A stretch of DNA of 64,000 nt from Gordius sp. MW1 (lineage: Eukaryota > Nematomorpha > Gordioida > Gordea > Gordiidae), in NCBI GenBank assembly GCA_964036665.1, contig OZ038527.1, forward strand, positions 26,881,901-26,945,900, written 5' to 3'. Numbering within the stretch: the stretch's first letter is position 1; every line of letters starts with the position of its first letter. The notes beneath the pieces were generated by a model. That model had not been told where the DNA came from. It saw nothing but the letters and a program-made list of their open reading frames with translations, and ran no database searches. Shown piece after piece: positions 1 to 64,000 of the stretch. A program made the position numbers and the translations under genes.

Positions 1-581
1 AAGAAAGACATATTGGTTAAATACAAAGATCTATATCATTATCTTCTAAAACGGGCCATGAGTCGGCGAAGGATTTAAAGTTGTATCGTACAACAAGAAT
101 CCCTAGTTGTTGCCTGAGTAAAAAGGATGCAGAAATTTTAGATTTCGGTGAGCGTTTTCCAACTTCTTTAAAAAACCCCATTGCCTGTTTACCGAAGGAA
201 CCGGAGCACGAAGCAACGACAGGGATAAAAATATTGGATGCCAAAAGGGCAGAGTACTTGGTAGTTTTACGCCCTTCTGCTGTAGCGATAGGGTCGTAAT
301 TAAAATGGGAAGGAGCAAATAGGTCAATACAAGTAAAATCCCATTTGAGGGATAGGCCATTTTGCCAAGGGACTAGAGAAGAGCCGTCAGAGCGCATCCT
401 ACCCTCGAGAGAGGGATCTGACGGCTCAAGAATTGAGGGGATTTTTGCCTTTTTGAGGGCAGCTGGAATTAATAAATTCGCTTTAGTGTGCCTAACATAT
501 TTATATTTGTTTGCTAGGCAGTGTAGAGGGTGCCTAGCATATTCGTCTACAATGGAAAGACAGTTTCGACAATTGAATTCT
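1..581 (-). pseudogene. RLE-type retroelement copy 1, 3' part
   Basis: This is the C-terminal end of an RT retroelement read on the minus strand. It encodes the CxxC...HxxxC knuckle (about 500-560) and then the nuclease-like domain, with the core residues R-S-D, WDFTCID and AE..K..KY. The reading frame is open from the nuclease core to a stop near position 17 and ends in a conserved tail (RYNFKSFADSWP). The expected RPD is RSD here. It is the same element as 2134-4564, from which it is separated by an insertion. The element's 3' end lies at or beyond the window edge. Domain naming rests on the R2-like order of knuckle then nuclease; clade placement is inferred. Confidence 0.75.
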
Positions 582-699
582 CATGACTACATAGACTGCT
601 CATCACGGTATAAAATGTGTGTGTTTTTTTCCGCCATTTTGAATAACACATAATATACCTCAATACCCTCACAAACAAGGTCAATTATGAATTATAAAA

Positions 700-1480
700 A
701 TACAATAACAATTAAAAATGTAAAAACTGTAATGATATTAAAATTAATCTAATAAATTATATATCAGAATACATAAATATTGTATTAATGCTCAATTTGT
801 TAGTTGGGAATTAATGATAAAGTAAAGAAGTATATATTTTAAAAAGGTGAATGAAACATATTGAACTTGTTAGATATCAACAACATTATATTGACACATT
901 TCATAAAAATTAAAAATGTAAAAACTGTAATAATATTAAAATTAATCTAATAAATCATATATCAGAATACATAGATATTGTATTAATGCTCAATTTGTTA
1001 GTTGGGAATTAATGATAAAGTAAAGAAGTATATATTTTAAAAAGGTGAATGAAACATATTGAACTTGTTAGATATCAACAACATTATATTGACACATTTC
1101 ATAAAAATTAAAAATGTAAAAACTGTAATAATATTAAAATTAATCTAATAAATTATATATCAGAATACATAAATATTGTATTAATGCTCAATTTGTTAGT
1201 TGGGAATTAATGATAAAGAAAGAAGTATATATTTTAAAAAGGTGAATGAAACATATTGAACTTGTTAGATATCAACAACATTATATTGACACATTTTATA
1301 AAAATTAAAAACTGTAATAATATTAAAATTAATCTAATAAATTATATATCAGAATACATAAATATTGTATTAATGCTCAATTTGTTAGTTGGGAATTAAT
1401 GATAAAGTAAAGAAGTATATATTTTAAAAAGGTGAATGAAACATATTGAACTTGTTAGATATCAACAACATTATATAGAC
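700..1480. repeat. 198-bp tandem array inside the P-like insertion
   Basis: About four head-to-tail units start with ATTAAAAATGTAAAAACTG at 711, 909 and 1107, with a slightly shortened one near 1304. A fifth partial unit resumes at 1746 after the MITE. Spacing is 198 bp between the first three. The segment GACACATTTCATAAAAATT plus the unit start also occurs once inside the P-like copy at 52.1 kb, so the array amplifies internal P-like sequence. Confidence 0.9.
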
Positions 1481-1482
1481 AC

Positions 1483-1737
1483 GAATCGGGGTCAAAATAG
1501 CAGAAAAAAAACAGCAGAATTGGTCAGAACTGGTCAGACAAGATTTTAGATAATCAATATATTAGAATTAAATCTCAAATGGGGAGGGAATTTGATGTGC
1601 ATCTAATCCTAACCCTGACCCTAACCTAAAACGCTGACCTAAAACACTAACCCGAACCTTAACCCTCCTGACCAATCTTGATCTGACCAGTTCTGACCAA
1701 TTCTGCTGTTTTTTTTCTGCTATTTTGACCCGGTCCC
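1483..1737. mobile_element. 255-bp MITE with ~50-bp TIRs and 8-bp TSD
   Basis: The inverted ends read CGGGGTCAAAATAGCAG on the left and CCGGGTCAAAATAGCAG on the right in complement. Near-perfect pairing runs about 50 bp to GGTCAGAACTGGTCAGA. The element is flanked by the direct repeat ATAGACAC (1475-1482 and 1738-1745) and interrupts a unit of the tandem array, which gives the empty site directly. The core holds degenerate CCCTAA-like sequence. An 8-bp duplication fits hAT or P mobilisation. No coding capacity. Confidence 0.9.
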
Positions 1738-2133
1738 ATAGACACATTTCATAAAAATTAAAAATGTTAAAACTGTAATGATATTAAAATTAATCTAATA
1801 AACTATATATCAGAATACATAAATATTGTATTAATACTCAATTTGTTACTTGGGAATTAATGATAAAGTAAAGAAGTATATAATGTACCCTCTCAAATAA
1901 GGTCAATTATGAGTTAACACCTAATTTTTTTTAAAAATATCGTATATCTTGTAATATCTTACTTATTTATGGTATCAAATCCTTTTTTCTTTAACTCTCC
2001 TGTTCGAAGAAAACGACATAGCGCAAAACCACATTATATGATATAGGACGGTAGTGTTATTCAAAATGGAGGCAAATTTCACACACAATTTGCCATATGG
2101 AACATATGATATGGGCAGTCTATGTAGTCTATG

Positions 2134-4564
2134 GCTGTAGCTGATCCCCAACCTTAAAGCTATGGAATATGATAGCTCAAAGTCTTCAAGCAGCATTCCC
2201 AAAAGTTTGCTGGGATAGGCTTCAAGCCACTCGTGACCGGAACCATCAAAAGCGAGGGACCTAAGGTTGTAATGCTGGCTATCGTCGCTGCTCGATAAAA
2301 GGTAATCAACGGAGCGCGATACGAGTCCAGAATCCCAATCCTTTTGTCTCGTACTTTGAGGTTGAACGGTCTCGGGTGTGACATTCAAATTCCAAAGCTC
2401 TAAGGCTTGAGTTAGCAGAGGGTCGGAATCATGTTTTGTGAGATTAAAAATTAAGTTTTGGACCGACTTAAAAGAGGAAATAAAAGCAGCTAGCGATATG
2501 CTGCCGGGAGGACGAATTCCCAATCCTCCAGATTTGGTTGGAAGGGATGCCTGAACCCAATTATTAGTGTTAAATTTTAAATTTAAAATTTTTTCTAATA
2601 AAGTTTTAAAAAGCCTTCGTACAACTTTAAAACTTCTGGGTGTAAAAATGCACCAGATGAGCGAAAACAATGATTAATCTTTGAAATGTTAAAATAGTTT
2701 TTGATTATGTAAAAAGAATGATGTGCAGGCAAGCATTTTAAAAGTTCCGTTTTAGATTTAAAAATTTCGAGGTTTTTATGAAGAAAATTTAAAAGAGATT
2801 TTTCACCGCCAATAGGTGATCCCAAAAGGGATATGTTTTCTCTAAAACTGAAAAAGTTTTAAAAAAGGGAAAGTCAATAGTGTTAGGGGCCTGATAGATT
2901 TCACATTTTTTCGTGTTTAATTTAAGATTTAGAGTGGGTTCAAAATTGTTGATAATTTCTATAGCTTTACTAATCGCCTCCGGGCGGCCACATAGGGTGG
3001 CGTCGTCGAGGTACCAAACATTTAAATCGAGGGTACACTGAGATGATATTGCCTCGACTAAATTATGAATGGCCAAACAAAACAAGGGAGGGCCTAATGG
3101 ATCTCCTTGTTGGATGCCTTCGGACGAATCAATAACGTATTCGCCGAATCGAAGCTTGGTTGTAGAACCATAGCTTAATAAAATGTAATTTAAAAATAGT
3201 GGGAATTCAGCTAAAAAAGTGTTAATAAGGGTTTCTCTTCGAATATTGTTAAAAGCATTGGCGAAATCTAATTTAACAAAGCAGGACTCGGTAGAAATAT
3301 TTTGAATTGTGATCCGGCCAGCATGGCTGGCTGCCTCACAGCCGCCTTTAATTCCGAAGCCGAGTTGATGAGGGCAGAGCTTAGCGGACAAGGAGGGTTT
3401 TATGAGTTTGCAGAGTATCTTAGATATAATACGGCGAAAAAGGCTTCCAATAGCAATGGGTCTAACTGAGTTATCCGGTTTTTTGATGGCGATTAGTTTT
3501 GCACCGAATAAAATAGGGATGATTTCATGAGGAAATTTTCCATTAACGATGATATTACAAAAAGAAGTAATAGAATTTAAGAGAGGTTCAGTATTTAAAT
3601 TATTTAAATTGAGTAAATCTTGTAGATATACTGGGCGCCATCCGTCAAGTCCAGCTGCGGAGTCCAAAGGAAAGGAGTTAAGGGCTTCACGGGTGTCTGA
3701 AGACTCGAGCACTATTGATGATGGAGATGTGGGGTATTTACTGGCTGAGGATGCTGGTGGGTGTTTTTGATTAAGCTCCCTATAAGAGTCAGGGCAACAA
3801 GGGGCTATTGAGTTGTTATCATAAAAAGCTCTAAGGGCACTTTTTGGGTTAAAATTATAAATTTTATTTGAGATGTGCTTGGCAGTTTGGTTAATTGAGA
3901 ATTCCAGCGGAAAAGGTTTTGTTTTGCTTGTGCATGTAATGGGAACATCATTATTAAAACACAGAAGGGATTCCTTGATGAGACTTGATAAATTATGTTC
4001 ATTAGGTTTCCTAACATAAAGGATATGATATGGAAATTTAAAAAATTTGTCCCAATTAGTTAAGTTATAAGGGTTTTTGATAATAGAAGTGAATAAATTT
4101 AGCAAAGATTGTTGAATGGAAGGTCTGGCTCCTCTTGGGATTCTAGAGATAGTATTAGGAAATGAATTTGTTAAAAAAGAATTACTCCAAGATAAGTCAG
4201 GCGGTTGTTTAATTAGTGGGGAGCATTGTAAGGGTGCGGGGATGACAGGGCTAGGGATTGGCAATAGGGGAGCCTCTTCAAAGTTAGAAGCCAGGGGTGG
4301 AATTGGTAAGCAGGTTGGAGGTAATTTGCCAGAAGAAGGGCACCTTGAAGACACAGGGCCATGAATCCAAAAAAAATTGTGTTTATCAAGGCATATTCGT
4401 CGCTTACAAGTTGGGCATAGGGGTTTAGAGATTAACATGTGGGAGAAAAAAACTTGATTTATAAGAGGATAAGTTGAACAATAAAGGCATCCGGACATGT
4501 AATACAAAATCATACGTTTGAATAATTTTTTTATCCAGAGCCGCCTTACTCTAGTTTGAACCAT
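2134..4564 (-). pseudogene. RLE-type retroelement copy 1, N-terminal, RT and thumb part
   Basis: The minus-strand frame begins near 4564 and stays open for 591 codons. It carries the N-terminal zinc-finger-like block (CPTCKRR, then HGPVSSRCPSSGKLPP), the IPRGARP segment, and the RT motifs [40 protein letters not shown] and YLDDATLCG. A frameshift near 2800 ends the frame. The thumb and post-RT region (LPTKSGGLGIRP, GHEWLEAYPSK) continues in another frame at 2140-2670 and stops at the P-like insertion. RT catalytic YLDD is intact. In intact relatives the product would copy element RNA at a nicked target. This copy is broken by the frameshift and the insertion. Confidence 0.85.
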
Positions 4565-4599
4565 TGTGGTTGAATTTTTACTTTAAGAGTTTTAGATTA

Positions 4600-5190
4600 G
4601 GTATATTATACATTTAATTTATTTTATAATTTTAAAACCCTTGTCCATGACAACAATATTTGGTTTAATAAATTTAACTTCACCCATAATTAATCACTTT
4701 ACCATGCCATGAGGATATAAATTACAAGTTGAATTTGATCTTTAACTTTCTCAATTGTAGAATTATCTCACTCAGATTCTTTAAAAAACAGAAATTAAGG
4801 AAAGTGCAAATGAATCATGGATGAATGAAGAGTTTACTTTGGGTACCAATTAATTGCAAATATGCTTTTTGTAGTATTAGCACTCACAATTTTTAAAAAC
4901 AACGAATTTAAAGTAAGTTTAAAAAAGCATATTAAACGCTCAGAAAAACAGAATTACTAATATCCTAATTCCTAATAATTTGGCTAGTATTGGTATCCTC
5001 CTCCTCTATTAGAAATTTAGGATTATAATTGAAAAGAGGTCGAAAAATTTTAGTCCAAATAGTCTTAAAATTAGAAGATTTACATATAAAATCTAATTTC
5101 AGATTAATTTTTTTATTGTTTGTTTGAACGTAAGAACATTATGAAAATGAAGTGTAAAAATTCGAAAATTAAAGAGCGGGTATGAAACGA
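4600..5190. other. AT-rich stretch without a recognisable gene
   Basis: Lies between the 5' end of retroelement copy 1 and the 3' end of copy 2. I see only AT-rich sequence and no coding motif, TIR or tandem unit. Confidence 0.5.
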
Positions 5191-8015
5191 AATAAAAAAT
5201 TATAATTCAAAAGCGTCGTATGTGTCATCTATTAAAAGTGGCCAGCTGTCGGCCAGGGATTTAAAATTGTACTTTGCATAAAAATGCCAATTTTATGTTT
5301 AACTAAAAATTTGTGGAATATATAGAGGGCGGGCAGCGACGGCTGATTTCTTTAAAATGCTTAATGGCGGAAGGACCAAAAGTCCCAGAACACGAGTCAA
5401 CGATAGAGGTAAAGATATTAAAGGGTAGAAGGGCCTGGTATTTTACCGTTTTGCGGTGGTCGGCGAGGGTCAGAGCGTTGTAGCTCTGGTTAGAGGGGGC
5501 GAAAATGTCTATGCAGGTGAAATCCCATTAAAGGGGTAGACCATTTTGCCAAGGGATGAGGGTAGAGTCGTCTGGTCGCATCCTTACCTCCAACGAAGGG
5601 TCTGACGGCTCTAAAACGGACGGGATATTGGCTTTTTTAAAAGCGGCTTGGATAAGGCTATTCACCTTTTCGTCCCTTATGTATTTAAATTTATTGTAAA
5701 GGCAGTGTAGGGGGTGCCTTGCATAAATGTCTATTTTTGGGAGCAGTTGCGGCAGGAATATTCCTTTGAATAGGGAATTCATAATCTGGTGGCGATGGAG
5801 TATGCTAGCTCTGGGTGCTGCAACATCAATCCAGAAAGTGAACTAGGATAAGCTTCTAGCCACTCTTGACCCGATCCGTCAAAAACCAAAGATTTAAGGT
5901 TGAAGTGCTGGCGGGCGTCGCAACTCGATAAGAGGTAATCAACGGAGCGCGATACGAGGCCAGCATCCCAATCCTTTTGTCTTGAGGTTATGGGAAAGGG
6001 GGTCCCTGTGTTGACGTTGGCAGACCAGACATCTAGAGCTTGTACAAACCATGGATCCTCGCTTGTTGTGATTAATCGGTTCAAACCTTAGGCGGATTTA
6101 TACGAAGAGATAAAGGCTGCTAATGAAATTGAGTTAGCAGGGCCTATGCCTAAGCCGCCAGCTTTAGTAAGTAATGAGGCTTGGAGTCAAGAAGAAGTGC
6201 TGAATTTGATATTAAGGATGGCTTCTGGCGTGTTTTTCATAAAGCTATCGTAGCTTTTTAAAATCTCGGGTAATAAAAAAGCGGATGAGGACCGAAAGCA
6301 GTGTTGAATTTTCGAGATATTAAAATAATTTTTGATGATATAAAATGCGTGATGTTTTGGGAGGGTATTGAGAATTTCCATCTTCGAGGAAAGAGTTGCT
6401 AAGTGACTATGTAAAAACTATTAAGGCGATTTGCCCACCTATTGGAGAGCCTAGATGAGTTAACTCTTCATTTCTACTTTTAAATGAAGCTTAAAAATGG
6501 GAAATATGTCTGTATCCGGGCATTGATATATCTCGCATTTAGAGATAATCAATTTCAGTTTAGGACGGCTTCATAATCTCGGCTTAAAAGAATGGCCTTG
6601 GAGATTTCTTCCTGAGGCATAAGGTGGCATCGTCAAGGTACCAGACGTTTAATGATAAAGAGCATTGATTTGAGAGGGATTCGGTTAAATTTTTGATCCC
6701 TAGACAAAACAAAAGTTGACCTAGAGGGTCACCCTTTTGAATACTTTCTGCCGATTCAATTATAAAGTCCCCAAACTTTAGTTTGTGCAACCGTAACTTA
6801 AATTGATGTAATTTGAAAACTTTGGAACTCATCAACCAAGGAATTTATAATCGATTCTCGGCGAATATTATTGAATGCATTGGCAAAGTCTAATTTAACC
6901 ATGCAAGGGAATTTGTTGAAGACTTATCCGCGCAGCGTGATTGGCAGCTTCACAGCCGCCTTTAATCCCAAATCCAAATTGATGAGGAATTAACTTGTCG
7001 CTTAAACTGGATTTGATTGTCTTACAAATGAGTTTTGATATAATACGTCGGAAAACACTGCCAATAGCGATGGGTCTTACCGAATTATCAAGTTTTTTGA
7101 TAGCGATGAGTTTAGCGCCGAACAATATAGGGATTATTTCGGTAGGAATATTACCGTTGACAATTAAATTGCATAGGGACGTTATAGAGTTGAGTAAAAT
7201 TGCAGCGCTCACGTTTTGGAGGTTAGTCACGTCTTGTAAATAAAAGGGGCGGAAACCGTCAAGGCCTGCTGCAGAGTCAATGGGAAAGGAATTGATGGCT
7301 TCCCGAATGTCGGAAGAGTCTAGTTTTATGGAAGAGGCTGAGGTAGGGAGTCGATTTGCCGATGAGGACGAGGAATGTTGAGATTTGAGTTGTTGGTATG
7401 AATTAAGGGAGTAAGGAGCAATTGAGTCATTGTCATAAAATAATCTTATAGCACTTTTGTGGTTAAAGATATCAATTTTTTTAGATTTGTTTAGCAGTTT
7501 GCTTGACAGTGGAGGAGTTTGGGGATTGTTTGTGCTGGGGGTATTTTTAAAAATATTATCAATATTGAAATTTAAAAAGGAGTCTTTAATATGTTTGGAC
7601 AGATTTTCAACGTTGGGTCCTCTTACATATAAGGTGTGAAAGGTAAGTCTGAAAAGTTTATCCTAGTTAGTAAGATTTGAGGGAGAGTTTGTTATGGAAG
7701 TTATAAGATTTTAAAAACTTTGGGCGAGCACCCCTAGGAATTTTTGATATAGTGCTGGGAAAGGTTGAGGCTTCCAAGAATAGTCCAAAGAAGCGGTAAT
7801 AATGGGGCTGTCTAAGGATGGAGGATCTGAGTTGGACGTGCAAGGGGCATCATGAGGAGCATCCTCTATTATGGAGGCAAGAGGTGGAATAAGAGGGCTA
7901 GCAGATGGGATTTTCCCAGAGGAGATACAACGAGCAGAAGGGTGACCACGTATAATAAAACAGTTATTTTTTTCATGGCTAACAAATTTTTTTCATGTAC
8001 AACAAAAGGATTTAG
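5190..8015 (-). pseudogene. RLE-type retroelement copy 2, decayed
   Basis: A nearly full-length minus-strand copy, closely related to the intact element at 26.6-29.5 kb but cut by many frameshifts and stops. In element order from the right: the N-terminal zinc finger (about 7900-8010), the central region (7250-7800), RT fingers with AIKKLDNSVRPIAIGSVF and [14 protein letters not shown] (6895-7230), QKGDPLG and YLDDATLC (6584-6835), thumb (6187-6381), GQEWLEAYPSS (5779-6084), and the nuclease-like domain (5528-5782). Changed motifs such as QKGDPLG for QQGDPLG, and several indels, mark it as dead. The AT-rich leader to about 8110 resembles that of the intact copy. Confidence 0.85.
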
Positions 8016-8200
8016 TGAAACCCGTATTTATGTTATTTTATAAAAGAGATATTGAAGCAGTTGGTAAAATGTTATTAAGATATATATAAAATATATAGAT
8101 ATTAGATTTGTAAAAATCCTCTGAACATGTTAATCTATTATTTCTATCCTAGCAACATTCCAATTAATAAAGTGTTTGCGATCTAATTTTAAAATTATTT

Positions 8201-8265
8201 TTAACCCTTCGTAGGTTGGGTCAAACATGCTAACACGGATGATATTTGGGGTCATAATTACCCGA
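8201..8265 (+). repeat. piggyBac-like left terminus (TTAA + CCCTTCGTAGG)
   Basis: TTAA at 8201-8204 is followed by CCCTTCGTAGGTTGGGT and, further in, GGGGTCATAATTACCC. The pattern matches the inverted complement of 13640-13689. TTAA next to a CCC/CAC terminus and an internal GGGGTCA...TGACCCC palindrome is typical of piggyBac-family ends. Assignment is inference; no transposase is visible between the two ends. Confidence 0.5.
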
Positions 8266-8646
8266 AACTTTAAATTGTTTTATAAAATAAACTTGTAAAA
8301 ATTTGCAAGAATAATATTTCAACTCTTATACGTTCATTAATATATTAATAATGCTATTTGATCAAGTGGTTTAGTTTTTATACCTATAATTAGAGCAACC
8401 CCCAAAATTTTTCCCCTAATGACTATTTTGGCTCATATCAAAAAAAAATATATTTTATTTTATGGTTTAATTAATAAGATTATATAAAAGAAGGTTGAAA
8501 CTATAAATGTGGATTGGTAAAAAAACCTAAAAACAAAGAAAATAGAGATGTTCAAACTTAGGCAATTTATGGCCTTTTAGTTTAAAAAGTTACTATTGGT
8601 CTCAACTCATATTGTTATAAATTTAAATATTATTTTATAATTTTTT

Positions 8647-10512
8647 CAGAGCTGTTGCGCGCACCAGGTGCGCGCACCGGTTTTGCGGTGCGACGTGCTG
8701 GTGCGCGCACTTTTTTAAAACCAAGAACGAGTGCGGGTGCGCGCACCCTACTCACTCGGTGCGCGTGCAAAATTGCGCTCCTATTTTGCGCACATTAAGA
8801 ATTTAACAATTAATATATTTGACATTATCTTATATATCGCATAGCATATCTCACAAATTAACATTGTAGTAAAACAACATCAAAGATACATTTATGTTCC
8901 TGGTGGAAGAGATAACAAGGCGGGAAATTTAATTAACATCGATAGACAATATAATTAATTAATATATCCGCCATTTATATTATTCGCCTATTTACTTTAT
9001 CAACTATTGCTTAAAACGTTTTGGTTTATCATAATTAATATTGCAATAGAAGTTGAAGTATAATTAGAAAAACAAAAACAGACAGGTAATTAGGATAAAT
9101 AATTAACAATATTGTAATATTTATATTCAGTGTTTTTTTGGAAAACTTTTACCCGCCGTTACTAACTTGATTTCATTTCCAACACTTTTAAACTTCTCAT
9201 CGCTATCGTACATCCGAATATTTGCCAAAACATGGGCGCTGTGCTTGCCACTGCCTAAATTTGGTAGTAAGTGTTGATATCAAAGAAGCTTTTTCGAATC
9301 ACAATTTCAACAAGATATTTCGTGCAACATTTGCAAAATGCCAAAAATTATGGAATAAGCAAAACATGTCAACTCAGTTTGATCTATTTAAAGATAAAAT
9401 TGGACAATATTTAATTGCTCCAAATAAAACTAGGTGGAACAGCTATTACGAGGCAGTTAATTTAACAAATAAATTGCTTGATACAAAAAAATCTGATTGT
9501 ATGATATATTTGATGAGATAAATTTACCCAGGTTTAAAGAAGAAGAAAGAATATTTATTCATGAGTATTTTTCAGTAAGTTGTACTTTATAAAAAGATAT
9601 AATTGCTCTTTATAAATTTACATATTAATTAATAGGTTATGGAACCACTGGCTAGATCATTGCAAATTTTAGAAGGTGATAGATACATTGACTTAGGATA
9701 TCTTTTGCCAACAATAACTGCTTTAATTAAGAAATTAAAAAGGTTTTGTGAATTAAAGATATGCCAACCATTGGTGTATGCAATTATCAAAGGGATTGAA
9801 AAAAGGTTTTATCTTTTTTATAATAAATTTTATAAATTTATTATTTGTATTTAAAAAGATTCTTAAATCTCTATGATGACGATGTTATTGCAGCGGCGTT
9901 TCTAAAGCCATTATTTAAAACAAATTTTAGTTGGTGCAATGAAGATGAAAATATACCTTTAGTAAAACGAATTACGCGGTTATGAAAGCCAAATTATGAC
10001 TGAGTCAATAAATAAGGAAGTCTTTCAAATAAAAGATTTCGATGATTTTTTTGAAGTAATGATCATCAACAGAAAACGACATTTCAGAATTTTTTGCAAT
10101 CTACCGATATATCTCTGGGAATCTTCCAACAATCTTCTTCGTTAAAAAAATTATATATAAGATATAATACTCCGATTCCTTCGAGTGCCCCCGTGGAACG
10201 CCTCTTCAGCAAAGCTAAGGCGATTTTAAGCGACAGAAAGGGTAGCCTGACAGATAGTCACCTCGAAATGCTTTTAAGATGAATGTCAATAAAATCCTAT
10301 TTTAATTGTTTTTCTGTATCATTATTATTTTTATAATTATAATAAATCGGCGTAATAAAAGTTTTTAATTGAACATTGTAATATATTTTGAATTTGAATA
10401 GAGTGTAAAAAATTTTGTTAAAATTGGTGCGGGTGCGAGTGCGTGCACCGAATTTTTTCAAAGTGCGGGTGCGAGTGCCTCACCGGTTTTTTAGGTGCGA
10501 TTAACAGCTCTA
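8647..10512 (+). mobile_element. hAT element with TIRs and perfect 8-bp TSD
   Basis: The ends are CAGAGCTGTT (8647) and AACAGCTCTA (to 10512), flanked on both sides by AATTTTTT (8639-8646 and 10513-10520). Subterminal regions at 8655-8790 and 10427-10500 are dense in GTGCGCGCAC and GTGCGGGTGCG motifs. They stand out from the AT-rich surroundings and look like transposase-binding clusters. The 1.87-kb interior contains a decayed hAT transposase. Boundaries and duplication are read directly; superfamily follows from the TSD length, TIR form and coding remnant. Confidence 0.92.
9210..10282 (+). pseudogene. hAT transposase remnant
   Basis: Three plus-strand pieces. The first (9222-9521) contains RCACHCLNL, a run ending KLWNKQ, and NKTRWNSYYEAV, hallmarks of the hAT RNase H-like core. 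The second (9639-9854) has MEPLARSLQILEG...LGYLLPT. The third (10094-10282) holds the C-terminal dimerisation block, APVERLFSKAK and LSDRKGSLTDSHLEMLL. Stops and frameshifts separate the blocks. No N-terminal BED finger is visible, so the element is non-autonomous. Confidence 0.88.
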
Positions 10513-10849
10513 AATTTTTTTATACAGATATATAATAAAATATAAAAATTAAGAATAAGGGCAATATTTAAATGAAAAATTTTACATCAGAAATTTTATG
10601 AGGTTACAAAAATAGTTACATATACATTTTATATGTATGGTTAAATAGTCACAAATTTGCTAAATTTCACTATACTCTTAACTATTTCATCTGCAATAAG
10701 TATTTTAAAATAATCAAGAGGAATTTTGGCTGCCCGTTCATATAACTTTACTCCAGTTAAATGCAATACAAAATTATGTTTCTTGTTTTAACATTTTTAT
10801 TGGGACAATTTTTGTGCCACTTAGTATTGTCTTTCCCTCTGAAATATAT

Positions 10850-11400
10850 CATACTAGCTGACCCGGCAAACGTTGTTTTGCCATATTAAAAAAATTTAAA
10901 AAAAATTAAAAAATTTAAATAAGAAAATTTAAAATTACCAAAAAAATTTTTTAAAAACACAACTATACGAAAAATAACAATAATTGATATTTTTAAAGGT
11001 GGTTAAAAACACAAAATTTTACCTCAATAATGTTCGAATTTAAATTTTCACGAAGCAAATTTTTTTAAGTCAAATTTACCTATAATCAAAAAAAAATATC
11101 GCGCCTGGCCTTTATGATAAAATATAAACAAAAGGCGGATACGGATACGCATATAGTTTATTTAACGAAAAATAACAAATAATTGATATTTTTAAGGGTG
11201 TATAAAACACAAATTTTACCTCAATGATGTTCGAATTTAAATTTTCATGAAGCAAATTTTTTTAAGTCATATTTACCTATAATCAAAAAAAAAATATTGC
11301 GCCTGGTCTTTATGATAAAATATAAACAAAAGGCGGATACGGATACGCATATAGTTTATTTAACGAAAAATCAAACGTTGTTTTGCCATTTACCCGGGTG
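10850..11400. repeat. Dispersed repeat end plus two ~200-bp tandem units
   Basis: Starts ACTAGCTGACCCGGCAAACG with GTTGTTTTGCCAT; a second AAACGTTGTTTTGCCAT block followed by TTACCCGGGTGTATTAGC closes the unit near 11400. Between them two tandem copies of about 200 bp each end in AAAAGGCGGATACGG, ATACGCATATAGTTT. No coding potential seen; family not identified. Confidence 0.7.
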
Positions 11401-11418
11401 TATTAGCAGAATATAGAT

Positions 11419-12280
11419 CATGGGCGTACCCAGGTTTTGAATTAGGGGGGGGGGAACAGATTATTAAAAATTTTTGCTTGACTATCCAAAAGTTTTCCTG
11501 CCACCGTAATTTAAATTAGGGGGGGGGGCAAAATATAATTTTTTTTTTAATTTTTAAGGGTATTTGTATTGAAATTTGATCCTTTTTTTAGAGGGGGCAG
11601 CCGCGCCCTCTGCCCCCTGGCTAATTAGGGGGGGGCATATAGATAAATTTCAATAGATTAGGAATATATCAAATATAATTGGTAAGTGTTTATTATGCAA
11701 AAAATTTTAAACAAATAGTTAAAGAGGGTCCAAGGCCCAGGCCCACCCAAGAGAGAAAACCTGGCTCCATGGCCCCCCCAAGGAAAAAATCTTTGGCCCC
11801 CTGGCCCTTCAAGCAATTTTTTTTATTTTTATGTAATTAAGAAACAATATCATAATCATGGGCGTAGCCAGGGGGGAAGCTGCCCCCCCCTAATTAGCCA
11901 GGAGGAACAAGGGGCGCGGCTGCCCCCTTCCTAATTTAAAAAAAGAAGGATTTCAATGCAAAAACCCTTAAAAATTAAAAAAATTATGTTTTACCCCCCC
12001 CCCCCTTAATTAGACAGGCTGGGTCAGGGGGCGCGGCTATCCCCCCCCCCCCCCCCTATTTGAACTTAACTCAAAATAATACAGATGCGTATTAGCGAAT
12101 TTACACATAAATATAAATTATTTTGGTAAAATGAAATTTAAATTACGGTCGCAGGAAAATTTTTGGATAGTCGAGACCTTTTTTTTATTTTTTTTGCTCT
12201 CAGGAAAATTTTTGGGTAGTCAAGACCTTTTTTTTTTAATCTGCCCCCCTCCCCTAATTCAAAACCTAGGCACGCCCATG
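11419..12280. mobile_element. Foldback/MITE cluster with CATGGGCGTA ends
   Basis: The outer ends are inverted: CATGGGCGTACCCAGGTTTT at 11419 and, in complement, CATGGGCGTGCCTAGGTTTT ending at 12280. A second CATGGGCGTAGCCAGG starts near 11855, so at least two nested members are present. The interior is made of long G or C runs alternating with AT tracts and an AAAACCCTTAAAAATTAAAA-type core. It belongs to the MITE family repeated through the window. The open frame at 12131-12415 is composed of this repeat and is not a gene. Confidence 0.75.
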
Positions 12281-12581
12281 GATATATCAACATTTATTGG
12301 CACTTTGTTAAAAGTATTTTCATTTTTCTTCTTATTTAACGTGCAAAAAATTACAAAATTAGATTTTTTAATTTATTTAGCCACGCAGGAGGGGGGGGAC
12401 ACGACCGACCTATAATAATAAAATTAATTGACGTGAAGAAAAATAAGCAAAAAATGGTTTTGATATGTTTCAAAGTGCGTAAAAAGTTTTCATTCCGCAA
12501 CACATGCCTACTGCATTTATCACACTAGCTACACGATAGATAAGATGCGCAGCAGTAGGTGATGAGGGCGCTTCTGTTCAA

Positions 12582-12798
12582 AATGTCAATCGTCCATAAT
12601 GCCAATGCTTTAGACCGCCAATGGCTTAACCAATCAAAATTAAGGGGTAGGGTTAGGGTTAGGGTTAGGGTTAGGGAATATTATAAGTACAATAATAAGT
12701 ACACATAGATATAATATAATCATTATAATAGAATTAACTGTATAATGAGCTATTACTTAAAAATAATACAGTCATTGGCATTGTGGATGATTGGCATT
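12582..12798. mobile_element. 217-bp MITE carrying an interstitial TTAGGG tract
   Basis: Imperfect inverted ends: AATGTCAATCGTCCATAATG with GCCAATG at 12582-12607, and CATTGGCATTGTGGATGATT with GGCATT at 12773-12798. The core includes four tandem TTAGGG repeats, starting GGGGTAGGGTTAGGG at about 12645. Telomeric sequence inside a small TIR-bounded unit suggests capture or an internal repeat rather than a chromosome fusion. Confidence 0.7.
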
Positions 12799-12799
12799 A

Positions 12800-13620
12800 T
12801 GAATGCGATTCGATGAGGGCAGGGCGTTTGATTGACGTTCGATACAACGTCATAACGCATAAAACAAAATATCTCGAAAACTACTGGACCGATTTGGCTG
12901 GAACATATCTTAAAACACGCTCCGGAGTTGCAGGAATAAACTGTGAAATTTTGAGCCAAATCGGTTTGGTAGTTCTCCAAAATTAGTGGCGGCATATATA
13001 CACACACATATATACATAGTTTCATTTTTACATATAAGATAATAAAAGCTTCTATCCTATTTCCTATAAAAGTTAATATTTTTGTTAGACATATCAATTA
13101 ACTCTTCTTCATCTTAATCTCCTGTTAACTCACTCTCAGATTCATGACTACTCATGTTGATATAATCATCAGAATCTCAAGAATTACTTGATAAATGTTA
13201 TAACTGTTATTATATACCATCTTCAGACAAAGAACTATCAAAAATACTGCATTTTTTAAAATTAGACATTAAAAAATCAAAAAATGTGGGAAAAATCACA
13301 CAAATAAGCACTTTAAAATACCACGAGGAAAAATTATCATGTTAAAATTAGAGTTTAAAATTTGAATATTTTAAATACAAAGAGATGTATACAAAAAATT
13401 TCTTAACAAATGGGTTTACAACAATGGGTTTTAATAATATATTTCAAAAAAAATGTTGAATTTTTCTTTTCATTTTATGGAAGGTGGGGTCGTGGAAGAC
13501 CCCCGGCAGATAAACTCTCTATCTTAAAAACTATTGGATAAAAACTTGCCAAATTTTGAGGAGATATTCTAAGGTAAATTTTGTTAAGCTACTGAAAAGA
13601 TGAAATTGTGATATTCACTA
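12800..13620. other. No gene recognised
   Basis: AT-rich sequence with a few repeat-like phrases (for example CTCGAAAACTACTGGACCG near 12870) and a short dinucleotide run near 13000. I see no exon-like block. Short frames on both strands lack any recognisable motif. Confidence 0.4.
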
Positions 13621-13639
13621 ATTTATTTTGTACAGCATT

Positions 13640-13689
13640 TTTAAACGGCTTGGGGTCATTATGACCCCACCCGACCTACGAAGTGTTAA
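13640..13689 (-). repeat. piggyBac-like right terminus
   Basis: GGGGTCATTATGACCCC, then CCGACCTACGAAGTG, then TTAA (13686-13689). In complement this is TTAA plus CACTTCGTAGGTCGGGT, matching the left end at 8201. The two ends are correctly inverted. Confidence 0.5.
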
Positions 13690-13849
13690 ATTTGCTGGCC
13701 CTAGCCCATTAAGTTATTCCATACATTCAGCATTTGTTTATTTAATTTGGTGTCATTGGGGAGGGGGAGGGCGGGTTTTAGCAGAAAACCCTACCAATTC
13801 CTACGTCACTGGGCAGAGAGCACATTATATTGATATAGTTGAATAAAAC

Positions 13850-14046
13850 TTATTTTTTAAGAAATTTAAGATTAATAGTAACTATATCGTCGATTGTTTT
13901 GGGGCTCCATAAGGATAATCCTCTCGAACTACATCCCTTTGATGCCACATCACCAACTAACATGTCTTCCGTCGAAGCAATGATACAGACCTCTCTATTA
14001 GGATTAACTCTGATTCCTTTGTCGGGGCAAGGCAAGCTACAATAAG
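13850..14046 (-). CDS. Terminal exon of an unrecognised cysteine-rich protein
   Basis: Minus-strand exon with a strong acceptor (pyrimidine-rich TTCTATTTCCTAG before 14046) and an open frame to the stop at 13850-13852. The phase joins the upstream exon 14121-14266 by a 74-bp intron. The encoded segment starts YCSLPCPDKGIRVNPNREVC and ends LKFLKK. Cysteine spacing suggests a secreted or extracellular domain; I do not recognise the family. GC content is higher than the flanking repeats, and splice signals and phase agree, so I judge it a real coding exon. Confidence 0.6.
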
Positions 14047-14120
14047 CTAGGAAATAGAAGATGAGGGCATAAAATAGACAAAACTGTGAGATGGGTTAAT
14101 GTATGCATTAAATTAATTAC

Positions 14121-14266
14121 TGCATTCGCTAGCATCCAGCATCGGAGTCAAACAATAATTATCATCGTATTGCATGTACAGTTTCCGTAAAAAACCTTGT
14201 TTACTGAAGGTCAAACACTGTTTGATTGGGTGTCCATAGGGAGTAACCTCCTGTATACCGTCTCTC
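14121..14266 (-). CDS. Penultimate exon of the same cysteine-rich protein
   Basis: Open minus-strand block containing VTPYGHPIKQCLTFSKQGF and YDDNYCLTPMLDASEC, ending at the donor GCA|GTAATT. Its last base completes a Thr codon with the next exon. The 5' limit is less sure: AG dinucleotides occur at several places around 14260-14268. Function unknown. Confidence 0.55.
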
Positions 14267-15442
14267 CTTTGACAAAAAATTTAAAATGAATTTTCCAAAT
14301 ATATGGAAAAATTCATTGATATTTATGAAACTCTAGTTAAATTAATTTGAGATTTGATATTATAAATCTACTAATTTTTAAGAATTTATATACAAAAATT
14401 TTCCCTCAGTGTGTGTTTAAAAATGAAAAAATAATTGATTCCCAATGACTTCTCTAAAAAATTATTTTAACTTGAGGAAGAAGCTAACACAAGCCAAATT
14501 TAAGTTTTTAGAGGTAATTTATAACCTAATTTTTCTAAGCGTTAAACATGCTTATTTATACATAATTTACATTTTCTGATTTTAGAAATTGCGAGTGTCA
14601 TTACCACTAGAAAAGAGAATGATAATATAACAGAATATTTTTTTTTTTGGGGGGGGGGGGGGGTTCCAGGCTGTGCTGTGCTTTGGCAAAATTTGCGGAC
14701 TAGGCTTAAACTATATTTATTGTTAACGGGCCGGGACCGCGTTTTTTATTGTACAAGTGAGCCAATTAAGCCTGAAAGGCCCATGCATGTGGTTATTTAT
14801 AACAATGGCCCTGGTTGGTACATGCAGAAAAATTGAAAGAAGCTCTTTGGGAATTGCATCCTTGAAAGAATTTCATAAATTTAATTGTTAATGCTTTTTT
14901 AAAGTACACAAAATTCAAAGTTGATATTAAATGTATATACAATTTGATTAAATTTTGTTTAATCGAACTATTTTTGACATTAAGTGAAAACATTTCCCGT
15001 CCTCCCCTCCATTTAGGCAATCCTCTTTACACATATTAGCAAAGCGCTTAAAATGATTGCACACTTTTTAATTACCGCCTTTAACAATGATATTAAATCG
15101 TTCTTTATGATAATTTAATCTAAAATTAACCATTACAATGCCATGGTTCTAATCACAGTCTAAAATTGTCATTTGGGTTTAAAATATAGTAATTCTTATG
15201 CGTTTATATGCTATGTTAGTGGATCTAGTTTTATCACAGACTAGTTTTATACCATATATCAGCCGTGTAGTTTATGTGTTTGCATCTGGGATCAAGGCAA
15301 GCAATTAGGGTTATGTCGGGTTATATACTTCAAAGATTCCCTGTTGAGCTAGATCCGTGATGGTAATCCATGCCGTGATTATACCAACTTTTTCTTGAAT
15401 CCAAAACTATTTTAATAAAAGATATTTGCAGTTTAATATTTC

Positions 15443-15620
15443 CATGGGTGTAGCCAGCATTGGAATTAGAGGGGGGGAGCAATAATGATCCAAAAATTCT
15501 TTAAAATTTAATATTATATCATGGCTAAAATTATTAAAAATTATCATTTTGCCAATCCCTAAATCATTATTGCCCAGCCCCCTGTAATAATTCAATAATT
15601 TGCCCTGGGGTAAACATATC
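15443..15620. mobile_element. CATGGGCGTAGCC-family MITE, partial
   Basis: Starts CATGGGTGTAGCCAGCATTG, then G-rich, CAATAATGAT, and an inverted CAAATCATTATTGCC-type block. The far end is degenerate. A second partial member (15870-16011) ends GACTACGCCTATG; the two bracket an exon of the cysteine-rich gene. Confidence 0.65.
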
Positions 15621-15651
15621 ACTTTATGAAATAATATTAATAACTATGTAC

Positions 15652-15810
15652 CAACTCTTCCGGTTGGTAAGATTCATAAATTTTAGCGCCCGACTCCTCG
15701 CAAGTGGGCACAGTGCCGCTGCATCTCAATTTACTATCATCGTCAATCAAAATGCATCTGATAGTCAAAGCATGATCTAAGGGACAAGCATTAGGTAGGA
15801 CAAGGATTTT
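15652..15810 (-). CDS. Upstream exon candidate of the cysteine-rich protein
   Basis: A 53-codon open block on the minus strand between an acceptor ending CACCGTAG and a donor TTG|GTACAT. It contains NACPLDHALTIRC, LRCSGTVPTC and IYESYQPEEL, so it is cysteine-rich like the two exons downstream. Its 3' phase does not fit exon 14121-14266 directly, so an exon between 14270 and 15650 is probably missing from this model. No homologue recognised. Confidence 0.5.
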
Positions 15811-15869
15811 CTACGGTGTATGTGAAATAATTTGTAAATTAATTTTTATGTAAATTCTTTGCATTTGAA

Positions 15870-16011
15870 TAAGAAGGGGGCAATAATGATTTAGGGGGGA
15901 GTCAAATTTTTTTTTTTAATTTTTGCCATAATTTTAATAAATTTTGAAGGATATTTCGATTTAGGGGGGGGGGCAGGCGTCTCTCCCTGCCTCTCTTTGA
16001 CTACGCCTATG
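15870..16011. mobile_element. CATGGGCGTAGCC-family MITE, right half
   Basis: GGGGGCAATAATGATTTAGG, an AT core and a terminal G/C run, closing with GACTACGCCTATG. Left end missing. Confidence 0.6.
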
Positions 16012-17170
16012 AAGGAGTCAATAAAATGTACTTAATAACGAATATTTATATTTAGCTTTATACGATAATTAATCGAAATCAAATTTAAAAATACGATGCG
16101 ATGTAATTTATATTGTAATTTAGATCTTTGAAATGTTAACCAAGCTATGATTTCTATGTCGTGTGCAGGTGAGTTTTTAAGGACTAGAAATGAAAATTAT
16201 GATTATGTAATAATATTTTTAAAATTACTTGAATAATTTTTTTAATAACCTGTTTAAAAACCTCAACAAGGATAATTATTTATAATTAATCCTTAAAGAT
16301 TAATTTATCATGCGATTTAGACATGGGTTGGTTACAGGAAATGTTTGTTAAAATGTTTATTAATTGCACAAACAAAACATAATATAAAAATTACCCAATA
16401 TATCCAAGATAGCTCTTTTAAATAGGACTAGAAGCCAAAAACATTGAAAACCGATATATGTCAAATTCATGTAGCTTATGTGAATGTTCTACACAAAATA
16501 ATTACTATTCTAGAAATATTAATAATATTTTTTATTCGTGAAACCTTTTACATACCTGAACTTGCTATAAATAAATGGGCTGTTATAACTAACAGCAATT
16601 AATGTGATTTAAAGATATCTAAATTAAACTGTATGAATTGATTAAATAATATACCACTTTCTACAAAAAATTAGAATAAATGCAATGTATATGCCTCAAT
16701 CGGTTTTATAGCTATAATCCAGTGACTTAGCTTGCATTTTTCGCTTGCGCGTAAGCCAAACTTTGATTTTAAACAAGTGGGCAGGAGTAAATGGCGATTT
16801 ATAAATATCATCCTCATAGACAGAGTCAAACTTAATAACACAGCTCTACAAATATTGACTTTGTGATTGTATCCCGCAATCTGACAAATAATTCTGATAG
16901 AGAATTTTGCGCTGAAAAATAATATGTTTTTAGTTTTTTTTCTACGATTACCAGCTGATATATGAGTTTGAAAGTGCCAAAAATGCTCTTTTTAGGCCTT
17001 TTTAAGGCTAAATTGCCATGTCATTTTTAATATTTAGTGAAAAATAGTAATATATTCATGTAGATTAAAGTTTCAACTATATGTCCATTTTTTTATTTTT
17101 TTATATCACCCTTATACTCAAATTTATACGCATTTGCGTAAACCCCTTCTCCTTATCAAAATTCATCCCA
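16012..17170. other. AT-rich stretch without a recognisable gene
   Basis: I see no coding block with recognisable motifs, no TIR pair and no tandem array. Confidence 0.4.
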
Positions 17171-17269
17171 CAATGTCTGGTAAACGGAGATTAGAGTTCA
17201 TACTGCGTACACGATGTTTACTAACACATATCTCTCTCCCTTCTCCTACTCTCCTCTCTTTCTCCTCCA

Positions 17270-17490
17270 CTCCCGCCCCCTTTATGTGTGCTTGGATAGA
17301 TATGGGGGCGGGATGGAAGAGATGTAGAAAGGATAAGGGGGGGGGGCAAACACCCCCCCCCCCCCCCCATCTCCCTTCTGGTGAGAAAGAGCATAGAAAA
17401 TAAGGGGGGGGGCAAAACACCCCCCCCCCCCCCCTCCCCATCTCCCCTCTAGTGAGAAAGAGGATAAAAAATAAGGGGGGGGGCAAAGTT
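17270..17490. repeat. G/C-run minisatellite, ~66-bp units
   Basis: Three degenerate units, each with a long G run, the bridge CAAAACACCC or similar, a long C run, then CATCTCCC..CTAGTGAGAAAGAG. In complement the unit matches that of 33184-33383. Adjacent G and C tracts could form a hairpin or quadruplex. The proline-rich open frames here are by-products. Confidence 0.85.
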
Positions 17491-17879
17491 CTTAATTTAT
17501 TTATGATATATAATATGAGCAAATATTGTAAGTTACTAAATTTTAACAAATAGCAATTCAATCTACTATCTGCTCGAGCTCCTGCTAAATTTTTTAACAG
17601 ATTTGGCTGCTTCGACTAACCTCACGAGCATTTTTACGTGCTACTGTTAAAACTATTGCACCGAACAGTTAGCACTCATTGTGCTAAACTAGCATATAAA
17701 TAGCTACTGTTCGTGCTCGCGTTTTTAGTTTGAGCTGCTTAGCAATATAACAACTATAGGTAATAATTTATCATATTAAATATATATTTAAAGCTATCAT
17801 CAGAAGAGTGGCACATGATGGTCTCAGAACCTATTATTATAACAATGAACAGTTTAGAAAATATATAAGGCGAATTTTA

Positions 17880-18700
17880 GCCTTGCCATTCTTGAAGGAG
17901 CGATGTGCGGAGAATATTTAGTGCTATCATTTTTGATCCTCTTGTAATGGCTGACCAAAAGATGAGGATCTTTTTTGTATATGTCAATGATGTATGATGA
18001 ATTGACAATATATCACTATTTGTATATTCAATCACATAATATATAAATAAAACATACCTTCTTAGAACTAAATTTTGCACATTACATATACCTTATTAAA
18101 AGTTTAAATGTCTATATCTTAGTCTAAAAAATATTCTAAAATGGTCATCACTAACAACATTAAGATATTTTCTTAATAACTCATTTGTAAATTCACTTGT
18201 AGTGTGTAATTTTAACTGTTCAAGTATTAATCTAAATGCAAAATTAGAATTTTTGATAGTGGGCCTCTTAGTTTTCAGATTTTAATATAAAAACAAGCAA
18301 TAATATTAAAAAGACCATCATTATCCATAATCATAAATAAGAATAAAGGGAAATGATAGGACTTTAATTTATAAGTAGTATCAATGAATAATAAATCAGG
18401 ATATTTAGAATATTTTTGATGCTGTTGTTGTGTTTAGGAGAACAAGCCACAAAACACATTCACAATATGTACGTCTACATAATTCTCAGTAATATCTAAG
18501 ACATTGATGAGGGAAAGCATTCTTCTTGCTTTTTATTCGACTTCTTAATCTTTATATTATAGAGATCTCTTAAAAATGTTTTGAAGCTTAAGGACATTGG
18601 CATCAATGTCATATATATACCAGAATCCCTGTTTCTCAATATCTAATTTTCTTTGCTTAGGAAGATGATGAAAATAGTCTTCATCTAAAATATACAATGA
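17880..18700 (-). pseudogene. MULE-type transposase remnant
   Basis: Read on the minus strand, 18600-18690 gives LDEDYFHHLPKQRKLDIEKQ. About 18290-18430 gives PDLLFIDTTYKLKSYHFPL followed by FMIMDNDG, which resembles the first catalytic Asp block (LLFIDATYKL) of MULE/ZSWIM-like transposases. 18120-18250 gives ILEQLKLHTTSEFTNELLRK. Stops and frame changes separate the blocks. No ends identified. Confidence 0.6.
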
Positions 18701-19549
18701 TTATATACAAACTAATACATTGGTATTGCTTCCCTCCCAGCATATTTTTGCTCTAAGGCAGATGCAAGGGTTAAGCCTTTAATAAGTTTCATTATGTTCT
18801 ACAAGGTGGCACAAACATGAAGTTCAAAAAACTTAGTTTAAATTACACTTGTTCCATTACAACAGAGAATATCAAAAGAAATGCCTTGGACCTAAATGTA
18901 AAATATAATAAAATTAAGAATTTGCGAGAGCAGCTATTTCAGCCAACATCTATAATAGAATATTATGCACTTTGGAAGATCCTCTTCTATCTTTGATTGA
19001 TCTTGTAGGAATGCAAAACTTGCTATCTATGGCAACTACAATGAAATAAAAAAGGGTAATTATCTAACAGACATTTATAAACCTTATGAGGAATTTTAAG
19101 GTCAAACTTAGAAATTGAAATATAAAAAAGTCCTATTTTACTTAATGAAAACATTAGATCAAGTATTCTAATTTTATTTTAATTTAATTTGTTTTAAATA
19201 AGTAATAATCATGTGTCAAAATTTACAAGTGAGTTATTGTCATTATACAACATTGTCTTTTAGACATTAACAATGTACTAATGTCATCAAAACCTTGCCA
19301 TGGATATGGCAAGGCCCGTCACCTAAAAAGCAAGTTTTAATTAGGCTAATAATACATTAATTTAGATATCAAAAGTCCTAAAGGCACTTAGAAAATATCT
19401 TATGAAGAAAATTTATTAACACAATGGTATTAATTTAAAGAAACATGATAATTCTTTATTTTCATAATATTTGAATTTGTTTATAGCTTCATTTAGTTGA
19501 TTCCACTATGATGTTTTCAAAATGTATCTTCATAAATTCTTAAACATAC

Positions 19550-19790
19550 AAAAATTACCTAAATATATCAAATATATAAAAAATTAAATAAATACCATAG
19601 TCAATTCCTATTTTTTCTTAGCTTCAATAAATTGGTTTCATGTAAGAGTTCCTCTCAAAAAATTACTAAAATATAAATTCTTGAAAGAATAACTAAATAT
19701 ATCCAATATATAAAATTAAACAAATACCATAATCAGTTCCTATTTTTCCTTTGCTTCAATTAATTGATTCAGGGAACCCCTCTAAATCCC
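19550..19790. repeat. Two direct repeats of ~125 bp
   Basis: The phrase AATACCATAGTCAATTCC, CTATTTTTTCTTAGCTTCAA recurs about 125 bp later with small changes (AATACCATAATCAGTTCC). Each copy is preceded by AATATATAAAAAATTAAA-like sequence. Confidence 0.7.
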
Positions 19791-20639
19791 GAAACGCCAG
19801 AATCCCGAAACTACGATTTGGCCATGACTACGATTTCAAATTTCCATATGTACGATTTCGAAACTTACAATTGGCACATTAGTTTTAGTTTTAAAAAAAT
19901 GGATAGAAAAACGAAGTAGTCGTGTAAAATGAATTGGCCTAAAAATAATTAAATGAAAAAGACTCTCAATCTTACCCGCTTGGAAGGATACCTTTATTCA
20001 GGATCAGAGCCTTTTTGCTATTCCTAATTGGAGTTTAATTATCATATCAACAAATTTTTATTATTACTTTCCTATCCTCAAACAATTTGGATGGATCTTT
20101 GAAAATTCTGAATCTTATTCTCTAAACTTTACTCTCTGGAACATATTATTTCTACTATTTTGTGTGGTTTGCCGGACCCGGATTCATCATAATATTTAAA
20201 AGACAACTTTAAAAGAGGATTTAGCCTGGGATGGCAAAGAAGGGATCATAAAAACAGCTAATTCCTGGACAATCAAAAACCATGACAAATAAGACAATAA
20301 TATTTCAACTACAATATTAATATTTTTTTTAAATAAATTTATTGATAGTTAATAATGATAAATTTTTGTGCCTCATTAACTTAAATTAGGATAATAGTTT
20401 AACTATCATTTTTTAAGACAAGGAAACTTGGTATAGTTTGTTTATATGTTTTGCTGAAACTTACCTATCTTACCATATTTCTTATAATGCATATATAATT
20501 ATAAACTTAAACTAATATATCAGTTTAACTATTATTCTTTATAAGTCAGGGGAACTTGGTATAGTTTGTTGTACGTTTGCCAAAACTTACTCTTAATATA
20601 TTTCTTATAATGCATGTATGATAGCAAGAGTTCAAATCT

Positions 20640-20965
20640 GCACCCGCAGCTTTCAATAAATCGTAGACCCCTTGGTTGTTAAACTCCCGGATAAAAATCG
20701 TCTGCCTCTAATTAAAACTCTCCTTTAGGGTCAGGGTCAATTACACTTTCCATAAATCGCAGACGACTTAGTTGTTGAACTCTAGGATAAATCGTCTGCT
20801 TTTAATTAAAAGATCCACTACCCTTTAAGTTAGGAGATTTCGTCTGCTTTTTCCCTAAGTTAGGAAATTTCGTCTGCTTTTACACCTTTAGGTTACTAAC
20901 TCGTATATTACATATCGTCTGCTTTTCCCCTAAGTTAGGAAATTTCGTCTGCTTTTACTCGTATA
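20640..20965 (+). repeat. CGTCTGCTTTT repeat cluster in the LINE 5' UTR
   Basis: At least six copies of ATCGTCTGC or TTCGTCTGCTTTT; four are preceded by CCTAAGTTAGGAAATTT or close variants, and two by CTCGTATATTACA. They lie 0.5-0.8 kb before the ORF and could be promoter monomers or structured RNA; no direct evidence for either. Confidence 0.75.
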
Positions 20966-21434
20966 TTACAATATTTAGCTTATATTTCCATTCTTATAAG
21001 CATCGATAAAAGGATAAATAGCACGCGCGCGCTTTTTGACTTCGATACTAGATCTCTAATTTTCATTATTCATAGTTAAACAAATACTAAATCCCTCCCC
21101 CGAAGAGCATTCATAAGAATATCCTGGACAAAATACAAACAATCACTATAAAAAACAAAAAATCCAAGATTAAGTCTAATTCTATCCACTTTTTAAATCA
21201 ACGGAAAATTCCATAACGCCAAATTTAAAAACCCTAAAGAATAATCACCATTTAGCAGTCTTATATGACATCGACGCATAAAGATATCTTTAAGTTCCCC
21301 TTGTTCTGACAAAATCTCAAACAGCAAACGCAATACTGTCACCACGGCTTACAAAGAATTTATACCCTCAAACTAGAACCGAGTCTTTCTATATACCTGC
21401 CTTGCTACCTGCGTACCCCATCAGATAAAGAAAT

Positions 21435-24314
21435 ATGAAATTAAACATTGGATCAATAAACATCAACTCACTAATGATACAAGGTAACCAGCAACTAATG
21501 CTCATGTTTGCCCGTAAACATAAACTAGACGTGCTATGTCTACAACAAACACGAATTCCTTCCTCAAGAACGGATACATATCCCGACTATACACTTTATC
21601 ACTCCGGGGTTACCGACAACCCAGCTTCAGGAGTTTCCACACTGGTAAATAGGCGTCTCACTGTTTTGAGCCTAAACCGAGTCAACGATAGAATTATAAT
21701 ACTAAACCTAAAAGTGGGTGCTCGCACAGTGTTAATTATAAATGTTTATGCACCAACTGCATCATACAAACTACAGATCCTTAAAGAATTTTTCAAAGTT
21801 ATTGTAAAAGCAACAAAAGATCTGACTTCTAGGGCAGTCCCAATAATAATAGGAGACCTCAATGCCTCTGTTGCCCTTACGGACCGGGATGACACCAACA
21901 TAATCGGCCAAAACACGTTGGGCTCCAACAATAGGAATGGAATTTTCTTGAAAAAATGGTGTAAAGAATATAGGTGGCGAATTGCTTCCACCTTTTCTCA
22001 ACTTTCCAACGACCAGCTAGCTACCTTCCGTGGTACAAATACCTCCCGACCAAGTCAAATTGACCACATGCTCTGTAGGTCACGCCATTTTAAGACCGTC
22101 AAGAACTTCAAAGTAATTCACGATCCCGTTACAGTGAATGCTGATCACCATGTGATTACCGTAGAACTAATAATAAAATCAGCCACTCTACATGTACCCT
22201 GTACAAACAGAAACCCAATAATAAGACCTCAAGGCATAACAGGCAATCTGGAGTTTAAAGATAATCTTCTCCTTAAAGTTAAAGACACTGTTTTCCCAAA
22301 GCTCTCAGTCAACGAACACAGCATTGAGTTATCAAAGATATTTGCGAACCCACCAAAGCAAAAAAACCGCATCAAGACGAAAACATGGTTTTCCCAAAAG
22401 ACACTAGACCTGTTGAAGACAAGGACGAATATATTTCATTGCAAAAAGGATCTTCCGTTCAAACACTCATGCTTGTCTGCCCTTAGCAAGCGTATCAAAT
22501 CAAGTATACGACAAGACAAAATAACTTTCATCAATTCTAAAGCAAGTGAGGCAGAATCAGCTGCACGTTCGAACAATAGCCATCGCCTCTTTACAATTAT
22601 TGATAGCCTTAAATACAATACATTAGCTAAGCGCACCCATTATAACATAAAAACAGACAACAGCTCTAACGACTCAATAAACCAGACAAAAGCTTGGGAA
22701 GCCCACTTCCGTTCTATCCTATCCCCCCATTCGCCCGTTCCTGTACTGGACATCTATAAAGAATTTATTAAGAACTTCAAAGGACCTCCGCCGCTCCCGA
22801 TTGACACACTCCCACCATCCATCTCCGAGATTGTTAGAGTGATCAAAACTCTTAAATCACATAAGGCAGCAGATCCGTTGGGGATGACTGCTGAAGCACT
22901 TAAAGCGGACTCGGACCTATCCGGAAAACTTCTATACCACCTTTTTTACAAAGTCTGGGATAATGAGGAATTACCAAACTCCTGGTCGTTAAGCCGCCTT
23001 AATAAACTATTCAAGAAAGGAGACCCTTCTGATCCAAACAACTATCGGGGAGTGACAATCATAAACCTTGAATCAAAGCTCTTTATCAAAGTATTATACA
23101 ATAGACTCTACAACCAGATAGACGATATACTTAGACACAATCAAGCGGGGTTCAGGAGGTGCCGCACAACCACGGAACATATTATCACTCTAAGAAATAT
23201 AATGGATATCTCCAGTACTAGCAAAACCCCTCTTGTCCTTGTATTCTTGGACTTAGCCAAAGCTTTCGACTCTGTACAGCACCTATATATATGGGAGTCC
23301 CTATGCCTATTGGGAATACCAAAGAAGATAATCAGAATCATTTTTATTATATACGCAGACATGAAGGTAGTTGTCTCTCACCTTCATCATCTATCAGACC
23401 CAATTCTCGTGACGACAGGAGTCAGACAAGGCTGCCCATTGTCTCCCCTTCTCTTTATTATAGTGATGGATCTGATAATGAAAAGGTCAATACTTGCCTC
23501 CGATGGCATTACGTTAAACGGAACTATGCTATCCTCACTCATCTTTGCCGACGACTTATGTCTGGTGGCGACCTCTACAAAGAAGGCCCAATCTATGGTG
23601 GACAAATTCTCCGATCAGGCAAAACAAGCTGGACTATATATAAATGCCGACAAATGTGCAATGATAACACTAAACGTTCCCTCAGAGGACAGGATACTGA
23701 TCAATAACAACCCTATTAATGTGTCCCACAAAGTTCGATACCTAGGAGTAGACCTCACAACAGACATCTACGCCGGAGTAGATGTGGAGTCAAAATTACA
23801 ACGTACCCTGGTTAAATTCCACTCTTGCTCCGCCATATGGAGATCCCGCCACTTGACGCTCCCTACACGACTCAGGATTTTCAAAGTAATGATCCTACCA
23901 GTTCTGTTATACGGTTGTGAATCCTGGTCTTTAAGAGCACCTACTCTAAGAAAACTTCAAGTCAACGTGAATAAAATGCTGCGGATAGTTTGTAGAATTT
24001 TCTACCCTAACATAATATCAAACGAAGATTTGTGGGTTCGATGCAAAATTCCTCCGATAAAGAATATAATTTCAACCAGAAAATGGGGCTTCTTAGCCCA
24101 TCAGGTAAGAAGAAAAGGAACTAATTATTGTTTATCTTCCCTGTTTTGGCGTCCTCCTCTATTAAGGGGTCGCGCGTGCAATAATAGTTGGCTGTACAAA
24201 GTATTCCGCGACATGCAAACCCTCGGTAAAGATTGGACCTCGTTACAAGCTATCATGAATGATAGAAAAGCATGGAAAAATTTCTCGGAAACCCATATTT
24301 CTCGCCTCCACTAA
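21435..24314 (+). CDS. LINE polyprotein: APE-like endonuclease plus reverse transcriptase
   Basis: A 959-codon open frame. Residues 1-235 form an endonuclease/exonuclease/phosphatase fold: IGSININSL at the start, IINVYAPT, IGDLNAS, SQIDHML and NADHHVI. RT spans about 480-760 with FKKGDPSDPNNYRGVTII, QAGFRRCRTTTEHI, FLDLAKAFDS, GVRQGCPLSPLLF and the catalytic FADD. The C-terminus carries YGCESWSLRAPTLRKLQ and a Trp-rich tail typical of RTE-like LINEs. The expected catalytic Glu of the LQET motif is Gln (LCLQQTR), so target nicking may be lost although the frame is intact. The start Met precedes the conserved first beta strand by only a few residues. RTE-like placement is an inference from motifs and the microsatellite tail. 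Confidence 0.92.
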   Translation: MKLNIGSININSLMIQGNQQLMLMFARKHKLDVLCLQQTRIPSSRTDTYPDYTLYHSGVTDNPASGVSTLVNRRLTVLSLNRVNDRIIILNLKVGARTVLIINVYAPTASYKLQILKEFFKVIVKATKDLTSRAVPIIIGDLNASVALTDRDDTNIIGQNTLGSNNRNGIFLKKWCKEYRWRIASTFSQLSNDQLATFRGTNTSRPSQIDHMLCRSRHFKTVKNFKVIHDPVTVNADHHVITVELIIKSATLHVPCTNRNPIIRPQGITGNLEFKDNLLLKVKDTVFPKLSVNEHSIELSKIFANPPKQKNRIKTKTWFSQKTLDLLKTRTNIFHCKKDLPFKHSCLSALSKRIKSSIRQDKITFINSKASEAESAARSNNSHRLFTIIDSLKYNTLAKRTHYNIKTDNSSNDSINQTKAWEAHFRSILSPHSPVPVLDIYKEFIKNFKGPPPLPIDTLPPSISEIVRVIKTLKSHKAADPLGMTAEALKADSDLSGKLLYHLFYKVWDNEELPNSWSLSRLNKLFKKGDPSDPNNYRGVTIINLESKLFIKVLYNRLYNQIDDILRHNQAGFRRCRTTTEHIITLRNIMDISSTSKTPLVLVFLDLAKAFDSVQHLYIWESLCLLGIPKKIIRIIFIIYADMKVVVSHLHHLSDPILVTTGVRQGCPLSPLLFIIVMDLIMKRSILASDGITLNGTMLSSLIFADDLCLVATSTKKAQSMVDKFSDQAKQAGLYINADKCAMITLNVPSEDRILINNNPINVSHKVRYLGVDLTTDIYAGVDVESKLQRTLVKFHSCSAIWRSRHLTLPTRLRIFKVMILPVLLYGCESWSLRAPTLRKLQVNVNKMLRIVCRIFYPNIISNEDLWVRCKIPPIKNIISTRKWGFLAHQVRRKGTNYCLSSLFWRPPLLRGRACNNSWLYKVFRDMQTLGKDWTSLQAIMNDRKAWKNFSETHISRLH

Positions 24315-24591
24315 TATGACTTTTTTACTACCCATAATCTAATGACTAATTATTAACCATAACCCACACCTAAGGTACATTAGCTTATTATCATGCATAT
24401 TTACACTGCTTAATACATACATTTGTTACAGGAATAAAATCACAAGTTAGCAATAACGTGGCCTTATGCGCCATTTGGCGTGAGAAGGGGCTCAACCTTA
24501 GATTGCACTTACTAAGCTCTTGGGCGTCTTCGGGGCAAAAAATACATACATACATACATACATATGTACGATTTCAAAATTCCATATTTCT

Positions 24592-25215
24592 GTTTTTTTA
24601 TTCAATATTAAACTTTTAAGGTTTATAATAAATTATAAGATGGTTCAACATGAAGTTTATGCTTTGTATATTGGACTCAATCCAAAAAGTAAAGAAACTT
24701 CATGATAAATGTTAATATATAGAACTGTTTCTGTTTTTTTATTCAATATTAAACTTTTAAGGTTTATAGTAAATTATAAGATGGTTCAACATCAAGTTTA
24801 TGCTTGGTATATTGGACTCAATCCAAAAAGTAAAGACACATGTTAAATGTTAATATATAGAACTTTATATGATTCCAATCAATCCAAAAATAAAAAAACT
24901 CCATGATAAATGTTAATATATAGAACTGTTTCTGTTTTTTTTATTCAATATTAAACTTTTAAGGTTTATAGTAAATTATAATATGGTTCAACATCAAGTT
25001 TATGCTTGTTATATTGGACTCAATCTAAAAAGTAAAGACACTTCATGATAAATGTTAATATATAGAACTTTATATGATTCCAATCAATCCAAAAAATAAA
25101 GAAACTTCATGATAAATGTTAATATATAGAACTTTACATGATTTTAATCAATCCAAAAAATAAAGAAATTTCATGACAAATGTTGTTAATATATAGAAAT
25201 TTATATAATTCAAAT
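24592..25215. repeat. Tandem array downstream of the LINE
   Basis: Three long units (about 24592, 24730 and 24930) start CTGTTTTTTTATTCAATATT and run through TTTATGCTTGTATATTGGAC to AATGTTAATATATAGAAC. Shorter units of ATTCCAATCAATCCAAAAAA, TAAAGAAACTTCATGATAAA intervene and follow. No coding potential. Confidence 0.85.
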
Positions 25216-25539
25216 GAAATAGCATGTTTAACTTTAATGTAAATGTTTTAATTAATAATTAAGTTTACCACACAAATATTTATAATAAATAATAAAATTC
25301 AAAATTAAAGAAACTTTGTGATTAATGTTGTTAATATTTAGGATTATATATTTAAAATAATGAAGTAGTTAGATATTCATAAATTACAACACAAATAAAT
25401 ATATTAAATATTTTATTTTTACATTTGTATTACACATATGTATTACACATATTATAACATTTGTATTACACATATTATAAATTTTAAAAAATGTGGTGTA
25501 CCAAATATAAACAATCTATTATCAATATTCTCCACTAAG

Positions 25540-26030
25540 AATGGAGTTCCATTTTTAAGGTAGTGGCAATCTCAAGGGAGAATTATATCTTCAATTGTTT
25601 GAGGTATTTTAGGTCTGTTTTTATGAACAATTCTATTCAGTGTTTTGATCACGGATTTCAAAGACGGCAGAGCATGTGGGTATTGCCAAATATCCTCAAC
25701 TTCTTCCCTTCTTTGGTAAATCACATCATTGTATACCTAAATAGATCAATTATTATAAGACCAAAGACATATATTTACCTTTGTAATTGATTCCCTGAGA
25801 CTATTTTGCATAGCCTTCTTTAAATTACTTTTTGTCAGAAGGCAATGATACTCATCAGGTTTATGGTTATGATTTTTTTTATTTTTGCTAAATTCTCAGA
25901 AAATATTAGTCTACAAGGACATTTTGAATGCCTGCATTGATAATAAGTGCAAGTTTTTGTAGATTTGTCAACTACATAAAGATAGTTATTAAGGACTAAA
26001 ATGTTTTTCCCTTTTTGGGATGGCAAGAAT
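25540..26030 (-). pseudogene. FLYWCH-type zinc-finger / MULE N-terminal fragment
   Basis: The minus-strand frame reads SQKGKNILVLNNYLYVVDKS, then YYQCRHSKCPCRL, then (after an AT-rich break) NHNHKPDEYHCLLTKSNLKK. This is the C-x4-C...H-x-H arrangement of FLYWCH fingers found at the N-terminus of MULE-like transposases. Downstream sequence to 25540 decays. Confidence 0.6.
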
Positions 26031-26039
26031 GTTATATCT

Positions 26040-26515
26040 AAATTATAGTGTGGTTACATAAACTAAACATAAAATGAATTTACTTTGGGTATTAACACGT
26101 GGTGTACAGGCCTGTTCAATGACATCTAAAGCATCATTGTTGGAATCTATTTATAAATAAGATAGTTAAACATTAACTATGTTACATTGAATTATGTCAA
26201 ATTACTTGCTACAATATTATTTGGTGAGTTTAATGTGGCATCTTGACTTGAATCTAAAATAAATAAGGATTTTAAAAAATATACTCAAATCTCTTACTTC
26301 CATTAACATCTGATATAAGGGCTTGTTAAATATAATCTAATGAGTTCAATAAAATTGCTTCTTGACTTAAATCTAAAAAAAATTCAAAAAAAATACTAAA
26401 ATCTTTTACTTTCTTGATCCTCTATGGGTATGGACATATTTTTTACAACTAAATACTTAATTTAAATTATAAATTTCTTACTTTGCTGACTATTTCTGAT
26501 GTTATTTGACAATTA
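26040..26515. other. AT-rich, imperfect repeats, no gene
   Basis: Two or three degenerate ~130-bp repeats share CTTGACTTGAATCTAAAA and ACTCAAATCTCTTACTT phrases. Ends at the poly(T) that marks the 3' tail of retroelement copy 3. Confidence 0.5.
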
Positions 26516-29500
26516 TTTTTTTTTTTTTTTTTTTTTAATGTATATATTGTTTGTTTATTTAAACGTAAGAACATTATAAAAACGAAGTGTCAAAATTCGA
26601 AAAATATAGCGGATGTAAAACAAAATAAAAATATTATGATTCAAAAATGTCGCATGTGTCATCTTGTAAAAGTGGCCAACTGTCGGCCAGGGATTTAAAA
26701 TTGTACTTAGCTATAAAAATACCAATTTTTTGTTTAAGTAAAAAATTAGTGGAATATTTAGAGGGCGGGCAGCGACGGCTGATTTCTTTAAAAAGCTTAA
26801 TGGCGGCCGGACCAAAAGTCCCAGAACACGAGGCAACGATAGGGGTAAAGATATTAGATGGTAGGAGGGCCTGGTATTTAACCGTTTTGCGGTGTTCGGC
26901 GAGAGTCAGAGCGTTGTAGTTTTGGTTAGAGGGGGCGAAAATGTCTATGCAGGTGAAATCCCATTTAAGGGGTAGACCATTTTGCCAAGGGATAAGGGTA
27001 GAGCCGTCTGGTCGCATCCTTCCCTCCAACGAAGGGTCTGACGGCTCTAAAACGGAGGGAATGTTGGCTTTTTTAAAAGCGGCTTGGATAAGGCTATTCA
27101 CCTTTTCGTGCCTTATGTATTTAAATTTATTGTAAAGGCAGTGTAGGGGATGCCTTGCATAAATGTCTATGCTCTGGGAGCAGTTGCGGCAGGAATATTC
27201 CTTTGAGTAGGGAATTCCTAGTCTGAGGGCGATGGCGTATGCTAGCTCTGGGTCCTCCAACATCAATCCAGAAAGTGAGCTAGGATAAGCTTCAAGCCAC
27301 TCGTGACCCGATCCGTCAAAAACTAAAGATTTAAGGTTGAAGTGCTGGCGGGCGTCGCAACTCGATAAGAGGTAATCAACGGAGCGCGATACGAGGCCAG
27401 CATCCCAATCCTTTTGTCTAGAGGTTATGGGGAAGGGGGTCCCTGGGTTGACGTTGGCTGACCAGACGTCTAGGGCTTCTACAAACGACGGATCCTCATT
27501 TGTTGCGATTAAACGGTCGATCAATCCTTGGGCAGATTTATAAGAAGAGATAAACGCAGCTAACGAAATTGAGGTAGCTGGGCGTATGCCCAAGCCGCCA
27601 GCTTTAGTAGGTAAAGAGGCTTGGAGCCACGAGGAAGTGCTGAATTTGATATTAAGAATCGCTTCTAAAGTATTCTTCATGAAGCTATCGTAGCTTTTTA
27701 AAATCTCGGGCAATAAAAAGGCTGAAGAGGACCGGAAGCAGTGTTGAATTTTTGAGATGTTGAAATAGTTTTTAATGATATAAAATGCGTGGTGTTTGGG
27801 GAGGGTATTAAGAATATCCATCTTCGATGTAAGAGTTGATAAGTGGCTATGTAAAAATTCTTTTAAGGCGATTTGCCCACCTATTGGAGAGCCTAGATGA
27901 GTAAAACTCATCAATTCAACTTTTAAAAAGGGCTTAAAAATGGAAAATTTGTTGGTATCCGGGCACTGATATATCTCGCATTTAGAGATATTCAATCTCA
28001 AGTTTAGGGAGGTTTCATAATGTTGGATTAAAAGAATGGCCTTGGAAATTTCTTCAGGAGGGCCGCATAAGGTAGCATCGTCCAGGTACCAGACGTTTAA
28101 TGATAATGAGCATTGGTTTGAGAGGGATTCAGTTAAATTTTTGATCCCAAGACAAAACAGAGGTGGACCTAGGGGGTCTCCCTGTTGAATACCTTCTGCC
28201 GAATCAATTAAAAAGTCCCCAAACTTTAGTTTTGATATACAACCGTAACTTAAACTGATGTAATTTGAAAACTTTGGAAACTCATCAATGAAGGTATTTA
28301 TTATCGTTTCTCGGCGAATATTATTAAAAGCATTGGCAAAGTCCAGTTTAACCATGCAGTGATTGGAGGGAATTTGTTTTAGACTTATCCGCGCAGCGTG
28401 ACTGGCAGCCTCACAGCCGCCTTTAACCCCAAATCCTAATTGATGAGGAATTAACTTGTCGCTTAAACTGGATTTGATTGTCTTACAAATGAGTTTTGAT
28501 ATTATACGTCGAAAAACACTGCCAATAGCAATGGGTCTCACCGAATTATCAGGTTTTTTGATAGCGATGAGTTTAGCGCCGAACAATATAGGGATTATTT
28601 CGGTAGGAATATTACCGTTGACAATTAAATTGCATAGGGACGTTATAGAGTTGAGTAAAATTGCAGCGCTCACATTTTGGAGGTTAATCAGGTCTTGTAA
28701 ATAAACAGGGCGGAAACCATCAAGGCCTGCTGCAGAGTCGATGGGAAAGGAATTGATGGCTTCCCGAATGTCGGATGAGTCTAGTTTTATGGAAGAGGCT
28801 GTGGTAGGGAGTCGATTTGCCGATGAGGATGGGGGATGTTTAGATTTGAGTTGTTGGTATGAATCAAGGGAGTAAGGAGCAATTGAGTCATTGTCATAAA
28901 ATATTCTTAGAGCACTTTTGGGGTTAAAGTTATCAATTTTTTTAGAAATTAGTTTAGCAGTTTGCTTGGCAGTGGAGGAGTTTGGGGATTGTTTGTGCTG
29001 GGGGGTATTTTTAAAACTATTATCAATATTGAAATTTAAAAAGGAGTCTTTAATATGTTTGGACAGATTTTCAGCGTTGGGTCCTCTTACATATAAGGTG
29101 TGAAAGGTAAGCCTGAAAAGCTTATCCCAGTTAGTAAGATTTGAGGGAGAGTTTGTTATGGAAGTTATAAGGTTGATTAAAAACTGTTGAGAAGCCGGGC
29201 GAGCTCCCCTAGGGATTCTTGAAATAGTATTGGGGAAGGTTAAGGCTAAAAAAGAATCACTCCAAGAATAGTCCAAAGAAGTGGTAATAATGGGGCTGTC
29301 TAAGGATTGAGTATCTGAGTTGGACGAGCAAGGGGCATTATGAGGAGCATCCTCTATTATGGAGGCAAGAGGTGGAATAAGAGGGCTAGCAGGTGGGAAT
29401 TTCCCAGAGGAGATACAACGAGCAGAAGGGTGGCCATGTATTATAAAACAGTTATTTTTTTTGAGGCTAATAAGTTTTTTGCATGTACAACAAAAGGATT

Positions 29501-29725
29501 TAGTTGAAACCATTTTTAACTTATTTTAGGGATTAAAGCATTTGGTGAACCATTATTAAGATATATATAAATTATATAGATATTAGTTTTATAAAAAAAA
29601 CCTCTGAACATTTTAAGGATAATATGTGTATGAAAAAGGTGATTGTTGCATTGTATGTGGACTTATGTTTAATATTTATTTTTATGTATATAAATTTAGG
29701 CCTAAATATGTATTGTAAAAAGAGC
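26516..29725 (-). mobile_element. RLE-type retroelement copy 3, full length
   Basis: The element runs on the minus strand from about 29725 to a 20-nt poly(A) tail, seen as T at 26517-26536. The 5' limit is where identity with copy 8 stops: both share sequence up to TATTGTAAAAAG and then diverge. It has a short leader of about 210 bp and one ORF. I find no target-site duplication. On the right it abuts a FLYWCH-like coding relic, into which it may have inserted. Confidence 0.85.
26634..29513 (-). CDS. RT with N-terminal zinc finger, CCHC knuckle and RLE-like nuclease, intact
   Basis: A 959-codon open frame. Residues 8-33 hold a CxxC...H...C finger (CCTCKK, HGHPSARC). IPRGARPASQQ lies near 118. 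The RT has DSAAGLDGFRP near 257, AIKKPDNSVRPIAIGSVFRR near 325, VKLDFANAFNN near 395, [11 protein letters not shown] near 445 and catalytic YLDD near 485. A thumb-like region includes LPTKAGGLGIRP. Near 780 a CCHC knuckle (CRNC...HPLHC) precedes an RPD...WDFTCID...AE..K..KY block, resembling the restriction-like endonuclease of R2-type non-LTR elements. All expected catalytic residues appear present. The product would nick target DNA and reverse-transcribe element RNA. Order matches R2/NeSL-type elements, but the exact clade is unknown to me. The ATG is shared with copy 8. Confidence 0.88.
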   Translation of the reverse strand: MVSTKSFCCTCKKLISLKKNNCFIIHGHPSARCISSGKFPPASPLIPPLASIIEDAPHNAPCSSNSDTQSLDSPIITTSLDYSWSDSFLALTFPNTISRIPRGARPASQQFLINLITSITNSPSNLTNWDKLFRLTFHTLYVRGPNAENLSKHIKDSFLNFNIDNSFKNTPQHKQSPNSSTAKQTAKLISKKIDNFNPKSALRIFYDNDSIAPYSLDSYQQLKSKHPPSSSANRLPTTASSIKLDSSDIREAINSFPIDSAAGLDGFRPVYLQDLINLQNVSAAILLNSITSLCNLIVNGNIPTEIIPILFGAKLIAIKKPDNSVRPIAIGSVFRRIISKLICKTIKSSLSDKLIPHQLGFGVKGGCEAASHAARISLKQIPSNHCMVKLDFANAFNNIRRETIINTFIDEFPKFSNYISLSYGCISKLKFGDFLIDSAEGIQQGDPLGPPLFCLGIKNLTESLSNQCSLSLNVWYLDDATLCGPPEEISKAILLIQHYETSLNLRLNISKCEIYQCPDTNKFSIFKPFLKVELMSFTHLGSPIGGQIALKEFLHSHLSTLTSKMDILNTLPKHHAFYIIKNYFNISKIQHCFRSSSAFLLPEILKSYDSFMKNTLEAILNIKFSTSSWLQASLPTKAGGLGIRPATSISLAAFISSYKSAQGLIDRLIATNEDPSFVEALDVWSANVNPGTPFPITSRQKDWDAGLVSRSVDYLLSSCDARQHFNLKSLVFDGSGHEWLEAYPSSLSGLMLEDPELAYAIALRLGIPYSKEYSCRNCSQSIDIYARHPLHCLYNKFKYIRHEKVNSLIQAAFKKANIPSVLEPSDPSLEGRMRPDGSTLIPWQNGLPLKWDFTCIDIFAPSNQNYNALTLAEHRKTVKYQALLPSNIFTPIVASCSGTFGPAAIKLFKEISRRCPPSKYSTNFLLKQKIGIFIAKYNFKSLADSWPLLQDDTCDIFES

Positions 29726-29860
29726 ACAACCCTTCCTGGGCATTGAAATTTACTGTACTTGCTGCACTTATAATACATTTGTTCATTTTTTCCCTCTTTA
29801 ACATTGATATAATCATCATAGTTAAAGAGGGTTAAAATGTAATGTTTTCTCTTTGGTTTT
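29726..29860 (-). pseudogene. FLYWCH-like zinc-finger fragment
   Basis: The minus strand reads HYILTLFNYDDYINVKEGK, then MYYKCSKYSKFQCPGRV, a Y-x-C...C-P-G-R pattern as in FLYWCH/MULE fingers. It ends abruptly at the 5' end of retroelement copy 3, which suggests the element inserted into it. Distinct in sequence from the FLYWCH piece at 25.5-26.0 kb. Confidence 0.5.
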
Positions 29861-29947
29861 TTAAACCCTACAACAATATATTTACACTTGAATACTAATG
29901 CTTAAATATATTTTCTTTGTTTTGAAGATTTTGCGTCAAAGAGATTC

Positions 29948-30065
29948 CCACGTTTTCATGATATTAAGTACAATTTAACATATGTTAAATTTGGCGCGTA
30001 GTAATATTTTCGGGATTTTGGGGGGGAACCCGAGACCGAAATCACAATATGAAAACGTGAGTAAG
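29948..30065. repeat. Short foldback with ACGTTTTCAT ends
   Basis: CCCACGTTTTCATGATATT at the left and AATATGAAAACGTGAG at the right are inverted and about 115 bp apart. The core includes GGCGCG and GGGGGGAACCC. Probably a small MITE; no duplication identified. Confidence 0.5.
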
Positions 30066-30110
30066 AAATTTTGTTTATTTCTTATTTTTTGGATCGAATA
30101 AAAAAATGGA

Positions 30111-30401
30111 ATGTCAGATCGCTTATACAGTACAAGATTTGGATCGTGTAACAATGGCCATTTGTTTTTTGCTTTTTTGTCCAATGGCACTGAATCACCA
30201 TGTCCAGTATGCTATAAGATAATTGTAATAACAAAACTTGGAAAGTATGTGGTCCATGGCCCCCGCAACAACTGTTGTCCAGCATCGAAGACATTCCATT
30301 TACTTTACCCCACAACACCCCTAACAATACTTCCTAACAGTTATTTCCATGACAATTTACATTTTTTCTCCTGCACACCTATACGTTCAGATAATTTCTG
30401 A
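30111..30401 (+). pseudogene. RLE-type retroelement N-terminal fragment
   Basis: The frame includes SPCPVCYKIIVITKLGKYVV, then HGPRNNCCPAS, matching the N-terminal CxxC...HGP...C block of this family, followed by unrelated low-complexity residues. It lies just upstream of, and in the same orientation as, copy 4, whose own N-terminal block is separate. It is therefore a relic of another copy or a duplicated start. Confidence 0.6.
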
Positions 30402-30543
30402 AACTTCAACCTTCTAATTCTTATGGCAAAAGTTCACATACTATTATTCTTATTCAATATTTATCTATCAATGAAAAGTTAAAGCAATTTCGATAAATTG
30501 CCTATCATCATCGGATAGTAAAGATATCTGTTTCTCTATTTTT

Positions 30544-33500
30544 TTGATCATGACTAAACTTACTAAACCAAACTTTATAACAACCTGTCATGTATGCCTT
30601 AGAAACGTCTCCCTTACACAATCAGGACTTATTTGCATTCATGGACCTCATAAAGCTTCAGGAAAGCCAGGGGAAACTTCTAAACCTAAAATTATGGACC
30701 CGATAGCCATCCCCAAATCAGACACCCCCTCAGACATCACATTAACAAATTTTCGAAGTCTTCCCTTTATTAAAATAATAAAAAGTATTCCTAAAGGTGC
30801 AAGATACCTAGTATCACAGACACTTTCTGAGGCCATTTTAAAACTCACCAAAAATGTAAACAACTATGAAGATTGGCAAAATTTCTTTTACTTTGCATCT
30901 CGTGTTCTTTCGGTGCCGCCCAAATCATATACTGGATCTCTTACAAGTTGGGTAAAAACAAATCTTAAAAAGTGGCAAGAATTCAGTGAACCAATAACTT
31001 ATGATACCCAGGAAGAGCAAACTCATTCGCCCCTTAAACATAGAGCGAAAATAGTCTCCGCAAAAATCAATAATTGCGACATTCAAGGTGCAATCCGCAT
31101 CGCTTCCTCTGATAATAAAATATCCCCAGACAACAAAGACACCCTGGAATCTCTAATAGCTAAGCATCCTTTAAGGCCAAACCTGCCTTTACCCAATCCA
31201 ATTCAACAGGCCCATCAAAACTTCTCCACTTCAGAAGTCCTAGCTACTATTAATACTTTTAAGCGCTCTTCGACAGGCGCAGGGCTCGCTGGCTGGCGTA
31301 TCTAGAACTATCAAATCCCTTAATAGACCGCTCAGGAGTTTTCTTGAGCTCCCTCACCACCCTCATTAACATCATTATGAAAGGCCAAATCCCCGAAATT
31401 GTTGCCCCACATTTCTTCGGCGCTACTCTAGTATCATTTTCTAAACCTGATGGTGGAATTCGACCTATTGCAATGGGGTCTGTTCTACGCAGACTCTGTT
31501 CCAAACTGATCATAAAAAGCATCAAAAGTAAAGCTGTGGAAATCCTGGCTCCTACTCAACTCGGATTTGGTGTAAAAGTAGGATGCGAAATTGCTTCACA
31601 CGCGGTAAGAATTTCTCTTAATACCCCAACCCCCTCAGTGATCGCTAAAATTGATTTCAAGAATGCTTTCAATTCCATTTATCGTTCCCACTTCCTTAAT
31701 GAAACATACAAACATTTCCCAGAATACTCCGCATTTCTTAATGCATGCTATTTACCAGTTTCAATATTACAATTTCACAAACATATTATCAATTCTTGTG
31801 ACGGTATTCAACAAGGCGACCCTTTGGGGCCGCTTCTGTTTTCTCTTGGCATCAAAACTTTAGTTGACAGCCTTGCAACAAAGTTCAATCTGACTTTAAA
31901 CATTTGGTACCTTGACGATGGTACCATCCAAGGCGCCCCCGATGATGTTTTTGCCGCTTTGAAATACCTGGAAATCGAATCAACAAAAATCGGACTAACT
32001 CTAAATCAATTCAAAACCGAAATTTGTCCCCTTAACACACCTCTTATTGACAATCAAGACCTATTATCTTACACATTAATAGACCCTTCCTTGTTGACTC
32101 TACTCGGATCCCCAATAGGAGGCTCTATTCCTATATTAAAATTGTTAGAAAAAACCAGTCGCAGACTTGCAGACATCAAAAGCCTATTTAAACACCTTCC
32201 TGCCCACCAAGCATTTTTTCTAGTAAAAAACTGCTACTCAATCCCTAAATTAATGCACAGCTTCCGGTCCTCTGCAGTTTTCTCACATCAAGACCCCTGT
32301 CCAAGTTCGATGCAGAACTTAAGTCTTTAACCCAAGAAATAACCAATCTTACACTAGGTTCTACACACTGGCAACAAGCTTGCCTGCCAACAAAACTGGG
32401 GGGGGGGGCTAGGCTTAGGCTCAATAGCCTCCATATCTCTATCCGCATTTATATCAAGCCGCATGTCAAATGAAAGCTATATTCCAACATTAACCCCGCA
32501 ACATGACAACTTACTCGACGTCGCCCTCCAACAATGGAAGGAATCCTTTAACGTCTTTACTCAATTCCCTGAAGTAAACTCCCAAAAGTGCTAAATTGGC
32601 CCCCTGTCCAAGTGCCTCTTTAAGTCTCTCATTAATGGCGCTTCGGCAGAGGAACTTCCAGCGCTTAGGAGCTTTGCTTCACGCTCAGGTCACGAATGGC
32701 TCGAAGCTTTCCCAAGCCGTAACCTTGGTCTTCTTTTATCCAACACCGAATTCCGCTTCGCAGTAGGCCTAAGATTAGGATGCGATATTGTTGCTGAACA
32801 CACTTGTTCGCTTTGTAATAATTCCGTATCGGATGGCCACCATGGCCTTCACTGTAATCGCAACAAAGCCCGGTACTTTCGACATACCGCGGTTAACAAA
32901 CTTATACATAGCTATTTCACCAAAGCTGGTTTCCCCTCAATTCTCGACAGGCCTCTGTGATGACAACAAACGACCCGATGGCCAAACTTTAGGCGCTTGG
33001 GAAAAAGGACTCAGTTTAGCATGGGATTATACATGTACTGACGTATTTGCCCCATCTAATAATAACAAAGATCCCTTGTTCTCAGCCGAGGCCCTGAAAA
33101 TTTCAAAATACTCAGATATTAACACCACTATAATATTTTGTCCCATTGCGACAACTACCCTAACAACCTTTGGCCCCCTAGCCGTGGGGGAGAGGGGAGC
33201 AGGGGGGTGTTTTGCCCCCCCCCCCCAATTTTTTACCCTCTTTCTGATGCGAGGGAGAGGGGGGGGGGGGGCAGGGGGTGTTTTGCCCCCCCCCCCTAAT
33301 TTTTTACTTTCTAATGCGGGGGAGAGGAGGGGGCATGGGGGTAGTTTTGCCCCCCCCCCCTCCCTAATTTTTTACCCCTAGCCTTTCAACTCTTTAAAAA
33401 AATAGGGAAACTATTTCATTGTTATCGCATGATAATCGCGAATCATTTTTTATACGTCAGAAAATCGCAATAACCATCTGTAAATATAATTCATTAGCCA

Positions 33501-33560
33501 TAACCGAATGTTTCCCCAATATCTACGAATCTTAATTTTTTAATTTATTTATCTCACCTT
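30544..33560 (+). pseudogene. RLE-type retroelement copy 4, second subfamily, broken
   Basis: 30544-31305 encodes the N-terminal finger (CHVCLRN, IHGPHKASGKPG), IPKGARYLVSQ and SSTGAGLAGWR. After a frameshift, 31344-32330 gives the [56 protein letters not shown] and [11 protein letters not shown]. Further frameshifts lead to the post-RT region (HEWLEAFPS, C..C...GHHGLHC) and the nuclease-like block (RPDG, WDYTCTDVFAPS, AE..K) near 33000. The tail is split by a 200-bp repeat at 33184-33383, then resumes AFQLFKKIGKL. It is clearly diverged from copies 1-3 and resembles copies 6 and 7. Confidence 0.88.
33184..33383. mobile_element. 200-bp G/C-run repeat inserted with 9-bp duplication
   Basis: Three ~67-bp units of G run, TTTTGCCC, C run, AATTTTTTACCCTCTTT. 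CCCCTAGCC occurs at both edges (33175-33183 and 33375-33383), so the unit interrupts the nuclease tail of copy 4 with a duplicated target. The same unit, inverted, forms the array at 17.3 kb. Confidence 0.8.
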
Positions 33561-33752
33561 CAAAAATATGTAATTCTCTTTATAAAAAAATAATAAATGA
33601 TAAATATCTTTTTTAAGTATATATTTTTTATAAATTATGATTTATATGCTTATTATATTATATTACAATTTTAGTTCTGATTATTCAAATTGTTACAGAG
33701 TTTATTAAAGAATAATAAAAAAATTGCTATTATATCTGTAATATATAAAAAC

Positions 33753-34055
33753 TTAACTCTGACATGTTTTTCTGATAAAACTATAGAATGCTTTAATTTT
33801 AAATACCTGTTTTTTCATTACAAAAATTAGCCTCTCTTTTTTATATAAAAAGGTATTTTGTAATACCCTTCTGTTTTTTTTAAAATAATGATTTTGCTTT
33901 CTATCAAGATTTGGTGGAAGAATCCCATTCTCCAAATAATCCTTAATTTCCTTTGATCCAAAATTTGCCATGCTAGAAAATGAGGCCTGAGTTAAATATA
34001 GTAATAAGACTAAAATATATTTGACATAAACGTGCACAATTGATAGGCAATACAC
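33753..34055 (-). pseudogene. Possible integrase N-terminal fragment
   Basis: A 100-codon minus-strand frame with EIKDYLENGILPPNLDRKQN, then KKNRRVLQNTFLYKKER. This pattern resembles the region before the HHCC finger in Ty3/gypsy- or Ginger-type integrases. No HHCC or DDE residues visible. Weak assignment. Confidence 0.3.
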
Positions 34056-34279
34056 ATGTTAATAAAATTTTATAATATACTTAAATTACTTTGATTGTGG
34101 TATGTTTGACTAGAATAACAAGTTTATATTGATCTGATTTATAATTTAGATAAGAATTATTATGTTTTCAGTTAATAACCTATAATATCACAAACAATAT
34201 TGATTATAATTCAACCATGGTTTACAAGCTTAATTAAAATTTATCATATTTAGCACACTATGCATTTACTTATCTTTTG

Positions 34280-34745
34280 ATATGTGTTTTTGACCTTGAG
34301 CTGATGATTATTATAACTTCAAAGTCTGAATTATTATGATCTAATATAACTTATTATATGAATTTATTTGCAATTTACAAATACATATAACATATTGTTT
34401 AAAAAAGATTTGTACTAAAATATCTTGATGATTTAATCAATTGTAATTTAACTAAAATGACTATTTTAAAAGTCTGAATCTCTATGATCTAATATAAATT
34501 ATTATATGAACTAATTTGCAAACATATACATATGATTTAAAAAAGTATTTGTTTAATACTCAAACCAAACATCAAGTTTGATAATTTGTTCAATTATAAA
34601 CTTACTCAAATGCCTAGTTTCAAATTCTAAGTCTGAATTATCATGATCTAATATAAATTATTATATGAATTAATATGCCAAATAGATATGGTGAAAAAAA
34701 GATTTTATTACATACTCATATATCAACTTTGATAATTTGTAATCT
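34280..34745. repeat. Three ~150-bp degenerate tandem repeats
   Basis: Units near 34322, 34471 and 34629 share AGTCTGAATTATTATGATCT, AATATAAATTATTATATGAA, a run of A, and a TTTGATAATTTGT region. No coding potential. Confidence 0.8.
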
Positions 34746-35639
34746 GACTCATGTAGCCATTTTCTAAATCTAATTTTAAGATAATGCTTAGTAATTACTT
34801 TACTTGTTTTTCAAAAAAAATAGATGTTTTTGTGCCAAAACTAACCTATTGTGCTTTTAGGAAGATCACGTGATATTGCATATAACTCTTTATTATGCCA
34901 TATTAACCAATAGGAATGTTCAGTTGAGCGTCGTCGTTTTTTAAATGTCGACGTTTCAGATCATTACAACTATCATAATTTTGGAGTTGGTTTTTATAGC
35001 CGATTTCTGACCTGACCCCAACCCTCCACTTTTTGCACACAGACTTGGGACCGTCGTAGGTAGTGTTTCAATGATGCGTAATGATAAATAATAATATATG
35101 GGGGAAGAAATAACAAACACGTACCAGCACGTGGGGGGGGGGAGGAAAAGTAACACACACGTAAGGGAAATTAAATGAGAAGGAAAGGAGGATACCACTG
35201 TATACCACACCTCTCCCTTTATCGAGAAGTCAAAGACTTAATGTACTTCCGATAAAGGTCTATGAGTTCAGTGTTGTTAAGTGCAACTTCATCTTATCTA
35301 AAGATCAAGGCGGCCTATTTAATCTTTTACAATCAAAGTCAGAACATTCTATAGGTACGATTAAAATTTTGATCAGTTGCTCAGCCTACATAAATTTCAA
35401 ACATCTGGCATCTAGTTCCAGCTTCTAGCCTTTGTCCTCGGAGATTTATGTGTAAATCAGCGATAAAAAGGGTACGTCATGGCTAGCAAACTCGTTGTCC
35501 CAGCTCTATGACGCCCCGGGCAACAGCCTCAACAAAAATTATAATTAATCTATACTGAATTATCACAAAGGCTGTCATTTTACTTTTAATACCTAGACTG
35601 TAAATTGCCATTTTACAAATTATCATTTCTTTGGTAGGT

Positions 35640-35812
35640 AAACCAAAGTTTCAGTTTAACCAAAAGGTGTGGTAGAAACTATTTGGGTAAACCTAAATGG
35701 CTTTTGGGTGAGATTGTTCAACAGGTTGGTTCTAAAATTTTTAAAATTAAAGATGGACAAAGTGATAGTAATGAAATAAGACACACGGAGCAATTAAAAT
35801 TGTGTGAGCCCT
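35640..35812 (+). pseudogene. Ty3/gypsy pol C-terminus (GPY/F module) remnant
   Basis: FQFNQKVW, one frameshift, then RNYLGKPKWLLGEIVQQVGS, and KIFKIKDG...IRHTEQLKLCEP before a stop. The GPY/F-like module follows the integrase core in Ty3/gypsy polyproteins. No integrase core or LTR pair recognised around it. Confidence 0.7.
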
Positions 35813-36272
35813 AATGCTTATGAGCTGTTAAAGGCACACGGACAATTGAGATTGTTTGAGTACTATTTTAATTATAATTTTAACTTTGTATTTGGTACAT
35901 CGAAACTCCTACATCTTCCAAAACTTGACAAAATTCAAATCACGTGACGAATGCGAGTGCGCTCCTCAACCGAGATTTTCACGCCATTACTAAATTGTAA
36001 ATCAGATCGTTCAGCACCTCACACTATGACAACGAATAAAAGATGAATTTTTACGATGAAATTGAAGCAACTACAACATATTGGCCCTTCACTGTTGAAC
36101 ACATGAAAGAAATAATATCAATAAAAAAGAAAAGACCCCCCCCCCATTGTTTATAAATCACAGATCAATTTAACTCTTAGAACTAGCTTCCCCAAACCCC
36201 ACTTTGCCACGTCCTCACTCTCAAAACCTTCTCTATTTTTCAAACTGAAATTTTCCATCTCACCTAGTGATG

Positions 36273-36425
36273 CGAAAAAACCGAGAAAATTCTCGATCTC
36301 GTCTCGTCTCGAAAAACCGAGACGAGATGAGACGAGAATTTGAAAAACTGACCCGAGATCAAGACAAGAATTTTGAAGTCGAGACGAGACGATACGAGAT
36401 TTTTTCGCGAGATCTCGACTTTTTA
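36273..36425. repeat. GAGACGAGA-rich subterminal repeat, probable hAT end
   Basis: Starts TAGTGATGCGAAAAAACCGA and contains many copies of GAGACGAGA or its complement CTCGTCTCG. Such short-motif clusters next to a TAGTG terminus resemble hAT ends. A DUF659-type hAT transposase relic follows about 0.9 kb downstream. No matching right end found. Confidence 0.5.
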
Positions 36426-37329
36426 TTGATCGTTAGAATTTAGTAAATTATTGTGCATTTTAATTTACATGATTTACATTTAAGGTATTAAGTCTAAATC
36501 AAAAAGTATGAAATATATATGATATTAAAAAAATTCCTAAGTGAGTAAATCTTATACATTTGTGCAAAAATTTTAAGAATGTGGCCATCATTTACCTAAG
36601 TATGATTGACCCTTAGTGTATGTGAATGATTTTATAATATATTTATAACATATTTGTATCAATAGCATTATTAAATATTACAACATTTTAAGCTTAGAAT
36701 GAGTTCTGATGGATAGTAAAAATTACTAAAGCATATTCAAATTTCGCAGTTACTCATCCTGCATGATGCTGTTATAATAAATTGGTGGTCAATCAATTTG
36801 AATAATTATACAAGTTAAGCTAAGATGGCGCCAGATTTTTGAGCACCCGCTTAACGAATTCAAAAGAACAATAGAGTACTTAATGACACCGTTATAGATT
36901 AAATCTTAAATCATGTTTTCTATAAGTTTTTATGCTTCAACTAATAGTATACCTCACAAGTTTTTTAACCTTATTAAGACATTATGTGACTACATAGTTT
37001 TGTCATATGCATTACTTTTCACATTATATGCTGGGTTGGCAGGTGTCAAATTTATAATTTCTATAATTGTGCGATATAAAATAAATACATGAACCTATAC
37101 TAAACTGTATTCGTTATATAACTATTTAATGACAAAGTTAGTTAAAATTGGAAGTTGATTATAATGACTTTTGACATAAATTAAAATATGTGCACTTTGA
37201 TTTAAAGTTTAAACCCTTATGTTCTTAATCCTATCTTACAAACCCCCTTCAAGAAAAGCAATAGGAAGTCCATTGTTTGACAAGATTACAATGATTAAAT
37301 AAAAAAATTTAACTCTGCCTCAAGTATTA

Positions 37330-38160
37330 CATTAGTCAGTGATGGTTGGACTAATATAACAGGAGAATCAATCATAAACTTTATTATAATGACCCCTAAA
37401 CCAATTTTTTTAAATCTATTGATACAGGATCTAATGGTCACACTGGAGAATACATATCTGGGGAATTTTTAAAAGTAATGCAAGAAATTAGATCTCAAAG
37501 GTTTATTACGATTGTGACTGACAATGCTAAAAATATGAAAAAAGCTTGGGGACTCGTGAAAGTGGAACCCCCTTCTATTAAATGTTTTGTTGCGCTGCTC
37601 ATGGCCTTAATTTACTGAATAAGGATTTATGCAATACAATTGTATCAATACAGATTATTGTAGTCAAAGCCAAAAGGCTTATAAAATACATTAAATTCAG
37701 CGGAATTTTATATTCAACATTCAAAGAAAGATAATCATCAAAAAACCGTATGGTAACCTTAAAAATTCCTTGCCCTACAAGATGGATTGGTGTTGTTAAT
37801 GGTAGGGAGTCTTATATCCAAGATCTGATGCAAGGCCTTGCCGTAAGTGAAAGCTTCAACGATCGAAGTAAAAGTCAAATACTGCTGGACAACGAAGGCT
37901 TTTGGGCGCAAAAAAAGAAAGTTATTACCTTTTTACATATAACTTTAACCAAAATATCAGCGATTGAAAGCGATAGCGGGCTTTTGTCTGATGTTGTGGA
38001 AGCCTTTTACATTATTAAAACTAAATAATGATATTTGTAGTCACGAATTTAGCCTTTTTGATTCAAATCTTAAACTATTTTGCTCTAAACAATTCCATTT
38101 GGCGGCAAACTTGCTCAACACGGCCTATTCGCGGAAAGATATATAAGGGAAAGTGTCGAA
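37330..38160 (+). pseudogene. hAT (DUF659-type) transposase remnant
   Basis: Starts near 37338 with VSDGWTNITGESIINFIIMT, then SIDTGSNGHTGEYISGEFLK, IVTDNAKNMKKAW, and an AAHGLN block after frame changes. The 37750-38028 frame gives CPTRWIGVVNGRESYIQDL, NEGFWAQKK and ISAIESDSGLLSDVVEAFY. These are successive blocks of the hAT RNase H-like domain and insertion. Multiple stops and frameshifts; the C-terminal dimerisation domain is absent. Confidence 0.8.
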
Positions 38161-38249
38161 TACATTTCCCCCCTAACATGGTGGAAAGGGTTGTGTATAG
38201 ATCAACCCCTGTGAGCAGTCGCTATACGACTCTTTTCTATCCCAACAAC

Positions 38250-38955
38250 AAGCGCCGCAACTGAAAGGATATGGTACACCTTTGGAAATGTTCATTCAAA
38301 ATCTCGTAATCGAATTAAAAATAAAATAATTAAGAAATTGGTATCTCTTAGGCATAACATACATTTAAACGAAACCATAAATTTCGATTCAAAAAGACAT
38401 TTTGGGTATCATCTTCTGATAAGTCAATGTCTTCACTCAACAAAGATATTGATTTTGAACCTTTATGACTATGATCTATTTTTAATTATGATATGCTTGT
38501 ATTTGCTTCTTTTGCTCGACAAATAAATTTAATCAGTCATAATCACACTCATTAACATTTCTTTATACTAATTTACCTATGTTGCTCGTTTTTTCCCCTT
38601 TTGCCGTTTATTCCTGTTATTTCCCATTAGTTGTGGCAATTGAGCCTCAAAAAAGGTGAAATAGGAATTTTTGCACCTTTAACCTCGTTTTTCTAGAAAA
38701 CTGGAAGTTTTGGAAATAAACTGAAAACATATTATTATTCAGCGCAAAATTCTCTATCAGAATTATAGGTTTGATTGCAGGATGATATTTTTGTGGTCTC
38801 TAAAATTTTTTTTTTTATTGATAATGGTCGCTGGACGACCGAAATATCTAAACCCATTTCCACCCTCGCATTTTATCAATCCTAAACTACCATTATTGGA
38901 AACTAACTTTATAAATTATAATGGATTGATAGTACATAAATACAATAATACACCT
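38250..38955. other. No gene recognised
   Basis: AT-rich sequence with short frames lacking recognisable motifs, up to the start of the CACGCTTGTTTGTC repeats. Confidence 0.4.
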
Positions 38956-38959
38956 ATTA

Positions 38960-39430
38960 ATTGCTATGCAATTTATGGGCTCGCCTTCGCTTTTGTTTGT
39001 CACGCTTGTTTGTCCCGCTTTTTGGTCACGCTTGTTTGTAACGCTGTTTGTCACGCTTTTTGTCACGCTGTTTGTCACGCTGGTTGTTTGTATAATAGGT
39101 GCCCCACCCCTCATCTCTATCTCCCTCGCTGTGTTATTTTTTAAATTAATGCATGAGAGGTGCCCCACCCCTCATCTCTATCTCCCTCGCTTTTTGTTTA
39201 CCGATGTCTTGTCACGCTGCGTCCGCGTCCGCGTCCGCAAACAACCTCCCTATCTATTTGCATTGGGTATATTAGGCTCGCTTTTTGTTTACCGATGTCT
39301 TGTCACGCTGCGTCCGCGTCCGCAAACAACCTCCCTATCTATTTGCATTGGGTATATTAGGTTTTGTTTACCAGGTACACCCTCCCTATCTATTTGCATT
39401 GGGTATATTAGGTTATCGATTTTTTAATTA
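38960..39430. repeat. Minisatellite cluster starting with ATTGCTATGCAATTTATGGG
   Basis: After ATTGCTATGCAATTTATGGG, short GTTTGTCACGCT units, two copies of GGTGCCCCACCCCTCATCTC, and three copies of an ~80-bp unit containing ACCTCCCTATCTATTTGCAT, TGGGTATATTAGG. Open frames here are products of the repeats. Confidence 0.85.
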
Positions 39431-39659
39431 AAACGAGATAGGTTTGTCACGCTTGTTTGTCATTACATTTTGATTGATTTTGAACAGAAGTTTTATGAAG
39501 TGATCTTTTCACTTACGAACTTTCTCGCTTTAACTATTAATTATAAAATTAATGATAGATACGAAGAATATCTAGTAGTATTGGCCAGGTTCTGATTCCT
39601 TTAAGCAATTTTGAAGATTATGTACTTTTTAATAATTGCTATGCAATTTAACTAGTCTT

Positions 39660-40575
39660 TGGGTTAGAATCCTGGAGTTTTTTTTGACTCTTATGATTGT
39701 TCTTGTTACTATCATTGATAATAAGACTTTTTGGCCGTCCGCTGGCTGCTGACCATTGAAAAAAATGACCATTGGCCAAAATGTGACTCCGAGTTTATTT
39801 TTTCGTTTTTTTTGACTATTATGATTGTTCCTGTTCCTACCATTGCTATTATGACTTTTTGGCCGTCCGCTGGCTCCTGACCGATGGAAAAAATGACCAT
39901 TGGCCAAAATGTGAATCGAAAATATTTTTTTCGTTTTTTTTGACTATTATGATTGTTCCTGTTCCTACCTTTGCTATTATGACTTTTTGGCCGTCCGCTG
40001 GCTGCTGACCAATGGAATAAAATGACCATTGGCCAAAATGTGATTCGAAATTTTTTTTTCGTTTTTTTTTACTATTATGAATTTGTATCCACTTTTACCG
40101 TGTCCTGGCTGTTGACCAATGGAAAAAAATTGACCATTGGCCAAAATGTGATTTGAAATTTTTTTTTTCGTTTTTTTACTCATATGAATTTATATCCATT
40201 TTTACCGTGTGCTGGCTGCTGACCAATGGAATAAAATAACCATTGGCCAAAATGTGATTCGAAAACTATTTTTAGTTTTTTTTGACTATTATGAATTTAT
40301 ATCCACTTTTACCGTGTCCTGGCTGCTGACCAATGGAAAAAAATGACCATTGGCCAAAATGTGATTCGAAAATTTTTTTTTCGTTTTTTTTACTCTTATG
40401 AATTTATATCCACTTTTACCGTGTGCTGGCTGCTGACCAATGGGAAAAAATGACCATTGGCCAAAGTGAGCATCAAAATTTTTTTTCCGTTTTTTTTGGC
40501 TATCATTGACTTATAGAGTATCTGTTGGTACTGACCAATGGAGAAAAAATGACCATTGGCCAAATTTTTGATTTT
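39660..40575. repeat. ~110-130-bp satellite with CCAATGG/CCATTGG hairpin
   Basis: About eight units, each with TTTTTTGACTATTATGA, a GGCCGTCCGCTGGCTGCTG or TACCGTGTCCTGGCTG stretch, then TGACCAATGG, an A run and TGACCATTGGCCAAA. The last two pair as an inverted repeat. Minus-strand frames reading ANGHF...GQQPADG are repeat products. Further units occur at 43.4-44.3 kb. Confidence 0.92.
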
Positions 40576-40809
40576 TTTAATTAAAAATGGTTCAAATTCA
40601 ACAAAAAATTTCTCCCAACAATTCTGCAAATTCTTAACATTGTGGTGTTTTATAATATAATGTTTGTTAGACCCATAATCACTAAAGGCGATAAAAACTA
40701 ATGTAATAGGCAACTAGATGCAAACACTAAATCTAACCCTTGCCTATATTACATTTTGCCTATAATGGAAAATTTGTATAAATAATTAATTAATCATTAG
40801 GCATTTAAT

Positions 40810-40975
40810 ACCCCCCCTATAGGCATTCTCGCCCCTTCCCACCTTTCTCGCCCATAAATTGCATAGCAAATAATGATACATTTATACGAAGTATAGATGA
40901 GTCGTCCCCCCTTCCCTCCCCCCTTCCCTTCTCCCCTCCCCCTTCCCACGAGGGCCGAAGGCCCGAGTTTTCTTT
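40810..40975 (-). repeat. Inverted counterpart of the repeat at 63.25-63.40 kb
   Basis: AATACCCCCCCTATAGGCAT, TCTCGCCCCTTCCCACCTTT, CTCGCCCATAAATTGCATAG match 63310-63390 in complement. A pyrimidine-rich stretch and the hairpin GGGCCGAAGGCCC follow. Confidence 0.8.
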
Positions 40976-41497
40976 CTCTACCACCATATTTAGCTTTTTA
41001 GTGCTCTGATAGCTTGTTATTTGAAATAATACGTTTTATTATTTTATTACTAATCTAGCCCAAGAAAAATGTGAGAAATTATAAAAAGCTCCAAAGGCGG
41101 AATAAATCAAGACTCCGAATATTTGTAAGTATTGCCAATAGCAGCTTTAAAAAGTTTTGTTGGAAATTTAATTAAGCTTTTATTACTCTGCATTGTGCTT
41201 TAAGTCAATTAAATTTATAGTTTAATTCACAAAAAATTATTGCAATCACATCACATTACAAATTACTAATATCTTAGTCAATCGCGCGCTTGGTCAACTA
41301 ATAAATTATTTGACAATGATCTTATAAATTCAACAAATCATAATTATATTCCAGGATTGTTTTTCGCAAGTTGAGACGCCCAGAGAAAAATCATGTTTAA
41401 ACTCAGTAAATATGATAGGTTGTATCGGTCTTTTTTGGATTTGAAATGTCAAAATTATAAAATAAAGCGATTTATAGATTTAATTTAATTTAAAAAT

Positions 41498-42577
41498 CAG
41501 GGGTTTGTCCCGAACCCGAACCCCTGGACCAACCCGATGTTTTACAGAACCCGAACCCATTTTTAAAAATACCCTTAAAACCCGAACCCGAACCCAATAA
41601 ATACAAAAAGGCTTCCGCTTTTTAATTCAAAAAGATATTGTGAATTGAATTGAATATCTCAGTTTTCTCTATCATGACAATGTAACGAAACGAAGAAAAT
41701 TATATGATTTTAATTTCAATATTTTTATGTTTTCGGCATTTTTCATTCATTAATCAATACTAATTATCTCAAGAACTATTTGTAAGTATTATATATATAA
41801 TTGATATATGAGACTATAATTTATATAACAATTGTAAAATACTTTAAATATATGTACTTTAACATTTAATATAAAGAAATATCAGATGTTTTATTATAAT
41901 TTTAAATTTGTTTCTCACGTGTTTGTAAAATTTACTGAGGTCTAATTATTATACAATGTTTAAATAAGAATTTTGGGAGAAAAATAAAAATGAACATCCC
42001 AAGATTTATCAGTTAGCCCAGGTTGTATTAGCTGTTCCACCCAAGTTAGCGTGGAAAGAGCTTTTTCCTCATTAAAATTTATTCTATCAAATCACCGATC
42101 ACAAATGACTGATCAAATATTAGAAGATGTTTTAATTGTAAGATTAAATAATATATCAAAATTATATACATAATTTATGTGTCAACTGTATTTATATTTC
42201 ATGATGTGAAGTTTACGTTGAATAAAAATATTTTTGTGTAATTTATAATATGGTATGGCTTTTATTAATTATATTTTTATTGCTTTTAAATCCAAAAATA
42301 AATTAGAACATTAAAAATTCAATAAATACATATGCACAATGAGATGAAATAATTGGCATGTGAATTTAATTAGGTGCTATTTAAAAATTAAGTTAACTAT
42401 TCAATTATTTTTTGAAGGTAAAAATGTATTATTAGTATAATAATATTTCTTGAACCCGAACCTGTACTCAAACCGGGTTTCACAATTTATGTCAAACCCG
42501 AACACGAACCCGATTTCAAAATTTATGCCAAGCCTGAACACGAATCCGATTTTATTTTGGGTGGGTTCAAACCCCTG
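41498..42577 (+). mobile_element. Short hAT element with TIRs and near-perfect 8-bp TSD
   Basis: Ends CAGGGGTTTG and CAAACCCCTG, flanked by TTAAAAAT (41490-41497) and TGAAAAAT (42578-42585), 7 of 8 identical. Subterminal zones are rich in AACCCGAACCC-type motifs. The interior keeps only the C-terminal part of a hAT transposase, so this is an internally deleted, non-autonomous copy. Confidence 0.85.
42005..42170 (+). pseudogene. hAT C-terminal dimerisation domain fragment
   Basis: LAQVVLAVPP, one frameshift, then QVSVERAFSSLKFILSNHR and QMTDQILEDVLIVRLNN. This is the hAT-C signature (VERAFSS). It carries the single frameshift; the rest of the transposase is missing. Confidence 0.85.
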
Positions 42578-43267
42578 TGAAAAATAGGAAGATATTGTTC
42601 AACCATGCGATGAGCAGGCGGCGCACCTTAATTTTTTTTGCAAAATTCGGAATCCTTTAAAGTCAATTTTTCTACCTTTATATGCTCTAAATCCAAAGCG
42701 TTTTTAAAGCTGAAACAAAAACTGACTCAAAACAAATTTTCTGAGTTTTATAAAATCTTTTAGTGAATTAAATATGAATTTTAGTATAACTCACCCTAAT
42801 AAATTAAAATATAAAATTTGTTACAGCAGCACTATATAAAAATTAGTTGCGTGAAGGATTTATTGTTCTTAAGGGCAATATTTTAAAATCAACCCGTTTT
42901 CTTTTATAATTTTTAACAAACGATATGTTTATTCAATTCAAACATGATTGGACTTTGAACGCGAGGAGGCAATGAGCTCAAACCTTTAATAAACCTATTT
43001 TCAAAAACTTTTAAATTCACCTTTTGTATTATAACATTTCAATCATTCCAAATTCAATTTCAACATATAATATTAAGTATATCGTTTTATTACTAGGAAC
43101 TATATCTAATTTAAGCTTTGTTTCAAAATTTTTATAATCACTAAAACTCTATTTTAATAACATTTTGATATGCAGCTAATGAGATTCCAGTGAAAGGATT
43201 TATTAATGTTATTGTTAACGAAATACATTGTATAAACTTGTGGAGTTATGATGTATCTGCGTTTTAA

Positions 43268-44320
43268 TTGCTATGCAATTTATGGGCTCGTTTTTTGTCG
43301 TCCGTCCGTCCGTCCACCAAGTTATTACACCAGCTTTCAACTTTCTGACTTGCAGGTTCGAGTTCAATCCCCGGAGAGGACAATTTTTTTTAAATTAAAT
43401 TAATATTTTGTTCTTGTTAATACCATTGATAATATGACTTTTTGACGTTCCGCTGCCTACTGACCAATAAAAAAAATGACCATTGGCAAATAAATCGAAA
43501 TTTTATTTTTCGTTTTTGAACTGGTATATTAGGTTAACGTTGATAATTACCCTATGCCCTCCCGTAGAAAGGCCTATGCCTCTACTGATATGGGTCCCTG
43601 TGCCCCTACAAAAGCCTATGCCTCTACTGATGTGGGTTCGAATCCCGGCGAGGGCAAATTCTTAATTTCTGGTTCAAATCGCGGAGAGGGCAAAATTTTA
43701 TTTTTTTAAATTAAATTAATATATTGTTCTTGTTAATACCATTGATAATGTGACTTTTTGGCCATCCGCTGGCTACTGACCAATGAAAAAATGACAATTG
43801 GCCAAAGTATAAATCGAAATTTTTTTTCGTTTTTGAATTGGTATATTAGGTTAACATTGATAATTACCCTGTGCCCTCCCCTAGAAGAGCCTATGCCTCT
43901 ACTGATATGGGTCCCTGTGCCCCTGCAAAGGCTTATGCCTTTACTGATGTGGGTTCGAATCCCGAAGAAAGCAAATTTTTAATTTTTTTTTAAATTAAAT
44001 TAATATATTGTTCTTGTTAATACCCTTAATAATACGACTTTTTAATCGTGTCCTGGCTACTGACCAATAAAAAAAATTACCATTGGCCAAATTGTGATTC
44101 GAAATTTTTTTTCGTTTTTTTTCAACCTAATATATTGTTTTTGTTAATACAATTGATAATATGGCCTTTTGGCCATATGCTAGCTGCTGACCAATGGAAA
44201 AAAATCATCATTGGCCAAAGTGTGAATCGAAATTTTTTTCTTAATTTTTTTGACTCGTATGTATTTATAAACCGTCTCTTGGTACTGACCAATGGAAAAA
44301 ATGACCATTGGCCAAATTGT
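43268..44320. repeat. Composite tRNA-like SINE / hairpin-satellite units
   Basis: Starts ATTGCTATGCAATTTATGGG, then GGTTCGAGTTCAATCCCC (B-box-like) near 43353. Two ~300-bp units follow. Each has TATATTAGGTTAAC, GCCTATGCCTCTACTGAT twice, GTGGGTTCGAATCCCG (near 43623 and 43948), then AT-rich sequence and the CCAATG..CATTGGCC satellite unit. In the first unit TGCCCTC at the start pairs with GAGGGCA after the B box, like a tRNA acceptor stem. The internal duplication and missing D-arm argue against a working tRNA gene. Confidence 0.65.
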
Positions 44321-45165
44321 GATTGGCGCTCCGTCGCTTACCTACTTTCGAGTTGTGATACTGTGCAGCATTTTAATCTCAGGTCACTTACGGCCGACTC
44401 TGGTCACGAATGGCTTGAATGTATCCCAAGTAAACACTCAGGACTTTTGCTTTCAAATCCAGAAGTTTCGTATGCAATAGCTCTTCGCTTAGGTATTAAA
44501 GTTACCATAGGATATCCCTGCAAAAATTGCAATAAGGAAATAGATATCTGGGCTCATCACCCACTCCATTGCAAGTTAAACAAATATCGCTTTATCCGAC
44601 ATCAAAAGATAAACCTTTTAATCCAATCGGCTTTAAAAAAGGCCGGCACTCCTTCCATCCTTGAACCCTCCGATCCTTCTTTAGAAGGTAGAATGCGTCC
44701 CGATGGAGCTTCTATGATCCCCTGGGAGGATGGTAAGTTCCTAGCATGGGACTTTACCTGCTTAGATATCTTTGCGCCAACTAATAATAATTATAACCCA
44801 CTTTCTTGCGCCGAAGATCGTAAAACATTCAAATACCGAGCCATTGCTCCTTCTAAGATTTTTATTCCAATAGTAGCTTCCTGTTCGGCTACTTTTGGCA
44901 AAAAAGCATTAGCTTTTTAAATCGATAGGAAACAGATCCCCTAAAGCTAAATACTCACCCAGCTTTATTTTACGCCAAAAAATCGGCATTTTGATAGCTA
45001 AATATAATTACAAATCTTTATCCGACACATGGCCTGTGTTGGCTATTGACGAATGTGATGAATAATTTTTTTTTATTTATAATATTATTTTATGCTCGTT
45101 TATTGTATATTTCATGTATCAATTTTACCTAATAAAAGCATTTTAACATCAAAAAAAAAATATGT
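44320..45165 (+). pseudogene. RLE-type retroelement copy 5, 5'-truncated
   Basis: Begins directly at a satellite unit with RSVAYLLSSCDTVQHFNLRS and continues GHEWLECIPSK, CKNC...HHPLHC, EGRMRPDG, WDFTCLDIFAPT, CAEDRKTFKY and ASCSATFGKKALAF before a frameshift near 44920. The rest (IGILIAKYNYKSLSDTWPV) continues to about 45063, followed by an AT-rich 3' UTR and an A run near 45150. It lacks the N-terminal and RT domains. Knuckle and nuclease residues are intact. Confidence 0.85.
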
Positions 45166-45540
45166 CCTTAAAATTGAGTTTATACATTTTATTTTAACAT
45201 ATAACCACAAAATAACAAGTGTAATAAGTAATATATTTTGGTCGAAATTAAATTAAACTCCTTTTAAGCCATTTTTCCAATTAAAGTCTTGAATTTGTAA
45301 GTCTTGTTGCTTAAATTCCATCCTTTTTCCAAGCCATTGCCGCGGACTTTGTTATGCAAAGTTTTTAAAGATAAGATTTATAAAATTAGTAACAAAAACA
45401 ATTAAATCACAACTATGCTACCTATCAACATCTGCTTCTCTGAAGACCAAAATGTTATGTCTTTTAATTAAAATTCTTTTGCAATGAAATGAGAGCAGAA
45501 GCTATGGGATTATAATACAAATTTTTTATTTTTGATATAG

Positions 45541-45756
45541 GTATGGTTCCAAAATTCCAGAGCGCGACAAAAGAAATATGTGAAACCATTCGATCCCCGT
45601 CTACTAGGTTACAATTACGCTGACAAAAATTACGGATTTTATTCATTTACAATTCCTTACCTAAATTCAGACGATACAACAAGTCCACCACCCCTAAATG
45701 ATAAAATGGCGGAGGTTGGAAGTGATTTTAAACAAGAGAGTGACACATCCCCTTAG
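45541..45756 (+). CDS. Last exon of a LIM-homeobox gene (Arrowhead/Lhx6-8-like)
   Basis: The acceptor TTTTTGATATAG precedes a 71-codon frame ending at TAG 45754-45756. It starts VWFQNSRARQKKY, the recognition helix of a homeodomain; the intron falls just before VWFQN, a common homeobox intron position. The NSRARQKK wording resembles the Arrowhead/Lhx6-8 group. The C-terminal tail is short, with NYGFYSFTIPYL and a Ser/Thr/Pro/acidic end. LIM domains and the rest of the homeodomain must lie upstream and are not visible in the window. Role: DNA-binding transcription factor. Confidence 0.75.
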   Translation, partial: VWFQNSRARQKKYVKPFDPRLLGYNYADKNYGFYSFTIPYLNSDDTTSPPPLNDKMAEVGSDFKQESDTSP

Positions 45757-46785
45757 CAAAATTGCGCGGCAAAGACTTTGAATTTAAAATTATTATAGAA
45801 TTATAACAAAACTATGTTTTAAAAATACAAAAATTAATTATTTTACCCTTTCCTTAAATTATAACCTCGCTTCCCCTTTCATGTTATATTATTCTGACTA
45901 CGGCAATTTACATTTTATTTTAAAGCTCAGTCCGATGTGCAATACGCTTACATTCCCTTAGACAAATGGATTTAACTCATCGTGCAATAATATTATGTGT
46001 AATAAATAATTTTATAATTGTGTTGCAAACGATTATTTAAGTCTAGACATAATATGAGATTATCCTCCCACCCAAATGATGAAAAAAAAAATTTTCAATG
46101 CAGAAACCCTTAAAAATTAAAAAAAATTAGGTTTTGGCCCCCCCCCTGATTGAACTTTTAAACGTTTTGCCCCTCCCCCTTTAATCCAAAACCTGGCTAC
46201 GCCCATGCTTGCTTCATAGGCAAGGCTTATTTATAGAAATATATACTAACGATTATTTTAAATGTTCTAAATAATATTTCAAGGGCGTGTCTTAATATCG
46301 GATTTTGCTGCGCAGATTAATATTACTAAAAATTCCATATTTGTACCAAAAGTATGAATGTGAGCGAAAATTGTTTATAATACAATTAGCATAACTTATC
46401 AAAAAGTTTAACAAATGTGTATTATTACTTAAGTATTTTTGAATTTAATTGAAAATTATATGTCTTTACAGAGATTTTAATGTATATACACTTTTTGTAA
46501 ATGTCTTGAAGGCCTGAATTATGAGAAATTAAATTGCTAATTAAAAGTTTAGCTTTTTAAATCCATTAAATCTCTAGCAAGTTAATTAATTAATTATGAA
46601 TGCCTAAAGAATTTATTACATGGGCGAAATTTTATAAGTCAACAATGAGCGACACAGCGCTACTATAACTACAAAATTATCTAAACCCATTAATGGGATG
46701 CATTTGGAATTTGGCAAAATGCCCACCTTTTCATTTTCAGAATTATACTACAAAAATTAAGAATTTTAATAATGTAGCGTTGCAT

Positions 46786-46950
46786 AAGCATAGCCAAAAT
46801 TGGATTAAGGGTGGGGGGGGGGCAATAATGACGGCGGGAGGGGCAAAATGATTAGTAATTTAATCATAATTATAATAAGCTTTGAAAATTTTGTGAATTT
46901 ACAGGGGGCAGCAGCCACCCTTCCCTGCCACCCCCTGGCTACGTCCATTC
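46786..46950. mobile_element. CATGGGCGTAGCC-family MITE
   Basis: G-rich left part with CAATAATGACGGCGGGAGGGG, AT core, GGGGGCAGCAGCCACCC and the right end CCTGGCTACGTCCATTC. Another right end (CCTGGCTACGCCCATG) lies at 46192-46207. Confidence 0.7.
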
Positions 46951-47147
46951 AGCTAAGTAGCGGTGCGCATTATTGTTTTAGGCAGGTAGAGGAGCCGAAC
47001 TATAGATTAAACGGTATCTAAATTTTATCCGTAAAATCCATTACATTGTATATGGTATTAATTGAAGCACTACAACCTATTTAATTGATTGATTGGGCTT
47101 TTCAAGCACAGTTAATACACATATTTAATTAAAATGTAAATTAGAAC

Positions 47148-47300
47148 GATGAACGTAGCTAGGGGGGCTGCTGGCCCCTTCTAAATCTATGATTTTGTTT
47201 ACATTTATTAAAATTATGGCTAGTATTTCAAAAAATGATCATTTTGCCCCTCCCTAAATCATTATTGCCTCCTCTAATTCCAATACTGGCTACGCCCATG
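47148..47300. mobile_element. CATGGGCGTAGCC-family MITE
   Basis: Degenerate left end GATGAACGTAGCTAGG, core AATGATCATTTTGCCCCTCC, right end ACTGGCTACGCCCATG. Lies about 340 bp upstream of the first visible kinase exon. Confidence 0.75.
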
Positions 47301-47637
47301 CATAGAACCATAGTATTAAGACTTATGAAATGAAGATATTTTAAAATAAATTGTAATTATAAAAAAACCAGTACAGTATTTAATATTTAAATGTATTTGT
47401 TGTAATATTTTTTTGCAATATTACATAACAATCAATGTCGCATTTTATACCTATTTGTTATAAGACACGTAATGATTTGGTGATTGGTATTGATACTTCG
47501 TCACATTATATTATTCATTACATTTTACAAAATTTATATATTAGGAGTTCCTTGAGCGTTAGTATTTCGATTTAAACTTCAATAATGACGCGACTAATAC
47601 CTCCTTGCTTTGAAAACTCTTCCTTTTCATTTTACAG

Positions 47638-47786
47638 ATTTATGTGGCAATGGAATTGGCTGGTCACGGAGATTTATTACAATACATAAAACTCAAGAGT
47701 GCGCTCGATGAAAGACGGGCCAGGCACATGTTTTTAGAACTGACGAACGGCATTTCATACCTACACCAAAATAATATAGTTCATAG
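47638..47786 (+). CDS. TSSK-like kinase, exon with hinge and C-lobe start
   Basis: The acceptor TTTCATTTTACAG precedes the frame IYVAMELAGHGDLLQYIKLK ... HMFLELTNGISYLHQNNIVH, ending in a donor that splits the Arg codon of HRD (CAT AG|GTGAAT). This covers the hinge and helices D-E of a protein kinase. The glycine loop and VAIK lysine exons are not found upstream to the homeobox exon at 45.7 kb, so the N-lobe lies elsewhere or is missing. Confidence 0.85.
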
Positions 47787-47837
47787 GTGAATCTAAATCT
47801 ATAATTATTTTATCTTTGTGCCAATATTATATCTTAG

Positions 47838-47920
47838 GGACTTGAAGTGTGAAAATTTGTTGTTGGACGTCAATAACAGTATCAAAATATCGGATTTTGG
47901 ATTTGCGCGATACCACGAAG
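47838..47920 (+). CDS. TSSK-like kinase, catalytic loop and DFG exon
   Basis: After a 51-bp intron the exon completes HRDLKCENLLLD and runs SIKISDFGFARYHE, with both catalytic Asp residues present. The wording (DLKCENLLLD, SDFGFAR) is that of testis-specific serine kinases. The donor GAAG|GTATGG leaves one base that is completed in the next exon. Confidence 0.88.
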
Positions 47921-47998
47921 GTATGGTTACTAGCCATACTTACCTTAATATAGCCCAAAACGTAACTGAATTGTAACATATCCTGCTTACATTTAGTT

Positions 47999-48553
47999 AT
48001 TTTTCTTTTTTTTTTTCTTCTTCTTTTTTTTCTTCTTCTTCTTTTTCTTCTTCTTTTCTTCTTCTTTTTATTTTTATTTTGTTTCTTCTTTTTTTTTTTT
48101 TATTTTTTTTTTTCATCTTTCTTTATTTTTTTTCTTTTTCTCCTTTTTTTCTTTTACTTCTTCTTTTTTTTCTTCTCCTTTTTTTCTTTTCTTTTTTTTT
48201 CTTTTCTTTTTCTTCTTTTTTTTATTTGTCTTTTTTTCTTTTTTTTTCTTTTTTTTCTTTTTTTTATATTTCTTCTTTTTCTTATTTTTCTTCTTTTTTC
48301 TTTTTTTATTTTTCTTCTTTTTTTTCTTTTTATTCTTTTTTTTCTTTTTCTTCTTATTTTTATGTTTCTTTTTTTTCTTTTTTTTCTTCTTCTATTTTTT
48401 CTTTTTCTTCTTTTTTTATTTTTCTTTTTTTTCATTTTTTTCTTCTTTTTATTCTTTTTTTTCTTTTTCTTCTTTTTTTATGTTTCTTTTTTTTCTTCTT
48501 TTTCTTCTTCTTTTTCTTCTTTTTTTATTTTTTTTATTTTTCTTCTTCTCTAA
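47999..48553 (+). repeat. ~555-bp polypyrimidine (TTC/TTTTC) tract in kinase intron
   Basis: Almost pure T and C on the plus strand, with rare A, filling most of the 724-bp intron between the DFG and APE exons. The long F- or K-rich frames across it are artefacts. Could form triplex DNA and is prone to length errors. Confidence 0.95.
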
Positions 48554-48592
48554 ATGTATATAAACACGATATGTTACAATAAGATATTCTGA

Positions 48593-48793
<201 letters not shown>

Positions 48794-49153
48794 TAATTCG
48801 ACCAACTATTGTTTTGTAATTTCTAGTTGATCTGGAATTTTCCAGAAGTTACATGTACATTGCTCCTTTAAACAAGTTTTTTGGGCTAACCCGTTGCGAA
48901 TAAGTGCATACCTTTTAGGCAACCAAACATTTTAATAAACCTATTATAGATATTGATTCCACTATAATTAATAATGTAATGTAATTTATATTAATTTACA
49001 TGACTTCTAATATGAAAAAATTTACCATGGGATTCATTTGCTTGCCAATATATTATGTACAAACTGTTTAAACTCCTGTTTTATCAATGACTTAAGACTA
49101 GACTAAAGAACTTGGCTATTATTTAAAAAAATATTAAAACCGTTGTCTACTAG

Positions 49154-49513
49154 GTTTGTGGTTCAATGCCATACGATGATTTTAATATCAAAAAGATGAT
49201 TAAAGAACAAACCGAGAAAAGAGTTGGATTCTTGCGATAAAAAAAACCTTTCTACCGAAGTGAAAGAACTGATTTATATATTGCTAGAATCGGATATCGA
49301 TAAGAGGGCCAGAATATCAGATATAAGAAGTAGTTAATGGATAAAATGAAGATGAAAATTATACGGAGTCAAGTGCGACGAAATACAATAAAATAAGCGA
49401 AACCTCGAAAAAGGGTAATGTTATAGTAGATGTCGTTGAAAAGAGAAAAGATAACAAAAAGCATACCAAGAGAATTATTGAGTCTCAAGATATAATCAAT
49501 TCGATCGAATAAA
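49154..49513 (+). pseudogene. TSSK-like kinase, last exon, frame broken
   Basis: The acceptor CTACTAG precedes VCGSMPYDDFNIKKMIKEQ, then TEKRVGF and an in-frame stop at 49238-49240. One base away the frame continues KNLSTEVKELIYILLESDID, then KRARISDIRSS, as expected for the C-lobe end. A second break at about 49334 precedes a third open frame (ENYTESSATKYNKISETSKK to a stop near 49513), a plausible Lys/Ser-rich tail. So at least two indels or decay events disrupt the C-terminus. Confidence 0.7.
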
Positions 49514-49519
49514 TTATTT

Positions 49520-50570
49520 GCAACCGTAAATTTAGTAGACGTTTATGTTTTTTATTTGGCCAAGATTGACCCGAGCTCGAAAATCGCGAACATCTTTGTT
49601 AAATCGTATAATTTAAATAATTTATATAGTTAATATTGATGAGTGGAATTGCTTTAGAACATGAACAACCTTAATTTATTACTAGATAAGAATCGTTTAT
49701 CCTGCTAAAACCTATGACTAATTTTAATTTTTATAAAGATCTTCAAATTATTTCGATATAAAATAAAGTAGTTTTTCCTTTTTAAATATATTTTTTCGGT
49801 GTTCTTGCATGTATATATTAAAAAAAGAATAAAATGCAACAATTTCCATTAAAAAATCACAGTGAAGAGGGGTTGTAAGTATAGCTATATATCTTTAAAT
49901 CATAGTTGGGTAAATTGATTTTATAATTTCTTGGCTATGATCTGTTTTGAGTTTGCCATGAGCAGGCCCCCGAGCCCGAAGCTCAATCATTTAATCCAGT
50001 TCTCCATGTAAACCTATAGTTAGGGGGGATTCATAAAGCCCTTGTTTTGTAAAGTAAATTTTAGCGCCTTCCAACCATAGCTATATTTTTACTTTACAAA
50101 AATACAAATTTTGAGTTCCCCTTAATTTTAGTTTAAGAATATATAAATTTATTTTTAAGGCCAAATTCTTACTCGATATTGTGCTATTAGAATAAAACGG
50201 TTTTAGATCAGGTTTTAGAGATAACCCAATGAATGTGTTTTGTTTTCATTCCATAACTTTAAGCGAACAGAAAGGTAAACGAAATTAATATATTTTCTAA
50301 AATATTATTAGAAAAGAACAATTTTAAAAACCTAATTCATGCAAAGAGCTGTTAAAACAAAGTTTAAAATGAGCTATTGTGCCCTTATAAAATTAATTTG
50401 AATTATAATTCTCGTTCCATTCGGAATTGGACTAGGTACTCTTAAAAATAAACTTAAACTTAGTAATTAATATGAAGGAACTAGTAAATTATAAGACTTA
50501 TTTATTAAGTAAATTTATGATTTGAGTTAATAATATACAAAAGGTTTTTAATTTAAGACGCCTATACATG
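49520..50570. other. No gene recognised
   Basis: AT-rich DNA between the kinase tail and a MITE. I see no exon-like blocks or clear repeats. Confidence 0.4.
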
Positions 50571-50576
50571 GGCGTA

Positions 50577-50702
50577 GCCAAGCGAAGGCGGGGAAGGGCA
50601 GCTTTCTCGCCCTCCCTCCCCCCTAATTTAAAAAATCGTTTAAAACTGTGGTCAAAATTTAAAAATTCTCTCTAAATCATTTATCTCCTGGTTACGCACA
50701 TG
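50577..50702. mobile_element. CATGGGCGTAGCC-family MITE
   Basis: CATGGGCGTAGCCAAG at the left and CCTGGTTACGCACATG at the right; short AT core. Confidence 0.75.
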
Positions 50703-50704
50703 CA

Positions 50705-51040
50705 CAAATTTTAGCACATTGGCAAAAGGACTTTGTTTGGCTTGCGACATTCGCCCAATCTAACTAAAACAAAGATCCTCTCTCTACAGCCGAGGCTCCT
50801 AAAATTTCAAAATACTCGGAACTGAACAAAACTATATTTTTTGCCACATTGCGACAATTACTCTCATAACCTTTGGCCCCGAGGCTAAAAATTATTTAAA
50901 AGGAGGGAACCAAATTTCGTTGCTCTCCCATAATAATCGCGAATCCTTTTCCATATGACAGAAAATCGGCATTACTAATTATAAATATAATTCAATGGCT
51001 AATTTGGAATGTCTTCCAAATATTAAAAATATGTAACTTT
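50705..51040 (+). pseudogene. RLE-type retroelement copy 6, 3' fragment
   Basis: Degraded nuclease-tail sequence. TTGGCAAAAGGACTTTGTTT matches the AWEKGLSLAWD region of copy 4, followed by equivalents of SAEALKISKYSD and the CPIATTTLTTFGP block, with many stops. It is subfamily-2-like. It starts right after a MITE and ends in an AT-rich UTR. Confidence 0.7.
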
Positions 51041-51541
51041 TTTATTTATTTCATTCATCTTCACAAAATATGTATTAATACCTATATATTAAACACTCTT
51101 AGACTACTTAACAAATTCGTAATTTAAATTAACTTTCACGCCTCTATTCATATATATAATTTTTTTAATAAAACTTGCATAATAAATGCATTTATTTTAA
51201 AGCATTACATGATTAGTAATGTAGAATTGATAAAATTACAGGTGTTTGTTGTATAAAATATGGAATGCCATAAAATTACATAAAACGTATGACATTAAAG
51301 AATTGTTTGTTTAAATAAAATTCACAACGATAAAAATAGTAATTACAAACGTAAATTAGTATAGCCGAATCATATAAGCCTAAGCTAAAATTTCTTATAA
51401 ATCGCTTCGCCTGTATTGTAATCAATAATAAAAGTAATAATAATTTTTCGTGCGTTTAATATATATTTACATGATTTAAAAGTACATGCAAAAAATAAAA
51501 AAAATAGTTGAGCGGCGTTGCAATAAAACAAAAGGCCCCCT

Positions 51542-51799
51542 TTAAAGGCCGAAAGGATCCTTATTTAGACGAAGAAGGTGTGCTCCGCTGGTTAATCGCT
51601 TTTTGGAAGAACTAAAAGTGGAAGGGGGGTTTGGGGTATTTGGACTTTTTAAACCCTTTCCTTTGATACTGTTGCCCGTGCTAGGGGTTGATTTAGCTCC
51701 GTCTTCAAAAACTCCACTAGTGCCCGAGGATTGATGCTTAGGCGTGGGTGTTTTTGTCCGTAACCGCTAGATACTACGTGCGTGGTTGGAGTGTGAGAC
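51542..51799 (-). CDS. Spectraplakin last exon, S/T/P-rich tail
   Basis: Strong acceptor CCTATTCCTTCAG. The phase from the previous exon gives [17 protein letters not shown] run of five A at about 51751-51755 then breaks frame; the neighbouring frame continues [20 protein letters not shown] and [20 protein letters not shown], ending KDPFGL at the stop 51542-51544. One extra A in the run would restore a single frame. Confidence 0.65.
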
Positions 51800-54700
51800 C
51801 TGAAGGAATAGGATTATAAAACGACGGTATTTTAGTAGGGAAATGATATAATTATAAATCTTCATGTTACATGCATAGACTACATAGACTACCCATGTCA
51901 TATGTTCCATATGGCAAATTGTGTGTGAAATTTGCCTCCATTTTGATGAACACTACCGTCCTATATCACATAATGGCGTTTTGCGCTGTGCCGTTTTGTT
52001 CAAACAGAGAGGTAAAGAAAAAAGGTTTTGATTCCATAAATAAGTAAGATATTACAAAATATTTGATATTTTTAAAAATTTTAAATATCATTACAGTTTT
52101 TACATTTTTAATTTTTATGAAATGTGTCAGTAATAAAATTTTTAAAAATATCATATATTTTGTAATATCTTACTTATTTATGGAATCAAAACCTTTTTTC
52201 TTTACCTCTCCTGTTCGAACAAAACGGCACAGCGCAAAACGCCATTATGTGATATAGGACGGTAGTGTTCATCAAAATGGCGGAAAAACACACACACATT
52301 CTATACCGTGATGAGCAGTCTATGTAGTTTATGGTTACATGTAGTAACCACTGCTTATTTGATTGCTCGCGCCATATTAAACTACGTTCACTTCGAAACT
52401 TTGATTGACTCATTTCTATTATCTTATATCTCGCGACATACTACTTCGCTACGTTAATAGACCTAATTGTTTTCTCACATCTAGCTCGCGGATTCACCAC
52501 TAAATGTTAATTGACTTAATGTCTTATTTCGATTAGCTCGCAATTATATTAAAAAGAGTTTTTACACTTCTTTACTACTTACTTTCTCGTAAATGTTTCC
52601 CTTTTGTTAGATATTTAATAAAGTATTTTAGTACTTAATAATTTGGTATTTATTTTCCGATAGACACAAGGCGTTTGGCTCGTCAAATTTGAAAAATACT
52701 TTTTTTATTTATTCCTTTAATATTATGTATCATATACCTAATAAATTTAAAGAAAAAATATAAACTAACATGTTGAAATTTGACAAAAAATTATTGAGCC
52801 ATTGCATATATGATTAATCCCCTGAATTATTGGGCGATATAAAATCTAAAACGATAAAAAATCTTAAGACGAGGTTTGAAATTTCCTTAAATCTCAAACA
52901 GAATTATCAAATTTCAATTTGCGAAGTTGGCAAAGGAAAACCTCCTTTTTTACTACTTGTATCAACTACCTGATGGGCAAAGATGCTAAGGCGGGGACCG
53001 GCGATTGTGGTCGACTGCTTATACGGGAAGAAGCCTTGCTGCCCGGTTTGCTACTAGCTCGACTACCAGTACCCGAGTGACAACAAAAAATAATACCTTC
53101 AACGCTCAGTCTGATTATTCCGTTCTAAAAAGAATTCAGTCTCGGTAATTTTTTAAAATGAATTATTTCATACAAGATTTATGGCCATGGGCGTAGCCAA
53201 GAAATCCAAAAATTTGTTGAAATTTATTAAAATTTTGAAAAAATGATCATTTTGCCCCTCCCTAAATCATTATTGCCCTCCCTATAATTCCAATGCTGGC
53301 TACGGCCATGTCTATGGCGGCTCTTAACTAGCCGGTATATTCATAATGATTCGTGAAAAAGAATACGGTATATTGTATATAAATTGTGTTTTCTTAATCC
53401 AAAACCATTGAAAGCTTTTACAACAATTTATAAAATAAGCACAGCGTTTTGACAAATACAGGGTGTATAATAAAAAACGCGAGATCCCCTAAAATTACTT
53501 AAAAAAAGAAGATATAATATTAATGTTACCGTCGCTACTTTTCCTTGGGATGCGAGAAGCTGCAGCGCTATCGTAATAAGCGGAATATTGGTGGGGAGGT
53601 GTGGACGGAGTACTGGGTGTTTTTCTCCTTTCTGGTGTGTAGCTCGTCGAGGAGTTTATACGCCAGGGTGTTGATGAGGCGTTTTTTCTCGAATCTGGAA
53701 TACAGAGTGTGGTTCGAAGATATTTAGAACTTTGGTTGTTAAACTTTTAAATAACTAATCTCATTTAGCGTTTTAATATTACCGTTGTAACCCAAATCCA
53801 AACCATAAATCATTTTACATGCCTCCTAAAATTCAAATAACAACAAATTTGCTTTATTTCAATTTAAAATACGTATCAAAAGTAATAATTTTTCGTCGCA
53901 CTAATATTCTTTGTAAAAAGGTTTAATGCCACATTCACTATAATGTTTTAATTTTGATTGGAGGACAATTTAAATAGCGACCAAGTATAGTCAACTTAAG
54001 AGTACCTACTAATCACCGCTAACTAACCATCATACTATATCTATAGTCTCTGCTAAATACTTTGGTTATAGGGCCGGTAGAGCTGCTACTCAAACCTAAA
54101 GAGGATAAAAAGGAGGAGGCGGGAGTTTGTGGGGTGGGTACTGCTGGGAGATTTGGATTTGAAAGGAGGAGCCATCGCCTCGCTAACTCCCGGAGGCAAT
54201 ATCAACGTTTCGCGTAGCTCTATGTTGGTACGACCTTTGGCAATGCCGTATAAATTTAGGTGTCAAACGCAAATAGCTTCCTTAATCTCAGCATATTTAT
54301 ATATAAAAGATTGATATCATAGATAGATACTAGCTCAATTTTTTGTCACATCCTTTAGTTTCATACATTAAATTCATGTAATCAACTTAAATAGTTAAAA
54401 AAGGTAAAGTTGCTAATGTTTTAGAGCGTCAATATAAATTTAAGAACCAAAGACTAAGGGGTCATTTTTAAGAAGAAATTCTTTGGGAGCCATCCAATCT
54501 CTGTGGTTTAATTTAATTATAAATCACATTCATTCATATATCGTTGTAATATGAATGAAATTAACCATAATACAATGTAGACGGTGTCAAACACCTTTCT
54601 CAGGCATAATCAAAATTTTAATTAAATTAGTTAAATAATTTCTGGGGCTATTATTCGAATTTAGAGTATAAAATCATATATAAACCAATGTTTCAATCTT

Positions 54701-57700
54701 ATTCGCCCTTATAAAAAGGCTAAATTTTGGTTTCCTACCTCGACAGGGGTCATTTTTAACGAGAAATTCTTCGAGAGCGACCCAGCCTCCTCCCACTCGG
54801 ACCATGACAGTACTCCGGAGGATTCGAACCAAACGTAGTTTTTGGGATTCACCAAACTTGACAGAATAAATAAAAGATGGTTAATATTCGAGGAAAATCC
54901 ATAATTAAACCTCGCTTTGAAATTAACAATTTCTACAAAAATCAAAGAGAAAATGTCATTTAAAATTGAACTTCAAAGAACATTACACTTTAGTTAGGGA
55001 CTTGCAAAACATTCTTGATACATCCATCAGAGTAAGGTTCAAGATTCGATAAAAGATCAAACTTTACCTGCCGAATCCCAACCCAGGCATGGGTGTAGCC
55101 AGGGGGAAGTAGAGAGGGGCAGCTGTCCCCTCTTAACTCATAAATTTTTGAAAATTAACACAATCACGGCTTAAATTTGAAAAAATTCTCATTTTGCCCC
55201 TCACTTAAGCATTATTGTTGCCCATAGGTATGAACTTGGCCAAAAATAAATAGCAGAAATGGATTGAAATCGAAGGTCACTCAGGAAACGCGACATTTAA
55301 TTTACTCGATATTTGCTTTCGCCCACATGGTCATTTGCTGTTGCATTCGCACAGATTAGCTTGCCTTTGCACTTCGTCCTTCACTTTTTCCACTTTCCAC
55401 GTCAGTCATAGGGTGTTGACCATCATCTTTTGCGGGTGCCCTGAGTGCTGCCACGTATTCCTTGTAATCTATGAGTCCGTCTGAATTAGCGTCAAACACC
55501 GCGGCTAGGTGTTCCATCTCGGGCCGGGAAGTTTGAAAGCGCGTTGCTAGGATGCCTTCGATGAAATCTTGCACGGGGATTCTTCCGTCTCTATCCGTAT
55601 CTTGACTTCGGAAAAAATCGATGACCCGAATTTTGTTGTGGTTCATCCAGGACATGTACTGATAGAAAATCCCCCAAAAAATATAAAAATTTTCACGACG
55701 TTTTAAAGTTTTTTCCACACCTGATGTAAGAATCTAATTAAATGCTGCCATCTAGGGGCGATTTTAATTAGAGACTAACATCCAGCATCTAAGCTCCCCA
55801 AGAGGCCTACCTCCACTCATAACCATTTATCGAATAAAACCTACTGCCCTCTCGAAACCACCACCAACAATACATATTCAGACATTCCACCTTCTCCTGT
55901 CAACAGGATTCTAAAAAACATCCCTAAAGGAGCCAGACATCAAGTTCTAATTGCCCTTACAAATGCCATCTCAAACCTCTCTAAGGACTTAAGCAGCACT
56001 CCCCATTGGGCCAACCTTTTTCAATTTACTTCCCGTGTCCTTTCAGTACCACCATCAAATTACAGAGGTACCCTTTCGAACTAGGTTAAGCAAAACTCAG
56101 CAAAATGGAACGTTTCATCACCTCCCATTACCTACGAGCCACACACCCATAAGACTACATCAGCTCAACAAAGAGCCAAACGGGTTTCCGCCAAACTCAA
56201 CCAATTCGACATCCAGGGTGCCCTTCGCTTGGCCAATTCGGACTGCAAAATTTCCCCAGACACCCAAGAAACCTTTGAATCTTTACAAGCCAAACACCCT
56301 GAAAGAAATAGCACGCAACTTCCCCCTACAATCAACTCCCCCTTCAAGGACTTCACATCGCCTGAAATTCTCGAGGCTATCGGTTCTTTTAAAAGATCCT
56401 CAGTAGGTTCTGGTTTAGACGGTTTCCGGGCCTCACATCTAATTGAATTAACAAGACCTCACATTGACAGGTCTGGCCACTTCACATCCACCCTAGCAAT
56501 CTTCCTTAACCAGGTTATCAAAGGTTTAGTACCTGACACGATCTCTCCCTACTTTTTTGGGGCCACCTTAATATCTCTTACCAAACCTGACGGTGGCCTT
56601 TGCCCAATCGCCATGGGTTCAATATTTAGACGCCTATGCTGCAAACTCATTATTGCTCGAGTAAAAACCGACATAGCAGATCAATTATCTCCCATCCAAC
56701 TAGGTTTCGGAATCAAGGGTGGTTGTGAAATCGCCTCCCACGCTGTCCGCATAGCCCTCGCCCATCTCGACCACTCAATCCTAGCTAAGATTGACTTCAA
56801 AAACGCCTTTAACACGATTTATAGGTCACACTTCTTAACAGAGGCCTACAAATCCCTTCCCGAGTACTCCATTTTCCTAAACGCATGCTACGCTCCTACT
56901 TCCATGCTCAACTTTAATTCCAAAATAATTTCATCGAGTGAAGGCATCCAACAAGGAGACCCGCTAGGCCCTCTACTATATTGCCTAGGAATAAAATCCC
57001 TGACTGAAGACCTAGCCTCTAAATATAACCTATCACTCAACTTGTGGTACCTAGACGATGGTACCATCAAAGGAAATGCCGAAGACGTCAAAGAAGCCCT
57101 CTCATATCTTGAAGTCGAAGCTTCAAAAATCGGTCTCCTCTAAATCATATCAAGACCGAGGTTTGCCAAAACAATACTGATTCTTTAAGCCTAGACCCAT
57201 ACTTTGACGCTTTCAAACATACTCACCCCAACGAACTAACGCACTTAGGATCTCCCATAGGTGGCTCACACCCTTGTAACAAGTTATTAACAGAGACAAT
57301 ACAAAAACTAGTAGAAATCAAACCCCTCCTTTCTTACTTGCCAGCCCACCAGGCTTTCTTTTTAATTAAAAACTGCTATTCTTTACCTAAGATAAATCAC
57401 ATCTTTAGGTCATTCACCTCATTTTTAAATCCCATCGCTCTATCATTATTCGACCAAAAACTCAAAGATGTTGTCGAGGAAATCACAACCCTTTCTTTTA
57501 CTGGGTCCCAATGGAAACAAGCGTGTCTCCCCACCTGAGATTACCCCCTCTAGTAGCTTTGTCGGCCTTCATCTCTAGTCGACTCTCAGCCAAACCAATC
57601 ATCGACAAAATAATCTATCAACCAGATCCCTCCACCCAAATCGCTCTCGACATGTGGAGCTCTGTCCGACCCTAACACTCCATTCCCTACCATAAACTCT

Positions 57701-60700
57701 CAAAAAAGCTGGAACACTCCTCTCTACGACCATGCCCTTAAAACTCTAATATCGGGCGCATCGTTGGAGGAGTTACCAGCTTTAAGAAGTTTAGCATCAA
57801 GATCTGGCCACAAGTGGTTGGAGGTCATCCCAAGCCGGACCCATGACCTTCAGCTCTCCAACAACGAGTTCAGGATCGCAACAGGGCTCCGCCTAGGATG
57901 CGATATAGTTGCCCCCCATCAATGCAACTTATGTGGCACATCAGTTGGTACAAAAGGTCACCACGGCCTACATTGCAGATTTAATAAGGCCAGATTTCTA
58001 CGCCACACATCAGTTAATGCTCTTCTACAGAAGACATTCAATAAGGCTGGCTTCCCCTCCCAATTGGAGCCTAATGGTCTTTGCCTTATTGACTAGAAGA
58101 GACCTGATGGACAGACCCTCATCCCTTGGGCAAAAAGGCTATGCCTAGCATGGGACTACACTTGTCCGGATGCCTTTGCACCCTCAAACCAAAACAAAGA
58201 CCCCCTTGTCGATTCAGAAAGATTGAAGTGCGCTAAATACGCAGAACTTAATACCTCACTCCTCTTCTTCCCTATAGTGATTACCACCCTCACAACAATA
58301 GGTCCCAAAACCCAAGCCCTCCTGAAAGAACTGGACGCCGTATAGCGGCCAATACCCTTGACAATAGGGAAACTTTTTTTTAAAACAGAAAATCGGAATT
58401 ATAATATGTCATTTTTAGAATGTTTACATCGCATATAATTTTTATAGTAGTATATAGTTTCATTTAATAGAAAAAAAAGAGACTAATTTGGCTAAAGATA
58501 TTTTTATCTTTTTTAGTATGTGACTAGAAATAATAACAGGCATAAAACGTTTTCTCTCTTATTACAGCTCATCAGAAATTTTATTCATACAATAGCTGTT
58601 TTATTTAGATGCATACAAATCTAAGGGTTGAAAATGTTCAAATGAGTAGGGGGAAGGGAATTCTAAGAGATTGTTTATTTATTAAAACACTAGAGTGTCG
58701 AAGCAATAACATAGGAAGTTAGGCATTACTTAACATCGAAAGTAAATGGTTTGTAAGCTTAGAAATCGAAAAAGACGTTTGGATTATAATAACTGCATGT
58801 GTTACCCTTTTGCGCCATTCTTCAAATTGAAAATCTTTCAGCCGTTCGACTTCCTTCAAATAATTCAGGTAATCGACGAGTTTGCCTTGCCTATCAATGG
58901 CCAACAACCACACGCATCGTCATTTTTGCAAGAGATTACGGATTTTTTGGCTCATTCTGCGATTGCGGGACTTGAGCTTCGGCGGTCAAACTATTAATTT
59001 ATTTAGAAGTTTTATATTAATAAAAATTGGAGCACACAAGCTAAACTATAAGCTAAGCACGTACTCCGATTGTGATTTTTTGTGTGATTGGAATTTGCAG
59101 CGTTTAAATTTGGGTTCGGGTAGGGATAAGGGAACGAGCGAGTTGTTGGATGTAAGCTTTTGTACGTCTTGTTGCTTGTTACTCATGCTATCCATAAATT
59201 CCTGCACAAAAGCCAATAATTTGATGTACGAAAATATTCCTTAAAAACTAACAAAATCAATAAAACTTTTATTTATTCAAAAAACTTTAAAGTCAAACTT
59301 AAATAATCTCGTAGGAGTCAAAGCAAAATAGTGATTTTACAAGGCCTTTTAAGAAGTTCGAAAGACGTTCTCCCCCGTCTAAACTTTCGGCACCCTTTTT
59401 AATAAAACAAAAACTTGGTATTCCTATAGCCAAATACAATTTTAATATTTTATATTAAATTAATTTATTTTTTTATATGACGCATTTCGTTCCATACCGT
59501 TTTATGTATTTATTTTATCGTATCGATAAATTTCCGAAGTTTTAACAGAATTCATTGAATACAATATTTAAGAAACCTTATGTTCTAGCAGGTATTGTTC
59601 GATAGTTTCGATATCTCTGGGCAAAACTCTATGATCGGCGGCTGTTATTGTCGCTTCGGCAGTAGTGAGCCAAGCTAGGAGTTCCTCCAGGAGCTTGGCA
59701 TTCAGCTTGGCGTCTTCGTATTCCCGTTCAAGCCGATGGTGCAAATGTTCGACTCACCCGTTCAAATCTTCCCACATCTCCTTCAGGAAACCCAACCAGT
59801 TTTCCATCGGCTTGAGTGCCGTAACGTAAGCGTCAGCCACGATTTCCCGACCCATCTCCAGGGTTTGGTCGTAGGTTGCTTTCTGCATTAAGCATACCCA
59901 ACACGTTAGGTATTACATTATTTCCACTCATATGAGCATGGTTTTTATAAATGAGCATAGGGTCTTGGGCGTAGCCAGGGGGAGGCAGGGAGGGATGACT
60001 GCCCTCCTCTAAATCCAAAAATTTGTTGAAATTTATTTAAATTATGACTTAAATTTCTAAAAATGATCATTTTGCCCCTCCCTAAAACATTGTTGCCCCC
60101 CTATAACTCCAATGCTGGCTACGCTCATGTATTGGGTAATGTCATGCAAGGTAAAAACCTTTTCGCCGATTTCAGATTTGATAGCATTGCAGAGCTCTAA
60201 ACGGGCTGTCAAGGTTCGGGCTCCGCAGTCTGAGGTGGTGGATGTGAGAAGGGCGTCATCCGCCTTATCAATGTCGCGAACCCGTGGATCTAAAACTTCC
60301 ATCCAATCGGCTAGGATACGAACACTACCGTGAAATAGTCGGCCTTTTCTTTAGCGTTCGCCAATTTTCCGTCCTTCGCTCGGGGGAACAAACTTGGGTC
60401 CAGAGGGATAGGAGATCTTGTAGCGGTTGTTTCACGTTTTCCATCATGCAACTATTCGGTTGTTGCTCGTCTCGGTGCTCCGAATTATCGCCTTCGTCGT
60501 TCACAAATTTTGCAACTGCCGCTTTCAAAGAATCGATATTGGCGGTCCGGGAATCCAATTCTTTTTGAAAAATCTAGAGCATGCACGACGACACACACAC
60601 GCATGATTAGTTTTATAATATTCATTTATTCGGGGACTTTGGTGAATTTTTATTTTAAATTTTATATAAGTATATAAGCACATTTGAAATTAGAGGGGGG

Positions 60701-61161
60701 GGGCAAACTGGATAGTAATTTTTTAAAATTTAGCTATAATTATATGAAATTGCAAAGTATTCAAGAATTTTAGGGCCCCACTGGCTAGGCCCATGCGTAT
60801 AAAAATGAATAACCTGGTGTCGTTCTATTAGAGCCAGTATGGTGTCTATGTCACCAAGGGTACCCTCTTTAGACTCTTCCACAGCCTATCGTATTCGGCA
60901 CTCAGCCATTCCTTTAGCTCTTGTAGCGCTTCGTGAATTTGACCACATAGAATTAGATCGCCTTCTAGCACTTTTTGATGATTCGATGATTCCACAATCA
61001 AGGCATTCCACTTTTGCTTGAGGTCGTTGAGCATAGATTGAAGGCCATTAGCATCTGCTTGACTCTCGGGTTGAGTGACGTTGCATTTGTCCTTCGAATC
61101 TTTTCCCTTTTGCAATACCCATTCGTATTCGGGTTGAAGGAGAAAGGGCTTGTCGGAATTC
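51542..61161 (-). CDS. Spectraplakin gene, C-terminal part (11 exons, reading frame disrupted)
   Basis: Eleven candidate exons on the minus strand encode, in order, spectrin-like repeats, the EW/RKR linker, paired EF-hands, a GAS2 domain and a Ser/Thr/Pro tail with an SxIP motif. That is the order found at the C-terminus of Shot/MACF1/dystonin, the giant linkers of actin and microtubules. Splice sites and phases agree at most junctions. However, about six single-base frameshifts and two in-frame TGA codons occur in otherwise conserved sequence. The model is therefore either a real gene with assembly indels or a degenerating copy. The N-terminal gene body lies beyond 61.2 kb and is not recognised within the window; retroelement copy 8 occupies that flank. 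Confidence 0.85.
51874..52333. mobile_element. 460-bp P-like foldback element with perfect 8-bp TSD
   Basis: Ends CATAGACTACATAGACT and, in complement, CATAAACTACATAGACT, flanked by GTTACATG on both sides (51866-51873 and 52334-52341). Each arm encodes the same THAP-like start reading inward ([12 protein letters not shown]), one on each strand, so the unit is a long inverted repeat with a short AT-rich centre. The 8-bp duplication and C-x4-C THAP start suggest the P superfamily. It sits in the spectraplakin intron between the last two exons. Confidence 0.85.
52970..53096 (-). CDS. Spectraplakin exon, GSR-rich tail
   Basis: Open block [20 protein letters not shown], then [16 protein letters not shown], ending at donor ATCAG|GTAGTT. 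Gly-Ser-Arg-rich repeats are characteristic of the spectraplakin microtubule-binding tail. The upstream acceptor (GAAG at 53097) fits the phase but has a poor pyrimidine tract, so the 5' limit is tentative. Confidence 0.65.
53186..53310. mobile_element. CATGGGCGTAGCC-family MITE, 125 bp
   Basis: CATGGGCGTAGCCA at the left, TGGCTACGGCCATG at the right, core AATGATCATTTTGCCCCTCC. Compact member inside a spectraplakin intron. Confidence 0.85.
53530..53694 (-). CDS. Spectraplakin exon with SxIP motif
   Basis: The acceptor TCTGTATTCCAG and donor GACG|GTAACA bound a frame rich in Ser, Thr and Pro: [40 protein letters not shown], then [17 protein letters not shown] in a basic, serine-rich context fits the SxIP motif by which spectraplakins bind EB proteins at microtubule plus ends. 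The phase agrees with the exon at 54142-54234. Confidence 0.75.
54142..54234 (-). CDS. Spectraplakin exon directly after GAS2
   Basis: The acceptor GCCAAAG joins GAS2 as [11 protein letters not shown], followed by [20 protein letters not shown]. The GRTNxELRE block is strongly conserved after the GAS2 domain. The donor is either AGCA|GTACCC (chosen, phase fits the next exon) or a later AG|GTTTGA near 54098. Confidence 0.8.
54457..54505 (-). pseudogene. Partial second copy of the GAS2 exon end
   Basis: The minus strand reads [13 protein letters not shown], matching [13 protein letters not shown] of the true GAS2 exon 250 bp upstream, with about 80% base identity over roughly 47 bp. No splice donor or conserved N-terminal part remains. 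Looks like a decayed tandem exon duplication in the intron. Confidence 0.6.
54739..54856 (-). CDS. Spectraplakin GAS2-domain exon
   Basis: The acceptor TTCTGTCAAG precedes [39 protein letters not shown] and the donor CGAG|GTAGGA. This is the second half of a GAS2 (GAR) domain, which binds the microtubule lattice, and it is fully open here. The preceding exon supplies VGESKYR. Confidence 0.95.
55088..55230. mobile_element. CATGGGCGTAGCC-family MITE
   Basis: Left end CATGGGTGTAGCCAGGG, core AATTCTCATTTTGCCCCTC, degenerate right end near GCCCATAGGTATG. Lies in the intron between the EF-hand and GAS2 exons. Confidence 0.7.
55316..55658 (-). CDS. Spectraplakin EF-hand exon
   Basis: The acceptor TTCTATCAG precedes [20 protein letters not shown]. 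Two EF-hand loops are complete: [13 protein letters not shown] and [13 protein letters not shown], with Ca-binding Asp/Asn and Glu/Asp positions kept. After HPMTD a one-base shift near 55400 is needed to read [17 protein letters not shown], the expected start of GAS2. Another near 55335 leads to VGESKYR before the donor CGA|GTAAAT. EF-hands plus GAS2 form the calcium-sensitive microtubule-binding C-terminus. Confidence 0.92.
55790..58370 (+). pseudogene. RLE-type retroelement copy 7 in a spectraplakin intron
   Basis: A plus-strand, 5'-truncated copy antisense to the host gene. Blocks: [20 protein letters not shown] (55890), then 56229-57143 with [40 protein letters not shown] and WYLDDGT. 57338-57538 gives [15 protein letters not shown]. 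57764-58096 gives HKWLEVIPS and CNLCGT...GHHGLHC. The nuclease block ([21 protein letters not shown]) ends near 58345. Several frameshifts and stops. It is subfamily 2 like copy 4, with RPIA changed to CPIA. Confidence 0.88.
58806..58956 (-). CDS. Spectraplakin exon preceding the EF-hands
   Basis: The acceptor ATCGCAG, in phase with the exon at 59065-59211, precedes [11 protein letters not shown], an in-frame TGA (58920-58922), then [20 protein letters not shown] and FQFEEWRKR before the donor AGG|GTAACA. The VWLLA...EWRKR sequence is the conserved last spectrin-like segment of Shot-type spectraplakins. The TGA occupies a position usually holding Trp. Confidence 0.85.
59065..59211 (-). CDS. 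Spectraplakin spectrin-repeat exon
   Basis: The acceptor CTTTTGTGCAG precedes [20 protein letters not shown] and a basic stretch; the donor GGA|GTACGT leaves two bases that fit the next exon. A repeat-helix wording (EFM..MS.KQ.DV..LT) is typical of these rods. Moderately supported. Confidence 0.6.
59577..59882 (-). CDS. Spectraplakin spectrin-repeat exon with in-frame TGA
   Basis: Frame [40 protein letters not shown] (59754-59756), [44 protein letters not shown]. Heptad-like spectrin helices with conserved Trp continue in the same frame on both sides of the stop, which could be a CGA to TGA change. The phase joins both neighbours. Confidence 0.75.
59963..60129. mobile_element. CATGGGCGTAGCC-family MITE
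   Basis: Left TTGGGCGTAGCCAGGGGGAG, core AATGATCATTTTGCCCCTCC, right ATGCTGGCTACGCTCATG. Starts within about 30 bp of a spectraplakin donor on the minus strand. Confidence 0.85.
60159..60573 (-). CDS. Spectraplakin spectrin-repeat exon, frameshifted
   Basis: The acceptor GCTCTAG precedes [20 protein letters not shown], then [14 protein letters not shown]. Near 60390 and again near 60330 the frame must change to read [15 protein letters not shown], then [20 protein letters not shown] and [16 protein letters not shown], ending at donor AAG|GTTTTT. Each block is clearly spectrin-like, so the indels disrupt a coding exon. Confidence 0.7.
60692..60797. mobile_element. CATGGGCGTAGCC-family MITE, partial
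   Basis: G-rich GGGGGGGCAAACTGG at the left and CACTGGCTAGGCCCATG at the right; the left TIR is missing. Immediately downstream, in gene orientation, of the exon 60814-61161. Confidence 0.6.
60814..61161 (-). CDS. Spectraplakin spectrin-repeat exon (first visible)
   Basis: The acceptor TTTCTCCGTAG precedes [20 protein letters not shown], then [20 protein letters not shown] and [18 protein letters not shown]. At about 60886 a one-base shift is needed to read [22 protein letters not shown] and the donor CAG|GTTATT. Spectrin repeat signature [11 protein letters not shown]. Upstream exons not found before retroelement copy 8. Confidence 0.75.
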
Positions 61162-61683
61162 CTACGGAGAAAAATGGGATTTATTGTGCTTTTTTGAACT
61201 TAATTAAATATAAAAATTTGACAAAATTAAATATTATAACCTCTCTTCAATTGAATCTACACTTCAACGATTACCCGATATAATGATATTTTCCAACTTC
61301 ATAAATTCAATAAATGAGGTGTAAGTAAACGTTGAACATTTAACTACCTAAAGGCGCGCAATTTTCATCAATAAATAGTGAAGCTTTAAGTAAAAAAATC
61401 AATAAACGCCTTTATCACATACCCTCCCTGACGCATCGCCTAAAATGGCGGAAAAAAGGAAAACAACATAATCATCTTGGAATCTATACAAATTAGTATA
61501 TATCCATCCCTCAAAGGATTTGGAAAAAGTTGCCGTTATCGGATGTTCTGCACGAAAATTATATTAATTCTTATTATGCACTACAAACGGAATCCTCTAC
61601 TATTTACCTAGAAATTCTTCATGTATCACTTATCTATTAACATTGGTACATTACTTATCCCTATTTTATTAACATTCATAGTT
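61162..61683. other. No gene recognised
   Basis: AT-rich intronic or intergenic DNA between the first visible spectraplakin exon and retroelement copy 8. Confidence 0.4.
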
Positions 61684-63105
61684 CTTTTTACAATACATAT
61701 TTAGGCCTAAATTTATATACATAAAAATAAATATTAAACATAAGTCCACATACAATGCAACAATCACCTTTTTCATACACATATTATCCTTAAAATGTTC
61801 AGAGATTTTTTTTATAAAACTAATATCTATATAATTTATATATATCTTAATAATGGTTCACCAAATGCTTTAATTCCTAAAATAAGTTAAAAATGGTTTC
61901 AACTAAATCCTTTTGTTGTACATGCAAAAAACTTATTAGCCTCAAAAAAAATAACTGTTTTATAATACATGGCCACCCTTCTGCTCGTTGTATCTCCTCT
62001 GGGAAATTCCCACCTGCTAGCCCTCTTATTCCACCTCTTGCCTCCATAATAGAGGATGCTCCTCATAATGCCCCTTGCTCGTCCAACTCAGATACTCAAT
62101 CCTTAGACAGCCCCATTATTACCACTTCTTTGGACTATTCTTGGAGTGATTCTTTTTTAGCCTTAACCTTCCCCAATACTATTTCAAGAATCCCTAGGGG
62201 AGCTCGCCCGGCTTCTCAACAGTTTTTAATCAACCTTATAACTTCCATAACAAACTCTCCCTCAAATCTTACTAACTGGGATAAACTTTTCAGGCTTACC
62301 TTTCACACCTTATATGTAAGAGGACCCAACGCTGAAAATCTGTCCAAACATATTAAAGACTCCTTTTTAAATTTCAATATTGATAATATTTTTAAAAATA
62401 CCCCCCAGCACAAACAATCCCCAAACTCCTCCACTGCCAAGCAAACTGCTAAACTAATTTCTAAAAAAATTGATAACTTTAACCCCAAAAGTGCTCTAAG
62501 AATATTTTATGACAATGACTCAATTGCTCCTTACTCCCTTGATTCATACCAACAACTCAAATCTAAACATCCCCCATCCTCATCGGCAAATCGACTCCCT
62601 ACCTCAGCCTCTCCCATAAAACTAGACTCATCCGACATTCGGGAAGCCATCAATTTCTTTCCCATCGACTCTGCAGCAGGCCTTGATGGTTTCCGCCCTG
62701 TTTATTTACAAGACCTGATTAACCTCCAAAATGTGAGCGCTGCAATTTTACTCAACTCTATAACGTCCCTATGCAATTTAATTGTCAACGGTAATATTCC
62801 TACCGAAATAATCCCTATATTGTTCGGCGCTAAACTCATCGCTATCAAAAAACCTGATAATTCGGTGAGACCCATTGCTATTGGCAGTGTTTTTCGACGT
62901 ATAATATCAAAACTCATTTGTAAGACAATCAAATCCAGTTTAAGCGACAAGTTAATTCCTCATCAATTAGGATTTGGGGTTAAAGGCGGCTGTGAGGCTG
63001 CCAGTCACGCTGCGCGGATAAGTCTAAAACAAATTTCCTCCAATCACTGCATGGTTGAACTGGACTTTGCCAATGCTTTTGATAATATTCGCCGAGAAAC
63101 GATAC
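61684..63105 (+). pseudogene. RLE-type retroelement copy 8, young 5' half
   Basis: The leader from about 61684 and the ORF from 61893 are almost identical to copy 3, with only about seven amino-acid differences over roughly 410 residues. The frame includes the N-terminal finger, IPRGARPASQQ, AIKKPDNSVRPIA and ELDFANAFDN. It then stops matching at the RRETI segment near 63103 and reads into GC-rich repeat, giving an artificial Pro/Gly-rich tail to 63308. The RT catalytic YLDD, knuckle and nuclease are missing, so it cannot be autonomous. Confidence 0.9.
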
Positions 63106-63400
63106 GCCCTTCGGGCGTAACTGGGGGCTTCGCCCCCAGACCCCCTTGGGGCTTCGCCCCCAAACCCCCTGCTGCCCCCAGTCTCCCGTTGGGGGCTACG
63201 CCCCCAAACCCCCATCTCCTGGGTGCTCCGCCCCCAGACCCCCGGAGAAGGGGGAGAAGGGAAGGGGGGGGGGGGGAAGAGGGGACGACTCATCTATTCT
63301 ACGTATAAATGTAGCTTATTTGCTATGCAATTTATGGGCGAGAAAGGTGGGAAGGGGCGAGAATGCCTATAGGGGGGTATTAAATGCAAAAGAATTGGAC
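63104..63400. repeat. GC-rich palindrome cluster joined to copy 8
   Basis: Contains CGCCCTTCGGGCG, several GGGGGCTTCGCCCCC or GGGGGCTACGCCCCC hairpins with CAAACCCCC spacers, a purine tract, then TTGCTATGCAATTTATGGGC, GAGAAAGGTGGGAAGGGGCG. The last part matches 40810-40975 in complement. Very different base composition from its surroundings. Confidence 0.85.
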
Positions 63401-63419
63401 TGACGGGCATAGGGTAATT

Positions 63420-64000
63420 ATCAATGTTAGCCAAAAAAAACGTAAAATTTTATTATGATTTACAATTTGACGAAGCGGGAAAATATAAATGAGTTAAGTG
63501 TATAAATGTCGGCTGGATAAAGTATATAAATATCATCTTTATTATTTTTTAATAAATGAAATTAGGTTAAACATCATTCTAAAATTAATTTTAATCTTGC
63601 ACAACTTGTTGATTTCTAAGATTAGATAAATAGACTTTCACATACTAAAACATTCTGGGCATAATTTATTCCATAACCGGAAAACGTTAAATTTTTAATT
63701 AAAATTTCAATTTGCAATAACAATTTCTATCGTACGTATATAAATTAAATAATAGTTATTGTATTAAATTTTTCGTGGCTGCCTTCCACATTTGATTTTC
63801 TAATGTATCTAAAAAATAATATAACATAAAAATGTTACATTTATATGGTCACAAAACGCAATTCTACATAGCAAGTTTAAAATAATAAAAAAAGTCAATA
63901 TAAAACACACAAATTTTTGGTTGCCCCAGTATAGGTATGTTGAATTTTAGCTTTTTGGGGTCGGAACATAACCACACATAAGGTGAAGCGCTAACGCCTT
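63420..64000. other. AT-rich end of window, no gene recognised
   Basis: Short frames only; nothing recognisable. Confidence 0.4.

Follow-up and report, generated by a model that had tools for sequence, protein, structure and literature searches.

The element at 26516-29723 of the window is best read, with a probability of about 0.92 and on the evidence of its sequence, as a 5′-truncated copy, with an intact ORF, of an RLE-type non-LTR retrotransposon that is dispersed in an animal genome and was recently mobile. The window is the whole 64,000-nt stretch analyzed here (contig C1:26881901-26945900), drawn from a 211.8-Mb genome in 12 contigs, eight of them 21–37 Mb long. The element lies on the minus strand, where a single uninterrupted frame of 959 codons occupies 26634-29513, as the initial annotation had reported, and is the sole ORF of at least 100 aa in 26000-30500. 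It is followed by a short 3′ UTR of 97 nt (26537-26633) and by a 21-base poly(T) at 26516-26536, which on the minus strand is the poly(A) tail noted earlier, 21 A long; most other 3′ ends of the family have such a tail too. Within the ORF we find an N-terminal zinc finger CX2CX14HX6C (aa 8-33, 29415-29492; pattern and alignment), a reverse transcriptase (RT; about aa 241-560, 27834-28793) with a YLDD catalytic box (aa 476-479, 28077-28088; read from the translation, and where it had been claimed), a CCHC-like knuckle CX2CX9HX3C (aa 775-792, 27138-27191) and an RLE core R-P-D836...D852...K876-x2-K879-Y880 (26874-27014), the last two recognized by alignment and profile comparison, with R2 in the case of the core. 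These motifs, together with RT and RLE homology to R2, support the earlier proposal that finger, RT, knuckle and nuclease stand in one ORF in an R2-like order.

The same annotation called the element intact, which is true of the ORF and wrong for the 5′ end. The remaining leader (29514-29723) was delimited by comparison with other copies. The base matching window position 29723 is the start of 27 of 40 other 5′-region matches (40 of 109 candidates scored); beyond it the focal copy runs into unrelated flank, and other fetched copies continue through about 250 nt more of common leader. Since they do, the focal copy is 5′-truncated and the 5′ end of the element does not lie at 29725. The extra leader is common to eight loci and to the window copy at 61429, with starts that agree within nine bases, and, at about 460 nt, the full leader leaves no room for a second long ORF. 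Near the leader start, AAAATGGCGG occurs in 10/10 copies that reach it (window 61442 among them), is absent from the three truncated copies examined and was not found in the sister family L030. We take this string to resemble a YY1 site; human LINE-1 has a YY1 site near its start. The position of AAAATGGCGG in the lost half of the leader hints at a candidate internal promoter. The string also occurs at window 45703 and 52274, where it is tied to no known copy.

Several lines of comparison identify the RT. Pfam at E ≤ 1 returned RVT_1 (E 7e-20) and nothing else in the focal protein, which therefore lacks protease, RNase H and APE domains. Searched against PDB, the family profile ranked R2 first (E 1.4e-12), with positions 238-659 aligned to 355-790 of the Platysternon protein, and group II RTs behind it (E 4e-7). 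In fold comparison the RT matches both R2 and LINE-1, and Foldseek places R2 chains first among the LINE matches. The RT0 loop reads AGLD, as against the PGPD described for RLE LINEs in the excerpted text of PMC5678591, which the literature drawn on here does not treat as a requirement. Focal motif strings including YLDDGTL and RCPGSG had no match in open-licence PMC papers.

The C-terminus was compared with the R2 nuclease directly. Both the knuckle (C775, C778, H788 and C792) and the core (R834-P835-D836, D852 and K876-x2-K879-Y880) are kept, as had been read from the letters. By hhalign the C-terminal profile aligns with the R2 RLE at a score of 37.8 (P 4.2e-5; probability 70% with thin profiles), above all 200 column shuffles (maximum 20.0) and the reversed profile (11.3). 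The focal series knuckle/RH/LEP/RPD/WDFTCID/KTVKY pairs in order with R2 knuckle/RH/LEP/KPD/VDV/KRNKY. In the portions of PMC5678591 consulted, the catalytic lysine is the first K of KX2KY, a peculiarity of RLE LINEs, and the RLE knuckle is spaced CX2-3CX7-8HX4C. The focal knuckle is one residue off that spacing, which fits two sister families (CX2CX8HX4C in L069 and CX2CX7HX4C at window 32595-32948). When the C-terminal profile was searched against PDB, R2 was not among the matches (best E 0.039). AlphaFold models of aa 745-959 (14 rows; pLDDT 40, pTM 0.31) were of low confidence and were not used for fold searches; the model of the whole ORF (19 rows; pLDDT 47, pTM 0.45) had a usable RT core, and its fold listing, which names no nuclease, is uninformative because residues 683-959 are not usable. 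The profile alignment thus supports the predicted PD-(D/E)xK-like nuclease, here with the KX2KY variant.

The N-terminal finger is less uniformly preserved than had been proposed. A claim that it recurs in every copy reaching it holds for three copies, at 4340-4417, 29415-29492 and 61914-61991, where a pattern scan of the window found CX2CX14HX6C intact and of identical length, and fails for two older ones: the copy ending near 8133 shows a stop in place of one Cys codon and Arg in place of the His, and the copy at 30544 no longer has the last Cys. The scan also recovered an isolated intact finger, CPVCYKIIVITKLGKYVVHGPRNNCC, at 30201-30278 (+), right before the decayed copy that starts near 30544. 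A further pattern match at 34190 is full of stops and was discarded as a chance match. The focal family and L030 share 42% identity over the first 45 residues, compared with 66–69% from RT to RLE, and the four ligand residues are kept; dS between the two families is too saturated for a dN/dS of the finger. The same finger is found in L071, from a family with a 940-aa ORF, whose other pieces are 33–47% identical to the focal protein. No match at E ≤ 10 was returned for the N-terminal 60 aa of the focal protein. The L071 finger (L071:672-839) matches PHROG 5559, a phage family without known function (E 3.7e-5); none of the other three finger pieces matches that family, and tblastn of phages was also negative.

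Relatives of the focal copy lie elsewhere in the window. A second, closely similar copy had been noted, and we place it at 61429-63104 (+), with a full 5′ leader and broken off at 63104; it is 99.3% identical to the focal element over 1,422 nt of DNA, its ORF runs from 61893 with 98.3% aa identity over 404 aa, and the part missing in the focal copy corresponds to 61429-61682. An older, decayed copy of the same family occupies 5116-8133 (-; 89.8% DNA identity). A sister-family copy lies in pieces at 26-4438 (-; about 65% aa identity), with the tandem repeat 705-1482 between the pieces, and 44327-45059 (+; 66% and 63% aa identity) is a 3′ fragment of a sister family. Decayed copies of more distant families are found at 30748-33249 (+; 28–44% aa identity) and 55911-58415 (+; about 38%). 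Past the copy ending near 58415, a further small fragment, from a close relative, lies at 59348-59452 (+; 66% over 35 aa). The window also holds an intact 959-codon ORF of an APE-type LINE with endonuclease and RT (21435-24314, +; best PDB match LINE-1 ORF2p, E 9e-37) and tandem repeats at 705-1482 and 10967-11371 (period 198), 39677-40503 (107–128), 48000-48547 (T-rich) and 63132-63213 (44), the last directly past the point where the copy at 61429-63104 is broken off.

Beyond the window, copies were placed on all eight large contigs. Six near-full-length copies (L009-L014, the focal one included) are stop-free at 95–100% identity, so the open frame is not a chance product; L012 starts at aa 5 and L013 at aa 13, and close to the C-terminus of L014 the frame is shifted over a short stretch. 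At the 3′ end, the focal copy and 39 others are 96–99% identical, a figure that rests on the best 40 of 949 candidates and shows the existence of recent copies without implying that they are the majority. The dN/dS of the focal ORF is 0.18 against L010 and 0.29 against L011; against L014, which is more diverged and locally frame-shifted, it is 0.60 (0.030/0.049). Within the L030 family the values are 0.25 and 0.18. At the codon level such comparisons demonstrate selection on the ORF. Recent activity, as argued in the initial annotation, finds sequence-level support in near-identical copies, open frames and low dN/dS in two pairs. A sister family with a 940-aa frame (e.g., C8:30190072-30191016; L069-L071) probably marks another very recent burst in the same clade, since at least 16 of its copies share an identical score of 431.1 bits. 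Among 27 pattern matches on viral contigs there was no relative of the focal family. The genome also gave 141 collagen-repeat matches, many grouped in an exon-like manner, which identify the host as an animal.

Most copies have their 3′ end in common, carry a poly(A) tail and differ in 5′ start point. Their flanks differ (33 copies with both ends; 36 3′ flanks), and there is no fixed rDNA site. We scanned 60 loci (L009-L068) for target duplications; six were left out because they repeat other loci or are tandem or broken copies (L028, L039, L043, L045, L063 and L064), ten belonged to other families and eleven fell short of the 5′ end. Among the remaining 33, one has a clear duplication (L023, >30 nt) and one a probable duplication of 9 nt (L014). 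Re-paired flanks gave none at the threshold of L023; this control does not extend to the level of L014, and short duplications may be missed. L023, the sole copy with a long target duplication, has no poly(A) tail, unlike most others. Three 5′-truncated copies (L061, L063 and L064; C3:10.19 Mb) stand in tandem with a spacing of about 1.2 kb. The second base past the tail is A or T in 37/37 cases, and in 35/36 of a strict set (0.65 expected, P = 5e-6). An apparent preference for T at the first base (29/37, P = 0.003) was lost (24/36, P = 0.24) after removal of interrupted tails and shared flanks.

The kind of element is already known: it is an RLE non-LTR retrotransposon, which most likely works by target-primed reverse transcription. 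By analogy with R2, the single protein would use finger and knuckle to bind the target and the poly(A)-ending RNA that encodes it, the RLE would nick DNA at loosely chosen AT-rich places, and the RT would prime on the nick at the RNA 3′ end, which is target-primed reverse transcription. Synthesis would often halt early, yielding 5′-truncated copies.

Which RLE clade the family belongs to was approached with RT trees whose references were R2, LINE-1 and group II. A first tree included five rows from the host whose branch had a length of 4.4, presumably another RT class; for the second, these and two near-duplicates were removed and human LINE-1 was added. There the focal family forms a group of its own (support 100/100) on a branch of length 1.87. 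Membership in the CRE group, as a dispersed animal lineage, is close to an even call. CRE is the deepest-branching RLE group, and the best second tree puts the focal family outside R2+APE. As a single query, moreover, the focal protein finds group II intron RTs at E 1e-6 and R2 at E 5e-5, with no LINE-1 match at E ≤ 1, and the APE LINE of the window finds LINE-1 at E 9e-37 and R2 at E 7e-26, so that by this measure the focal RT lies at a greater distance from R2 than do APE LINEs. Against a CRE placement, the split in the tree has support of 37/14 only (R2 itself is unsupported as one clade), the family profile ranks R2 ahead of group II RTs, and CRE elements are mostly target-specific according to an excerpt of PMC4640811, whereas the focal family is dispersed.

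A rather unlikely candidate is an undescribed animal RLE clade outside CRE, R2, R4, NeSL and Hero. It would be distinguished by the YLDD box, the AGLD loop and the single CX2CX14HX6C finger, and would have given up fixed sites for loosely AT-rich, duplication-free insertion. Membership in Hero, NeSL/Utopia, R4 or Dualen is unlikely: as excerpted, PMC4640811 describes many non-specific families in Hero and rarely recognizable target duplications in Utopia, another RLE lineage, but RVT_1 is the only Pfam domain of the focal protein at E ≤ 1, with protease (including the N-terminal Ulp1-like protease of nematode NeSL), RNase H and APE domains absent.

We consider membership in the R2 superclade, as a non-site-specific lineage comparable to R2NS or BLAG, very unlikely. 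The family finds its best LINE matches in R2 chains, both by sequence and in Foldseek, its RLE matches that of R2, non-site-specific R2-like elements have been published (PMC7650587, in part), and an AU test on the second tree did not reject a focal+R2 grouping (P = 0.37). However, R2 proteins match each other at E 1e-59 or better, compared with 5e-5 for the focal protein, whose family sits on the long branch given above, and probing the host genome with an R2 RT gave 96 scored matches (of 2,451 candidates), none of them overlapping, as judged by eye, the focal locus or the family places listed for comparison. The scored matches include the APE LINE of the window. Eight RT matches to the probe on C3 (20.50-20.64 Mb and 4.39-4.41 Mb; 27–31% identity, frames of 486–1663 aa) are possibly R2-group elements of the host. 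Finally, selection on the ORF would also fit a host gene derived from a retroelement, a reading made exceedingly improbable by the number of near-identical copies, which are spread over all eight large contigs and, among those read, mostly poly(A)-ended and 5′-truncated.

Read as a mobile RLE-type retrotransposon, the family joins an R2-like nuclease to an RT far from that of R2 and is relevant to the age of this combination. Because RLE elements are mostly target-specific (PMC4640811, in excerpt), such a prolific dispersed family would be useful for studying the role of the finger in targeting. Should it fall in a known clade, its value would mainly be that of a new, recent example.

Compared with R2 of Bombyx, Taeniopygia and Platysternon (PDB), the focal element shares a single ORF, the order zinc finger(s)-RT-knuckle-RLE and the (R/K)PD, D and KX2KY core. 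It differs in having YLDD where R2 has F/YADD, AGLD where R2 has PGPD, a CX2CX14HX6C finger, and dispersed sites with poly(A) tails rather than one fixed rDNA site. The CRE group (SLACS, CRE1/2 and MoTeR) likewise consists of RLE elements, as excerpts of PMC4640811 and PMC3636483 describe. BLAG of Blattella, likened to the focal family by description, is an R2-like element scattered in its genome; both BLAG and R2NS are without a fixed site, but BLAG is reported within the R2 superclade (PMC7650587, available part). Utopia/NeSL elements, also compared by description, carry zinc finger(s), RT, zinc finger and RLE in one protein, and Utopia targets U2 snRNA genes (excerpt of PMC4640811), whereas the focal family is dispersed.
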